From Gemmataceae bacterium (GTDB lineage Bacteria > Planctomycetota > Planctomycetia > Gemmatales > Gemmataceae), in NCBI GenBank assembly GCA_026419115.1, contig JAOAAA010000005.1:7776-56629 (forward strand): 48,854 nt of DNA. The letters are read 5' to 3'. Of this stretch, positions 1 to 48,854 are shown one piece after another. Position numbers and translations under genes: made by a program. Each line of letters opens with the position of its first letter. The stretch's first letter is position 1. The notes beneath the pieces are model-generated. The model was not told the DNA's origin, ran no database searches, and was given only the letters and a program-made list of their open reading frames with translations.

Positions 1-276
1 AAGGCAATTCTCAGTTTTACTTCGATCGGCGGCGGGTTGGTTGCAAGCGATGGGAAAGAACTCACCGGTTTCACGATCGCCGGTGAGGACAAAGTTTTCC
101 ATCCTGCCACGGCTAAAATAGAAGGCGATACCGTGATTGTGACCTGTGACAAAGTGACCAAACCCGTTGCCGTCCGATATGGCTGGAAGAACTTTCCTGT
201 GGTTAATTTGGCCAATAAAGAGGGGTTACCTGCTAGCCCATTCCGCACCGATGATTTTCCGACGATGTTGAAATAA
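1..276 (+). CDS. Sialate O-acetylesterase-like protein, C-terminal end (5' truncated)
   Basis: The reading frame is open from base 1, so the gene starts before the window. The visible 91 residues carry the usual C-terminal signature of the SGNH-type sialate O-acetylesterase family: a GGGL turn, GFTIAGEDK, an AKIEGDTVIV strand, VAVRYGW and a closing NKEGLPASPFRTD. These enzymes remove O-acetyl groups from sialic acids or other sugars and are usually exported. The catalytic serine block lies outside the window, so activity cannot be judged. The stop TAA at 274-276 lies inside the first unit of a short tandem repeat that continues downstream. Confidence 0.85.
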   Translation, partial: KAILSFTSIGGGLVASDGKELTGFTIAGEDKVFHPATAKIEGDTVIVTCDKVTKPVAVRYGWKNFPVVNLANKEGLPASPFRTDDFPTMLK

Positions 277-345
277 CCCGTCGTCGAGAATTATCAGGAT
301 ACAGAAATAACCCGTTAGAGAAATTTCTGGAAGCAGAAATAATTT
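270..345. repeat. Decayed tandem repeat over the esterase stop codon
   Basis: The 12-mer GAAATAACCCGT starts at 270 and again at 304, and a shorter relative GAAATAATTT starts at 336, giving periods of 34 and 32 bp. Copies one and two also match beyond the 12-mer in about 13 of 18 positions. The TAA of each copy corresponds to the stop codon of the esterase gene. The repeat fills most of the 88 bp between this gene and the convergent helicase gene. It could also help end transcription, but no strong hairpin with a T run is visible. Confidence 0.75.
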
Positions 346-364
346 CGAGCTACCTCGGGACATC

Positions 365-2599
365 TCAAGCTGTTTTTCTTTGTTGATTGGCCAAAAAGCT
401 CAAAACAATCCGAATCGAATCATAAGACACCTTTTCCTCTAGGGCAAGGTAAACGGGTTTCATCCGTTCGATCCCATGTTCCTTGGCTGCTTGAGTGATA
501 CGAGCTTCTAACTCACTATCGATCCACGGACGGATACTTTGCGGTTTGCATTCGTAGATGAAGTAACATAGGTAATCGCGGGCGGTTCGCTCGGCGATAT
601 TCAGTATGGCAGCAACCTCTGCGGGGTGTCGCCCCTCTCGATAGAGTGGATAAGATGCACGGGCATTCGCAGGGATGGGCTTGCCAAAAACACTCAGGTT
701 CGAGCTAGGGGGTCCTAGCCCCACATCCATTTCCAGTTTCAAGCTCAAGCAAACCTCGTTCACAATCAGGCAAATTTCGGGGCCATATTCACGGGTCTTT
801 TGAGCAGTCATGCCGTGGATGGTTTGGAGATGAACCACAATACTAGGGCGAATCCTCGATATTTCTCGGAGTACGCGATCCGAAAGAATATGGAACGGGG
901 CCACTTGGTGACGGTCGGCAATTTTCCGACGCCACGAGCGAAGGGCTTCATAAAGTTCGGGCGAAATCCCCTCCCAAGAAGTGTCACGGGCGCGTAATTC
1001 TTTTTCGGCAGACTTACGACTCAAGGTGGCCAAACGCACTTCCTTTTGTCCCCGTAATACTTGCCAACCGAGCGAAGAAATTTTCAAGATGGGATAGTCT
1101 TGACCTTCAGAGATTAACAAGGTTTGTGAAATTAATTGGTTGCACCAAGACCGAATCTCCGAAATGCGGCGATCCTTCAAAATCCCGAAGACGTTGAGTG
1201 AGGTATGGCCGGCCTGTTCCATCCGGTCGGAACTATCTCCATGCAAAAGCTCACAAATGTAGCCCAAACCGTAGCGCTCTTCTGTGCGAGCTACTGCGGA
1301 GAGAATTTTTTGAGCGAGAACGATCGAATCGGGTTCGTAATCGACCTCGGCAAGGCAAATATCACAGGCCCCACAATTGGGAAGGGGATATCGTTGACCA
1401 AAGTATTCAACCAAGGCTTTATGTCGGCATTGAGAACTGACACAAAACGAGTACATCTCATCGACATGGGTCAACATATTCTGTAACGCAGCGGGTTCCG
1501 CACGGCCTTGTTCTGCCGAAAGTTTAATCATCTCCTTACGGGTGTTCACATCTTTTCGGGAGTACAATAAAACACATTCCGCGCTCAGTTGATCTCGCCC
1601 TGCACGACCGGCCTCTTGCTGATAATTTTCGATCGATTGAGGCATTCCAACGTGAACCACAAATCGCAAATCCGGCCGGTCGATCCCCATCCCGAAGGCC
1701 ACTGTGGCTACGACCAGATCGCATTTCCCCATGATGAAGGCATCTTGGGTTTCTTTTCTCTCACGATCGTTGGCTTCTTTATCCTCCTCAGGATGACAAG
1801 CCCGATACCGACGAACATTGTAACCGAGTCCTCGGAGCTTTGCCGTGAATTGATCGACCTCTTTCCGAGACAGGCAATAAATGATTCCCGCCTCTCCCTG
1901 ATGACGTTCCAAAACCGCTAATACCTGCTCAAATGCTTTCGAGCGGGGAATAATCCGATAAGTCAGGTTGGGACGGTCAAAATTCCCAACATACTCAACA
2001 GGGTTTCGTAAAGCTAGTTGATTGAGAATATCCTCGCGAACACGCGGGGTGGCCGTTGCCGTAAAAGCATGGAAGGAAGCCTGAGGGATCAAAGTGCGAA
2101 GTTCTGCCAAACGGCGGTATTCTGGGCGAAAGTCGTGCCCCCATTGAGAAATACAATGAGCCTCATCGATGGCAAATGTTTTCACCCCCAAGGAGACCAA
2201 GTAATCTCGAAATCGATCACTCGAAAGTTTCTCCGGAGAAACGTATAACAGGCGGGCTTGACGCGAATTCAAAAGATAAAATGCCTCTCTTCGTTGTGTC
2301 TCATCCAAAGAACTATCAATCCGCACAGCACAGATATTGACTTCTCGAAGGGAATCGACCTGATCTTTCATCAAAGCAATTAACGGAGAAACCACGACTG
2401 TCAATTCCTCGGAGCGAAAGGCGGCCGGTGCCTGATAGCATAGAGATTTCCCCCCCCCTGTCGGCATAATTACCAAAGAATCACGCCGCTCCAAAATGGC
2501 AGAGATTGCCTTAGCTTGCATGGGTCTCAGGCTTGAAAATCCCCATTTTTCTGCAATCAATCCTAGAAGCTCTTTCGGTAATTTGGGTGAATCTTCCAT
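365..2599 (-). CDS. recQ: RecQ-family ATP-dependent DNA helicase
   Basis: A 744-residue 3'-5' superfamily 2 DNA helicase. Walker A (PTGGGKSLCYQ) is at about residues 46-56, the DEAH box with CISQWGHDFRPEY at 145-161, and motif VI QEAGRAGRD near 328. A zinc-binding cysteine cluster follows at about 386-415, then an RQC/HRDC-type region at about 535-610 and a C-terminal helix-turn-helix block (AEVAAILNIAERTARDYL). This is the long RecQ architecture used in recombination repair and fork restart. I start at the ATG at 2599; a TTG six codons upstream is less likely. The Walker A glycines are encoded through a run of nine C on the plus strand (2450-2458). The nearest upstream gene on this strand is 168 bp away. 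Confidence 0.95.
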   Translation of the reverse strand: MEDSPKLPKELLGLIAEKWGFSSLRPMQAKAISAILERRDSLVIMPTGGGKSLCYQAPAAFRSEELTVVVSPLIALMKDQVDSLREVNICAVRIDSSLDETQRREAFYLLNSRQARLLYVSPEKLSSDRFRDYLVSLGVKTFAIDEAHCISQWGHDFRPEYRRLAELRTLIPQASFHAFTATATPRVREDILNQLALRNPVEYVGNFDRPNLTYRIIPRSKAFEQVLAVLERHQGEAGIIYCLSRKEVDQFTAKLRGLGYNVRRYRACHPEEDKEANDRERKETQDAFIMGKCDLVVATVAFGMGIDRPDLRFVVHVGMPQSIENYQQEAGRAGRDQLSAECVLLYSRKDVNTRKEMIKLSAEQGRAEPAALQNMLTHVDEMYSFCVSSQCRHKALVEYFGQRYPLPNCGACDICLAEVDYEPDSIVLAQKILSAVARTEERYGLGYICELLHGDSSDRMEQAGHTSLNVFGILKDRRISEIRSWCNQLISQTLLISEGQDYPILKISSLGWQVLRGQKEVRLATLSRKSAEKELRARDTSWEGISPELYEALRSWRRKIADRHQVAPFHILSDRVLREISRIRPSIVVHLQTIHGMTAQKTREYGPEICLIVNEVCLSLKLEMDVGLGPPSSNLSVFGKPIPANARASYPLYREGRHPAEVAAILNIAERTARDYLCYFIYECKPQSIRPWIDSELEARITQAAKEHGIERMKPVYLALEEKVSYDSIRIVLSFLANQQRKTA

Positions 2600-2720
2600 A
2601 GTAAACCAGATTAGCAAAATTCAAAAGGGGCTGTCTATCGCAGTTCCCAAAAAATATGCTCCCGTCGAATCGAATAAGCTGCAGTTTTTACAAAAATGCC
2701 GACCGTTCGGATCGGTTCGA

Positions 2721-2730
2721 GGGGGGGGGG
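2721..2730. repeat. Intergenic run of ten G
   Basis: Ten consecutive G lie between the stop of the small membrane protein gene and the start of recQ, 122 bp upstream of the recQ ATG. This is the only tract of nine or more G/C in the window outside a reading frame. Because it lies upstream of recQ, length changes could affect its expression; that is inference only. Confidence 0.9.
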
Positions 2731-2766
2731 AACTCACTAGGGCTTATTCGACGTTGGGAATTTTGG

Positions 2767-3231
2767 TTATTTAGGAAAGGTACGTTGCCAATTCGTTTGC
2801 GAGAATTCGCGATTGAGTTCATCGATTTTACTTTGAGGAATCTTGTCGGGGTTGGCCATGCGCCGGAATTTCGCGAAAGAAATCACCTGCCGAGCCACCC
2901 GTTCTTCATCGGATTGACCAGCATAAAATCGTCTGACATAGTTCATTGTGTTTGAGTCTTGTTCGTTTGTCCACAAGAACAACTCCACTGTTTGTTTGAG
3001 TGACTTTTCTCCTCTCAAAAGAGCCTGTAATGCCTCTTCCTTGAGACTGATCCTTTCCAGTGAGCTGAATTGTTCTCTCCCAGCGGGGATTATCTCTTCC
3101 ATGTGTTGTGCAGGATTCGTGTCATCTTCTAATGACCATTGATCCAAATGCCAAACCATGGGGACCAGAAAGTATCCACCAAACAGCATACCACAGGCGA
3201 TGAGCATCCCCTTCGGGGTTGAGAGTGTCAT
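2767..3231 (-). CDS. Small membrane-anchored protein of unknown function
   Basis: A 154-residue protein not recognised as a named family. Residues about 7-26 form one hydrophobic segment (GMLIACGMLFGGYFLVPMV), so it is probably anchored in the membrane by its N-terminus. The remainder is charged and mostly helical, with repeated motifs rich in Glu, Arg and Gln. I chose the ATG at 3231 because GGAG lies about 11 bases upstream; a TTG at 3246 would add five residues. It lies upstream of recQ on the same strand. Nothing in the sequence suggests catalysis. Confidence 0.7.
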   Translation of the reverse strand: MTLSTPKGMLIACGMLFGGYFLVPMVWHLDQWSLEDDTNPAQHMEEIIPAGREQFSSLERISLKEEALQALLRGEKSLKQTVELFLWTNEQDSNTMNYVRRFYAGQSDEERVARQVISFAKFRRMANPDKIPQSKIDELNREFSQTNWQRTFPK

Positions 3232-3704
3232 GTCTACAAACTCCAAGAATCGAAGCTGACAGAATCAGCTAGTTTGGGCCGCCCGATTTAATATCGGGGG
3301 TAAAAGGCAGGTAATTATCTAACCCCGAGTTATGATCGGGGTCTCGTGATCCATGTGAGAAATTGGAGTCTACCATGATCTTCTCTTTATGATTGGGAGA
3401 GGAACAATCAAATCATGGATCAACAAAAATCTTAGAGTAGGGAATCATGGGAATGGTTCCAAGAATTCTCCAAAAAGTTTTTCGACCGAAGAGGAAATTC
3501 TCCACACAGTCGCTAAAAGTACTTTCCGTTGGCAGGGATAGGGAGTTTGAACCCGTTCAGCTGAAAGGAAATTTGTCCCCACCGGTGTTTTTAGAAACAG
3601 ACAGGTCGAGCCATTGACCATAGAAATATCAACTCAGAGTTTATTTCAGTTTGTTGGGGCTGATCTGTAATCGTCTAGTGTGTTGATTTCTCGGAGGTTT
3701 TGGG
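3232..3704. other. Intergenic region with two inverted repeats
   Basis: A divergent intergenic stretch of 473 bp between the small membrane protein gene (leftward) and the PQQ gene (rightward). It holds a perfect hairpin ACCCCGA/TCGGGGT at 3322-3328 and 3336-3342 with a 7-base loop and no T run. A second inverted repeat, CCATGAT/ATCATGG, lies at 3373-3379 and 3412-3418. Promoters for both genes should be here, but I see no convincing -35/-10 pair. A 56-codon frame at 3447-3617 is possible but unsupported. Confidence 0.6.
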
Positions 3705-5012
3705 ATGTTACGTCCTCTATTGCTCCTTCTTTTCTCCATGACCACGCTGATCTACAGCGAAGATTCTTGGCCCACTTGGCGCGGCCCTCAGGCCAATGGG
3801 GTGGCTCCCAAAACGGCTCAACCCCCTACAAAATGGGATGAGAAAAACAACATCAAGTGGAAGATACCTCTTTCAGGGAAGGGAAGTGCCACACCGATCG
3901 TTTGGGGCGATCAGATATTTGTCGTTACAGCCACCAAGACGGACCGATTAGCCAAACCCGAAGAGCTTCCCAAAATCGATCCAACTTTTCAAACCAAAAC
4001 GACTCCGCCAAATCACTTTTATCGCTTTGAGGTGTTTTGCTACGATCGTCACACGGGTAAAGAAATTTGGAAGCAACTCGCGAACGAAGCCATCCCTCAT
4101 GAAGGACATCACGAGACACACTCCTACGCTGCCGGTTCTCCCACTACCGATGGCAAGCGTTTGTATGTTTCGTTTGGTTCATTTGGGATTTATGCTTATG
4201 ATCTTTCGGGTAAGCTGCTTTGGAGACGAGATTTGGGCCGAATTCATTCGCGACTTGGTTGGGGCGAGGCCGTGACGCCTGTCGTCTATGGCGATTCCTT
4301 GATTTTGAATTGGGATCAAGAGGCCAACTCCAAGTTGATTGTTCTGGATGCTAGTACGGGCAAAACAAAATGGGAAGCCCAACGAGACGAAAAAACCAGT
4401 TGGAATACCCCGTTCGTGGTCGATCATCAAGGACAAACCCAAGTGATCATCAACGGGACCAATCGAATTCGTTCCTACGACCTGAAGGAAGGGAAGGTGC
4501 TTTGGGAAGTCGGGGGTATGACGGTGAATGCGATTCCTTCCCCTTTGGTTTCTGAGGGTGTGGCCTACATCATGAGTGGGTATCGGGGAGCCGCCGCGGT
4601 CGCTGTCCCGCTAAATAGCAAGGGTGAACTTAAAGAGAATCAGGTTCTTTGGCGCCACGGCAAGGGGACACCGTATGTTCCTTCCCCGATTCTCTACGAA
4701 GGACGATTGTACTTCACTGCTGCCAATACACCGGTTCTCACCGTTCTCGATGCAAAAACCGGAAAAGTGCTACTGGAAGGGGAACGACTCCCCAAACTGA
4801 GCAGCTTCTACTCTTCGCCCATGATTGCAGGGGGACATTTGTACTTGGCCGATCGCAATGGAACCACAGCCGTTTTGACCCTAGGGGATAAACCCGAAGT
4901 GGTTTCTCTAAACAAACTCGATGATAGCTTCGATGCCTCACCGGTTACCGTGGGAAAAACCCTGTACCTGCGCGGGGAAAAATATCTATATGCTATTGAA
5001 GAAAAGAAATAG
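3705..5012 (+). CDS. Exported PQQ-type beta-propeller repeat protein
   Basis: A 435-residue protein with an N-terminal signal peptide (MLRPLLLLLFSMTTLIYS). The mature part begins with the WPTWRGPQANGV block typical of planctomycete PQQ-like propeller proteins. Blades repeat as short strands ending in forms such as LDASTGKTKWE, YDLKEGKVLWEV and LDAKTGKVL, the pattern shared by BamB and PQQ dehydrogenase propellers. No dehydrogenase active-site or calcium-binding signature was recognised, so it is probably a scaffold or binding protein outside the cytoplasmic membrane. GGAGG at 3693-3697, seven bases before the ATG, fixes the start. It precedes purF by 75 bp. Confidence 0.85.
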   Translation: MLRPLLLLLFSMTTLIYSEDSWPTWRGPQANGVAPKTAQPPTKWDEKNNIKWKIPLSGKGSATPIVWGDQIFVVTATKTDRLAKPEELPKIDPTFQTKTTPPNHFYRFEVFCYDRHTGKEIWKQLANEAIPHEGHHETHSYAAGSPTTDGKRLYVSFGSFGIYAYDLSGKLLWRRDLGRIHSRLGWGEAVTPVVYGDSLILNWDQEANSKLIVLDASTGKTKWEAQRDEKTSWNTPFVVDHQGQTQVIINGTNRIRSYDLKEGKVLWEVGGMTVNAIPSPLVSEGVAYIMSGYRGAAAVAVPLNSKGELKENQVLWRHGKGTPYVPSPILYEGRLYFTAANTPVLTVLDAKTGKVLLEGERLPKLSSFYSSPMIAGGHLYLADRNGTTAVLTLGDKPEVVSLNKLDDSFDASPVTVGKTLYLRGEKYLYAIEEKK

Positions 5013-5046
5013 TTGAGACGAAGATTCCCCAAGCGATTTCCTTCGC

Positions 5047-5052
5047 TATAAT
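5047..5052 (+). promoter_or_regulatory. Possible -10 element for purF
   Basis: TATAAT matches the sigma-70 -10 consensus exactly, 35 bp before the purF ATG. It lies within the 11-mer TTCGCTATAAT, which also occurs before prfB at 30946-30956. No good -35 hexamer is at the right spacing, so the call is weak. Confidence 0.4.
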
Positions 5053-5087
5053 AACCAAAGAAATCCGTTTTTTTTGAGAATGCCAGA

Positions 5088-6734
5088 ATGGCTGAATTGC
5101 AGCATGAATGCGGTGTGGCGGCCCTTTATCATCTCGGTGGAGAAGTCTCTCCGCTAATCCCCGATAGAAACCCTCGGAATGTTTCGCGACTGATGCCGCG
5201 AATGCTCATCGACCTGCAAAATCGTGGGCAGCTGGCTGCCGGAATGAGTACTTTTGACCCCACTCGCCGGCAAATTCTCGAGACCTACAAAGAAATTGGT
5301 ACCGTGATGGAGGCTTTTCGTCTCAGTCGAGAAGACAAGGCGAAAAAGATCATGGAAGAACATCGCGGCATCGCTGCGATAGGTCATGTCCGTTATGCGA
5401 CCTGTGGCGACAACACCCGCTCGTATGCTCAACCTTTTGAGCGAGAGCATGGTTGCCGCTGGAAATGGTTTGCCTTTGCCTTTAATGGCCAATTGGCTAA
5501 CTTCCCCGAACTGAGACGGGATTTACTCAAGCTGTCGGATTATCACCTCACGCGGGATAACGATACCGAGGTGCTTATGCACTATCTCGCGCACGAACAT
5601 CGGGGCGAAGAGCAACCCAATTTAGTCGATTTATTCAGTTCGGCCAGTCAAAAGTTCGATGGTTCCTACAACATTGTTTACCTCAATGCCCTTGGGGATT
5701 TAGTGGTGTTGCGTGACCCGTTGGGGTTGCGTCCTTTGTGTTGGGCGACCGATGGCAAACTCTTCGGGGCTGCCAGCGAGAATGTGCCCCTTGCGAATTT
5801 GGGCTTTACAGAAATTCACAATGTCGAACCGGGCGAGATGATCATCGTTCGGCAAGGGAAAATCCAGCGGCACCGTTACGCGCCGATCCGTAAGCCGGCC
5901 CATTGCTTTTTCGAGTGGATTTACTTCGCCAATGTAGCGAGCAATCTCGATGATCGCAGCGTGTATGTCGCCCGATCGAATTTGGGTCGCGAATTGGCAT
6001 GGCAAGAGATGCGGGCCGGACGGGTTAAACTCGATGGTGATACTATCGTTGTCCCCGTGCCCGATACCGCCAAAGCTGCCGCTGATGCCATGGCTCACGA
6101 ATTGCGGGTCCCCTGCGTTGAAGGACTCATGCGCAACCGAGCCGTGGGACGGACCTTCATTGAAGGGGCCAATCGCATGGATCGGGTGAAACTCAAATAC
6201 ACCCCCCTGCGCGAAGTACTACAAGGGAAGCGGGTTCTTCTCGTAGAAGATTCGATTGTCCGCAGCACCACTTTGCAGGCATTGCTTTCTCACTTACGGG
6301 AAAGGGGGGGGGCCAAAGAAGTTCACGTTCGGGTTGCCTGCCCGCCGATTATTGCCCCGTGTTTTTATGGCATTGATATGTCCACCGTCCGCGAGTTATT
6401 CGCTCCCCGATTTATGCCTCGAATTCAGAAAGGTTGGAAGCCGACTGTCGCCGATCAGGATCGCATGGCCAAAGAACTCGGTGCCGATACCTTAATGTAT
6501 CTTCCTGTCGAGGCGATTGCTCGGAGTCTGAATTTGGATGAGGACCGCCTTTGCCGTGCTTGTATCACGGGTGATTATCCTACTCCGACGGGTGAACAAC
6601 TCTATGAGCTTTCGTTGAAGCAAATCGAAAATGGAAACAACAATGGTTCCTGCCGAACTTACGAAAGCGGCGATTCTTCTGGGATTTTTCCTGCGGTCGG
6701 TACGGTCGATGCCGTCGCCCGAACCACTGGCTGA
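5088..6734 (+). CDS. purF: Amidophosphoribosyltransferase (PurF)
   Basis: Catalyses the first committed step of purine synthesis, moving the glutamine amide to PRPP. The N-terminal class II amidotransferase begins MAELQHECGV, so a seven-residue peptide must be cleaved to expose the cysteine nucleophile. The phosphoribosyltransferase loop reads VEDSIVRSTT rather than the common DDSIVRGTT. Four cysteines in the contexts HCFFEW, PCFYGIDM and LCRACITGDYP match the iron-sulphur cluster ligands of the Bacillus-type enzyme. At 548 residues it is somewhat longer than usual, with extra sequence in the amidotransferase domain and a low-complexity tail. A run of nine G (6304-6312) encodes part of RGGA without breaking the frame. 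Confidence 0.93.
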   Translation: MAELQHECGVAALYHLGGEVSPLIPDRNPRNVSRLMPRMLIDLQNRGQLAAGMSTFDPTRRQILETYKEIGTVMEAFRLSREDKAKKIMEEHRGIAAIGHVRYATCGDNTRSYAQPFEREHGCRWKWFAFAFNGQLANFPELRRDLLKLSDYHLTRDNDTEVLMHYLAHEHRGEEQPNLVDLFSSASQKFDGSYNIVYLNALGDLVVLRDPLGLRPLCWATDGKLFGAASENVPLANLGFTEIHNVEPGEMIIVRQGKIQRHRYAPIRKPAHCFFEWIYFANVASNLDDRSVYVARSNLGRELAWQEMRAGRVKLDGDTIVVPVPDTAKAAADAMAHELRVPCVEGLMRNRAVGRTFIEGANRMDRVKLKYTPLREVLQGKRVLLVEDSIVRSTTLQALLSHLRERGGAKEVHVRVACPPIIAPCFYGIDMSTVRELFAPRFMPRIQKGWKPTVADQDRMAKELGADTLMYLPVEAIARSLNLDEDRLCRACITGDYPTPTGEQLYELSLKQIENGNNNGSCRTYESGDSSGIFPAVGTVDAVARTTG

Positions 6735-6782
6735 AATTTTTCTCCCCGCCGGCCACCTTCCTTTTTTATCCTTCCTATCAAA

Positions 6783-6874
6783 TCAAGAGATGTTTATCCA
6801 TCAAGATGATGTGTTTTCATCAAGAGATGTTTATCCATCAAGATGATCTGTTCTCATCGAGCGAAGTGTTTCCA
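6783..6874. repeat. 37-bp tandem repeat between convergent genes
   Basis: Two adjacent 37-bp units (6783-6819 and 6820-6856) differ at two positions. A third, strongly diverged copy appears to continue at 6857 and runs into the 3' end of the leftward TPR gene (stop 6875-6877). Read on the minus strand, the repeats therefore follow that gene's stop codon. There are no spacers, so this is not a CRISPR array. Each unit contains a small CATC/GATG inverted repeat. Confidence 0.85.
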
Positions 6875-8098
6875 CTATCTTCCGACCAGACAAGCAGGGG
6901 TATGTTCTTTGAGATTTCTCAACAAAGGACCAATCACGGGCTCCAAGGAGGGGTTTAATCTTAGGGCTTCGTTCCATTCTCGCTGGGCCTCGAACGGTCG
7001 ATTTCGCATTTTGTAATGCAATCCTAGTTCATAACGGAAGTGGGCTTCCTCGCTGGGAATTTTTTGTATCGCTTCTTTGAGAATCGCTTCCACACGCGGA
7101 TAGTCCCTTTGTTCGGCTGCATTGTTGGCTAACGCATCGAACGCTTCCACACAGGCTGTTCTCACGTTGGGTTTGTCGAGTCGAGATAATCCCTCTTTCA
7201 AAAACTCGTTCAGAATAACATCGCTTTCGGCAAAGCGTTTTTGCAGTTGGTAAACCTCACTCAAGCGACGTAGCGCCACGGGGTTATTCGGTAGTGTGAG
7301 TAAAATTCGTTCCGCTTCACTGAGACGATCGAGCGCGATGAGATCAGCAGCATATTCGATTTTCTCCGACCATTTGGCCGATTCTTTTGGGGCACGGTTA
7401 ACCCGTTCGTTTATCTTGGAAATATCTCTGGCGAGCATTTTCTTCAGGTCGGAAAGGGTCCGCGAATCGGAACCGACGGAGAATGGTCGATCCGGTGCTA
7501 AGTCATTCAAACCTTCCAGATCATGACTGGCTCGAAGCAAGCGACCCCGAGAAATTTCGTCGCTCACCCGAGGGAGATTTTCTTTGAGCAATTTCTCAGC
7601 CCAAATGGCAGGGAGTAAGAAGGCCACCACAAGGCCAACGATGATTGCTATTTTGGATCGAGGCCAGTCGGGTGTTCCGACCCGTGCCGCCATGAGAAAC
7701 GGGATCGTCAAACCGATCGCTACAAAGGTACGAATCACGATCCGTAGCCCAAAGCCAACCTCCAAACTCTCAAGGTGTTCACCAAGAGAATCGATACCCA
7801 CAAAGGCGATCCCACACATGAGAAAGCCGACCATAAGAAACGGTATCGCATTCTGAATTTTCAGAGCGCATTTCAGCAGATCGGCAATCAGCAGGCTGAG
7901 AGGAAGAACGGCCAAGAAATGAACCACCAACAGAGAAGGCCAACCATAGGGTTTTACAGCCAGCCCGTGAGAATCGCGTTCAGCAGGCGCAGCCAAGTTC
8001 AGCGTCGTTAAAGGGAGCACCACGGCCAAAAGCGAAAAGAGGAAGGTTCGATTCACGATGGCATTTCCAGAACTGGGCTGGGGAATGGTTCGATTCAC
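6875..8098 (-). CDS. Polytopic membrane protein with C-terminal TPR domain
   Basis: A 407-residue protein. The first half has about five hydrophobic segments (for example PSLLVVHFLAVLPLSLLIA and IAIIVGLVVAFLLPAIWA). The second half is helical with TPR-like units, such as SEYQL-type pairs near residues 280-310 and a clear unit ending REWNEALRLNPSLEP. It may hold a protein complex at the membrane; no enzyme motif is visible. The GTG start overlaps the stop of the preceding gene by four bases (8095-8098), so the two are likely co-translated. A second GTG at 8056 begins the same codons (GTG AAT CGA ACC) because of a 42-bp tandem duplication, so the true start is uncertain by 14 codons. Confidence 0.75.
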   Translation of the reverse strand: MNRTIPQPSSGNAIVNRTFLFSLLAVVLPLTTLNLAAPAERDSHGLAVKPYGWPSLLVVHFLAVLPLSLLIADLLKCALKIQNAIPFLMVGFLMCGIAFVGIDSLGEHLESLEVGFGLRIVIRTFVAIGLTIPFLMAARVGTPDWPRSKIAIIVGLVVAFLLPAIWAEKLLKENLPRVSDEISRGRLLRASHDLEGLNDLAPDRPFSVGSDSRTLSDLKKMLARDISKINERVNRAPKESAKWSEKIEYAADLIALDRLSEAERILLTLPNNPVALRRLSEVYQLQKRFAESDVILNEFLKEGLSRLDKPNVRTACVEAFDALANNAAEQRDYPRVEAILKEAIQKIPSEEAHFRYELGLHYKMRNRPFEAQREWNEALRLNPSLEPVIGPLLRNLKEHTPACLVGR

Positions 8099-8124
8099 GA
8101 TGTCACTCCCAGTGCTCGAGCCGT
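8041..8124. repeat. 42-bp tandem duplication over a stop/start junction
   Basis: The 16-mer GGTTCGATTCACGATG is present at 8045-8060 and 8087-8102, and similarity extends over most of a 42-bp unit. It covers the 3' end of the histidine-rich membrane protein gene and the start of the TPR gene. The downstream copy became the first 14 codons of the TPR gene or an alternative start. Because 42 is divisible by three, both GTG codons are in frame. Confidence 0.8.
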
Positions 8125-9111
8125 GGCAGGTTTACGGAGTTTCCAGATCAGGCCGTCGTAGGTGTAATGGAGAAAGGCCGCCCAGACATTCAAGGCTAGC
8201 CAAGTTCGCATGAGTGCCCCCCCCCCGCTATCGGCCCAGACTCCTACTAATCCCAAAACAACCAAATAAACCGACAGAACAATGACCCATTGACCGGCGA
8301 CCTTGCGGAATAGCCCATCGCTACCGATGGTTTTTCTTCGCATCGCATAATGGCTCACCACGGCCAGATATTCCACGGCGTGAAAGGTGCTTACGGCAGC
8401 CGTGAGAGCAATTACCCCCGAACGCCAATCGTGACTAAGGCTTTGTAAAAGTGCCGAGTACAAAAGAAGAACACTGGTTAGGTAAGCCAGTTTCCCCAGC
8501 CGAAACATCGTGACTTGGGAGAGATTGACCAAAAGGATGAGCAGCGGAATCGCCAGCATCGCGAGATCGAAAGAACGTAGCCACTCTTTCGTAGATGAGG
8601 TTTCTGCATCCATCCAACCGGTGAGCCAACCGGCCGTTCTTAAAAGCACATAAACCAAGAAGCCCCTCAGGGCATGCCGTTCGAGCCATACATTTCCCCC
8701 CCCTACCTTTCTGGTGTACATCCGCAGAACACCTTGATGTTGAGAAGCGAAATGCCAAGCATTCCAAACATAATCAATTAGTAACAGGCACATGAGTGAT
8801 TGCGTGGTGAGCCAAACTCCGCCCACAATCGCGGCCGAAATTAAGGCAATGCCGATGAAAAGTTTCCCCCTGCCTTCCCGACGGTCTGAATCCGAGGCGA
8901 CGAGAAAAAGAGTAATCCAGCGATGAGGGGTCGTAATGAAATAAATCTGCCAAAACTCCGTTTGTAAATGACCATCAGAACGCATTAGACCTGGTAAAAG
9001 TAACAGGGGCCATGCTAGGTTAATGAGAAAAAGAAGATCGAATAAAGGAGAAACGATCCAGCCAATGCTCGATGAGGGAGGGGGTAGAGTTTGTGTTGTG
9101 GTCATTCCCAT
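8095..9111 (-). CDS. Histidine-rich polytopic membrane protein
   Basis: A 338-residue integral membrane protein with about eight hydrophobic segments. Histidines and acidic residues cluster beside the segments: TPHRWITLF, WHFASQHQGVLR, FHAVEYLAVVSHYAMRR and FLHYTYDGLIW. Such spaced histidines resemble membrane di-iron or haem-binding proteins and recall Brp/Blh-like oxygenases, but I do not recognise the family. I start at ATG 9111, four bases after the lipoprotein gene stop, rather than an upstream start overlapping it by 50 bp. It is the middle gene of a lipoprotein, membrane and TPR run. Runs of ten C (8217-8226) and eight C (8696-8703) encode Gly-Gly-Gly and keep the frame. Confidence 0.75.
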   Translation of the reverse strand: MGMTTTQTLPPPSSSIGWIVSPLFDLLFLINLAWPLLLLPGLMRSDGHLQTEFWQIYFITTPHRWITLFLVASDSDRREGRGKLFIGIALISAAIVGGVWLTTQSLMCLLLIDYVWNAWHFASQHQGVLRMYTRKVGGGNVWLERHALRGFLVYVLLRTAGWLTGWMDAETSSTKEWLRSFDLAMLAIPLLILLVNLSQVTMFRLGKLAYLTSVLLLYSALLQSLSHDWRSGVIALTAAVSTFHAVEYLAVVSHYAMRRKTIGSDGLFRKVAGQWVIVLSVYLVVLGLVGVWADSGGGALMRTWLALNVWAAFLHYTYDGLIWKLRKPATARALGVTS

Positions 9112-9115
9112 TCGA

Positions 9116-9502
9116 TCACGGAAGAGGGGCGTTAGTGATTTTCCAAGTTTCGCCTTCTTTTTCAAAAGACCATTCTAGTTCGGTCATTTTTTGGCCCTTA
9201 CTGCTGTTATCGACTCGAACCTTTGCGGTGGCTGAACTTCCGAAAACGGATGGCTTACCAACGATCGAAAAATTGTACTCAGTCAATTTCTGAGCATCGG
9301 GAAGTGGGGCGCCCGTTTTGAAAAGGACTTTCACCTTTTGGAGATCGCCTGCAGCTTCGTTGATTTCATCAACTAGCGCGGCAACGTTTTTCCCATCGGC
9401 TCCGCCCATATCGGGGCCTTTGTCTTTATCCTTGCAGCCTAACAAGAAGCAGAAGGATAAGCCCAGAATCATAAGAAGTAATCGCGTGTTGTTAAAAAGC
9501 AT
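9116..9502 (-). CDS. Small lipoprotein
   Basis: A 128-residue protein with a lipoprotein signal: a hydrophobic N-terminus ending in the lipobox LLGC at about residues 20-23, followed by a Lys/Asp-rich linker. The mature part (about 100 residues) ends in a strand-rich segment with MTELEWSFEKEGETWKI, which resembles small NTF2/DUF4878-like exported domains; that similarity is only an impression. It is the first gene of a tight leftward cluster with two membrane proteins and may act with them. Confidence 0.75.
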   Translation of the reverse strand: MLFNNTRLLLMILGLSFCFLLGCKDKDKGPDMGGADGKNVAALVDEINEAAGDLQKVKVLFKTGAPLPDAQKLTEYNFSIVGKPSVFGSSATAKVRVDNSSKGQKMTELEWSFEKEGETWKITNAPLP

Positions 9503-9560
9503 TATGGTAAGTCCGAGTGAGTCAGGAAGGTAGGAGGGCGACCGCTATAAGAGGGTAGGA

Positions 9561-10763
9561 TCAATCAAGACCGATCGCTTCGCCCCCTGCGATAGTACAG
9601 GCAGCGGACCAAGCCTGTTGAGAGATGCTGCTGCGGACAAATCGCACACTCCCATCGGCCATACAGGCATTCACACCGCCGGCATGTTGGCTGCGAGCCG
9701 CGACTTGCCACTGACCACCTGTGAGCGGATCGATGTTACGATCTCGGGTACAAGCCATACCTCGTTGGTCAGCAGGCAAGGCAGCGGGATCACCGGCAGC
9801 AGGGCAACCCGAAGTGACGTCGGTATTTCGAGAGTTGGGTGGGAACGCTCCACTGAATGAGTTACCCCCCATCATCGGGCAGAGAATCGCGCCTCGAATG
9901 TCACGGTTCAACGCGCCCGGAGAAGAAGAGGAAGTCCGACCGTCACCGACGTGGTTCGCTAAAACTTCGCTAAACATCACCGTATTGCTGGTTCCGTCCG
10001 TGATGGCAGCGATGGTGGTTCCTTTGCTCGGAGCGTAACGTTCTTGATAGGGGAATTTCACAATGTTGGTGACCGGTTGGAAGACACCAGCAAATGGACT
10101 ACGCAGCGAATCTCGCATGAATCGCCCACCAAAGCAGGCAACGTAATTGCCCTTGTACAAGTTTTCAATCGAGAGATCGCTGTAGTTGATGTCACTTTGT
10201 TGAGCGCTGGGGCATTGCATCGATTTCCGAATGAAGGTTTGAGTATCGATGTCGGGCCGACGCAGGTGGTTTCCATCCAAGTTATCCCATGGATTCGCTT
10301 CGTTCAGTTCCGAAGATTCCGCCAGACCCACTTGAATCCGCACATCGAGTGCTTCTTTTTCCACATAAGAGTAGAAGTACATCACCCACGAGGGGCCATA
10401 GCATTCCGCACGGATCGCAGGGCTAATCCCCGAAGCGGAGGTACCTGCCACCACCCATGCAGGGAAGTTGACGATCCCACTTCGAGAGGAACCATCGGAA
10501 TTAAGGTTGTTCGGCGGGGTCGTTAAAGTTTCCGAAAAGGTTGTGTATCCGGGAGGAAAGCTCCCATACGTGCTTTCCATGTTGTGCATGGCCAAGCCGA
10601 TTTGTTTCAGATTGTTCGAGCAGGTCATCCGGTTCGCAGCTTCACGAACCTTTTGCACTGCGGGAAGCAACAGCCCGATCAGAATGGCAATGATCGCAAT
10701 GACCACTAGCAATTCGATAAGCGTGAAGGCCTTTTTTCGATTCACTAGCCGATAATACTCCAT
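9561..10763 (-). CDS. DUF1559 protein with prepilin-type N-terminus (1)
   Basis: A 400-residue exported protein of the large planctomycete DUF1559 family. The N-terminus has the type IV prepilin cleavage and methylation signal [20 protein letters not shown], followed by [20 protein letters not shown] and the conserved [10 protein letters not shown]. The C-terminus has the family's [15 protein letters not shown] block. These are pseudopilin-like proteins of unknown role at the cell surface. AGGAG five bases before ATG 10763 supports this start over an ATG 27 bases upstream. Two further members lie in the window at 14283-15212 and 27668-28597. Confidence 0.93.
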
Positions 10764-11115
10764 GACATCTCCTAGAGAGAATAATGACATGGATTATTGA
10801 TACATCATAAGCATGAAGTTTAGGTTTGGCTTATTTTAAGAATCTGTTAATTCTTTTTGGCCTGTCTTTTCTGGGCGCACAATCGTGATGGATCTCAAAA
10901 TTCACCCTCAATGAGTACATCGGGACGAACTGAGGTATGAATTTCCATCAATAAAAATTCCATCAATAAAAAGAGGATGTAAGATAATCGTCTAGTGATC
11001 GAATTGAAAAGCAACTCTCTCTATGAGTGTAGAGTTTTCTACCTCAGATTAGGCCAATCAATAGATCAGATCAGGACAGCACCATCAATGAGATTCGCCC
11101 TATTTATAAATCAGG
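10764..11115. other. Intergenic region with a 15-bp tandem repeat
   Basis: An A+T-rich stretch of 352 bp between the DUF1501 gene stop and the DUF1559 gene start, both on the minus strand. TTCCATCAATAAAAA is repeated twice at 10943-10972. The DUF1559 promoter should lie here, but I cannot name a -35/-10 pair. Near the DUF1501 stop, GCGAAT and CTGATC/CCTGAT blocks recur with a rough 36-bp period, a weak case of the gene-end duplication seen elsewhere. Confidence 0.5.
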
Positions 11116-12522
11116 TCAGTCCCATAATTCGCTCACGACTTCCCCAGCGACATCAGTGAGGCGTTCATCACGCCCGTTGTGCCGGAAGGTCAGTTTTTCA
11201 TGATCCAGACCGAGTAAATGCAAGATCGTCGCATGAAAATCGTTGACCGAGGTTCGTTTCTTCACGGCCTTCATGCCGAATTCGTCCGTCGCACCGATAC
11301 TCCTGCCCCCTTTGACTCCGCCGCCGGCCAACCACATCGAGAACCCATAGTGGTTGTGATCTCGTCCGGTGCCCCCTTGAGAGAAGGGAGTTCGGCCAAA
11401 TTCGCTGCACCAGACTACCAGCGTTTCCTTTAACAACCCTGTGCGTTTCAGGTCTTTGAGCAAGGCGGCAATCGGTTGATCGGCGTGGCCGCACATTTTT
11501 TCATGGTTGCTGTTAATATCATCGTGTGCATCCCATTGCATGGAGATAGGCCCCCCTCCATGATAGACGGTCACGAAACGCACCCCTCGTTCAATGAGTC
11601 GGCGCGTGAGCAATAATCGTGTGCCAAATTCTTCGGTTTCTTTCCTATCGAGGCCATACATTTTTTTCGTGGCTTCGCTTTCCTTGGATAAATCGACTGC
11701 TTCGGTGGCGACCGATTGCATTCGGAAGGCGAGTTCGTAGGATTTGGTGCGGGCTTGCATTTCGGGATCGCTCTCACGATCGGCCTCGTTGAGCTTTTTC
11801 AAAAGGTCAAAGGCGGCCTGATTGCGGCGGTCATCGATTCCCAACGCGGGTTTCAGATTCAAGATCGGATTGGCCCCTTTTCGCAACAAGGTCCCTTGAT
11901 GGATTCCGGGTAAATAACCTTGGCTCCAACAGGGGGCGCCCCCTTCGGGGACCCCTTCAGGTTGCGGCATCACGCAGTAGGTGGGGAGATTGTCCGTTAA
12001 TGAACCCAAACCGTAACTGACCCACGAACCCAACGAGGGATGACCCATCAAAGTTCGGCCCGAATGCAGTTCATACATCGCGGGCGCGTGGACCGATGAG
12101 TTACACCAACAGCCATGTAGAAACGAAATGTCGTCCGCACAGGTCGCTAAATTGGGTAACAAGTCCGAAAACCAATGGCCACATTCTCCGTATTGTTTGA
12201 ACTTTCTCGTGGAAGGAAGTAATCCCGATTCTCCATTGGTGAATTGACTGGGGAATTTCCCAAGGCTAGCAGGAAGGGGCTTACCTTCGTGTTTCTTGAG
12301 AATCGGCTTGGGATCGAATAGATCAATCGGTGAGGGGCCTCCCACCATAAACAAAAAGATGACCTGTTTCGCCTTGGCAGGGTGATGGAGTTTCTTAGGG
12401 GGGGATGAATCGGGTGAGGATTTATCGATCGGTGAGGCTTGCAGGGATTGTTGCAACATCCAGTTGAGTGCAATGGCCCCAAGGCCCTGCCCTGAGTTCC
12501 ATAGAAAATCACGGCGGTTCAT
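11116..12522 (-). CDS. DUF1501 family exported protein
   Basis: A 468-residue member of the DUF1501 family, related to the alkaline phosphatase/sulfatase fold and very abundant in planctomycetes. The N-terminus MNRRDFLWNSGQGLGAIALN is a twin-arginine export signal. Conserved blocks include FLFMVGGPSPIDLFDPK, GCWCNSSVHAPAMYELHSG, VTVYHGGGPISMQWDAHDDI and VWCSEFGRTPFSQGGTGRDH. The last two hold the His/Asp residues expected of a metal site. Members usually lie next to a DUF1549/DUF1553 cytochrome-type gene; none is present here, so this is a solo copy. Confidence 0.93.
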   Translation of the reverse strand: MNRRDFLWNSGQGLGAIALNWMLQQSLQASPIDKSSPDSSPPKKLHHPAKAKQVIFLFMVGGPSPIDLFDPKPILKKHEGKPLPASLGKFPSQFTNGESGLLPSTRKFKQYGECGHWFSDLLPNLATCADDISFLHGCWCNSSVHAPAMYELHSGRTLMGHPSLGSWVSYGLGSLTDNLPTYCVMPQPEGVPEGGAPCWSQGYLPGIHQGTLLRKGANPILNLKPALGIDDRRNQAAFDLLKKLNEADRESDPEMQARTKSYELAFRMQSVATEAVDLSKESEATKKMYGLDRKETEEFGTRLLLTRRLIERGVRFVTVYHGGGPISMQWDAHDDINSNHEKMCGHADQPIAALLKDLKRTGLLKETLVVWCSEFGRTPFSQGGTGRDHNHYGFSMWLAGGGVKGGRSIGATDEFGMKAVKKRTSVNDFHATILHLLGLDHEKLTFRHNGRDERLTDVAGEVVSELWD

Positions 12523-12701
12523 GGCTTTACTCTTTTGGTCTTTAGTCAGCCTAAACGATTCAAGGGCACCTGTCCAGAGAAAATCCCCTAGATGATCGGT
12601 TCTAGTCTCAAGTTACAAGTTTCAACTTTGGTTCGATTTTTAGTTTTCTGTTTCGAGTTCTGGCTGGGAGTGAATTTTCGAGGTCCCATGTTGTTGGGGG
12701 G

Positions 12702-13355
12702 TCAGGATTGTTTGATCCCATGTTTCGGACATTGAAGACGAAACCCGCACGATTCACAATTCGGTTTGCGTGCTGCACAAACTCGGCGCCCGTGAGTAAT
12801 GAGCCGATGACAAAAAATCGTCCACAGAGGTTGCGGGATCAGGGCCATTAATTCAAACTCCACTTTGACCGGATCGGTCTGTTTGGTAAGTCCCAAGCGA
12901 CGACTCAAACGCCCCACATGAGTATCGACGGTGATTCCCGGAATCCCAAAGGCATCGCCTAAAACGACATTAGCCGTTTTTCTTCCGACCCCTGCCAGTT
13001 TGACCAATTCTTCCTGATTGGCAGGAACTTCCCCGTTATGATTTTTCACAAGCATTTTACAGGCAGCGATGATATTTTTCGCTTTGTTTCGGTAAAAACC
13101 CGTCGAGGCAATGTACGATTCCAGCTCTTCTTGAGAGGATTCAGCAAAATCTTGGGCCGTGCGATAGCGAGCAAATAAGGCCGGTGTTACCTGATTCACT
13201 CGTTCATCTGTACACTGAGCCGACAAAATCGTTGCAACGAGTAACTCTAACGGGGTTCGATAGTTCAGCCCACAAAATGCATCGGGGTAGGTTTCCTCAA
13301 GAAACTTCAATAACGAGTTCACATATTCTGGAGTCGGCTTACGATATCGTGGCAT
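12702..13355 (-). CDS. nth: Endonuclease III
   Basis: A bifunctional DNA glycosylase and AP lyase of 217 residues that removes oxidised pyrimidines in base excision repair. The helix-hairpin-helix LAGVGRKTANVVLG carries the catalytic lysine (K126), and the catalytic aspartate is D144 in ITVDTHVGR. The C-terminal 4Fe-4S cluster ligands are C193, C200, C203 and C209 with the classic C-x6-C-x2-C-x5-C spacing. Length and motifs match the family exactly. It stands alone, divergent from truA. Confidence 0.97.
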   Translation of the reverse strand: MPRYRKPTPEYVNSLLKFLEETYPDAFCGLNYRTPLELLVATILSAQCTDERVNQVTPALFARYRTAQDFAESSQEELESYIASTGFYRNKAKNIIAACKMLVKNHNGEVPANQEELVKLAGVGRKTANVVLGDAFGIPGITVDTHVGRLSRRLGLTKQTDPVKVEFELMALIPQPLWTIFCHRLITHGRRVCAARKPNCESCGFRLQCPKHGIKQS

Positions 13356-13509
13356 ATGGTATTCCTAATGGGCCGCTGAGACTCACGGAGTGTGGGTTTA
13401 GATCATTCGATTTTAGGAGTCCCGCTGAGTTTTCATCACTCGATTTTATGGCCCCTCGCTTAAACTATTAGTAGTTCTGTGTAGTTGATAACGACATTCC
13501 TAAAGCCAT

Positions 13510-14250
13510 ATGCGAAATCTGAAGTTAGTGATCGCTTACGATGGGACCCATTTTAACGGTTGGCAAACTCAACCCAACTATCGGACGGTGCAAGAGGTAC
13601 TGGAAACCGCCATCCAAAAAATCACGCAACATCGGCCCAATCTGAATGCCTCGGGGCGAACCGATGCTGGGGTTCATGCTGTCGGTCAAGTCGCGAATTT
13701 TTATACTCCGACACGCCTGCCGGCAGATCGTTTGGTACTGGCGATTAACTCGCAGTTGCCCGAGGATGTGGTGGTGAAAAGTTGCGAGGAAGTCGGGCAA
13801 GGGTTCGATGCCAACAAGGATGCTCTGCGTAAATTGTATCGCTATGTGATACGAGATAACCGCGTGCCGGACCCATTTTTAAGGAAGTATTATGCCACCT
13901 GTCCCACAAGGTTGGATGCTGCGAAAATGAATCGCGCTGCTCAAGTATTGCTCGGTCGGCACGATTTTCATAGCTTCGAGACCGAATGGCCTAATCGGTT
14001 GACGAGTGTGCGGACGATCACACATATTCGGGTGAATCGGGCGGGCGATTATGTTTGGTTGGATGTCGAAGCGGATGGCTTTTTGTACAACATGGTGCGA
14101 GCGATCGCAGGGACCTTAATCAATATCGGTCGAGGTTTTTGGCCCGAAGAACAAATGGAGCAAATTCTCAAGGCGGAAGATCGAACCGTGGCCGGACCCA
14201 CGGCGGCGGCTTCGGGATTATTTTTAATGCGTGTGACCTATCCGAGTTGA
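13510..14250 (+). CDS. truA: tRNA pseudouridine synthase A
   Basis: Converts uridines 38-40 in the tRNA anticodon stem-loop to pseudouridine. The 246-residue protein has the catalytic block ASGRTDAGVHAVGQ with D52, the N-terminal LVIAYDGTHFNGWQ and the C-terminal FLYNMVRAIAGTLI. It is complete and of normal length. It converges with a DUF1559 gene whose stop is 32 bp away. Confidence 0.97.
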   Translation: MRNLKLVIAYDGTHFNGWQTQPNYRTVQEVLETAIQKITQHRPNLNASGRTDAGVHAVGQVANFYTPTRLPADRLVLAINSQLPEDVVVKSCEEVGQGFDANKDALRKLYRYVIRDNRVPDPFLRKYYATCPTRLDAAKMNRAAQVLLGRHDFHSFETEWPNRLTSVRTITHIRVNRAGDYVWLDVEADGFLYNMVRAIAGTLINIGRGFWPEEQMEQILKAEDRTVAGPTAAASGLFLMRVTYPS

Positions 14251-14282
14251 TGGGAAAAAAGAATCAGGCAAGGTTATTATGG

Positions 14283-15212
14283 TTAGTATTCGCTGCCATT
14301 GATAACCAATCCATCGTTGCGGACACAAACCCGCCGAAATACCTCGGGATTGGGATTGAAGCGGATGAATCGCACGGCTCCATCGCAAAATACCGCATTA
14401 ATTCCCGAGGGGTGCGACGACCCAAATTGAGAAAGGCCACCATTCGGATCAACCCCTGAAGGAACCACCGTTTGACGAATATCGCGGCTGGGGCCTCGAT
14501 CTCCACTGGGTCGATCAAAGTCTGTAACAGCCCGTCGGATTATCTCGCTATCCCAACCGGGTGATACGGCTGGTTCATTATCATCATAGGAAACACCCAT
14601 CTTGTCCAATTTCAGGCGTTTTTCCCCAACCATTAAAGTGTTCGATGTCCCATCCTGAAGCGCCGCCATGTTGATTTGCGCTGTTCCCGTACGGACAACG
14701 ATACCATCGTTACCGTTAGCGCCAGCGTTCCCCGCATAATCGACTTTCGCCGCGTTATTGAAAAGGATGGCAGAGCGACGACTGGGGCAATAATAAATTT
14801 TCACCGGCGTCCTTTGGACGATGGCGTTATTCGTATTGTGGAACAAATTATCTTGTTCGATGAACGGAAGGATTGTGTACGTCCAGCTCCATTCCGTGCG
14901 GTTGAAAGGGCCACAACACCCATAGTCGGGATCGATGGCTCGTTGAGTCACACAATCCAATTCTACTGCAGCGCTAAAGTAAGGGATTTCGCAACGGTTT
15001 TTTCCCCCATCAGGAAAGACCCCATGAGAATCGTGAAAGTTGTGGAATGCTAACCCAATTTGTTTTAGGTGGTTTGAACAGGTGGCTCGATTCGCTGCTT
15101 CTCGAACCTTTTGCACCGCGGGGAGTAATAAGCCAATTAAGATAGCAATAATGGCGATGACTACGAGCAACTCGATGAGGGTAAAACCCTTGGAAATGAT
15201 CGATCGTCGCAT
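14283..15212 (-). CDS. DUF1559 protein with prepilin-type N-terminus (2)
   Basis: A 309-residue relative of the other two DUF1559 proteins. The N-terminus [19 protein letters not shown] is a prepilin signal, followed by [20 protein letters not shown]. The H-x9-type family ending appears as [16 protein letters not shown]. The ATG at 15212 has GAGG about nine bases upstream. It is about 90 residues shorter than the first copy and similar in length to the third. The signal region is nearly identical among the three while the rest has diverged. Confidence 0.93.
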
Positions 15213-15643
15213 GATCGGCCTCGGTCAATTATTAAAATGAGAAATTACTCATGAGAATACGGGTTAGAATGAAAGGTTGTCAATAGAAAAATGAGAAATT
15301 TTCTCAGAATTTTGGGTTAATTCCTACCTCACGTTCTCATCATTGCCATCCCGCGAGTATGATCCCAACGAGCGACCCCGATTTCTTCCCCACGTTCTCA
15401 CAAGTGTTGCCAAACGAACGCGGAGATGGACCGAGTCTTTTGTTTCAAAAGATGAAGGTGAACAGTGCTGCGAAATAATCTAGGAGCTTGTACGAGTCCT
15501 GCACCGAGCGCTATCTCTGTAATGTTCCCTATGAGCGCTGCTACCGCATAATCTAGGAGATTGACCCATTCTGAAAATTTTCTGTACGAAATGATCTGCC
15601 TACCCCCACTATTTAGGGAAACGGTTCTCTAGGGGGGACTTTC
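15213..15643. other. Intergenic region with degenerate repeats
   Basis: A 431-bp divergent region. ATAATCTAGGAG occurs at 15475-15486 and 15548-15559, exactly 73 bp apart. A diverged related block, GAGCGCT, lies at 15506-15512 and again at 15533-15539, suggesting about three decayed units. The region should hold the promoters of the DUF1559 gene and of the anti-sigma-like gene, but no clear elements were found. Confidence 0.6.
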
Positions 15644-17625
15644 GTGCGACTGACCTTACGAACTCTATTGGCTTATCTTGATGATGCTTTACCACCAGCA
15701 GAAACTAAACTCATCGGCGAAAAGCTTGCCGAATCGGAATATGCCCAAGAGATTGTCGAGCGTATCAAAACGGTGACCCGCCGGCGACGAGTCACGACTC
15801 ATGGGATTAATGAACGGGAAGCCAACGTCGATCCCAACACCGTGGCGGATTATTTGGATAACGAACTTTCTCCTGAAGCGATCGAAGAATTTGAACGCGC
15901 CGTTCTGCAAGACGACGCACTGTTGGCCGAGGTAGCCGCTTGCCACCAGACGCTTTCGTTAGTGGAACGGGAACCTATGGTGATTCCACCGGCTGCGAAA
16001 CGTCGGATGTATCGCTTAGTCAAAGGTAAGGAATCGCAACCTTTTCGGAAACCGAAATCGAATCTTCCTGTGGTGGGCGCACAAGAACCCCCGACCGAGG
16101 AAGACGATGACCTTCTCAAAGTCTTTGCTTTCAATCGAACTTTTGTTCCTCTGCTCGTTCTCATCGGCCTTGTGGGGGTGTTAATTGTGATGGCTTGGCT
16201 GGCGATTCCCGAGACGGATCGGAGTCGCCCGCACGAGATTGCTTGGGCGTATGTTCCACCTACTTTTACCCCCCCCCCGTGATACCGATTCCTGAAACTC
16301 CGAAAAAAGAGGAGAAAAAATCTCCCCCAGTTATTTCTCCAACTGTCGAAGTGGGGCCGATGCCCCGAGTGGTCGATGGCTCAGGAAAACCGCTTCCCAA
16401 ACCAATTGAAGCTCCTCTTCCCGATCGTGCCGTTGTGGGAACTTGGGAAAGCGAATCAGGGGCCTTGCTGGTCCGCAAACGAGGTGAAACCAAATGGACT
16501 CAAGCCGAAGCCGCTGAGAAAAAAATTAGCTCGACCGATACTTATTTGGCTCTGCCCGGCGTCAACGCCGAAGTGCTTACCAAAACGGGTGTAAAAATAT
16601 CGTTGGAAGGAAACCTGCCGGAATTAGTTCCGGTGAACTTCCTTGAGACCCGCGTATTATTCCATATCCCTGCCCCCGATTATGATGCGGATATAACGCT
16701 TCAAGCAGGTCGGATTGTGCTTAAATTAGATAAAGGCAAGAAAACGGCCCGCATTGTCCTTCGTGTGCGTGATGAGGCTTGGGTGATTACCCTGAACGAA
16801 GAGAAATCGGAACTCGTTGTGGATTTGACCTATCGTTGGTCCACCGATCCGAAAATCGATTTCGATGAAGCTCCGCGAACCCTTGTTTATCTCGGGGTTC
16901 TGGAAGGGAGTGCCTCGTTACGTAGTGGTTTCAAAGAATTTGCTGCCCTGAAACCGGGCGATAAATTAAAATGGGACAGCACTGGAGCCGCCATTCAATT
17001 TGCTCCGTTACGAGATGAAGACGATCCGTTGGGTTTCCTCGATCGTTGGCTAGCGAAACCTCCTGTTCTCTCAAAGGAAGCCGATACGGTTTTGAAAACC
17101 ATTTTGAAAGACCTGAAGCAACAAATGGGACCTTTGGATATTACATTCTCGGCCCCCATGAAAAACGAAAAAGAAGTGCTGACCCGTCGGCGTTGGGCCC
17201 CGTTGTTTTTACAAGCGATCGATGAAATGGCCTATGTGGTCGAAGGATTACAAAGCGAACGGGCCGAGGTGCGTGCCTATGCTTGTTTAGCCTGCAAGCA
17301 TTGGGCCGAACAGGGATTGGGTCGAGAAACCCTTTTGGCAAATCACCTGATGAAAGAACTCAGCTTAGACAAGGCCGAGGCCTTCCGAGCTGTCAGGCTT
17401 CTTCGGCCGGTCAATCTCAAGCAAATCAATCCAGCTGAGGTCGATCGTATCTTTGCTCTGTTAAGGGACCCGAACCTCGCGGTACGTGAAATGGCCCGAT
17501 TCTCTTTGGCGAATGCCGACCCCATCGGTTTCCGTGAAAGTGGTTATGAGAGCGGCGCCCCGAAAGAACGATACGAAATGCAGGCTCTTCGATGGTATCA
17601 ATCTTGGCAACGTCGATTCAAATAA
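15644..17625 (+). CDS. Anti-sigma/FecR-like transmembrane protein, frameshifted at a poly-C tract
   Basis: One gene split between two frames. The first part (15644-16282, GTG start after AGGGGGG) has two tandem helical modules, YLDDALPPAE at residues 11-20 and DYLDNELSPEAIEEF at 69-83, resembling anti-sigma cytoplasmic domains. One membrane segment follows at 167-188 and then a proline linker. A run of ten C (16269-16278) leads straight to TGA in that frame. The next frame continues without a start codon from VIPIPETPKKEEKK to 17625, giving about 448 more residues: a second proline linker, a FecR-like strand region and a helical HEAT-like end. Eleven or eight C would restore one protein of about 660 residues. 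Sequencing error, phase variation or slippage are all possible. Confidence 0.8.
16269..16278 (+). repeat. Run of ten C at a frame break
   Basis: Ten C encode Pro-Pro-Pro in the linker just outside the membrane segment of the surrounding gene. With ten, the upstream frame ends at TGA 16280-16282. With eleven (or eight), it joins the long downstream frame. Confidence 0.9.
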
Positions 17626-17637
17626 TCCTTGATTCTG

Positions 17638-17690
17638 AGTGAAATTGACCCCGTTCTTATTCCCAGAGGCGTTCGGGTGAAAAATTGACC
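17638..17690. repeat. Pair of related sequences after the FecR-like gene
   Basis: AGTGAAATTGACCCC at 17638 and a diverged copy GGGTGAAAAATTGACCGCC at 17675 lie about 38 bp apart, just after the stop at 17625. They fit the gene-end duplication seen elsewhere, although the match is short. Confidence 0.45.
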
Positions 17691-17761
17691 GCCTGCTGGT
17701 CCGGTTTGTAGGATAAACACACACAATAATGCCATAGCAAATCTTATTTAGGGAACAGGGT

Positions 17762-18445
17762 GTGGCGAACATTCTTTTAGGAGTAACGGGTTCGGTCGCG
17801 GCCATTCGGACACCAGAAGTTTTTTTTTCATTGAAAAAGCTCGGTCATCAGGTTCGAGTCGTCGCCACTCAGGGAGCCATTTACTTTTTCGATCCCGTGG
17901 CGTTGGATTCTTCGCATGTGGTGAGGAATCCCGAGATCATCACCGTGGATGAAGATGAATGGCCCGGTCGAGCCGAAGGAGCCAAATATCAACGCGGCGA
18001 TCAAGTCGTTCATATCGAATTACGTCGCTGGGCCGACTTGTTCCTCGTTGCCCCCTTGGATGCGAATACTTTGGCGAAATTCGCCTGTGGTCTATGCGAT
18101 AATTGCTTAACCTGTGTTTGGCGGGCTTGGGAACCCACGAAACCGGTCATCCTTGCCCCTGCGATGAATACCTACATGTGGCAACATCCGACGACCCTTC
18201 GACAAATCCGATTGCTGGCTGCCGACGCGGGGGCCGGTCATGTGCCAGGGCATTTTTCCGATGTCGATACCATTCGGCAGATCAACGCGCGGGCACCAAA
18301 ATTTCGGATCGCGATGCCCGTTTCCAAAGAATTAGCCTGTGGGGACGTCGGGATTGGTGCGATGGCAGAACTTCCCGAACTTTTGAAACTCGTTGATGAG
18401 TTAACCCAAAACCCGACCGACCCTCCGACCGATCCTTTTGCATAA
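17762..18445 (+). CDS. coaC: Phosphopantothenoylcysteine decarboxylase (CoaC), stand-alone
   Basis: A 227-residue FMN-dependent decarboxylase of the HFCD family that makes 4'-phosphopantetheine in coenzyme A synthesis. The catalytic residues are present: H84 in VVHIELRRWADL, N136 in APAMNTYMW and C193 in ACGDVGIGAM. Most bacteria fuse this domain to the CoaB synthetase; here only the decarboxylase is present, so the synthetase must be elsewhere. The start is GTG at 17762. Its stop lies only four bases from that of the convergent radical SAM gene. The HFCD family also includes peptide decarboxylases, but no lantibiotic genes are nearby. Confidence 0.88.
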   Translation: MANILLGVTGSVAAIRTPEVFFSLKKLGHQVRVVATQGAIYFFDPVALDSSHVVRNPEIITVDEDEWPGRAEGAKYQRGDQVVHIELRRWADLFLVAPLDANTLAKFACGLCDNCLTCVWRAWEPTKPVILAPAMNTYMWQHPTTLRQIRLLAADAGAGHVPGHFSDVDTIRQINARAPKFRIAMPVSKELACGDVGIGAMAELPELLKLVDELTQNPTDPPTDPFA

Positions 18446-18449
18446 AAGG

Positions 18450-20045
18450 CTAAATTTTCTTCAGTTTAATTTCCGGTATCAATTCAATTTTGGAAGGAAA
18501 GGTTTTTGTGACTCGTGAGGCAGGCAAGGAATTTTTTCGATTATAGGCATCCTTGAAGGTTTTGCTCACAAACTTTTGGATTGAAAGACCGATGACCCAA
18601 TTTTGAAGCACCCAAACGAACGATTTGGGTTTCAACAGCGATTTGAGAAAGCTACGAAGCATGTAGTACCATCTTTTAGGGCCACCTAGAATCACTCCCC
18701 ACCAGAGAAAACGTAACGAATAGCCTAGCATCCACCACCAACTCAGACCCAAATCTGTGTGACGATTGATTAGAACGCGCAGCTTATTCTCGATTCTTCG
18801 AGCAATGGCAGAATCGGAGGAGATTTCCATCAATAATTGGCGAAAGCCCTGAATCAATTCTTCGTAAGAGAGATGAAGTGGTTCGATATTAGTCTGCTGC
18901 CAATTATTCCATAAATCGGGAGAAGGTTCTTGCTGGCGAAGTCGCCCTGCTTGTTCGATCCGTTCATAAAGGGGTGTTTTCGGTAGAGCAATTAGTAGAG
19001 CAATCGAAGCCAGAATAATTCCGGAATCGAGAATGAATTTCCTCTGTCGCTCAAAGGTGGTTGCGTCATCGTTATCGAAACCAATGACAAAACTGGCATA
19101 AACTTCCAACCCGTTTTGATGAATAGTCCGAACCGATGTGAGCAAATCTTCATGAGTATTTTGGGTTTTGAGAATCTCCCGCAGGGTAGTATGCTCGGGT
19201 GTTTCGATCCCTAAAAAGACCCAGTGAAAACGAGCATCGTGCATGGCCTTCATCAGATCAGGGTATTGTGCCACATTCAATGAGACCTCGGCCCCGAAGG
19301 AGAAGGGGTACGAATACCGGTGTTGATAGTCTTTCAGAAATTGCACTAACTCCCGAAACCGAGGGAGATGCCCGATGAGGTTATCATCCACAAAGAAAAG
19401 TTGCTTAACTCCAATTCGACGAAGTAGGTCCAATTCTGCTTCGATTTGTTGCAGAGTTTTCGTTCGAGGTTTTCTCCCAAAGGTCACAATAATATCACAG
19501 AATTCACAGCGAAAAGGACACCCCCGCGAAAATTGAATGCTGATACTCTGATATTGATGCAATTGAAGGAGATCGTATCGCGGAGTGGGTGATTCCGTGA
19601 GGGGAATCGAATCAGTCTCCTGATAAAAATTCCTTGCCCGTCCGAGTGCATGATCGCGACAAAAGGCCGGCCAAATTCGTTCTGCTTCCCCTGCCAACAC
19701 GGTATCCGCAAAGGGAAAGTATTCTTCCGGACAAAGCGAGGGGTAGCTCCCCCCTGCGATGGTGTAACGTCCTTTTTCTCGAAACCGTTGCAGTATTTCC
19801 TTTTGGCGAGGGTATTGCACTGCCATTCCACACACACCTACCAAGTCACAATCATAATCAAAGTCAATTTCTTCGATGTTTTCGTCTACGATGGTTATGT
19901 GCCAATCTCTAGGGGTCAAAGCCGCAAGGGTCGCTAAACCCAATGGAGGAAGTAACGCGGATTTATTCACAGCAATTTTGGAGAAGACCCAAGAAAATGA
20001 CCAGAAATTTTCAGGGAAACATGGGTTGATTAACAAGAGTTTCAC
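18450..20045 (-). CDS. B12-binding radical SAM protein (hopanoid C-2 methylase-like)
   Basis: A 531-residue enzyme. The N-terminal Rossmann-type region (LLPPLGLATLAALTP, VDENIEEIDFD, VGVCGMAVQYPRQ) resembles the cobalamin-binding domain of class B radical SAM proteins. The 4Fe-4S motif CPFRCEFCDI lies at about residue 175, followed by IIVTFGRKPRTKT and VDDNLIGH. This matches the DUF4070-containing group that includes the hopanoid C-2 methylase HpnP, but many members have unknown substrates. No hopanoid genes are next to it, so the substrate is not assigned. The C-terminus is basic with hydrophobic stretches (LGYSLRFLWWGVILG), suggesting membrane contact. GTG is the only suitable start. Confidence 0.85.
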   Translation of the reverse strand: MKLLLINPCFPENFWSFSWVFSKIAVNKSALLPPLGLATLAALTPRDWHITIVDENIEEIDFDYDCDLVGVCGMAVQYPRQKEILQRFREKGRYTIAGGSYPSLCPEEYFPFADTVLAGEAERIWPAFCRDHALGRARNFYQETDSIPLTESPTPRYDLLQLHQYQSISIQFSRGCPFRCEFCDIIVTFGRKPRTKTLQQIEAELDLLRRIGVKQLFFVDDNLIGHLPRFRELVQFLKDYQHRYSYPFSFGAEVSLNVAQYPDLMKAMHDARFHWVFLGIETPEHTTLREILKTQNTHEDLLTSVRTIHQNGLEVYASFVIGFDNDDATTFERQRKFILDSGIILASIALLIALPKTPLYERIEQAGRLRQQEPSPDLWNNWQQTNIEPLHLSYEELIQGFRQLLMEISSDSAIARRIENKLRVLINRHTDLGLSWWWMLGYSLRFLWWGVILGGPKRWYYMLRSFLKSLLKPKSFVWVLQNWVIGLSIQKFVSKTFKDAYNRKNSLPASRVTKTFPSKIELIPEIKLKKI

Positions 20046-20091
20046 GAGATGAAACCAAGGTTAAAAGGGCGTTGGAATCGCCTTTAGTGTA

Positions 20092-20493
20092 TCATTTTTT
20101 GAAACTCAAAGATACGCGAATCCTGCGAGAAGGTAAAATTTCTACTTTTTCGACGGCTTCGACTTGCTTATGTTTCTGAAACGCTTGTTCGAGCCTTTGA
20201 CTAAGTCCCCGTTCGAGAAGATTGATTTTGTCGGGAAAAGCCCCGAGATACTGCACCTCACCGAGAAAATCGGCTTTTTCCTGATGGGGAGGAGTCCGGC
20301 ATTCAATCTCTTGGAACGGAAGCAGAAATCGTTCCCGAGGGCCAAGGGATTCTCGGGCCGCTTTCGAGAGGGCAAAAATTCCAGAGAAAGCTAATACCAC
20401 CACCAACAGAGTCAAAAAAATGGCCCACAACGGGCGAAGCCATCGGTAACGGCTCGGGGGCAGGGATTGTTGTAAATTGATATTCGTCTTCAT
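20092..20493 (-). CDS. Minimal FtsQ/POTRA-like membrane protein
   Basis: A 133-residue protein directly after the MurB-like gene. One membrane segment (LRPLWAIFLTLLVVVLAFSG) follows a short cytoplasmic tail. The C-terminal 60 residues, from FLGEVQYLGAFPDKINLLE to the end with VEAVEKVEILPSRRIRVSL, have the strand-helix-helix-strand pattern of a POTRA domain as in FtsQ/DivIB. The position after murB is that of ftsQ in other bacteria. The large beta domain of FtsQ is absent, and the family call is inference. The start is the ATG at 20493; an alternative GTG at 20511 overlaps the murB stop (GTGGTAA). Confidence 0.55.
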   Translation of the reverse strand: MKTNINLQQSLPPSRYRWLRPLWAIFLTLLVVVLAFSGIFALSKAARESLGPRERFLLPFQEIECRTPPHQEKADFLGEVQYLGAFPDKINLLERGLSQRLEQAFQKHKQVEAVEKVEILPSRRIRVSLSFKK

Positions 20494-20504
20494 ATTCGAC
20501 GAGT

Positions 20505-21383
20505 TTACCACACTTTCAGCTCTTGTTCGAGAACGATTCCCGTTTCGGTTTTGACTTTGTCTCGGATCATGTTCACCAGACCCAGCACATCTTGGGAGGT
20601 GGCTCCTTTTGTTACTACGATGTAGTTGGGATTGCGGTAGTGAACTTCGGCGGCTCCGAAGCGAGCTTGACGAAGATTCGCTTTGACAATCAAGCTCGCG
20701 GCGGACTTCATCGGTGGGTTTTTGAATACCCGTACTGCGGCAGTGAATCCCAAAGGTTCTTCGGCCTTACGATAGACCCAAGCGCGACGCATTCGTTTGG
20801 TGATCGAACTGATTTGGTCGTTTTCCAAGGCAAATTCCACGGATAATATCACGGGATCATCCAGATCGCTCACATGTTCCCCGAAACGGATTTCCGAACG
20901 CTCTCTCTTTGCGATTTGGCCGGCATCATCCAGAACATGAACACGCAAGACGGGTTCAGAGACTTCGCCGAGTTTGTCGCCGGCATTGGTTCGCAGCGCA
21001 CCACCCACCGTGGCGGAAATCCCCACTAGCGATTCAAAACCTGCTAGGCCACACAGACAGGTTTGTGCAACCACATCGGCGAGGTTGGCACCTCCCCCCG
21101 CTTTCACGATCTTCCCATGAATTTCGATCTTGGTGAATTCCGGCTTGACCAATCGAACGATCAATCCGGCCACTGGTTGTTCGCGAATCAGGACATTTGC
21201 ACCGCCGCCGAGCACACGAAAGGGAATTTTGTCGCGTTTGCAGGCTTGAATGAGCTTCGACAGTTGCTCTATTGAATCGGGTTCCGCCACATAATCGGCC
21301 ACGCCACCGATTTTCAAACGGGTGTAAGGCGCCAAGGGAACTTGACTTTTCACGATATTCGGAAACTCTTCGGCTAAGCCCAT
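20505..21383 (-). CDS. murB: MurB-like UDP-N-acetylmuramate dehydrogenase homologue with altered active site
   Basis: A 292-residue protein with the FAD-binding fold of MurB: TRLKIGGVADY, FRVLGGGANVLI and LVGISATVGGALRTNAGD. MurB reduces UDP-GlcNAc enolpyruvate to UDP-MurNAc for peptidoglycan. The usual proton-donor serine or cysteine in the GS/GC-x-FKNP motif is replaced: residues 215-223 read AAVRVFKNP, putting Arg218 at that position. The conserved Tyr-Arg near residue 169 reads Gly-Glu-His (RFGEHVSD). The C-terminal glutamate region (LEQELKVW) is kept. It may be an inactive or altered homologue, or use other residues. It precedes the FtsQ-like gene. Confidence 0.8.
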   Translation of the reverse strand: MGLAEEFPNIVKSQVPLAPYTRLKIGGVADYVAEPDSIEQLSKLIQACKRDKIPFRVLGGGANVLIREQPVAGLIVRLVKPEFTKIEIHGKIVKAGGGANLADVVAQTCLCGLAGFESLVGISATVGGALRTNAGDKLGEVSEPVLRVHVLDDAGQIAKRERSEIRFGEHVSDLDDPVILSVEFALENDQISSITKRMRRAWVYRKAEEPLGFTAAVRVFKNPPMKSAASLIVKANLRQARFGAAEVHYRNPNYIVVTKGATSQDVLGLVNMIRDKVKTETGIVLEQELKVW

Positions 21384-21585
21384 ATCTCACCCAACAAAAC
21401 CATTTTATTCTCTTCTAATAGAGTATCGACAGGCATCTCATTAGCCAATTGGCCGAACTCACCGATTCCCATATAGAGGGAGGCCAACAACAAAGTTATG
21501 CCCATAAAGTTGTTTTTGGATCGGATGAGATCAAAGGAATCATCGATTCGGTTTTCTGACAGAGAGAGTGAGAAAACTAGAAAGG

Positions 21586-22476
21586 TTACGAATTGGGTTG
21601 ATCGTTGGGATTGATTTTTTGAGAGGCCAACTTAGTGAGTTCGGCGAGTTGTTCCGGAGAGAGGGCTTTGAGAATATCTTCCATACCCAAACCTTCGAGA
21701 CGTTTTTCGGCGGGGATGCCTTCGAGCCGATCTTCTAGAGGGATTTTTTTGAGGAATTTTTTGCGGGCACTCTCGATTTGAGCCCAAGTTTCGATGGCAT
21801 CATCTTCAGTGGGGTTGAGTAAATCGATCATGTCCTGATCTCCTTCTTCTTGATAACGTTTGAGGAGTTGTCCGATTAACGTTTCGTATTTGGTGGGCGT
21901 TAATTGATGTTGCTTCATTGCATATTCTACACGATTTCTGAGGTTGCTGAACAGCAAAAGGTTGGCATTTTCTTTGTTCAATTCGAGTTCGTTGATAACG
22001 ATTAAGCGAATGGGGGTGATGCCATATTCGACCTCGTAGACGCCCGGTTTAATGGGTAGGTTGGGGATTTTGGGATTATTCAGGATATCCGAAGGTCGTC
22101 GTGTCCCGATGGCAAAGAGCCGAACCGAGTCACGATCGAGTTCCTTTTTATTTGAGGGGGCAGCGGTTTTGAGATAGGCGGAATAGTAACCAATTAATTC
22201 TTCCAGAGAGCGGCTGGTTAAGGATTCTTGATGGGATTTGAAGGTAAATAAGTTATGTTGTTTAAGGCCTTCGATGCCTTCGGCCAGAAGAGGAACGGAG
22301 GTGGGAGTGTCTTGCGGTGAGGTCACAAGGATATCGATCCGTTTGGGAGTGGTCGCAACATCGAATTCGAGTTGGACTTCAAAGGAAGAGTCGGCAAAAG
22401 TATGAGCAAAGACAACACCTAAGATACGATGCCAATCGGTTCTCTCAATTTCGGGATCCCGTGACGGTTCGGACAT
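21586..22476 (-). CDS. Possible PD-(D/E)XK nuclease-fold protein of unknown function
   Basis: A 296-residue cytoplasmic protein without a named family that I can recognise. The first third (DWHRILGVVFAHTF, KRIDILVTS at 46-53, LFTFKSHQESL at 76-86) resembles the PD-(D/E)XK-like proteins common in Gemmata-type and cyanobacterial genomes. Candidate residues are D48 and K80; the acidic residue expected two before the lysine is Thr78, so activity is doubtful. The C-terminal third is helical, with short repeats (DRLEGIPAEKRLEGLGMEDIL) like those in Rpn/transposase-associated proteins. It stands alone, downstream of a small membrane protein. Confidence 0.5.
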   Translation of the reverse strand: MSEPSRDPEIERTDWHRILGVVFAHTFADSSFEVQLEFDVATTPKRIDILVTSPQDTPTSVPLLAEGIEGLKQHNLFTFKSHQESLTSRSLEELIGYYSAYLKTAAPSNKKELDRDSVRLFAIGTRRPSDILNNPKIPNLPIKPGVYEVEYGITPIRLIVINELELNKENANLLLFSNLRNRVEYAMKQHQLTPTKYETLIGQLLKRYQEEGDQDMIDLLNPTEDDAIETWAQIESARKKFLKKIPLEDRLEGIPAEKRLEGLGMEDILKALSPEQLAELTKLASQKINPNDQPNS

Positions 22477-22508
22477 TCCCCGCCCCCTTATCTGAATGGG
22501 TGTGGGCC

Positions 22509-22736
22509 TTAGTTCTTTCTTGTTGGATAGCAGACCAACACCAGCACGAGAGCCACACTGGCTAAAGCAGCGACGATAGCCCCTGCAGGGGGACCTTTCG
22601 TGGGTTTTTCTTCGGGTTGTTGTTGCGTGAAAACATCGGGATTTTCTCGAAGCCCCGGACGAATGTCCGAGTTGGTTTGCCCCAGACTAGGAGATACCAG
22701 AACGAGTCCCAAAAACCAGATTCTTAGCCAGCGCAT
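22509..22736 (-). CDS. Small exported membrane protein
   Basis: A 75-residue protein with an N-terminal signal-like segment (WLRIWFLGLVLVSPSLGQ), a polar middle rich in Pro, Lys and Gln, and a C-terminal membrane segment (GAIVAALASVALVLVLVCY). The ATG at 22736 has AGAGGA about nine bases upstream; the longer upstream frame overlaps the divergent flavoprotein gene and is not used. It lies 32 bp from the start of the nuclease-like gene and could be co-transcribed with it. Function unknown. Confidence 0.65.
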   Translation of the reverse strand: MRWLRIWFLGLVLVSPSLGQTNSDIRPGLRENPDVFTQQQPEEKPTKGPPAGAIVAALASVALVLVLVCYPTRKN

Positions 22737-22812
22737 CTCGAATCCTCTACCGGTAATATCTAAACTGATGCACAACAGAAACCTTTTTTCAAAGAATATC
22801 TTACGAACCTTC

Positions 22813-24012
22813 ATGGATTCTCTCACGCAACGACGTCCCCAAACAATCTCGGAGATTGGTGAATTAGTCAAGCAGGCGGCGGCCGAAGGATGGGCTTTGT
22901 ATCCCCGAGGGGGGGGGACACAATTCGATTACGGGTACCCGATTGAGAAAGCAGGGATGATTGTGGAATTAGGAGAAATCCGAAAGGTGATCGATTATCC
23001 TGCTCGGGATATGACCATCACGGTTCAGGCAGGAATGACCCTTGAGGAATTGTCCCAAGTTCTGCGTCAAGAAGGTCAAGAACTCCCTGTGGATATTCCC
23101 TTAGCCGAACGGGCCACAGTAGGAGGCGCGATTGCGAGCAATGCCAGTGGACCACGTCGATTTGGCTGGGGAACGCTGCGAGATTATGTGATCGGTATCA
23201 GTTTAATCAACGATCAGGGAGTTGAGGTGAAGGGGGGGGGGCGGGTCGTCAAAAATGTGGCGGGATACGATTTGATGAAACTGCTGACCAATTCTTGGGG
23301 AACTTTGGGAATCATTACCCAAGTGACCTTGAAGGTGCGTCCCTTAGCCGAGAATCGTCAGGCAATCTTGATTCCTTGTGAGTCAACCGACCTTGCTACA
23401 CTTTGGGAGTTAGTTCGCACAACCAAAACACGTCCCGTTGCTTTTGAGATTCTTTCTCCGGAAATTCCTTTGTTTGCGGCAGATACAGGCAGTGGTTGGC
23501 GTGTCTCGATTGCTTTTGAAGATAACACACCTTCGGTCGTTTGGCAGGTCAAAACATTTTTAAGCGAGTTACCTGCTGCTCTCGAAAAAAAGGCACAGAT
23601 TCATTCCGAGGCTAAATATCTGAAATCGTTGAATGATCTCACCGATTTCCCCTTCCAGATCGAGCAATCCACCGTCCTGAAAGTGAACGATCGCCCCTCC
23701 CGAGTGGTCGAGTTCGCTTTGTCCTTTGCTGAGAATTTTCCTTGTCATGTGCTAGGAAGAGCTGGGAATGGTATCCTGTACGTGATACTCAAACAAGGAT
23801 ACGAGCAAGAGGTTGGTTCGATTCAATCGCGAATTCTGCAACAAATTTCTCCGGAAGGGAACTGCATCATCCAAAATTGTTCGGAACAAGTGAAACGAAA
23901 CTTACTCGTTTGGGGCAAGGAAAAACCCGACTGGGGATTGATGCGGGCCGTGAAAAAAGCTCTGGACCCCCAAGGGATATTTAGTCCCAACCGATTTGTC
24001 GGGAGAATCTAA
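22813..24012 (+). CDS. glcE: FAD-binding oxidase subunit, glycolate oxidase GlcE-like
   Basis: A 399-residue flavoprotein of the PCMH (FAD_binding_4) family. Conserved segments are YPRGGGTQFDYGYP, VQAGMTLEEL, TVGGAIASNASGPRRFGWG and GRVVKNVAGYDLMKLLTNSWG, with a closing LDPQGIFSPNRF. In GlcDEF complexes this subunit binds FAD and works with GlcD and the iron-sulphur subunit GlcF to oxidise glycolate. Neither partner is in the window. Start ATG 22813, divergent from the small membrane gene. Two G runs, nine at 22909-22917 and ten at 23232-23241, fall in glycine-rich segments and preserve the frame. Confidence 0.85.
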   Translation: MDSLTQRRPQTISEIGELVKQAAAEGWALYPRGGGTQFDYGYPIEKAGMIVELGEIRKVIDYPARDMTITVQAGMTLEELSQVLRQEGQELPVDIPLAERATVGGAIASNASGPRRFGWGTLRDYVIGISLINDQGVEVKGGGRVVKNVAGYDLMKLLTNSWGTLGIITQVTLKVRPLAENRQAILIPCESTDLATLWELVRTTKTRPVAFEILSPEIPLFAADTGSGWRVSIAFEDNTPSVVWQVKTFLSELPAALEKKAQIHSEAKYLKSLNDLTDFPFQIEQSTVLKVNDRPSRVVEFALSFAENFPCHVLGRAGNGILYVILKQGYEQEVGSIQSRILQQISPEGNCIIQNCSEQVKRNLLVWGKEKPDWGLMRAVKKALDPQGIFSPNRFVGRI

Positions 24013-24235
24013 AAAGTATCGGTTCTTTGGTTCTCAGGTTTTTTGGTGCTTTGATTGAAAGATTCTTTTTCCGATTAGAATCGTTGGTAACTCGAAGAAT
24101 GGTTCATGAAGGGGAATCGGTCAATTCCCCTGCAGAGGCCTATTCTGCAAAGGTGCATGGTTGGGAGCAATCTTTAGATGCAGTTGTGAAGTCCGATGGC
24201 TTCAAAATCAATTCTTGGAATGAATCGAGTGGGGA

Positions 24236-24529
24236 TTAGATGCTGGCGGCTACCTTGTTGCGTTGCCGGAGCGAGGCAGGCATTTTTAATTCCGAAAAAT
24301 GTTCCCAAAAGCCTGCATCGGGTGCGCCCGACCATCGCTGAAGCGAAACCATTTGGATGGAGTTTTTCTCGTTTTCGTCAAGCATCTTGAAAAGTTCTTC
24401 GAGTTGTTTCGGATACGCGGCATGGACGGCATTGGAAGATTTACCCACAACGAGTAAGGCTTCTGTGCCGTCGTCCATAACCACCACGGCTCGCCAAATT
24501 TGTGCGTTTAATTCTGTGATGTTCAGCAT
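24236..24529 (-). CDS. Conserved-looking small protein of unknown function
   Basis: A 97-residue soluble protein. A strong ribosome binding site AAGGAGG lies about ten bases before the ATG at 24529, one of the best in the window. It starts with a strand-rich half (AQIWRAVVVMDDGTEALLVV), then a helical half (QLEELFKMLDENEKNSIQMVSLQRW). No family is recognised. Preceding bases (24530-24660) are A+T rich. Confidence 0.65.
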   Translation of the reverse strand: MLNITELNAQIWRAVVVMDDGTEALLVVGKSSNAVHAAYPKQLEELFKMLDENEKNSIQMVSLQRWSGAPDAGFWEHFSELKMPASLRQRNKVAASI

Positions 24530-24874
24530 AGGATGACCCTCCTTGGTCAATGGTGAGATAAAAATTCAGAGAAGATAGAGTGTCAAATCTTCTCTATTTT
24601 GTCAAGTCAAACAGGTATTTTTTTCAAAACCTGACAAATAGCATTTTTAGACTCAAGTCAAGAGCATGGTTTTTGAGAAGGGGTGTTTTCGGCGCTGCCC
24701 CCATTGTCATTAGGTTTTGGACTGCTATGGTATAAGTCAGCATTCCGATTCCGCGAGAGGTATCCTTTTGTACACTAACAAAAGGCTATCAGGCCACTAG
24801 AGGAAGTGGCAAGCGAAGCTGAGGCTCGTCCCTAATGAGTCTTAGATCGTGGGATCGGGTGGTCACAGAGGACA
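24530..24874. other. Intergenic region between divergent genes
   Basis: A 345-bp region. The left part is A+T rich and should carry the promoter of the small leftward gene. The right part, from about 24725 (TATGGTATAAG as a possible -10), forms a structured leader of the transporter gene with two perfect hairpins, listed separately. Confidence 0.5.
24764..24810 (+). promoter_or_regulatory. Structured 5' leader of the transporter gene
   Basis: Two perfect hairpins lie back to back: CCTTTTGT/ACAAAAGG (24764-24771 and 24778-24785, loop of six) and GCCACT/AGTGGC (24793-24798 and 24805-24810, loop AGAGGA). About 60 further bases with weaker pairing follow before the ATG at 24875. No known riboswitch consensus matches; in particular, I do not see the c-di-AMP (ydaO) consensus that controls related transporters elsewhere. 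The function is inferred only from its position. Confidence 0.45.
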
Positions 24875-26875
24875 ATGTCACCGACTCATCCGCCGAACAA
24901 ATCTTCCCACCCCGCTTCCCACCCCACGAGTTTTTGGCTTTGGGTGATGTGCTTAACGGGGGTCGATTACTTTAGTACCTTGGGTTATCAACCCTCGATT
25001 GCGGTCAAAAACGTGGGAGCGTTAGCCCCCCTAGCAACGATCGTGCTAGTTTTCGTCACTCTTTTTGGGGCGTTACCCGTTTATCGTTACGTTGCAGGCC
25101 GATCCTTTGAAGGACAAGGCTCGATCGGCATGCTGGCCCGATTGGTGAGTGGTTGGCCCGGCAAAATTCTCGTTTTGGTTTTGTTAGGGTTCGCTGCGAC
25201 CGATTTCGTTATCACCAAGACCCTTTCTGCAGCCGATGCCGCCGAGCATGCGATTAACAATCCCAATTGGCCTTTAGCGCACGATTCCGAAGGGAGTCAT
25301 CGTCAACTGATGTTAGTTACCATGCTCCTACTGGTACTGTTGGGAGCCACCTTCCTGAGAGGATTCAAAGAGGTCATTGGGCTGGCCGTGGGAATTGTGG
25401 GTGTTTATCTCGCTTTGAATCTGATTGTTATCGGTTCCGGCTTATTCTTTATTATAGAGCATCCGCATGTTTTGGCGGACTGGTGGCATCAAGTCCGAGT
25501 GGGGGAGTGGTATTTGGAATCATCGCCGTTAAAATCGCGAGAGATGTGGGCGACCGCAGCGGTATGTTTGATTCTTTTCCCCAAATTGGCCCTTGGTCTT
25601 TCTGGGTTTGAAACCGGTGTCGCTGTCATGAGTCTAGTGAAAGGAGACCCTAGCGATACTCCGGAAAATCCCGCCGGAAGAATAAGAAACACTCGGAAGC
25701 TCTTGTTCACAGCAGCACTGATTATGTCCTGTGCGCTATTTGGTTCATCGTTGGTCGTCACCACTCTCATTCCGCCGAAGGATATTCTGGGGGTCGATGC
25801 TCAGGGGCAACCGATTGAAGGGAAACCGAAACTCCCTGCGAACAATCGGGCATTGGCTTATTTGGCCCATGCCGAGGACCCGAATAAGGTCGTATTAGGG
25901 GGGGGGGAAGTTCTTGGAACCATTTATGATATTAGCACAATTGTGATACTTTGGTTCGCCGGTGCCAGTGCCATGGCGGGGCTATTGAATTTGGTTCCAC
26001 AATATCTTCCGAAATACGGCATGGCGCCCGAGTGGGCTAGGGCGGTGCGCCCTTTGGTGCTGCTTTTTACGGCGATTAATCTCGGGGTGACTTGGATTTT
26101 CGAGGCCAGTGTCGATGCTCAAGGGGATGCTTACGCCACGGGGGTATTGATGCTCATGACCAGTGGCTGTGTGGCTGTCCTGATTGACATTTATCGTTCA
26201 CGGGAAGGGCGTTGGCACCGAAGAATCTCGCTTCCGTTTGCCTTGATTACCCTATTGTTCATTTACACCACATTGAGCAACATCATCGAGAAACCCACGG
26301 GAATCAAAATTGCTAGCTTTTTCATTCTGACCATTTTGATCACCTCCTTGATTTCGAGAATTGCTCGGAGTCGCGAACTGCGATTTTCAGGATTTCATAT
26401 TCCCGATCCCGAATCCCTGTTACTTTGGGATGCCATCCGGCACATGGAACTTTCGGTTCTGGTTCCCCATAGACCGGGGCGGCGTTCGTTAGAGGAAAAA
26501 GAGCAAGTCATTCGTCGGGACCATCGTCTGCCTCCCGAGATATTTGTGGTTTTCATCGAGGTGGAACTTTCCGATGCGAGTGAGTTCAACCAAATGCCGA
26601 CATTGCAAGTCCGTCAAGAGCAAGGCAGATTTGTGATGAAAATCTCAAATGCAGCGTCGATTGCTCATACACTGGCTGCCGTTGCCCTAGAAATGGCCAA
26701 AGTCGGGAAACCCCCTGAAATTCACTTCGGTTGGACCGATGAAACCCCACTGAGTGGAACCTTGGGATTCATCCTTTTTGGGGAAGGGAACGTGCCTTGG
26801 ATGGTTCGAGAATTGATTCGCAAAGCCGAACCGAACCCCGAGAAACGTCCCCTGATCATTATTGCAGGGTCCTAG
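24875..26875 (+). CDS. KimA/APC-type transporter, probably K+ or amino acid
   Basis: A 666-residue membrane protein with about 12 transmembrane segments and a 200-residue cytoplasmic C-terminus. The start of helix 1 reads [15 protein letters not shown], followed by [24 protein letters not shown] and [19 protein letters not shown]. That pattern is close to the APC-superfamily members annotated as amino acid permeases and to the K+ importer KimA. Later signatures are [12 protein letters not shown] and [24 protein letters not shown]. Substrate specificity cannot be decided from the sequence. A run of ten G (25898-25907) encodes LGGGE in a loop. Confidence 0.8.
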
Positions 26876-26924
26876 TAGTGATTGGGTGGTTTATTGCAGT
26901 GTCTTAGAGATTATTTGGTGGCGC
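26861..26924. repeat. 32-bp duplication over the transporter stop codon
   Basis: Two 32-bp copies begin ATTGCAG at 26861 and 26893 and match at 22 of the first 29 positions. The TAG stop of the transporter gene (26873-26875) aligns with a second TAG at 26905-26907. The second copy runs into the 3' end of the convergent gene, whose stop is at 26911-26913. Confidence 0.75.
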
Positions 26925-27378
26925 GGAAGGTTGTCATATCGTGTCGGCGGATCACAAGGCCATTCCCTTCATTGGAACCCATGGTGTAAACCCCAAACTT
27001 GCCGGTCGTCGTTTCTGCAATGTATAAAGCCGATTGACCTTGAGCAATTTGGCCGGTGGTCATCATGAAATGAACGTCAGCTTTGGGAGCAATTTCGAAT
27101 TCTTTCACAAGATCAACCTCGGCCCAACCCGTGATTTTTCCGCGGCCCCGATCGATCACGGTGCCAAGAAGTTTGCCCGAACGATAATCGAGCATCCAGA
27201 CCCCATCGGTCGGCACCGCAGGGTTCAGCCAAACGGAACCGGTACAGATGATGTAATCGCCCGAACGGTCGGTGGTTCCCGCCAGAGTCGGTTTGGGTGA
27301 AGAAGAGAACGAAAACCCAATAGCTATTCCTATCCCGATCCCCAGAGCAACAAAAGCACCTTTGATGACAGTGTTCAT
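26911..27378 (-). CDS. Membrane-anchored exported protein of unknown function
   Basis: A 155-residue protein. The N-terminus is a signal anchor (AFVALGIGIGIAIGFSF). The rest is strand-rich (SGDYIICTGSV, VWMLDYRSGKLLGTVID, GKFGVYTMGSN), like a single beta-propeller or C-terminal-sheet unit found in planctomycete hypothetical proteins. No catalytic motif is visible. Convergent with the transporter gene. Confidence 0.65.
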   Translation of the reverse strand: MNTVIKGAFVALGIGIGIAIGFSFSSSPKPTLAGTTDRSGDYIICTGSVWLNPAVPTDGVWMLDYRSGKLLGTVIDRGRGKITGWAEVDLVKEFEIAPKADVHFMMTTGQIAQGQSALYIAETTTGKFGVYTMGSNEGNGLVIRRHDMTTFRATK

Positions 27379-27608
27379 AAAACCCCCTTAATGTTGAATT
27401 AGGGGGTCCCATAAGCGAACTGATTCTGCATGTAAAGCCGAAGATTTTGGCCTCAGAAGGGATTTTGGGTAAGATGTTTGAAAATTTCAAGAATTTTTTC
27501 TTGATTATGAGAGTAAAAATGGTTACAAACTCTTAATAAGTTAGTCTCTGGGTTATCTTTTTTTCCTTTCGCTCAACAGTGGAACTGACTTTTCCAAAAA
27601 ACTCTCCA

Positions 27609-27629
27609 CCCTAGATACGTTTTCTAGGG
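27609..27629 (+). other. Hairpin upstream of the third DUF1559 gene
   Basis: CCCTAGA (27609-27615) and TCTAGGG (27623-27629) form a perfect 7-bp stem with a 7-base loop, 39 bp before the ATG. It is followed by GTTTTATACT, in which TATACT (27637-27642) could be a -10. It may be a transcription or translation control element, or the end of an upstream transcript. Confidence 0.4.
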
Positions 27630-27667
27630 AGTGTTTTATACTTTACCATTCGCTTGGAGGTTTATTT

Positions 27668-28597
27668 ATGTTTCGTTCCCTTCTGAAGAAGCGATCAGGC
27701 TTCACGCTGATCGAGCTTCTTGTGGTGATCGCCATCATCGCTATTTTGATTGGTCTGTTGCTTCCTGCGGTACAAAAAGTCCGCGAAGCTGCCAACAAAT
27801 CCACCTGCAGTAACAACCTCAAACAACTGGCACTTGCTGCACACAACTACGAAAGCGCCAACGGTGTGCTTCCCCCCGGCTTCAACAGCAGCTCCTATTG
27901 CGGAACCTTGGCTTATCTGCTTCCCTACATCGAACAAGATGCGATTGCCAACTTAATCCCCCAACCTATGTTGTCTCCGACCAACACGGCCGGCGTGTGG
28001 TGGGGGGGGGCGTGGACCGCTGCTAACAACCGAATTAAAACCTTCATGTGTCCTTCCGATGCAACCTATGCCTCGGTTTCTTTGGGCGTGTTTGCTTACT
28101 TCACGACTTCTGGGACTACTTTGACGGGCGGCTATTTCGGTGGGGATTTGCCCACTCTCGGTCGAACCAATTATGTGGCCGTTGCAGGCGCTTTGGGTGA
28201 CACAACTGCTACCCCATGGAACACCTGGCGGGGAGCCTTTTTCGTGAACTCCCAAATCACAATCGCTGGTATCCCTGATGGCAGCTCCAATACATTGTTC
28301 TTTGGTGATTATCTTTGCACTCAAACATCTCCTACCACCACCCGTCAATTTGCTGCGAGCTGGATGGGTGCAGGGGCCATGGCTACCGCTTGGGATGTTC
28401 TTTCTCCCGGACAGTGGTATGCCTTTTCAAGCCGACATCCTGGACGAGCCCAATTTGCTTTCGGTGATGGTTCCGTCCGTGCGATTACCAACGCCGGTTC
28501 CAGCACACCTTGGTACACCGCACGGTGGTATGCATTCCAACAAGCTGCGGGAACTTCAGATGGAGCAGTGGCCAACTTCTCCTTATTAGGTGGTTGA
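27668..28597 (+). CDS. DUF1559 protein with prepilin-type N-terminus (3)
   Basis: A 309-residue exported protein with the prepilin signal [19 protein letters not shown] and the [17 protein letters not shown] block. The C-terminus carries RAQFAFGDGSVRAI. GGAGG 7-8 bases before the ATG at 27668 fixes the start. A run of nine G (28002-28010) encodes WWGGA and stays in frame. It is followed by a clear terminator and then a lipoprotein gene, so read-through rather than tight coupling would be needed to co-express them. Confidence 0.93.
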   Translation: MFRSLLKKRSGFTLIELLVVIAIIAILIGLLLPAVQKVREAANKSTCSNNLKQLALAAHNYESANGVLPPGFNSSSYCGTLAYLLPYIEQDAIANLIPQPMLSPTNTAGVWWGGAWTAANNRIKTFMCPSDATYASVSLGVFAYFTTSGTTLTGGYFGGDLPTLGRTNYVAVAGALGDTTATPWNTWRGAFFVNSQITIAGIPDGSSNTLFFGDYLCTQTSPTTTRQFAASWMGAGAMATAWDVLSPGQWYAFSSRHPGRAQFAFGDGSVRAITNAGSSTPWYTARWYAFQQAAGTSDGAVANFSLLGG

Positions 28598-28626
28598 TTC
28601 CCCCTGTTTTCCGGAAAAATGTGTTG

Positions 28627-28660
28627 GGCAGGCTGGTGTTCCTACCAACCTGCCTTTTTT
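28627..28660 (+). terminator. Rho-independent terminator after the third DUF1559 gene
   Basis: A stem GGCAGG/CCTGCC extends inward through CTGGTG and TACCAA with one mismatch and a TTCC loop, and is followed by six T (28655-28660). It lies about 30 bp after the stop codon. Confidence 0.85.
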
Positions 28661-28689
28661 AGTCTTCTTTGTTTTGAGAGGTGTATTTC

Positions 28690-28848
28690 ATGCGAATTCT
28701 TCTTCTTGGCTTGGTGTTTTGCAGCACCTTAGCCCTGCTGGGTTGTGACGAAAAACCCAGTGGAAAGGGTGCAGCTTCGACCCCAGATACGAAAACTAAA
28801 CCGGGTGAGCCTCCGGCTCCGCCGCCACCACCCCCACCACCTAAATAA
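28690..28848 (+). CDS. Very small proline-rich lipoprotein
   Basis: A 52-codon gene. The product starts MRILLLGLVFCSTLALLGCD, with an LLGC lipobox at residues 16-19, then a Lys/Ser/Thr linker and a tail of seven consecutive prolines before a final lysine. GAGAGG stands about ten bases before the ATG. Terminators on both sides suggest it is a separate transcript or a partly read-through second gene. Similar tiny lipoproteins follow DUF1559 genes in planctomycetes; the role is unknown. Confidence 0.8.
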   Translation: MRILLLGLVFCSTLALLGCDEKPSGKGAASTPDTKTKPGEPPAPPPPPPPPK

Positions 28849-28902
28849 TTTCACCTAGGGTATCTCTTAAAAATCCCTTCTTGAAAAACTGGAAAACGAA
28901 AA

Positions 28903-28941
28903 AAGGGGAAGCATTAAAGGAGTGCTTCCCCTTATTTTTTT
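28903..28941 (+). terminator. Strong rho-independent terminator after the lipoprotein gene
   Basis: A perfect 11-bp stem AAGGGGAAGCA (28903-28913) and TGCTTCCCCTT (28923-28933) with a 9-base loop, followed by A and seven T (28935-28941). An A run precedes the stem, so it may also work for the leftward TIGR03009 gene. Confidence 0.93.
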
Positions 28942-28988
28942 GTTAAAGTCATGATTGGAATCTCAACCTTAATCGATCGACTTGTTTG

Positions 28989-29849
28989 TTATTTCTTTTC
29001 GATGCCACTGACAGGCTTAATTTTGGGATCGGTCTCTTTCATGGGGGAGACAGCCCATTCTAACGACCAAGCCGGCGAAGGTTTGGGATCGGGTTTGAAA
29101 TCGGTCGGTTTCAAATTCGGTTTGGGTGTGATGACGAATTCCCAAGTCGTTTCATCACCCCGATCCGCAGGTCCTTGAAACCACAATCGAGCAGGCAGGT
29201 AAGCAAAATCCTTAAATTTCTCGTCTGGGGAAATCCACAGGGCTAATTGGGCTTTCTTGAATTCTTTCACATCCTCGGGACGTTTCGGTAGGATGTTGAT
29301 CAACGCATAAGCCGGTTTGCCATCCGCTTTGGTGATGTCTCCTAGAGAAATGTAGTAGTTTTTCCGCATCTCTTCAGGCTTCATGCCAAACAGAAAATCA
29401 ATTATTGTGCCTCCCCCTCCAACTGCGCCGCCTTTGCTTTTGTCTTCGGGCATTTTGTGAACGAGAATTTTTTTATCGAGATGACGATATTCGTAAATAT
29501 GTTCCCCGTTGGAGATAATTTTCTCGATCTGGTTTTTGTTTTTAATGTGCACCAAGTCCAACCGTGCGAAATTAGGTCGCATCAGTTGCACTTTCCCTTC
29601 AAACACATCGGCGCCGCTTTTATCTTTAATCGTTTTGACGCAATTGGCCTCGAAGGAGCCAATTTGCTCCATTCTTTTCTCCCAATTGGAAAGCAACGAC
29701 ATCAAAAATCGTTCTTCTGCGGTGGGTTCTGCCGGTTGAGCGATTTTCGGTATCGGGGTATCTCCTTTGGGGGGAGGCGGGGCCGTCTGTGCATAGGCGG
29801 CTTGACCTGTTGTCATTCCCGCAAGTAAGGCAAAGTGGGAGAACTTCAT
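28989..29849 (-). CDS. Exported TIGR03009-type planctomycete protein
   Basis: A 286-residue protein with a signal peptide ending near AAYAQ, followed by a proline-rich stretch. The body (ERFLMSLLSNWEKRMEQIGSF, then a VFEGKVQLMRPNFARLDL strand pair) resembles the planctomycete TIGR03009 domain, related in fold to lipoprotein-carrier proteins such as LolA. The role is unknown; a lipid or lipoprotein binder outside the membrane is plausible. AAGGGAT before ATG 29849 supports this start over an upstream ATG. Confidence 0.8.
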   Translation of the reverse strand: MKFSHFALLAGMTTGQAAYAQTAPPPPKGDTPIPKIAQPAEPTAEERFLMSLLSNWEKRMEQIGSFEANCVKTIKDKSGADVFEGKVQLMRPNFARLDLVHIKNKNQIEKIISNGEHIYEYRHLDKKILVHKMPEDKSKGGAVGGGGTIIDFLFGMKPEEMRKNYYISLGDITKADGKPAYALINILPKRPEDVKEFKKAQLALWISPDEKFKDFAYLPARLWFQGPADRGDETTWEFVITPKPNLKPTDFKPDPKPSPAWSLEWAVSPMKETDPKIKPVSGIEKK

Positions 29850-30128
29850 AAAATATCCCTTATAAATAATTTTCAACTCTCATACTGATCGTATAACCGG
29901 AAATGGTCGCGGCGCGAAGTCGAACCTTCTGTTCTCTCGGAGAATCCTTTCCTAACCTTGAGATAATCGGTTCAATCTAAAAAATTACCCTTTTGAGATT
30001 ATTTCCTAGAATGATCCTATTCTCTCTATCTTGCCAAGAAACTGGCTCCCAGAAAAAGATATTTCCCCAAGGAACCGTCCTATTACCCTTAGTTACGAGT
30101 GTAAGATTCAACAGTATTTGAACGTGCC

Positions 30129-30746
30129 ATGACGAAAAACATGCAGCCTGCCAAAGTAGAAATCCGAATTGTTGCGGGTAGCCTTAGGGGCCGACGGCTC
30201 ACCTGTATTGTGAACCCAGAACTACGACCCACTCCCCAACGGGTTCGAGAAGCTCTCTTTAGCATTTTGGGAAATGCGGTTCCGAATCGCCCTTTTTACG
30301 ATATTTTTGCGGGAACAGGTATTCATGGCCTCGAAGCTATCAGTCGCGGGGCCAGTGAGGGGTTTTTTGTCGAACGTGATCCAAAACTGGCTGCCGAGAT
30401 TGAAAAAAACTTGCACAAGTACAACATCACAGACAAAGGGCAAGTTATCCGAAATGATGCCTATCGATGGGCCGACAGATGGTTACCACCCCAAAAGCCT
30501 GTGAATCTCTTCCTATCCCCCCCGTTCGAGGATTTGGTTCACAATCCCGATCGCTTTATTGAATTGGTGCGGATACTTCTGGAAAAAATTCCAGATGAAT
30601 CAACGATTTCCGTTCAAACCGAAGGAGATATTGCCCAATCGCTCCCGCTAGCTGTCTGGGATACCCGAACCTATGGTCGGAATATCCTGAGCATTGCGGT
30701 GAAAGGAGATTCCCTTCCCGAATCGGTCCCGAGTGAGAACGAATAA
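30129..30746 (+). CDS. rsmD: 16S rRNA (guanine966-N2)-methyltransferase (RsmD), unusual motif IV
   Basis: A 205-residue S-adenosylmethionine methyltransferase that methylates G966 of 16S rRNA in the small subunit. The N-terminus RIVAGSLRGRRL, the RPTPQRVREALFSIL block and the SAM site DIFAGTGIHGLEAISRGA are typical. The catalytic motif IV, usually DPPY or DPPF, reads SPPF (residues 130-133, after NLFL), encoded beside a run of seven C. The missing Asp may lower or change activity. The gene lies 241 bp before prfB. Confidence 0.9.
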   Translation: MTKNMQPAKVEIRIVAGSLRGRRLTCIVNPELRPTPQRVREALFSILGNAVPNRPFYDIFAGTGIHGLEAISRGASEGFFVERDPKLAAEIEKNLHKYNITDKGQVIRNDAYRWADRWLPPQKPVNLFLSPPFEDLVHNPDRFIELVRILLEKIPDESTISVQTEGDIAQSLPLAVWDTRTYGRNILSIAVKGDSLPESVPSENE

Positions 30747-30928
30747 CTTATCTTTCGTGGGCCATCGGGTTGCTTATTGACGTTTCGATGGCTGGAACCA
30801 TCTCAATCGCTCGATACCCAGAGAAAGTCATAAGGGCTTTCTCCCTCTAACTCCATCCTAACGCATTGGTTCCTCTTTTTTCCCAACGTCGCAAAGTGTG
30901 TGGTGACTTAATATAGGCCAAATGCAAC

Positions 30929-30956
30929 CTGACCTTTGAGGGCATTTCGCTATAAT
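30929..30956 (+). promoter_or_regulatory. Putative sigma-70 promoter of prfB
   Basis: CTGACC (30929-30934) and TATAAT (30951-30956) are separated by 16 bases. The -10 is perfect and lies in TTCGCTATAAT, shared with the purF upstream region. The transcript would start near 30963, leaving a leader of about 25 bases. Confidence 0.6.
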
Positions 30957-30987
30957 TCACTGAATCTTTTTCTACTCAGGAATACCT

Positions 30988-32107
30988 ATGAATCCAGAAT
31001 TGCGACGACGGACCGACGACCTCATCAATCGATTGACTCAACTGAGGGACTCTCTTTGACATGCCGAGCAAAATTTCCGAGCGTGACCAGTTAATCAATC
31101 AACAAGGAGAGCAAGGATTTTGGGACAATCAGGAGAAAGCGAAAAAGGTCATTGCACGCCAAAAAGCCCTAGAGGCGCTGATCCGTCCCTATGAGGAGGT
31201 ATCGAACGCCATAAAAGATATTCAAGCCATGGCAGAACTGGCTGAGCTGGACCCCTCACTGGAATCGGAGATCGAGCCTGAAGTCAACCGAGCCTGTTCG
31301 TTGTTTGACCGTTTTGAATTGATGGCCATGATGTCGGGCAAGCAGGATGCCAATAATGCCATTGTGACTATCAAACCCGGCGCCGGTGGCACCGATGCTT
31401 GCGATTGGGCCGAAATTATGTATCGGATGTATACCCGTTGGGCGCAAAATCATGGCTTTACCGTTGAGGAACAAGATTTGGAGCCGAATTTAGAAGCGGG
31501 CATCCAACAAGTGACCTTCAAGATCATCGGCGAGTATGCCTACGGCTACATGCAAAGCGAAATTGGGGTGCATCGCCTTGTGCGGATTAGCCCGTTCGGT
31601 GCAGGGGATGTTCGGCAAACCTCCTTTGCGGCCGTGGATGTGGTCCCCGAAATAGACGACGATATTCAAATAGAGATTAACGAATCGGAATTAGAGGTGC
31701 AAACCTTCACTTCGGGAGGACCGGGGGGGCAGCACCAGAACAAGACCCAATCGGGTGTGCGTCTGATTCATAAATCAGGGGTGCGGGCCGAGTCACGCAC
31801 GGAACGCAGTCAGCACAAGAACTACGATAATGCTTTGAAATTGCTCAAGGCTCGTTTATACGCTATCGAAGAGCAAAAACGTCTTGGCGATCTCGAAAAA
31901 CGATACGACGCTAAGGGGGATATTGCCTTTGGCTCGCAGATTCGCAGTTATGTTTTGCAGCCTTATACTCTGGTGCGGGATGAACGAGAGGGGATTGATG
32001 TCAAAGTTCCCCAAGTGATGAAGGTTCTCGATGGGGACCTCGATGAATTCATGCACGCTTATCTACGACACAAAACCGCACAGGCTCATAAGAAAAAGTC
32101 GAGCTAA
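30988..32107 (+). CDS. prfB: Peptide chain release factor 2 (with programmed +1 frameshift)
   Basis: Terminates translation at UAA and UGA. The gene is in two frames: codons 1-23 (30988-31056), an in-frame TGA at 31057-31059, then a +1 shift to GAC at 31058 and on to 32107, giving 372 residues. The RF2 tripeptide SPF occurs in RISPFGAGDVRQTSF, and the catalytic GGQ in GGPGGQHQNK. The frameshift is the known autoregulation of RF2: low RF2 favours shifting over termination at UGA. A run of seven G encodes part of the GGQ loop. Confidence 0.97.
31044..31060 (+). promoter_or_regulatory. RF2 programmed frameshift site
   Basis: An internal Shine-Dalgarno-like GAGGGA (31044-31049) is followed by the slippery CTT TGA C (31054-31060). 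The ribosome slips from CTT to TTT and reads GAC next. The arrangement matches the classic prfB site. Confidence 0.95.
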
Positions 32108-32210
32108 TATCCAATAACCTGCTATCGATCCTTCTCGATATAAAGGGTTCTTGTTTCGGAATTGTTCCACTTTGGGGGGGGCCTGCCTCGGAAGCAGAAC
32201 CGAAGGTTCC

Positions 32211-33710
32211 TTAAGCCTCGGGACGAAGGAGCGGGAATAAAATCACATCGCGGATGGTCTGAGTATTGGTCAATAACATCACGAGCCGATCGATGCCGAT
32301 CCCTAATCCTCCTGCGGGGGGCATCCCATGTCGTTGCGCTAAAATGAAATCGTGATCCATTTTGGCCATCGAATCTTCTTCGGGCAAACCTGCTAATTGT
32401 CGTTTGAATGTTTCTTCTTGAGTGAGAGGATCGTTCAACTCGGTGTAGGCATTTGCGAGTTCCATCCCGTGAACATAAAGTTCAAATCTCTCGGCGATTT
32501 TGGGGTTTTCTCGTTTCCTCTTCGTTAAAGGGCACAAAGCAGCGGGATAATCATAAACAAAGACAGGGCCGACCAATTTATCTTCCACGCAAGCCTCGAA
32601 CAATTCGTGAACCCGAACATCGTGCTCCTTCGTTAGGACATCCTTAAGCCGCATGCGTTGGGCAGCTTGAAGCACCTCGGCTTCGTTGTGCATATCACAA
32701 CCAACGTGTTCTCGGAAAAGGTCCTCGTACTTGGCTCGTTGAAACGGAGGATTGAAATCGATTGTTTTATCGGCCCAAGGTCGCACTCGGCCCCCCCCCA
32801 AGGCATCGACACAGGCCACCAGTAAATTTTCTGTCAGCTCCATCATCGAGCGATAATCCCCGTAGGCTTGATATAGCTCCATCATCGTAAATTCGGGGTT
32901 ATGCTTAACGCTGATGCCTTCATTGCGAAACACCCGCCCGATTTCATAAACCTTTTCTAATCCGCCAACGAGCAGGCGTTTCAGGTGTAATTCGAGGGCA
33001 ATCCGGAGGAACAGATCGATATCCAAAGCATTATGGTGCGTGGTGAAAGGTCTGGCCGCTGCCCCGCCCGCGATGGCGTGCAAGGTAGGGGTTTCGACTT
33101 CCATATATCCTTGATTGTCCAAAAATTGTCGGATCGTGCGGATAATCAACACCCGTTGTTTGGCCCGTTGCAAGGTCTCGGGGGTATGAATCAAATCCAA
33201 ATAACGATGGCGGAGACGAAACTCGATATTCTCCATCCCGAAATAACTGGTGGGATGGGGTTCCAACGATTTTGAGAGAATGGTAATTTTCTCGGCTCGA
33301 ATGGAAAGCTCTTGTTTGCGAGTTTTGCCGAACACCCCTTCTACACCAATTAAGTCCCCAATATCCAGTAAATTGACGAGTTTCCAACACTCTTCCCCGA
33401 CTTGTTTTTGGCCGATCATGATTTGGATTTTTCCGGTTTGATCCCATAAATCCAAAAAGAATAATTTTCCTTGGTCTCGTTTCTGAATAATCCGACCGGC
33501 GGCCTTGACCTGTTCGGTTGGATGGTCATCGAAAGCGACTACGGGTAACTCGCGGATTTTTGCGATCGGTTGATGTCCGTCGAAACGTCCCCCCCAAGGA
33601 TCAACGCCCAATTCCTCAATCTTTCGTAATTTCTCTAATCTCACGGCACGGAGGTCCGCTCCTGAGTGGGATGCTCCGGAATCGTTAGAACTGTTGTGTT
33701 CTGTTGACAT
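32211..33710 (-). CDS. lysS: Lysyl-tRNA synthetase, class II
   Basis: A 499-residue enzyme charging tRNA-Lys. An N-terminal OB-fold anticodon domain (KIQIMIGQKQVGEECW) precedes the class II core: motif 1 near GYMEVETPTLHAIAGGA, motif 2 VYEIGRVFRNEGISVKHNPE and motif 3 GLGIGIDRLVMLL. Length is normal. It converges with prfB. A run of nine C (32791-32799) encodes DALGGGR and keeps the frame, showing that long tracts occur even in essential genes here. Confidence 0.97.
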   Translation of the reverse strand: MSTEHNSSNDSGASHSGADLRAVRLEKLRKIEELGVDPWGGRFDGHQPIAKIRELPVVAFDDHPTEQVKAAGRIIQKRDQGKLFFLDLWDQTGKIQIMIGQKQVGEECWKLVNLLDIGDLIGVEGVFGKTRKQELSIRAEKITILSKSLEPHPTSYFGMENIEFRLRHRYLDLIHTPETLQRAKQRVLIIRTIRQFLDNQGYMEVETPTLHAIAGGAAARPFTTHHNALDIDLFLRIALELHLKRLLVGGLEKVYEIGRVFRNEGISVKHNPEFTMMELYQAYGDYRSMMELTENLLVACVDALGGGRVRPWADKTIDFNPPFQRAKYEDLFREHVGCDMHNEAEVLQAAQRMRLKDVLTKEHDVRVHELFEACVEDKLVGPVFVYDYPAALCPLTKRKRENPKIAERFELYVHGMELANAYTELNDPLTQEETFKRQLAGLPEEDSMAKMDHDFILAQRHGMPPAGGLGIGIDRLVMLLTNTQTIRDVILFPLLRPEA

Positions 33711-33847
33711 TTCTCTCTCGTTTTGCGTTCAAAAATCGTAAAAGGTCCATTTTACATTTTTAGAGAAGTAATAGTAGCGTGATGTTCAGGCTGGCCAAAA
33801 GGGCAAGGGGAAAATCGTGGTGTTCGGGCTGGCTGTATGCGGATCGT

Positions 33848-33853
33848 TATAAT
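33848..33853 (+). promoter_or_regulatory. Possible -10 element for the beta-barrel-like gene
   Basis: TATAAT lies 79 bp before the ATG at 33933. No good -35 partner at the proper spacing was found, so this is only a candidate. Confidence 0.3.
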
Positions 33854-33932
33854 CCTTAAAGTTTAACATTTCTCATGCCGATGTCTTGTGAGAAGAGGTT
33901 GGTTCTCGAATAGAGTCTCCCGAGGATTAGGC

Positions 33933-34853
33933 ATGATCTGGTTGCGTAAATGGTCCCTAGCGTTGGTCTTCATCAGTACAGGTCTGGCGAATGGGGGTGA
34001 ATTTGCTGTCGGTTCACGTTCTAACTCGGGAATCTTACCGGTTTCTGGCACGGGTCAAATTGTCTCGGCTCCGTTGGGGAATCCCGCATCACTTACTCCG
34101 ATTCCCAGTCAACCTACAGGAAGTCTGTCGAATCCGGTCACGGTTCCCCCATTGACGGGAACACAACCATATTTATCACCGGCTCAAACCGCTCCGATTG
34201 CCGGCACACAAAACCCAATCAATGGGGCAGGGGATTGTTGTGGCCCGATCGGTGGTGATGGCCCAATTAACTACAACCTTTATGGCTTCGGTGGGGCGAG
34301 TTTTGTTTTCGGGTCCGGTGCCCTTGTTGATGTTCTTAAAACCGGTTGGACTGCGGGAACGGGCGCTCGCTCGTTGTTTTTCGATGTGGCTGGCGATGCT
34401 GCTTGGAGTGTCGATGTGCATGGCTTTTATACCTTCAATCGGGGAACGACTCCGCCTCCGGTTGTGATCAACGGTGGGAAACAGGCGAGTATCTTCCGCC
34501 TACACCGGACTGCTGTGGGTGTGGGCTTCGGGCGGGAATGGTTTTCTTCCCTTGGATATGTGGGAGTACCGGAAGGAACGCTTCGTGGGGGATTGGATGT
34601 CGGCTATCGTTTAGGTACGGGGCATGCTGATTTTCGTCCCTTGGGAGACCCCACGGGTTACACTCGTGTTCACTCGATCTTCGGACAAGCCTTTGTCGGT
34701 GGGCATGTGTCTGTCGATGTTCCGATGGGAGATTGGACCTTCACCTCGGGCGTACGGACCGAATACAACCACACTCATTGGCGGAGTATTTATCCGGGAG
34801 GCTCTAACCTTCAGGGGTTAACGGTCGGGTTATTCTTGGGTGCCCGTTTCTAA
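33933..34853 (+). CDS. Exported outer-membrane beta-barrel-like protein
   Basis: A 306-residue protein with a signal peptide ending near GLANGG, then a low-complexity Pro/Ser/Thr region (about residues 25-95). The C-terminal 200 residues alternate polar and hydrophobic residues, with Gly/aromatic turns (LYGFGGASFVFGSG, RTAVGVGFGREWF, GGLDVGYRLGTGHADF) and end in a strand LTVGLFLGARF with terminal Phe. That fits an outer-membrane barrel, which is an inference. The family is not recognised. The start ATG 33933 follows GAGGATTAGG. Confidence 0.65.
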   Translation: MIWLRKWSLALVFISTGLANGGEFAVGSRSNSGILPVSGTGQIVSAPLGNPASLTPIPSQPTGSLSNPVTVPPLTGTQPYLSPAQTAPIAGTQNPINGAGDCCGPIGGDGPINYNLYGFGGASFVFGSGALVDVLKTGWTAGTGARSLFFDVAGDAAWSVDVHGFYTFNRGTTPPPVVINGGKQASIFRLHRTAVGVGFGREWFSSLGYVGVPEGTLRGGLDVGYRLGTGHADFRPLGDPTGYTRVHSIFGQAFVGGHVSVDVPMGDWTFTSGVRTEYNHTHWRSIYPGGSNLQGLTVGLFLGARF

Positions 34854-34918
34854 CGACATCCTCGATCTGTTCAGGAATTTATTCTGCCCACCTTTGATCC
34901 GGTCTGATTGCCGATACC

Positions 34919-34963
34919 GCCTCTGCTTAGCCTCTGATTATTCTCTGATTATCCTTTGATAAG
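34919..34963. repeat. 11-12 bp degenerate tandem repeat
   Basis: About four units related to CCTCTGATTATT follow one another in the convergent region between the beta-barrel-like gene and the Pnkp gene. This is a short microsatellite-like decayed array. Confidence 0.6.
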
Positions 34964-35064
34964 CTCCTCAATTTTTCGGAGAATCATTCACTTCTCACAA
35001 AATGACATTGTCTTCAATCGATGAAAACCAATCATCCTTTTGAAGTGTCAACAAATTCAAAAAA

Positions 35065-36372
35065 TTACTGAGGGTCTTCGGAAGGATGGAGCATCGGTCG
35101 TTTCGGCTCCATATACGTTTGCAGGGCAGGGACCGAAACGATTTCTAGACTGGGGTATCTTAAAGCGGTCAGTTTCCCACCAAAGACACAACCAGTGTCG
35201 ATGCAAATCGTTTTATTTTTCCAGAAGGCCTCGTAGCTGGGGGTGTGCCCGTAAACCACACGAGCAAAACCATGATAATCGTTTGACCAATCTAGGCGCA
35301 CCGGCAGACCGAAGGAATCCATTTCTCCAGTGGTCGCACCATACAAGCAAAAGGCTCGCACTCGGTCCGCGATCCTTCCTTGCAATTCTGCGGGTAAACC
35401 CGCATGGGCCACTACCAATCGCCCTTGATCGAGGATGATGTGAAACGGTAAATGATCCAGAAAGTCGAGGACCCGCTCCGAAAACGCGGCCGGTTGCGTT
35501 GCCAATTGATCGAGGGCCTTTTGTAGACCCACCGACACTTTCACAGGATTCCCTTTCATTTTGCGAAGGAGTTTATCTTCGTGATTACCCCGTACCGAAT
35601 AGGCAAGACCCCTCTCATAGGCTCGCATGACCATTCGCAGAACCTCGGGAGTTTTTGGGCCACGATCGACCAAATCGCCGACAAAAATCAGCTTTCTTCC
35701 TTGGGGATGCGAAAGATCATAGGTCCTTTGATCATCGATATCCTCAACGGGTATCAAGTCGTAGCCCAGTTTGGTCAACAATTGAATCAGTTCATCAAAA
35801 CAGCCATGCACATCGCCAATAATGTCAAACGGTCCTAGCTCCTCTTTGAGATTGAACTCTTCCTTGATTCGCACGATTTGAACTTGATCAATCTGTTCTG
35901 GCGATTCAAGAATATGAATGGCTTTGTACCCTTCGTGATTGAGTTGTTCTAAAGACCTTTCTAAGAAACGGGTATGATTTTCAATCACATGAGGCCCAAA
36001 GTTTCGATTCCCCCGCGATCGATTTCGCTCGAAACAAATTTCGGGGGGGACTTTCAAAACAATCGCCTCTACGGGCACATAATGCATTCTCGCGATTTCC
36101 AAAAGAGGACGTCGGCTTTCGGCGAGAACATTCGTAGCATCGATGACCGTAAACTTACCCAAACCTAATCGTTTGGTACAAACATGGTGAAGGACTTCAA
36201 ACGCCGAACCCGAAACACTTTGGTTGGTCTCATCATCTGAGATCATGGCTCGGAAAAAATCGCTCGATAGAATTTCCGTGCTGGCAAAGTGTTTTCGAGC
36301 AAAGGTCGATTTTCCCGAACCCGAAGCTCCGACGAGTAATATCAGCGATAATTCTGAAACCCGAATTTCCAT
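35065..36372 (-). CDS. Bacterial Pnkp, kinase and phosphatase domains only
   Basis: A 435-residue RNA end-healing enzyme. The N-terminal polynucleotide 5'-kinase has the P-loop GASGSGKST (residues 15-23). The metallophosphoesterase, a 2',3' phosphatase, has GDVHGCFDEL near 186, GDLVDRGP, GNHE and VVAHAGLP, followed by YGHTPSYE. The sequence follows the first two domains of bacterial Pnkp of the Pnkp-Hen1 RNA repair system closely. The third, ligase-like adenylyltransferase domain is absent, as the protein ends about 20 residues after the phosphatase. No hen1 gene is nearby. It is likely a two-domain end-healing enzyme; the ligase would have to be supplied elsewhere. Confidence 0.85.
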   Translation of the reverse strand: MEIRVSELSLILLVGASGSGKSTFARKHFASTEILSSDFFRAMISDDETNQSVSGSAFEVLHHVCTKRLGLGKFTVIDATNVLAESRRPLLEIARMHYVPVEAIVLKVPPEICFERNRSRGNRNFGPHVIENHTRFLERSLEQLNHEGYKAIHILESPEQIDQVQIVRIKEEFNLKEELGPFDIIGDVHGCFDELIQLLTKLGYDLIPVEDIDDQRTYDLSHPQGRKLIFVGDLVDRGPKTPEVLRMVMRAYERGLAYSVRGNHEDKLLRKMKGNPVKVSVGLQKALDQLATQPAAFSERVLDFLDHLPFHIILDQGRLVVAHAGLPAELQGRIADRVRAFCLYGATTGEMDSFGLPVRLDWSNDYHGFARVVYGHTPSYEAFWKNKTICIDTGCVFGGKLTALRYPSLEIVSVPALQTYMEPKRPMLHPSEDPQ

Positions 36373-36621
36373 AAATTCCTTTTGCTTTCTAGGCTAAATT
36401 TCGTGGGAGCGAGCAGACCGCGTTCGTCTCTGGTATTGGGGACCTTTAGCCGAATCCGGAATCGAGCCAAGGTTTGAGCGAAGCGAATCCTCAGTCGTTC
36501 TCGGTTCTTTTGTGACAAACAAGCGGATCGCTTTGCTTGATTCCGCATCGTTGGGGCCTGATCCCACACACTCCTTATTCCTCATGATATTCCTTCTTGA
36601 TTGCGAGGTTATTACACAACG

Positions 36622-36963
36622 ATGAAACTTTTTATGATCGAATTACAGGTTTCGGACCTAACGGAATCGCTCCGTTGGTATGAGACCGTCGGGATGACTC
36701 GGACCCATGAAGATTCGGCTCGTGGGTTTTATCTACTCCGTGCGCCCAAGGGGGGACAAATCGCCCTAAAACTAGGACAAGCTACAGCGGGAACCGCAGC
36801 CATTGTGTTTGAAGTGGCAAGCATCCCTCAGCTGATCGAACAACTCGATCGACAGGGTAACAAGCCCCTGCGACCTCTGAAGATCGATCCCGAAGAGGGT
36901 TATCAAGAAATTGTCTTCCACGATCCGGATGGATACGAAGTCCGGTTCTTTCAATGGAGCTAA
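36622..36963 (+). CDS. VOC (glyoxalase/dioxygenase) family protein
   Basis: A 113-residue protein of the vicinal oxygen chelate fold, with paired beta-alpha-beta-beta-beta units. Signatures are MIELQVSDLTESLRWYE near the N-terminus and the C-terminal FHDPDGYEVRFFQ. VOC proteins act as glyoxalases, dioxygenases or antibiotic-binding proteins; the substrate is not known. The start is the ATG at 36622. Confidence 0.85.
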   Translation: MKLFMIELQVSDLTESLRWYETVGMTRTHEDSARGFYLLRAPKGGQIALKLGQATAGTAAIVFEVASIPQLIEQLDRQGNKPLRPLKIDPEEGYQEIVFHDPDGYEVRFFQWS

Positions 36964-37137
36964 CGAATGATTGAATGTGCCCAGTGCCAGTTTTCGTTGG
37001 TTCGGGCATCGTTGCTGATGTGATTACTACCCCTTGAACTCTTCGATCTCGACCAGCGCAGGCCATTGAAATCAAGGCAAAATTCTTCTAATCATGTTGG
37101 TAGCGGAAAGCCTTTCTGTACTCCTTCGAGAACGATC

Positions 37138-38550
37138 ATGCCAAAATCACATTGGGTCTTTTTCTGTGCGTTGCTCCTGCCTTTGACAGCGAAGGGTCAA
37201 GGTGATCGGTACGAATTAGGGCTTCGGGTCCGAATGCTCGAAGAAGTTTTCGAGACGAAAAGAACCGATGAAACTGCCAAGAAGCGGGCCTGCGACCCGA
37301 CCAATAAAGCCGTGCAATCATTCTTTTCCTTCAATTTTCAGCAGGCCTCCAAAAATCTCGATGTAGCCCGATATGCTCTCCTCTCCGAGAAACCAGTTCC
37401 GGAAGCGGTACAATATGCGGAAACCCTTACGCTTCGTGCTGTGTGCCGTTGGGTCGATGCCCAAGATTCCGAAATCGCTTTCACGGTGAATCCTTTTTAC
37501 AAGTTGGAAGGAAAAACGCCCGAGGGGCTCACCGCTCGAATCAAGGTCGCTAACGGAGGCTGGAAAGAAAGCGAACTTTCTAAATTCCCTTTGACGATTT
37601 TGTATCCTGCGAAAGAATTGGGCGAGACCCTTGGGGATTTGCCCGTAGTGTTGGAAATTCGGCAAAAGGATCAGGTTTTAGCGACCCGTAAAACGAGCAT
37701 CTCTCGAACAAAAGATTTGGCGGCCCGATTAAATCGCTTGAAAGAACATAAAACGGAATTGCCTGCCTTAGAAAAGGCCACCGTTAGCTCGTTAATTAAA
37801 TTGTTAGAGGACCTTGCGAACAAAGGCTCTCCGGAAACGGAGTACCCCGCCGATCGACTGCTGAAGGAAGTGGAAACCATCGTAGAGAAAAAGAACAAGA
37901 CGGGAGAGTATTATGGGGTGAATCAATCGGGGCAATTTTGGCTGACCGTCCCGATTGCGAAAACCACGGCACCGATTCGGATATTTATCCCGAAAGGTCT
38001 GGCCAAAGATAAAAAGGTTCCTGTGGTGGTCGCACTGCATGGGGCAGGGGGCAGCGAAAATATGTTTTTCGATGCCTACGGGGCAGGAATCACGCAGAAA
38101 TTATGTGAACAGCGTGGCTGGATCATGATTGCAACACGGGCTGTGGGAGCCTTCGGCGTTGGGGGAGCGCCTAACGTAAACGAGATTATCGAAACTCTTT
38201 CGCAGCGTTATCCCATCGATCCCCAAAAGGTATTCTTAGTAGGTCACTCGATGGGGGCCGCTCATACTTTGCAACTCGCTCAAGCGACACCAGAAAAATA
38301 TCGGGGGATCGTCATCTTGGGGGGGGGGGGGGCACCCCGAAAAGAAGATGCCCTCAAAGCAGTGCCTGTGTTTGTAGGTGTGGGAGTGGCGGACTTTGCC
38401 CTGTCGGGGGCCAAATCTTTGGCTAATGCGCTCAAGAAGGTCGAAGGACAAAAGCTAGTCTACAAGGAATATGCGAACATTGAGCATTTATTGATCGTGC
38501 AAGAGGCCGCTCCTGAATTCTTCCAATTCTTTGATGATCTCGTGAAGTAA
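37138..38550 (+). CDS. Exported alpha/beta hydrolase (esterase/PHB depolymerase-like) with a 14-G tract
   Basis: A 470-residue secreted hydrolase with a signal peptide (WVFFCALLLPLTAKGQ). An N-terminal helical region of about 250 residues of unknown function precedes the alpha/beta hydrolase domain. The oxyanion region is VVVALHGAGGSENMFF, the nucleophile is S371 in GHSMGAAH, and D419 (VADFALSG) and H450 (NIEHLLI) are plausible triad members. A run of 14 G (38319-38332) encodes ILGGGGAP after the nucleophile strand and is in frame. With tract length divisible by three only by chance, one added or lost base would truncate the protein. Confidence 0.8.
   Translation: MPKSHWVFFCALLLPLTAKGQGDRYELGLRVRMLEEVFETKRTDETAKKRACDPTNKAVQSFFSFNFQQASKNLDVARYALLSEKPVPEAVQYAETLTLRAVCRWVDAQDSEIAFTVNPFYKLEGKTPEGLTARIKVANGGWKESELSKFPLTILYPAKELGETLGDLPVVLEIRQKDQVLATRKTSISRTKDLAARLNRLKEHKTELPALEKATVSSLIKLLEDLANKGSPETEYPADRLLKEVETIVEKKNKTGEYYGVNQSGQFWLTVPIAKTTAPIRIFIPKGLAKDKKVPVVVALHGAGGSENMFFDAYGAGITQKLCEQRGWIMIATRAVGAFGVGGAPNVNEIIETLSQRYPIDPQKVFLVGHSMGAAHTLQLAQATPEKYRGIVILGGGGAPRKEDALKAVPVFVGVGVADFALSGAKSLANALKKVEGQKLVYKEYANIEHLLIVQEAAPEFFQFFDDLVK
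38319..38332 (+). repeat. Run of 14 G in a secreted hydrolase gene
   Basis: The longest homopolymer of the window. It encodes Gly-Gly-Gly-Gly between the nucleophile and the acid residue of the hydrolase domain. Runs of this length are prone to slippage in other bacteria. Confidence 0.95.
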
Positions 38551-38726
38551 CCCACGCCATAATTCTTTCGACAGACTTTTCTAAGTCGGGAATGAAAGCA
38601 CGGCTTGGACGATGGGGAAATACCTCAGCCAAAATTCACAGAACAGACGGACATTTCCAGCTTATGTTTGTAGGTTAATGGCTTATTGAATGCCTTCGTT
38701 TCGCAAAGAAAGATAGGACCTAGACC

Positions 38727-39740
38727 ATGCGGATACTTTCGGGAGTCCAACCGTCCGGTAAATTGCATTTGGGAAATTATTTTGGTGCCATTATCCAACA
38801 CATCGCCTACCAAGATCAGGGCGAGGCCTTTTTCTTTATCGCCGATTTTCATGCCCTGACCACACTGCCCGACACCGCCAAAGAACTAGATGCGGTTGCG
38901 GGTAAAAAAAACAAACCGACCCCGTTGAACCAGATTCTGCGTGAACGGGTTCGCGATGTTGCTTTGGATTATTTGGCATTGGGACTGGACCCCAATAAAG
39001 CAACCTTCTTTCGGCAATCTGATGTCCCCGAAGTCACAGAACTCGCTTGGATTTTAAGCACCTTGACCGGCATGGGGTTACTCGAACGAGCCACTTCATA
39101 CAAAGATAAAATCGAAAGAGGCCTAACCCCGAATGTGGGCTTATTCACCTATCCGATATTGATGGCGGCGGACATTCTCATTTTCCGTTCGGATGTGGTG
39201 CCGGTCGGTCAGGATCAAATTCAACATCTCGAAATGACCCGAGATATGGCAGGGTACTTTAATCACACTTACGGTGAGGTTTTCCCCTTACCCCAAGAGA
39301 AACTGGGCGAGGCCGCTAAAGTTCCCGGAACCGATGGGCAAAAAATGTCGAAATCTTATGGCAACACCATCGAGATTTTTGCCGAAGGGAACGCTCTGAA
39401 GAAGACCATCATGGGGATTAAGACCGATTCGCTGACCCCAGAACAACCGAAAGACCCCGAGACGAATACCCTGTACCAGCTTTATTGTTTGTTTGCGAAC
39501 GCCGAAGAGCAAAAGGCTCTCGCCGATCGATTCCGAGCCGGTGGCTTAGGTTATGGTGAAGTGAAAACGATGCTGCTGGATAAAATTAACCAACACTTTG
39601 CCCCCTTCCGTGAGAAGCGGAAAGAGTTGGTCGCTCGTCCAGACTATGTAGAAGACGTTCTGAGAGAGGGAGCGAAAAAGGCCCGTGCCGAGGCTCAAAA
39701 AACGATGGATTTAGTTCGCAAGGCCGTCGGTTTACGATAG
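38727..39740 (+). CDS. trpS: Tryptophanyl-tRNA synthetase
   Basis: A 337-residue class I synthetase charging tRNA-Trp. The HIGH-type motif is PSGKLHLGNYFG (residues 9-20), and KMSKSYGNT is near residue 205. The segments ATSYKDKIERGLTPNVGLFTYPILMAADIL and VPVGQDQIQHLEMTRD are also typical. The last eight codons and the stop are duplicated perfectly downstream. Confidence 0.97.
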   Translation: MRILSGVQPSGKLHLGNYFGAIIQHIAYQDQGEAFFFIADFHALTTLPDTAKELDAVAGKKNKPTPLNQILRERVRDVALDYLALGLDPNKATFFRQSDVPEVTELAWILSTLTGMGLLERATSYKDKIERGLTPNVGLFTYPILMAADILIFRSDVVPVGQDQIQHLEMTRDMAGYFNHTYGEVFPLPQEKLGEAAKVPGTDGQKMSKSYGNTIEIFAEGNALKKTIMGIKTDSLTPEQPKDPETNTLYQLYCLFANAEEQKALADRFRAGGLGYGEVKTMLLDKINQHFAPFREKRKELVARPDYVEDVLREGAKKARAEAQKTMDLVRKAVGLR

Positions 39741-39823
39741 CTTTGTTATCAAGAAGTGAGTCGCATCGACAAGGCTTCCCCCCATTCTTCGCAAGGCCGT
39801 CGGTTTACGATAGCTTTGTTATC
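39715..39823. repeat. Perfect 36-bp duplication of the trpS 3' end
   Basis: The 36 bases at 39715-39750, holding the final codons of trpS, its TAG stop and ten bases more, recur without change at 39788-39823, 73 bp downstream. It is the cleanest example of gene-end duplication in the window, and recent enough to show no differences. Confidence 0.95.
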
Positions 39824-39958
39824 TTTGGGAAGCGAAACGATCTGAAGTCCTACGAAATCGTTTGCAAGGCGAATGGTTAACAAGAACTTTGTTATTGAAA
39901 TTTCCGGCTTCTCTCATCTGCTCGATATTTGTTTGAGTCTTTGCGGTTCGATACTTTC

Positions 39959-41359
39959 TCAGACGATTCTCAAGCTACGAAGAAGCAAAACCAGTGTGAA
40001 GCTGATGAGAAGGGGGGGGGCAACTCGTTTCATCAAAGTGAAGGGATCGACCCCCGTCAGTTTGCCACACATCAAAGCAACCGCTGCGACCGGTGACATG
40101 GTGCGACCTAATGCGGACGCAACCGAAACGGTAGCGCCGATTTCAACAGGATTGACGCCACTTTCTTGAGCGGGGGGAACAAAAAAAGCAAAAAGGGCCT
40201 GAGTCGAGGCCATGCCCGAACCGCTCAGGGTGGCAAAGGCCCAAGGCATGATGCCCGCGGCCGGAAGAAGCAAGTTGGGCACTGCCGTGATTACCCCCGT
40301 CAGGATTTTAGCTAACCCGACAATTTCAATCGCTTTGCCAAAACAAGAAGCCACCACAATCAGCGAAACCACCTCGGTAAAGGCATAGCCTGCTCCTTCA
40401 AAAAACGCTTTGGGTAATTGCCAAGTGGTTTTGGGGGAGGACAGAGCAACCATCGCCACACCAAACAGCATCGCCAAACCAATCAGACGGGTTTCAAAGG
40501 CCGGATGTTTTTTGGCCATCGTGAAAGCAGGGCCGCCGATCGCCAAGGCAGGGGCCTCGGGAGCCGGTACGAGGTAACGCTCGGGAACATGGAATAAATC
40601 GATCGGCGGGCTAGCCAACGTCAAAATAATTAAAGGAAGCAGGGGAACAGCCGCTTTGAAGTAGTTGATCCGAAAGGTTTCTCCCGAGCTGGATTCCTGC
40701 GGAAGGGGCGCAGGGCTTTCGGGGGGGGAGATTTTTTTCTCGTGGCGAATCGTGAAATACCAAAAAAGAATGGTCGAAAACATCAGGTGTGGCAGCAACA
40801 ACGGGATAACCTCACTGCGTACTTGACTAGGCCGAAGGTCGAGGCGTCCCCCTACGGTCAGTAGTTCCGGTGCCCCAAGGTTGAGCAATTCCCCGCCGAT
40901 CGAAGATCCAAGGAGTAGGGTAGCCCCGATCGTGGCTGAGGAAAATCGGGCCGCAATCAATAAGGGAACAATCACCGCGCCTAGACAAACGGCCGTCGAG
41001 GTTTGACTAATCACGGGGATGTTCACCACGAAACCAATCAGGATGGTGCCCGGAATCAGAAAGAATCGGAGACGTTGGATCGGTTTGACCAATAACCGGA
41101 CCAAATGCACATCGCATTCCGCTTTTCGCATCGCATAGGCAAAGCCCATGGCACAACAAATGGGGACCACGAATCGTTCGTTGCTAAAGGTGGTGAGAAA
41201 TTCGCGAACGATAGGCGCTATTTCACCGGCGATCCCCCCCAGAACGAGGGCAGTGACACCCAGCACCAATCGGACATCCACTTTCCGCCACACCGCATAA
41301 CCGGCCCCCACAATGACGATGATACTGGCAAAGGTCGAAATAACGGCTAAGCCATCCAT
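39959..41359 (-). CDS. dcuC: C4-dicarboxylate carrier of the DcuC family
   Basis: A 466-residue membrane carrier with about 12 segments. The C-terminal half matches DcuC in order: SGSGMASTQALFAFF, SGVNPVEIGATVSVASALGRTMSPVAAVAL and KRVAPPLLISFTLVLL. The first half has the paired hairpin region LLGSSIGGELLNLGAPE. DcuC exports succinate or exchanges C4-dicarboxylates; exact substrates are not certain. The start is ATG 41359; a TTG 15 bases upstream is less likely. A run of nine G (40012-40020) lies in the final Pro-Pro segment, and one of eight at 40721. Confidence 0.8.
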   Translation of the reverse strand: MDGLAVISTFASIIVIVGAGYAVWRKVDVRLVLGVTALVLGGIAGEIAPIVREFLTTFSNERFVVPICCAMGFAYAMRKAECDVHLVRLLVKPIQRLRFFLIPGTILIGFVVNIPVISQTSTAVCLGAVIVPLLIAARFSSATIGATLLLGSSIGGELLNLGAPELLTVGGRLDLRPSQVRSEVIPLLLPHLMFSTILFWYFTIRHEKKISPPESPAPLPQESSSGETFRINYFKAAVPLLPLIILTLASPPIDLFHVPERYLVPAPEAPALAIGGPAFTMAKKHPAFETRLIGLAMLFGVAMVALSSPKTTWQLPKAFFEGAGYAFTEVVSLIVVASCFGKAIEIVGLAKILTGVITAVPNLLLPAAGIMPWAFATLSGSGMASTQALFAFFVPPAQESGVNPVEIGATVSVASALGRTMSPVAAVALMCGKLTGVDPFTLMKRVAPPLLISFTLVLLLRSLRIV

Positions 41360-41570
41360 AGGGTTTGTACTCAAAATACGGATTCAACCCAATCGATTAG
41401 ATAGGGGGATTGAGAGAGTCTATAGGGAATCAGCGGTTATGCAAATCGCTCGGGCTTGAGTCGAGCGATTTTGCGAATTTATCGGAGGAAATCTAAGGCA
41501 CGACGTAGGTAAATAAGTCATTTTGTAACTAAGAGACAACATTGAAAAAGATTCAACAGCGGGTGGAATT

Positions 41571-41798
41571 ATGCCTACCGATACGAAAATCGGCTTATTG
41601 GTTGGGTTAGGACTCGTGGCCGTCATTGCCGTTCTTTTCTTCCAACGGAGCCAACCTGTTGAACCCCTTGATTATCAACCTTACACCCATACCCTCGTCG
41701 AATCTTCCCCGCCGGTCTTTACCAAGCCCATTTTGAACACGTCCCGCGAACCGATTTCTGGTGTTCCCGTCAGTCGCGGGTTAGAAGAGAGAGAGTAA
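41571..41798 (+). CDS. Small membrane-anchored protein resembling the N-terminus of LysM proteins
   Basis: A 75-residue protein. The N-terminus (MPTDTKIGLLVGLGLVAVIAVLFF) is a membrane anchor like those at the start of planctomycete LysM-domain proteins, but no LysM domain follows. The rest is a Pro/Ser/Thr-rich linker ending in acidic residues. It may be the remnant of a longer gene or a true short protein. The 3' end, including the stop, is duplicated in the following 39 bp. Confidence 0.55.
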   Translation: MPTDTKIGLLVGLGLVAVIAVLFFQRSQPVEPLDYQPYTHTLVESSPPVFTKPILNTSREPISGVPVSRGLEERE

Positions 41799-41848
41799 AT
41801 TTTTTTGATCAGTCGCAGGTTAGAAAGCGAGATTAAATTTTTTCGATC
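41771..41848. repeat. 39-bp duplication over a stop codon
   Basis: CAGTCGCGGGTTAGAA at 41771 and CAGTCGCAGGTTAGAA at 41810 open two units of about 39 bp, related over nearly the full length. The TAA stop at 41796-41798 aligns with TAA at 41834-41836, with a 1-bp shift. Confidence 0.85.
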
Positions 41849-41967
41849 ACGTTCAAGAACATAAAAGCATAAGAGCGGTAAAGCTCCATTCAACTTGCAA
41901 GTTCTGGGTTCAATCTGCATAATACCAGTAGAAAGAAAAGTGATGAAACGAACTACGGGGAGCGGTC

Positions 41968-42879
41968 ATGGGACCAGGAGAAACACTGATCGAGTATGGC
42001 GTAGAGATCGACGCACAAACGATGGTCACCCCGCCTGATACGACGGAACTCGAACTCGAACCGGGACACCCCGGTTTGGGCGATACTGCCTATGTGGAAC
42101 GGCGAAAAGAATTATTTGCTTTGACGCGGAAACATCGTTTAGAAAAACTCGGCCCCCCCCTGATCGATTATCTTCCCGAAGAGACCCGTATTTGGCGCGA
42201 GGTAAGCCCCCAACTCGATGCTCTGCACGTCAAATATGCCAGTGAAATTTACCTGAAGGCCAAACGGGACTTGGCGATCACGACGGACAGAATCCCTCAG
42301 TTACGTCACATCAGTCAACGGCTGGAACGAGAAACGAATATCCATTTGGTCCCTGCAGAGGGGGCCTTGCCTTACCGTACCTTCTACGAGTACATCGGTC
42401 AACGCGGGTTTCCGGTCACCCAATTTATCCGGCATGGTTCCCATCCGGAATTTACACCTGAGCCGGATATGATTCACGATTGCTTGGGGCATGTTCCCCC
42501 GTTGATGAATCGAGACTACTCTGAACTATTGGTGTTGATTGGTAAGGCCGCATCGATTGCCACCAAAGGGGAACATGTTTTGTTCCTGAAACGATTCAGT
42601 TGGTTCAGTATCGAATTTGGTTTAATCCAAGAAGGTTCGGAAGTGAAAGTTTTTGGAGCAGGTATTCTCTCTTCAACGGGTGAAATCCCCCATTCGCTTT
42701 TTTCACCCGAAGCACGACGGCGCCCCTTTAACACCGATGTCGTCATTCACACCGATTATGACCCCTCGAAAATGCAGGTCGATTACTTTATTGCCCCCTC
42801 GTTCAATTTCCTGAGACACGAATTGACCCAGCTCATCAAGAAGTTGGGCTTGCCGGTGGAATGCCCTCCCGTCGATTGA
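41968..42879 (+). CDS. phhA: Phenylalanine 4-hydroxylase-like aromatic amino acid hydroxylase
   Basis: A 303-residue non-haem iron enzyme that oxidises aromatic amino acids using a pterin cofactor. The iron ligands are two histidines in PDMIHDCLGHVPPL and the glutamate in WFSIEFGL. RHGSHPEFTPEPD and KVFGAGILSSTGEIPHSL are family hallmarks. Bacterial PhhA proteins have about this length. Phe to Tyr conversion is the most likely reaction, although Trp hydroxylase cannot be excluded. No pterin dehydratase gene is adjacent. A run of eight C (42153-42160) encodes LGPPL. Confidence 0.88.
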   Translation: MGPGETLIEYGVEIDAQTMVTPPDTTELELEPGHPGLGDTAYVERRKELFALTRKHRLEKLGPPLIDYLPEETRIWREVSPQLDALHVKYASEIYLKAKRDLAITTDRIPQLRHISQRLERETNIHLVPAEGALPYRTFYEYIGQRGFPVTQFIRHGSHPEFTPEPDMIHDCLGHVPPLMNRDYSELLVLIGKAASIATKGEHVLFLKRFSWFSIEFGLIQEGSEVKVFGAGILSSTGEIPHSLFSPEARRRPFNTDVVIHTDYDPSKMQVDYFIAPSFNFLRHELTQLIKKLGLPVECPPVD

Positions 42880-43013
42880 TCTGGTAAATGCCCGATGATG
42901 TTGATCAGGCACAAACCCTTAGCATGGGTTGGGCAAAAAATCCTGACACGCTTCCTGTCGGCAGAACATGTGATGGAGCAATTAGTGGTCGTCTGGCCTT
43001 TTGGGTAAAGGGC

Positions 43014-43940
43014 TTATCCCAACAGGGGTCGTAAAATTTTGTCGGCATCCTCTTCGGTCCGAATTTCCGGAACATCCGTGAACAGTTCCCATGTTTCGGT
43101 TAAAGTGGCCTGCTGGCTGGGCCAAAGGGTCGTCAAGACACCAACGGTTTCCATTTCCAACATATCTTCATTGCTGAAGGTTTGGTAACTGGTTCCGAGA
43201 TCGGGATAGTTTGCTCCTTCGATGTGTTGAAAACGTTTCACAAAGAGCGTTCCTTGATTCCAGTAAGCTACCCAAGGAACGGGATGGCCCAACCCCAGTT
43301 TGGTGGGGCCTTTGGTTCGATCTTGTCTGAGGAAGATGTAGCGAGAACCAAAATACCAGCGTGAATCTGTGAAGTCGAAGTACTGCCAAGGAATGAACTT
43401 CATAGTGGGAGCAAAATCCGCGGGTGATTTCGCTTTACTCGGGTGCCCCGGATGATTAAATTTCGGAGGTAGGGGGATAATCTCAATACCCCCCGCAGCC
43501 ATCACGGTCGGCCCCCACGGTGCGAGTTCGGTTTGTTCATTGCCGATATTGGTGACCGTGAGTTTGACTTCGACTTTTGATCCCGTTTCGGACAAAGTGA
43601 GTTCCATTTCTTTTTGGATGCCATACTGCCGTTCGGGCGGTGGAACGAATCGAGCCGAAAAGGGAGTCAATTCGACAGAAGAAACAGGGAAATTATCGGG
43701 GTAGTAGGTCCGAGTCAAATCTTCGGGAGCCAGCCAAAAGCGATGCCCCCCTCGAATTTGCCATTCGGGTTCTCCGGTTCCTCCCATCATCTCGTCATAA
43801 TTTTTCATGACGTTGAATCCTCCGAGCTTGCGATAAGCAATCACTCGGGGACCCACATCTAAAGTGACAATTAACTCGAAACCACTGTTCGAGATACGCA
43901 GATTATTCTTCCAACCACGGTACTCTACTCGTTCAATCAT
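43014..43940 (-). CDS. DUF4380-like, aldose 1-epimerase-fold protein
   Basis: A 308-residue protein with the beta-sandwich pattern of galactose mutarotase-like proteins, matching the DUF4380 type: ISNSGFELIVTLDVGPRVIAY at the start, RGGHRFWLAPED, then VTNIGNEQTELAPWGPTVMA. No signal peptide is present, so it acts in the cytoplasm. The catalytic His/Glu of true mutarotases is not clear; the substrate is unknown, and sugar binding is inferred. Confidence 0.7.
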   Translation of the reverse strand: MIERVEYRGWKNNLRISNSGFELIVTLDVGPRVIAYRKLGGFNVMKNYDEMMGGTGEPEWQIRGGHRFWLAPEDLTRTYYPDNFPVSSVELTPFSARFVPPPERQYGIQKEMELTLSETGSKVEVKLTVTNIGNEQTELAPWGPTVMAAGGIEIIPLPPKFNHPGHPSKAKSPADFAPTMKFIPWQYFDFTDSRWYFGSRYIFLRQDRTKGPTKLGLGHPVPWVAYWNQGTLFVKRFQHIEGANYPDLGTSYQTFSNEDMLEMETVGVLTTLWPSQQATLTETWELFTDVPEIRTEEDADKILRPLLG

Positions 43941-44136
43941 ATCGAAAGCTCCGAATAAGGCGTAAGCCTAGAGTAGAATTTCTTCGCCTTCAGACAATCC
44001 AGAAAAGAGATTTTCGCTGGGTGTTGAAAAGGATTCGGGTAAGGTTTTTGCCGAAAAAATAAGTCGATGTATCTGCAGAAAGATGTTCTAGGATTCAGCA
44101 AGTCCTTGCGTCACCGACACCCAAAGTTCTTGAACC

Positions 44137-45408
44137 ATGAGTTCTCAGACATCGCAACTTCGTCAATTAGGGTTTCTAGGCCGTGGTGGAACTGCTGAGG
44201 CGTTTTTGGTACAGTCGGAGGATGTATCTAGGGAACCTTTTGTACTGAAACAAATTCGTTCCGATAAAAAAGGTCAGCCTGAGATTCTCGCTTCGTTCCA
44301 ACTGGAAGCCAAAACTCTCTCGAAACTCGATCATCCCAACATCGTGAAATATCTCGGAGGGGAGATCGATAAGGGAATCCTTTATCTGGAGTATGTATCC
44401 GGTCTCAGTGCGGATCAATTGCTAAAAAAATTGGGAAGATTTCCGGTTGAACGAGCGATTCCTTTGATTTTGGACCTTTGTGCCGCGTTGGATCATGCTC
44501 ATCATCGGGGCATTATTCACGGCGATCTCAAGCCGGCAAACCTTGTGGTTTCTTATCCTAATACTCCCAAGGAGTATTTGAAATTGGTTGATTTTGGGTT
44601 TGCTCGAATCGATTCGACACCCAATTTCGGTTTGGAACGATTGCAGAATCCTCAACAAGTGCGAGCGAAAGGAACCCCTTTGTATATCGCCCCTGAGATT
44701 CTTCAGGGTCAGACGATTGATGGTCGGGCCGACCTTTATTCCGTGGGGGTGATTCTGTTTGAATTTTTGGCGGGTGTCCCTCCTTTTGCTGAATCGGACC
44801 TTGAGGAACTTCTTGCGGCCCACATCAAAAAGGACCCCCCTCAATTCACCACCTTCAATATCTGGGATATTCCCTTCGAGGTCGAGGCGATCTGTCAAAG
44901 GTGTTTGTCGAAATATCCCGCAGAGCGCTTTAGTTCGGTTCGAGAGTTAGGATATGCCTTGGCGGATTTGGCAGGGATCGAGTGGAATCCCGATCCTTTG
45001 GGGAATGCAGAAACCGCCACAATGCTCTCTGTCGTGGAAGCCCCTTCGAGTAATGAGTTGGTGTACTCGATGGAGGCTTGGATGCCAGAACCGATTGCCG
45101 TGGTGAAGTTGAACGGTTTTCTGACCGATACCAACTGTCGGTTACGGGAATCGCAATTGGGACGGATTTTAGCGGAATACCCTGTTAAAAAACAAACAGG
45201 GCTGCTCTCAAGGTTGTTGGGTAAAGGTCAAGACGAATCTATCCAAATGGAAATTCGGCTTAGAAAGCCCCGTCTGAATGAACAACTTTTGGATATTCGG
45301 GTAAAATTTACTGCCCCAAGGCAGATGAAAAACTCACTCAAAGAATTTGAGGCCATTGTAAAAGAATTATTCCAACAGATGAAATCCTTCCTGATTTCTC
45401 GAAACTAA
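44137..45408 (+). CDS. Serine/threonine protein kinase, non-RD type
   Basis: A 423-residue Hanks-type kinase without a membrane segment. Gly-rich loop RGGTAEAFLV at 16-25, K38 in LKQI, E57, catalytic loop HGDLKPANLVV with D130, K132 and N135, DFG at 152-154 and APE at 185-187. The residue before the catalytic Asp is Gly, not Arg, so it is a non-RD kinase. The C-terminal 150 residues after about 280 are strand-rich with no known domain. Planctomycetes carry many such kinases; no partner phosphatase is next to it. A hybrid histidine kinase follows 190 bp downstream on the same strand. Confidence 0.93.
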   Translation: MSSQTSQLRQLGFLGRGGTAEAFLVQSEDVSREPFVLKQIRSDKKGQPEILASFQLEAKTLSKLDHPNIVKYLGGEIDKGILYLEYVSGLSADQLLKKLGRFPVERAIPLILDLCAALDHAHHRGIIHGDLKPANLVVSYPNTPKEYLKLVDFGFARIDSTPNFGLERLQNPQQVRAKGTPLYIAPEILQGQTIDGRADLYSVGVILFEFLAGVPPFAESDLEELLAAHIKKDPPQFTTFNIWDIPFEVEAICQRCLSKYPAERFSSVRELGYALADLAGIEWNPDPLGNAETATMLSVVEAPSSNELVYSMEAWMPEPIAVVKLNGFLTDTNCRLRESQLGRILAEYPVKKQTGLLSRLLGKGQDESIQMEIRLRKPRLNEQLLDIRVKFTAPRQMKNSLKEFEAIVKELFQQMKSFLISRN

Positions 45409-45598
45409 GGGAAGTCATTTTGTTGGAGCTAATCTTAAACTAAGTATATAAGGATACCAAATCTTCCACCGGACGTAAGTTCGGGTTGAGTAAAATGCTT
45501 GTGTGAATATAATAACAGGCCTTGAATAACGTATTGTTTAGTAAGCACTCAAGAAACTCGGGTACGACTGGAGGTCCTGCCCTGACCAAGAGGTGACA

Positions 45599-47626
45599 GT
45601 GACGAAAGAGATTCGCGTACTGTTCGTTGAGGATTCCGAAGATGATGTCGGATTACTCTGCGACCACCTTCGCCTAGGTGGCTATCAAGTGACCTACGAG
45701 CAAGTGCAAACCGCAGATGGCTTGCGAGCGGCCCTGCATCGCGGGAACTGGGATATTGTCATTTCCGATTTTTCCTTGCCCCGATTTTCTGGGATGGATG
45801 CCCTTTCGATTACCCTGCGTGAGGCAGCTGAAACCCCCTTTATTCTCATTTCTGGGACGGTAGGCGAAGAAGTCGCAGTGGAAAGCATCAAGGCAGGGGC
45901 CAGTGATTATTTGATGAAAAATAACCTCATCCGGTTTGTCCCCGCAGTTTCGCGGGCCATTCGGGAATCGAACGAAAGAAAATCGATTCGTCGAACCGAA
46001 GCCCAATTACGCGAACAGCGCTCCCTACTCGGCATGATTTACGATAACACGGCCGATGCCCTCATGCTGTTTACTTGGGAGCCTAATTTTGGTTTCCTTC
46101 TCCGCACGACGAACCCTGCTGCTCGGCAATGGATTACAAGGTTCAATAACGAACTGGTTGAGACCGATCTGATCGGGATTACAGTTGAGGATTTTTTGCA
46201 ACTGGCCTTTGCGACGGATCGGAAATTTCAGGACGATTTTTTGTTCAGTTTCTACCGATCGGCCGAGACGGGGAAATCGCTTTCCGCAGAGTGGATGATT
46301 CTTTCCACCGAAAAACAGACCGAAATGGTGTTGGAAGCGAATCTCGTGCCTTTTTTTGGCAGGACCAATACGCGGCATCAATTGGTGGTGGTTAGGGATA
46401 TTACCCAGCGCAAACAGGCGGAAGTTCAACGGAGGCAACTGGAAACCCAATTGGCAGAAGCTCGCAAGAACGAGGCTCTCGGGCGGCTGGCTGCGGGGGT
46501 CGCCCACGATTTCAATAATATCCTCGGGGGAATTATTGGCAATTCCGAGGAGATGGATCGGTTGCTGCCAGCCGATTGTGAGCAGCGCTCAAACAATCTG
46601 GAGATTCTGAAAGCAGGCTTACGCGCCCGTGACCTGATCGATCAGATTCGGATATTTGGGGGGCGGCATAGTCGCACCCCCACGGCTAAAAAACCGATCA
46701 ACTTGCGAGACTTGGCCCTTGAGGTGTTGAACCTGTACAAGCACTCGACCAAGAACCAAATTCATTTTCACCAGAAGTTGGACCAACCGGTATGGATTCT
46801 GGGCGACTCTTCACAGTTGCATCGGGTGATTCTCAATCTCATGAAGAATGCCGACCAAGCCATGGAAAAGCCCGGTGGTGTTTTGGGGATTGCAGTGGAA
46901 ACGTGCACACTCCCCTTGAATCAGCCGAATTCACCCGATTTACCCGCAGGGGAGTATGCTCTGTTATCAGTTTCCGATACGGGAGTAGGAATTCCCGAGT
47001 CGATTCGGGGGCAACTCTTTGAGCCTTTCTTTACAACCAAAGAACGGGATAAAGGTTCAGGGTTGGGGTTAGCCGTCGTTCAAGGAGTTGTGGAAAGTCA
47101 CAATGGTGCCATCCGAGTGCAATCTCAGGTTCATGTCGGAACTACCTTCGAGCTATTCTTTCCCATTTGCGATACGCCCAGCAATGCGTCGCCCTCGCCG
47201 CCAACATTATCTACACCATCGACTTCAAAATCTTCTCCTAATCTACCCATGAACGTCAAACGAATTCTTTTCGTCGATGACGAACAAGCGATCACTCGAT
47301 TAGTAACCTCTTTATTTAAGCGGGCTGGTCATCAAGCCAGTATCTTCAATAATCCTCAGAGCGCATGGGAGACCTTTCAAAAAGACCCCCAAGCGTTTGA
47401 TATTTTGGTGACAGATTTGACCATGCCTTCGATGTCGGGAATTGAACTCATTAGGCAAATTCGCACCCTGAATCCGCATTTGCCAGCCCTGCTCACAAGT
47501 GGCTATGCCGATGAAGTCTCGACAGATACACTTTCAGAATTAAAAATCTCACTCGTCCTACAGAAACCTTTTCAACTGCATGAATTGACACAGGCCATTG
47601 ATGCGGTTTTAGCCAGTGGCCGGTAA
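45599..47626 (+). CDS. Hybrid histidine kinase with N- and C-terminal receiver domains
   Basis: A 675-residue signalling protein. The N-terminal receiver (VLFVEDSEDDVG, with VISDFSLPRFSG as phospho-acceptor region) is followed by a PAS-like sensor region, a HisKA segment with LAAGVAHDFNNILGG, and a HATPase with VLNLMKNADQA and DTGVGIPESIRGQLF. After a Pro/Ser linker comes a second receiver (ILFVDDEQAITRLV, VTDLTMPSMSG). No membrane segment, so it is cytoplasmic. GTG at 45599 is chosen because AAGAGG lies just upstream; another GTG at 45593 is close. It is probably a phosphorelay hub. Confidence 0.93.
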   Translation: MTKEIRVLFVEDSEDDVGLLCDHLRLGGYQVTYEQVQTADGLRAALHRGNWDIVISDFSLPRFSGMDALSITLREAAETPFILISGTVGEEVAVESIKAGASDYLMKNNLIRFVPAVSRAIRESNERKSIRRTEAQLREQRSLLGMIYDNTADALMLFTWEPNFGFLLRTTNPAARQWITRFNNELVETDLIGITVEDFLQLAFATDRKFQDDFLFSFYRSAETGKSLSAEWMILSTEKQTEMVLEANLVPFFGRTNTRHQLVVVRDITQRKQAEVQRRQLETQLAEARKNEALGRLAAGVAHDFNNILGGIIGNSEEMDRLLPADCEQRSNNLEILKAGLRARDLIDQIRIFGGRHSRTPTAKKPINLRDLALEVLNLYKHSTKNQIHFHQKLDQPVWILGDSSQLHRVILNLMKNADQAMEKPGGVLGIAVETCTLPLNQPNSPDLPAGEYALLSVSDTGVGIPESIRGQLFEPFFTTKERDKGSGLGLAVVQGVVESHNGAIRVQSQVHVGTTFELFFPICDTPSNASPSPPTLSTPSTSKSSPNLPMNVKRILFVDDEQAITRLVTSLFKRAGHQASIFNNPQSAWETFQKDPQAFDILVTDLTMPSMSGIELIRQIRTLNPHLPALLTSGYADEVSTDTLSELKISLVLQKPFQLHELTQAIDAVLASGR

Positions 47627-47702
47627 AAGATCGTAGGGCTTTTCATTCAATGAGGTGAGCCGACAAGCCAGCGATGCGGTGTTAGACGGTGGTCTTTAGA
47701 AG
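47594..47702. repeat. Decayed duplication of the hybrid kinase 3' end
   Basis: GATGCGGT of the last codons (47600-47607) recurs at 47673-47680, 73 bp downstream. The aligned 34 bases match at about 25 positions, and the TAA stop aligns with a TAG. The 73-bp offset equals that at trpS and in the 15.5-kb intergenic region. Confidence 0.7.
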
Positions 47703-47754
47703 TTTGGTGAGAACCCGAGATCGGGCCGCGAGATGATAATTGCTCCCGTTCAGA

Positions 47755-48854
47755 TTAGCGTTGTTTTTCCAGCCCTGTTAAAGTACCTGTGGTCTTCGCA
47801 GGGACCAAACCGGCAGCGCCAATTTGATAGACCATTTTATCTGAGGTGATCTCGCTCCAGTTTCGACCATGTTTGGATCTGAGTCGCACGTTCCCTTTCA
47901 TCAGGACTTCTCCCGTAGCCGAGATGACCGTAAGTTGATCGCAGGTTCCTTCGATTCCAGGTCCTGAGAATTTCACATTGCCCGAGGAACTCACGCCCAC
48001 GAGAGGCGATTTTCCTTCGGGGTTTTGCATTTCGATTTTATTCCCGCTGACCTTCAACAATAACTCGTCAAGGCTGGTGTTACGAATCTCGAAACGGGGT
48101 AACCCCGAATCGAGACGGACCAACATCTTCAACTTGCTCAAATCGTTTTTTGTGGTGGTGGCTTCCGCAGGCTTGACTTCGCTGCTCCCCGATTTTGGTT
48201 GGAAAGAATCGACGTTTCCTCCTCCGAGTTTGGGAACATTCTCCTCCATCGGCTCGGGACGTGGGGTGGTGGGGAGTGGTTTCGTCGGCTCGATGGGAGG
48301 AAATGGAGGAGTTTTCGGCTTTTCGCTGGACGGCTCGGTTTTCGGAGCTTCTTCCACAGGAACGACCGGCTTAGGCGCGGTGGGGGTATCTGGGAAAGAA
48401 GGCAGCGTGGGATCAATCCCCTTCAGTGGAGGGGGGGGGGTATCTGGAAGTGTTGGTACTTTCGGATCGGGCAATTTTATGGGTTCCTTGTTCTCCACCG
48501 GTTTGATCGGTGCCGGCGATTCCAACGGGGGCAGCGTGGGGGTTGCTGATTCGACCTTATTCGGAAGGGCGGGAGCCTTTTCTCCTTTAAGCTCGGGAAG
48601 GGGGGGCAGGGGAATTGGGTCTTCCGAACCTTTCACGGGTTCCGGGATCGGCTCGAACTTAACAGGTTTGATCGGAGCGGGGCCTGTTTCTGTGGTTTCG
48701 GTTTTGGCCTTGCTTGGGAGGCTGGGAACCACAAAGTTCAGGTCATCGGTCGTGGGCACCGTGTTAGGCGAGGATTTTGTATCGGCCCCATCGGTTCTTG
48801 GAACCGTCAGCAAGGGTGGCAGTTCCGCAAGGGGAGTGGTATTCGGGGTTGGTG
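47755..48854 (-). CDS. Proline-rich protein with LptA/OstA-like C-terminus (5' end outside window)
   Basis: The frame is open to the window edge, so the N-terminus is missing. At least 240 residues are low-complexity Pro/Lys/Thr/Glu (repeats such as PTLPPLESPAPIKPV), likely an extended periplasmic or cell-surface linker. The C-terminal 120 residues are strand-rich (GNVKFSGPGIEGTCDQL and VLMKGNVRLRSKHGRNWSEI), resembling the LptA/OstA fold that carries lipopolysaccharide; this is a pattern impression. A run of ten G (48431-48440) encodes four prolines in the linker. No signal peptide can be judged. Confidence 0.6.
   Translation of the reverse strand, partial: PTPNTTPLAELPPLLTVPRTDGADTKSSPNTVPTTDDLNFVVPSLPSKAKTETTETGPAPIKPVKFEPIPEPVKGSEDPIPLPPLPELKGEKAPALPNKVESATPTLPPLESPAPIKPVENKEPIKLPDPKVPTLPDTPPPPLKGIDPTLPSFPDTPTAPKPVVPVEEAPKTEPSSEKPKTPPFPPIEPTKPLPTTPRPEPMEENVPKLGGGNVDSFQPKSGSSEVKPAEATTTKNDLSKLKMLVRLDSGLPRFEIRNTSLDELLLKVSGNKIEMQNPEGKSPLVGVSSSGNVKFSGPGIEGTCDQLTVISATGEVLMKGNVRLRSKHGRNWSEITSDKMVYQIGAAGLVPAKTTGTLTGLEKQR

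Follow-up and report, generated by a model that had tools for sequence, protein, structure and literature searches.

Long runs of C or G are usually avoided in bacterial genes. The genomes of Campylobacter, Helicobacter and Neisseria have tens of C/G tracts, which lie mostly in genes for surface structures or for modification. The poly-G and poly-C contingency genes of these bacteria (PMC6321876, PMC2823697, PMC8355987) resemble the genes that we describe here in having intragenic tracts of about 8-11 bases, some of them with loss of the reading frame. A survey of 99 prokaryotes found that poly(C) and poly(G) of more than 2 bases are generally under-represented in coding genes, that poly(C) and poly(G) of 7-8 bases are over-represented in 11 and 9 of the 99 genomes, respectively, and that A/T tracts are over-represented and biased to the 5' ends (PMC2831843). 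In Mycobacterium smegmatis, about 3% of the cells with a C9 reporter are frameshifted (PMC10159617). The genome of the Gemmataceae bacterium, an uncultured planctomycete, differs from those of Campylobacter, Helicobacter and Neisseria in having about 1,100 tracts that are evenly distributed and mostly in frame, with ValRS, DnaK-like and FabH genes among their carriers; compared with the survey, it has a strong excess of C/G runs, and these favour no part of the gene.

The window, by which we mean the whole stretch of 48,854 nucleotides that was analysed, contains a FecR-like gene whose reading frame, as assembled, is broken in a Pro linker at a C10 homopolymer (16269-16278, Table 1). The upstream open reading frame begins with GTG, encodes 212 amino acids by its translation, and passes from the C run through a single G to a TGA at 16280-16282. 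The downstream frame is free of stops over 448 codons (16279-17622). Codon-usage scoring of the 240 bases on each side of the run places coding sequence on one strand but in two frames, and together with the sequence this bears out an earlier note, made from the letters alone, in which a C10 with an immediate TGA was followed by a second frame open to 17625. The same note held that the downstream frame lacks a start. A GTG does lie at 16279, immediately 3' of the run, against the letter of that claim, but on our own reading no ribosome-binding site is visible at this GTG.

Table 1. Positions in the window of the parts of the FecR-like gene and of the C and G runs of at least 8 bases.
Feature	Position	Strand	Basis
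C9, in frame, recQ-family helicase gene (minus strand); encodes conserved PTGGGKS motif	2450..2458	+	Run and gene scan
G10, outside gene proxies	2721..2730	+	Run scan
G9, in frame in ORF 5088-6734	6304..6312	+	Run and codon-usage scan
C10 within ORF 8095-9165 (minus)	8217..8226	+	Run scan
C8 within ORF 8095-9165 (minus)	8696..8703	+	Run scan
Upstream half: two zf-HC2-like helical modules and membrane helix	15644..16282	+	ORF; Pfam; ortholog conservation
zf-HC2-like stretch, residues 69-85	15848..15898	+	Pfam and alignment
Transmembrane helix, residues 167-188 (FVPLLVLIGLVGVLIVMAWLAI)	16142..16207	+	Sequence reading; equivalent hydrophobic segment in orthologs
C10 run, frame break, Pro linker	16269..16278	+	Run counts and codon-usage scan
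Downstream half, 448 aa: Pro/Lys linker, FecR-like beta domain, HEAT-like helical domain	16279..17625	+	ORF; orthologs; AlphaFold
FecR-like beta domain, residues 52-234 of downstream half	16432..16980	+	Foldseek
HEAT-like helical domain, residues 252-447 of downstream half	17032..17619	+	Predicted secondary structure; family HEAT matches
G9 within FAD-binding protein gene 22600-24012	22909..22917	+	Run scan, Pfam
G10, FAD-binding protein gene 22600-24012	23232..23241	+	Run and codon-usage scan
G10 within ORF 24875-26875	25898..25907	+	Run scan
G9 within ORF 27668-28597	28002..28010	+	Run scan
G8, intergenic	32174..32181	+	Run scan
C9, in frame in ORF 32211-33710 (minus)	32791..32799	+	Run and codon-usage scan
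G14 within hydrolase-like gene 37066-38550; longest of sample	38319..38332	+	Run scan, Pfam
G9 within ORF 39959-41374 (minus)	40012..40020	+	Run scan
G8 within ORF 39959-41374 (minus)	40721..40728	+	Run scan
C8 within ORF 41968-42879	42153..42160	+	Run scan
G10 within ORF 47755-48813 (minus)	48431..48440	+	Run scan

The upstream and downstream halves are one ancestral gene that is broken only at the C run. Loci of the family were drawn from public genomes by a motif scan for the N-terminal module and the 80 best-matching loci were kept. The reading frame is intact, up to the contig limit, in all 80, and 76 of them run to at least 500 residues (median 724); in all 41 loci where tblastn could recognise the two halves, they share a frame. 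These two counts uphold the earlier proposal of a single gene with its sole break at the run. Sixteen orthologs align across the whole architecture, with the start and both N-terminal modules conserved (MRLTLRTLLAYLDD...), and in their alignment the linker at the equivalent of the break is rich in Pro and Lys and variable in length. The break lies about 20 residues past the membrane helix, and the description of its surroundings as a tolerant Pro linker fits what the orthologs have there. Just one of the 76 family members of at least 500 residues has a C/G run of 8 bases or more. In the Gemmataceae bacterium genome the downstream half is single-copy, and it can be aligned over its full length to its best relative at 35% identity. 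A protein search of contigs from other genomes found no close relatives, and the neighbour genes of the window were recovered in almost none of the 80 family loci, so the neighbourhood is not conserved. The motif scan found 316 relatives in all. The family, of Planctomycetia, consists of FecR-like/HEAT transmembrane proteins whose N-terminal motif is RLTLRTLLAYLDD, and its members come from sources that include Zavarzinella formosa, Limnoglobus, Gimesia and Schlesneria.

The protein shares with FecR/PupR regulators its cytoplasmic anti-sigma-like modules, one membrane helix and a periplasmic beta domain that is predicted to have a PupR-like fold. AlphaFold modelled the downstream half, from an alignment of 41 rows, with a mean pLDDT of 90.9 as a beta domain followed by a helical tail. 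When the beta domain was compared with the PDB by Foldseek, the PupR signalling domain ranked first (6ovk, E 6.7e-5) and BDI_1681, a Parabacteroides anti-sigma factor, second (4m0h, E 1.2e-3). The tail matches HEAT repeats, by Foldseek too, and HEAT matches occur in 8-9 of 41 family members. This extra HEAT-like tail sets the protein apart from FecR/PupR regulators, as do the want of a FecR Pfam match, in the downstream half in the window and in the 41 family members alike, and a degenerate zf-HC2 stretch without a visible zinc motif. A weak match to DUF4880 appears in one of the 41 in Pfam. The single Pfam match in the upstream half is a weak one to zf-HC2 (residues 69-85, E 7.6e-5), where inspection by eye shows no Hx3Cx2C zinc motif and the family motif is LAEVAACHQ, so that the stretch is not assigned to ZAS. 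The two anti-sigma-like modules that the earlier note had read here are therefore unequally placed: one coincides with the zf-HC2 match while the second is recognised solely through conservation in the family. The arrangement in that reading, with cytoplasmic modules, a membrane helix and an extracellular FecR-like sensor, agrees with the orthologs and with the AlphaFold and Foldseek results. In the orthologs a single open reading frame encodes the cytoplasmic anti-sigma part, the one membrane helix and, recognised by fold only, the periplasmic FecR domain; here this layout extends across the break. By predicted fold and by layout, the protein is like a FecR/PupR-type transmembrane regulator, although it stands outside the FecR sequence profile. 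A Pfam scan of seven neighbouring ORFs (12702-21383) found no sigma factor or TonB receptor among them; one had no match and the others match an HhH-GPD base-excision repair protein, a tRNA pseudouridine synthase, DUF1559, a flavoprotein, a radical SAM protein and MurB. The FecR-like/HEAT family is widespread and conserved in Planctomycetia, is apparently uncharacterised, and may act as a sensor.

The run in the FecR-like gene has many counterparts. There are 17 C/G runs of at least 8 bases in the window against about 1 predicted from base composition, with 2 C10 and 4 G10 runs against expectations of about 0.02 and 0.03, and A/T runs are not so enriched. We extended the count to a 559-kb sample of the genome made up of the window and 40 contig stretches selected without regard to tracts. 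C/G runs of 7, 8, 9, 10 and 11 bases number 61, 44, 50, 50 and 6 in that sample, where 32.5, 7.9, 1.9, 0.5 and 0.1 are expected, and A/T runs fall off steadily with length without a hump at 8-10. Scaling from the sample to 4.26 Mb gives an estimated 1,100 or so C/G runs of at least 8 bases genome-wide. The 389 exact C9 runs (91 per Mb) place this genome first among 95 genomes of the family and among 392 sampled Planctomycetota; the respective runners-up have about 18 and about 57 per Mb, the latter being G452. Tract density is 0.297 per kb in gene proxies versus 0.268 per kb outside them, the hump at 8-10 is present in both, and within genes the tracts are spread evenly from start to end. The assembly is a draft of 323 contigs in which 10 tracts lie within 400 bases of contig ends versus 8.6 expected, and as contig ends are not enriched in tracts, the breaking of contigs at longer runs was rejected as the cause of the cut-off at length 10.

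Codon choice indicates how the runs may arise. Where no G follows, 26% of Gly codons have G as their third base, a share that reaches 85-86% where at least 6 G follow, and the third base of Pro codons is C in 40%, rising to 92-97% as the following C run lengthens. Three consecutive Gly residues are encoded as GGGGGGGGG in 64 cases versus 5.1 expected and three consecutive Pro residues as CCCCCCCCC in 40 versus 8.2, the AAA triplets going in the opposite direction. The shift reaches conserved motifs of essential genes: PPPNVTG of valyl-tRNA synthetase is written with CCC CCC CCC in this genome and in 0 of 32 others, DLGGGTF of the DnaK type is written with GGG GGG GGG in 2 of the 3 copies here and in none among the other copies listed, and tracts also lie in frame within FabH, MnmA and RecQ-family genes. 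A mutational tendency would thus appear to convert C/G-rich stretches to pure runs, chiefly at synonymous third positions. Because the synonymous shift towards the base of the run is found everywhere, conserved motifs included, a general process explains the tracts and a set of switches does not. That such motifs should be filled with C/G runs in a free-living lineage points to an unusual mutational process. Loss of mismatch repair was rejected as its cause since MutS1 and MutL are both present above the cut-off, which keeps the genome out of the mismatch-repair-deficient class. A Y-family DNA polymerase was also rejected, for PF00817 was not found in this genome, whereas most relatives have one.

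In the assembly, tracts of this length go with changes of reading frame. The frame changes at 10 of 113 scorable C/G tracts of at least 8 bases compared with 37 of 2,637 random positions (1.4%; P 1.3e-5), and at 1 of 210 runs of 6-7 bases. Three of the 10 raw changes (L054, L105 and L117) are gene boundaries and not breaks. At least six genes are split: the FecR-like gene and those for GcvPA, a Gfo/Idh-type oxidoreductase, a Ser/Thr kinase, an AsmA-like protein and a polyketide-synthase-like protein. For the last two, the names come from our own reading of the sequence. The GcvPA gene (L065:3951-4934 and upstream, contig C100) is split at a G8 tract and its contig has an ambiguous base; the kinase gene (L104:13400-16227, contig C278) is split at adjacent C8 and C10 runs just before its membrane helix, a layout that recalls that of the FecR-like gene. 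About half of the tracts are unscorable, and about 91% of the scorable coding tracts are in frame. Free drift of tract length would put two thirds of the tracts out of frame, and the probability of 10 or fewer in 113 is then 8e-38. Frame changes are far fewer than free drift predicts, so the frame is strongly maintained.

These findings make it probable that the FecR-like gene has undergone one length slip among many slip-prone tracts, either in the cells or as an error of the consensus. A genome-wide tendency, acting mainly where the third base of a Gly or Pro codon can change without effect on the protein, would produce unmixed runs of C or of G some 8-10 bases long, and such runs, which slip in other bacteria, are presumably slip-prone in this organism as well. 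Selection would hold most tracts in frame and leave a few percent out of frame at any moment, in cells or in the consensus, with the FecR-like gene as one of those few. Cells in which it is out of frame would make only the cytoplasmic modules and the membrane helix, while in-frame cells would make the full sensor. Slippage that varies the length of this C10 is plausible; of an evolutionary placement of the run here as a switch there is no sign.

One form of this slip is that the cells carry an in-frame tract that the short-read consensus has miscounted. We regard this as a real possibility, though not as the probable one, and since it is a sub-case of the length-slip reading, the confidence expressed in the latter covers it and the two overlap. 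A draft of 323 contigs allows for such errors, the broken tracts include that of a metabolic enzyme, GcvPA, on the contig with an ambiguous base, and the downstream frame of the FecR-like gene is undecayed in a gene that relatives conserve unbroken. On the other hand, the share of scorable coding tracts that are in frame implies that counting is generally right, and the tracts do not gather at contig ends.

That selection keeps the C tract as a contingency locus, to switch the sensor between truncated and full-length forms, was the suggestion of the earlier note, and it is improbable. A C10 is long enough to slip and its length sets the frame; it is placed just outside the membrane in the tolerant Pro linker, the 448 codons beyond it have no stop and no decay, and in the kinase gene a comparable pair of C tracts lies just ahead of the membrane helix (L104:14431-14450). 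But some 1,100 like tracts exist genome-wide, even along genes, equally dense outside them and mostly in frame, and comparable tracts sit inside the motifs of essential genes, which together tell against the switch. All 76 family members with at least 500 residues are unbroken and just one has a C/G run of 8 bases or more; the tract of the FecR-like gene is not enriched or maintained above the genome background, and orthologs have no long tract at the site. Single-tract calls of phase variability therefore need the genome background to be checked first.

Slightly less probable again is a fixed loss of the gene, making it a pseudogene in this lineage: the frame is indeed broken at C10, but the downstream half has no further stop, shows normal codon use and retains its full-length alignment at 35% identity. 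The weakest candidate is programmed recoding, in which -1 slippage of the ribosome on the C run, or slippage of RNA polymerase, yields both products; the tract is shaped like a slippery run and a stop lies immediately 3' of it, yet neither the break nor a long tract is conserved in the 76 family members, 41 of 41 loci are single-frame, the RNA structure downstream is unremarkable (z 0.19), and other coding tracts are mostly in frame in the DNA, which suggests that the genome does not rely on slippage.

It is conceivable, though we hold it only tentatively, that the genome-wide process keeps a standing fraction of cells frameshifted at the 1,100 or so tracts, in sensor and essential genes alike, as an untargeted stochastic heterogeneity. 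Frameshifting at C runs in mycobacteria (glpK; the C9 reporter, PMC10159617) offers a parallel, in that its 3% or so of slipped cells resembles the share of genes that are split here; mycobacteria differ in being without MutS/L, whereas the Gemmataceae bacterium genome has MutS1 and MutL and is without a Y-family polymerase match. A literature search on Planctomycetes gave no report of such tracts among the matches listed. G012 was considered as a second poly-C-rich genome for its high overlapping C10 count, but in sampled stretches its histogram has no hump and it holds a few long runs instead. High C9 densities are found in other, scattered Planctomycetota genomes, namely G452, G198, G238 and G131.
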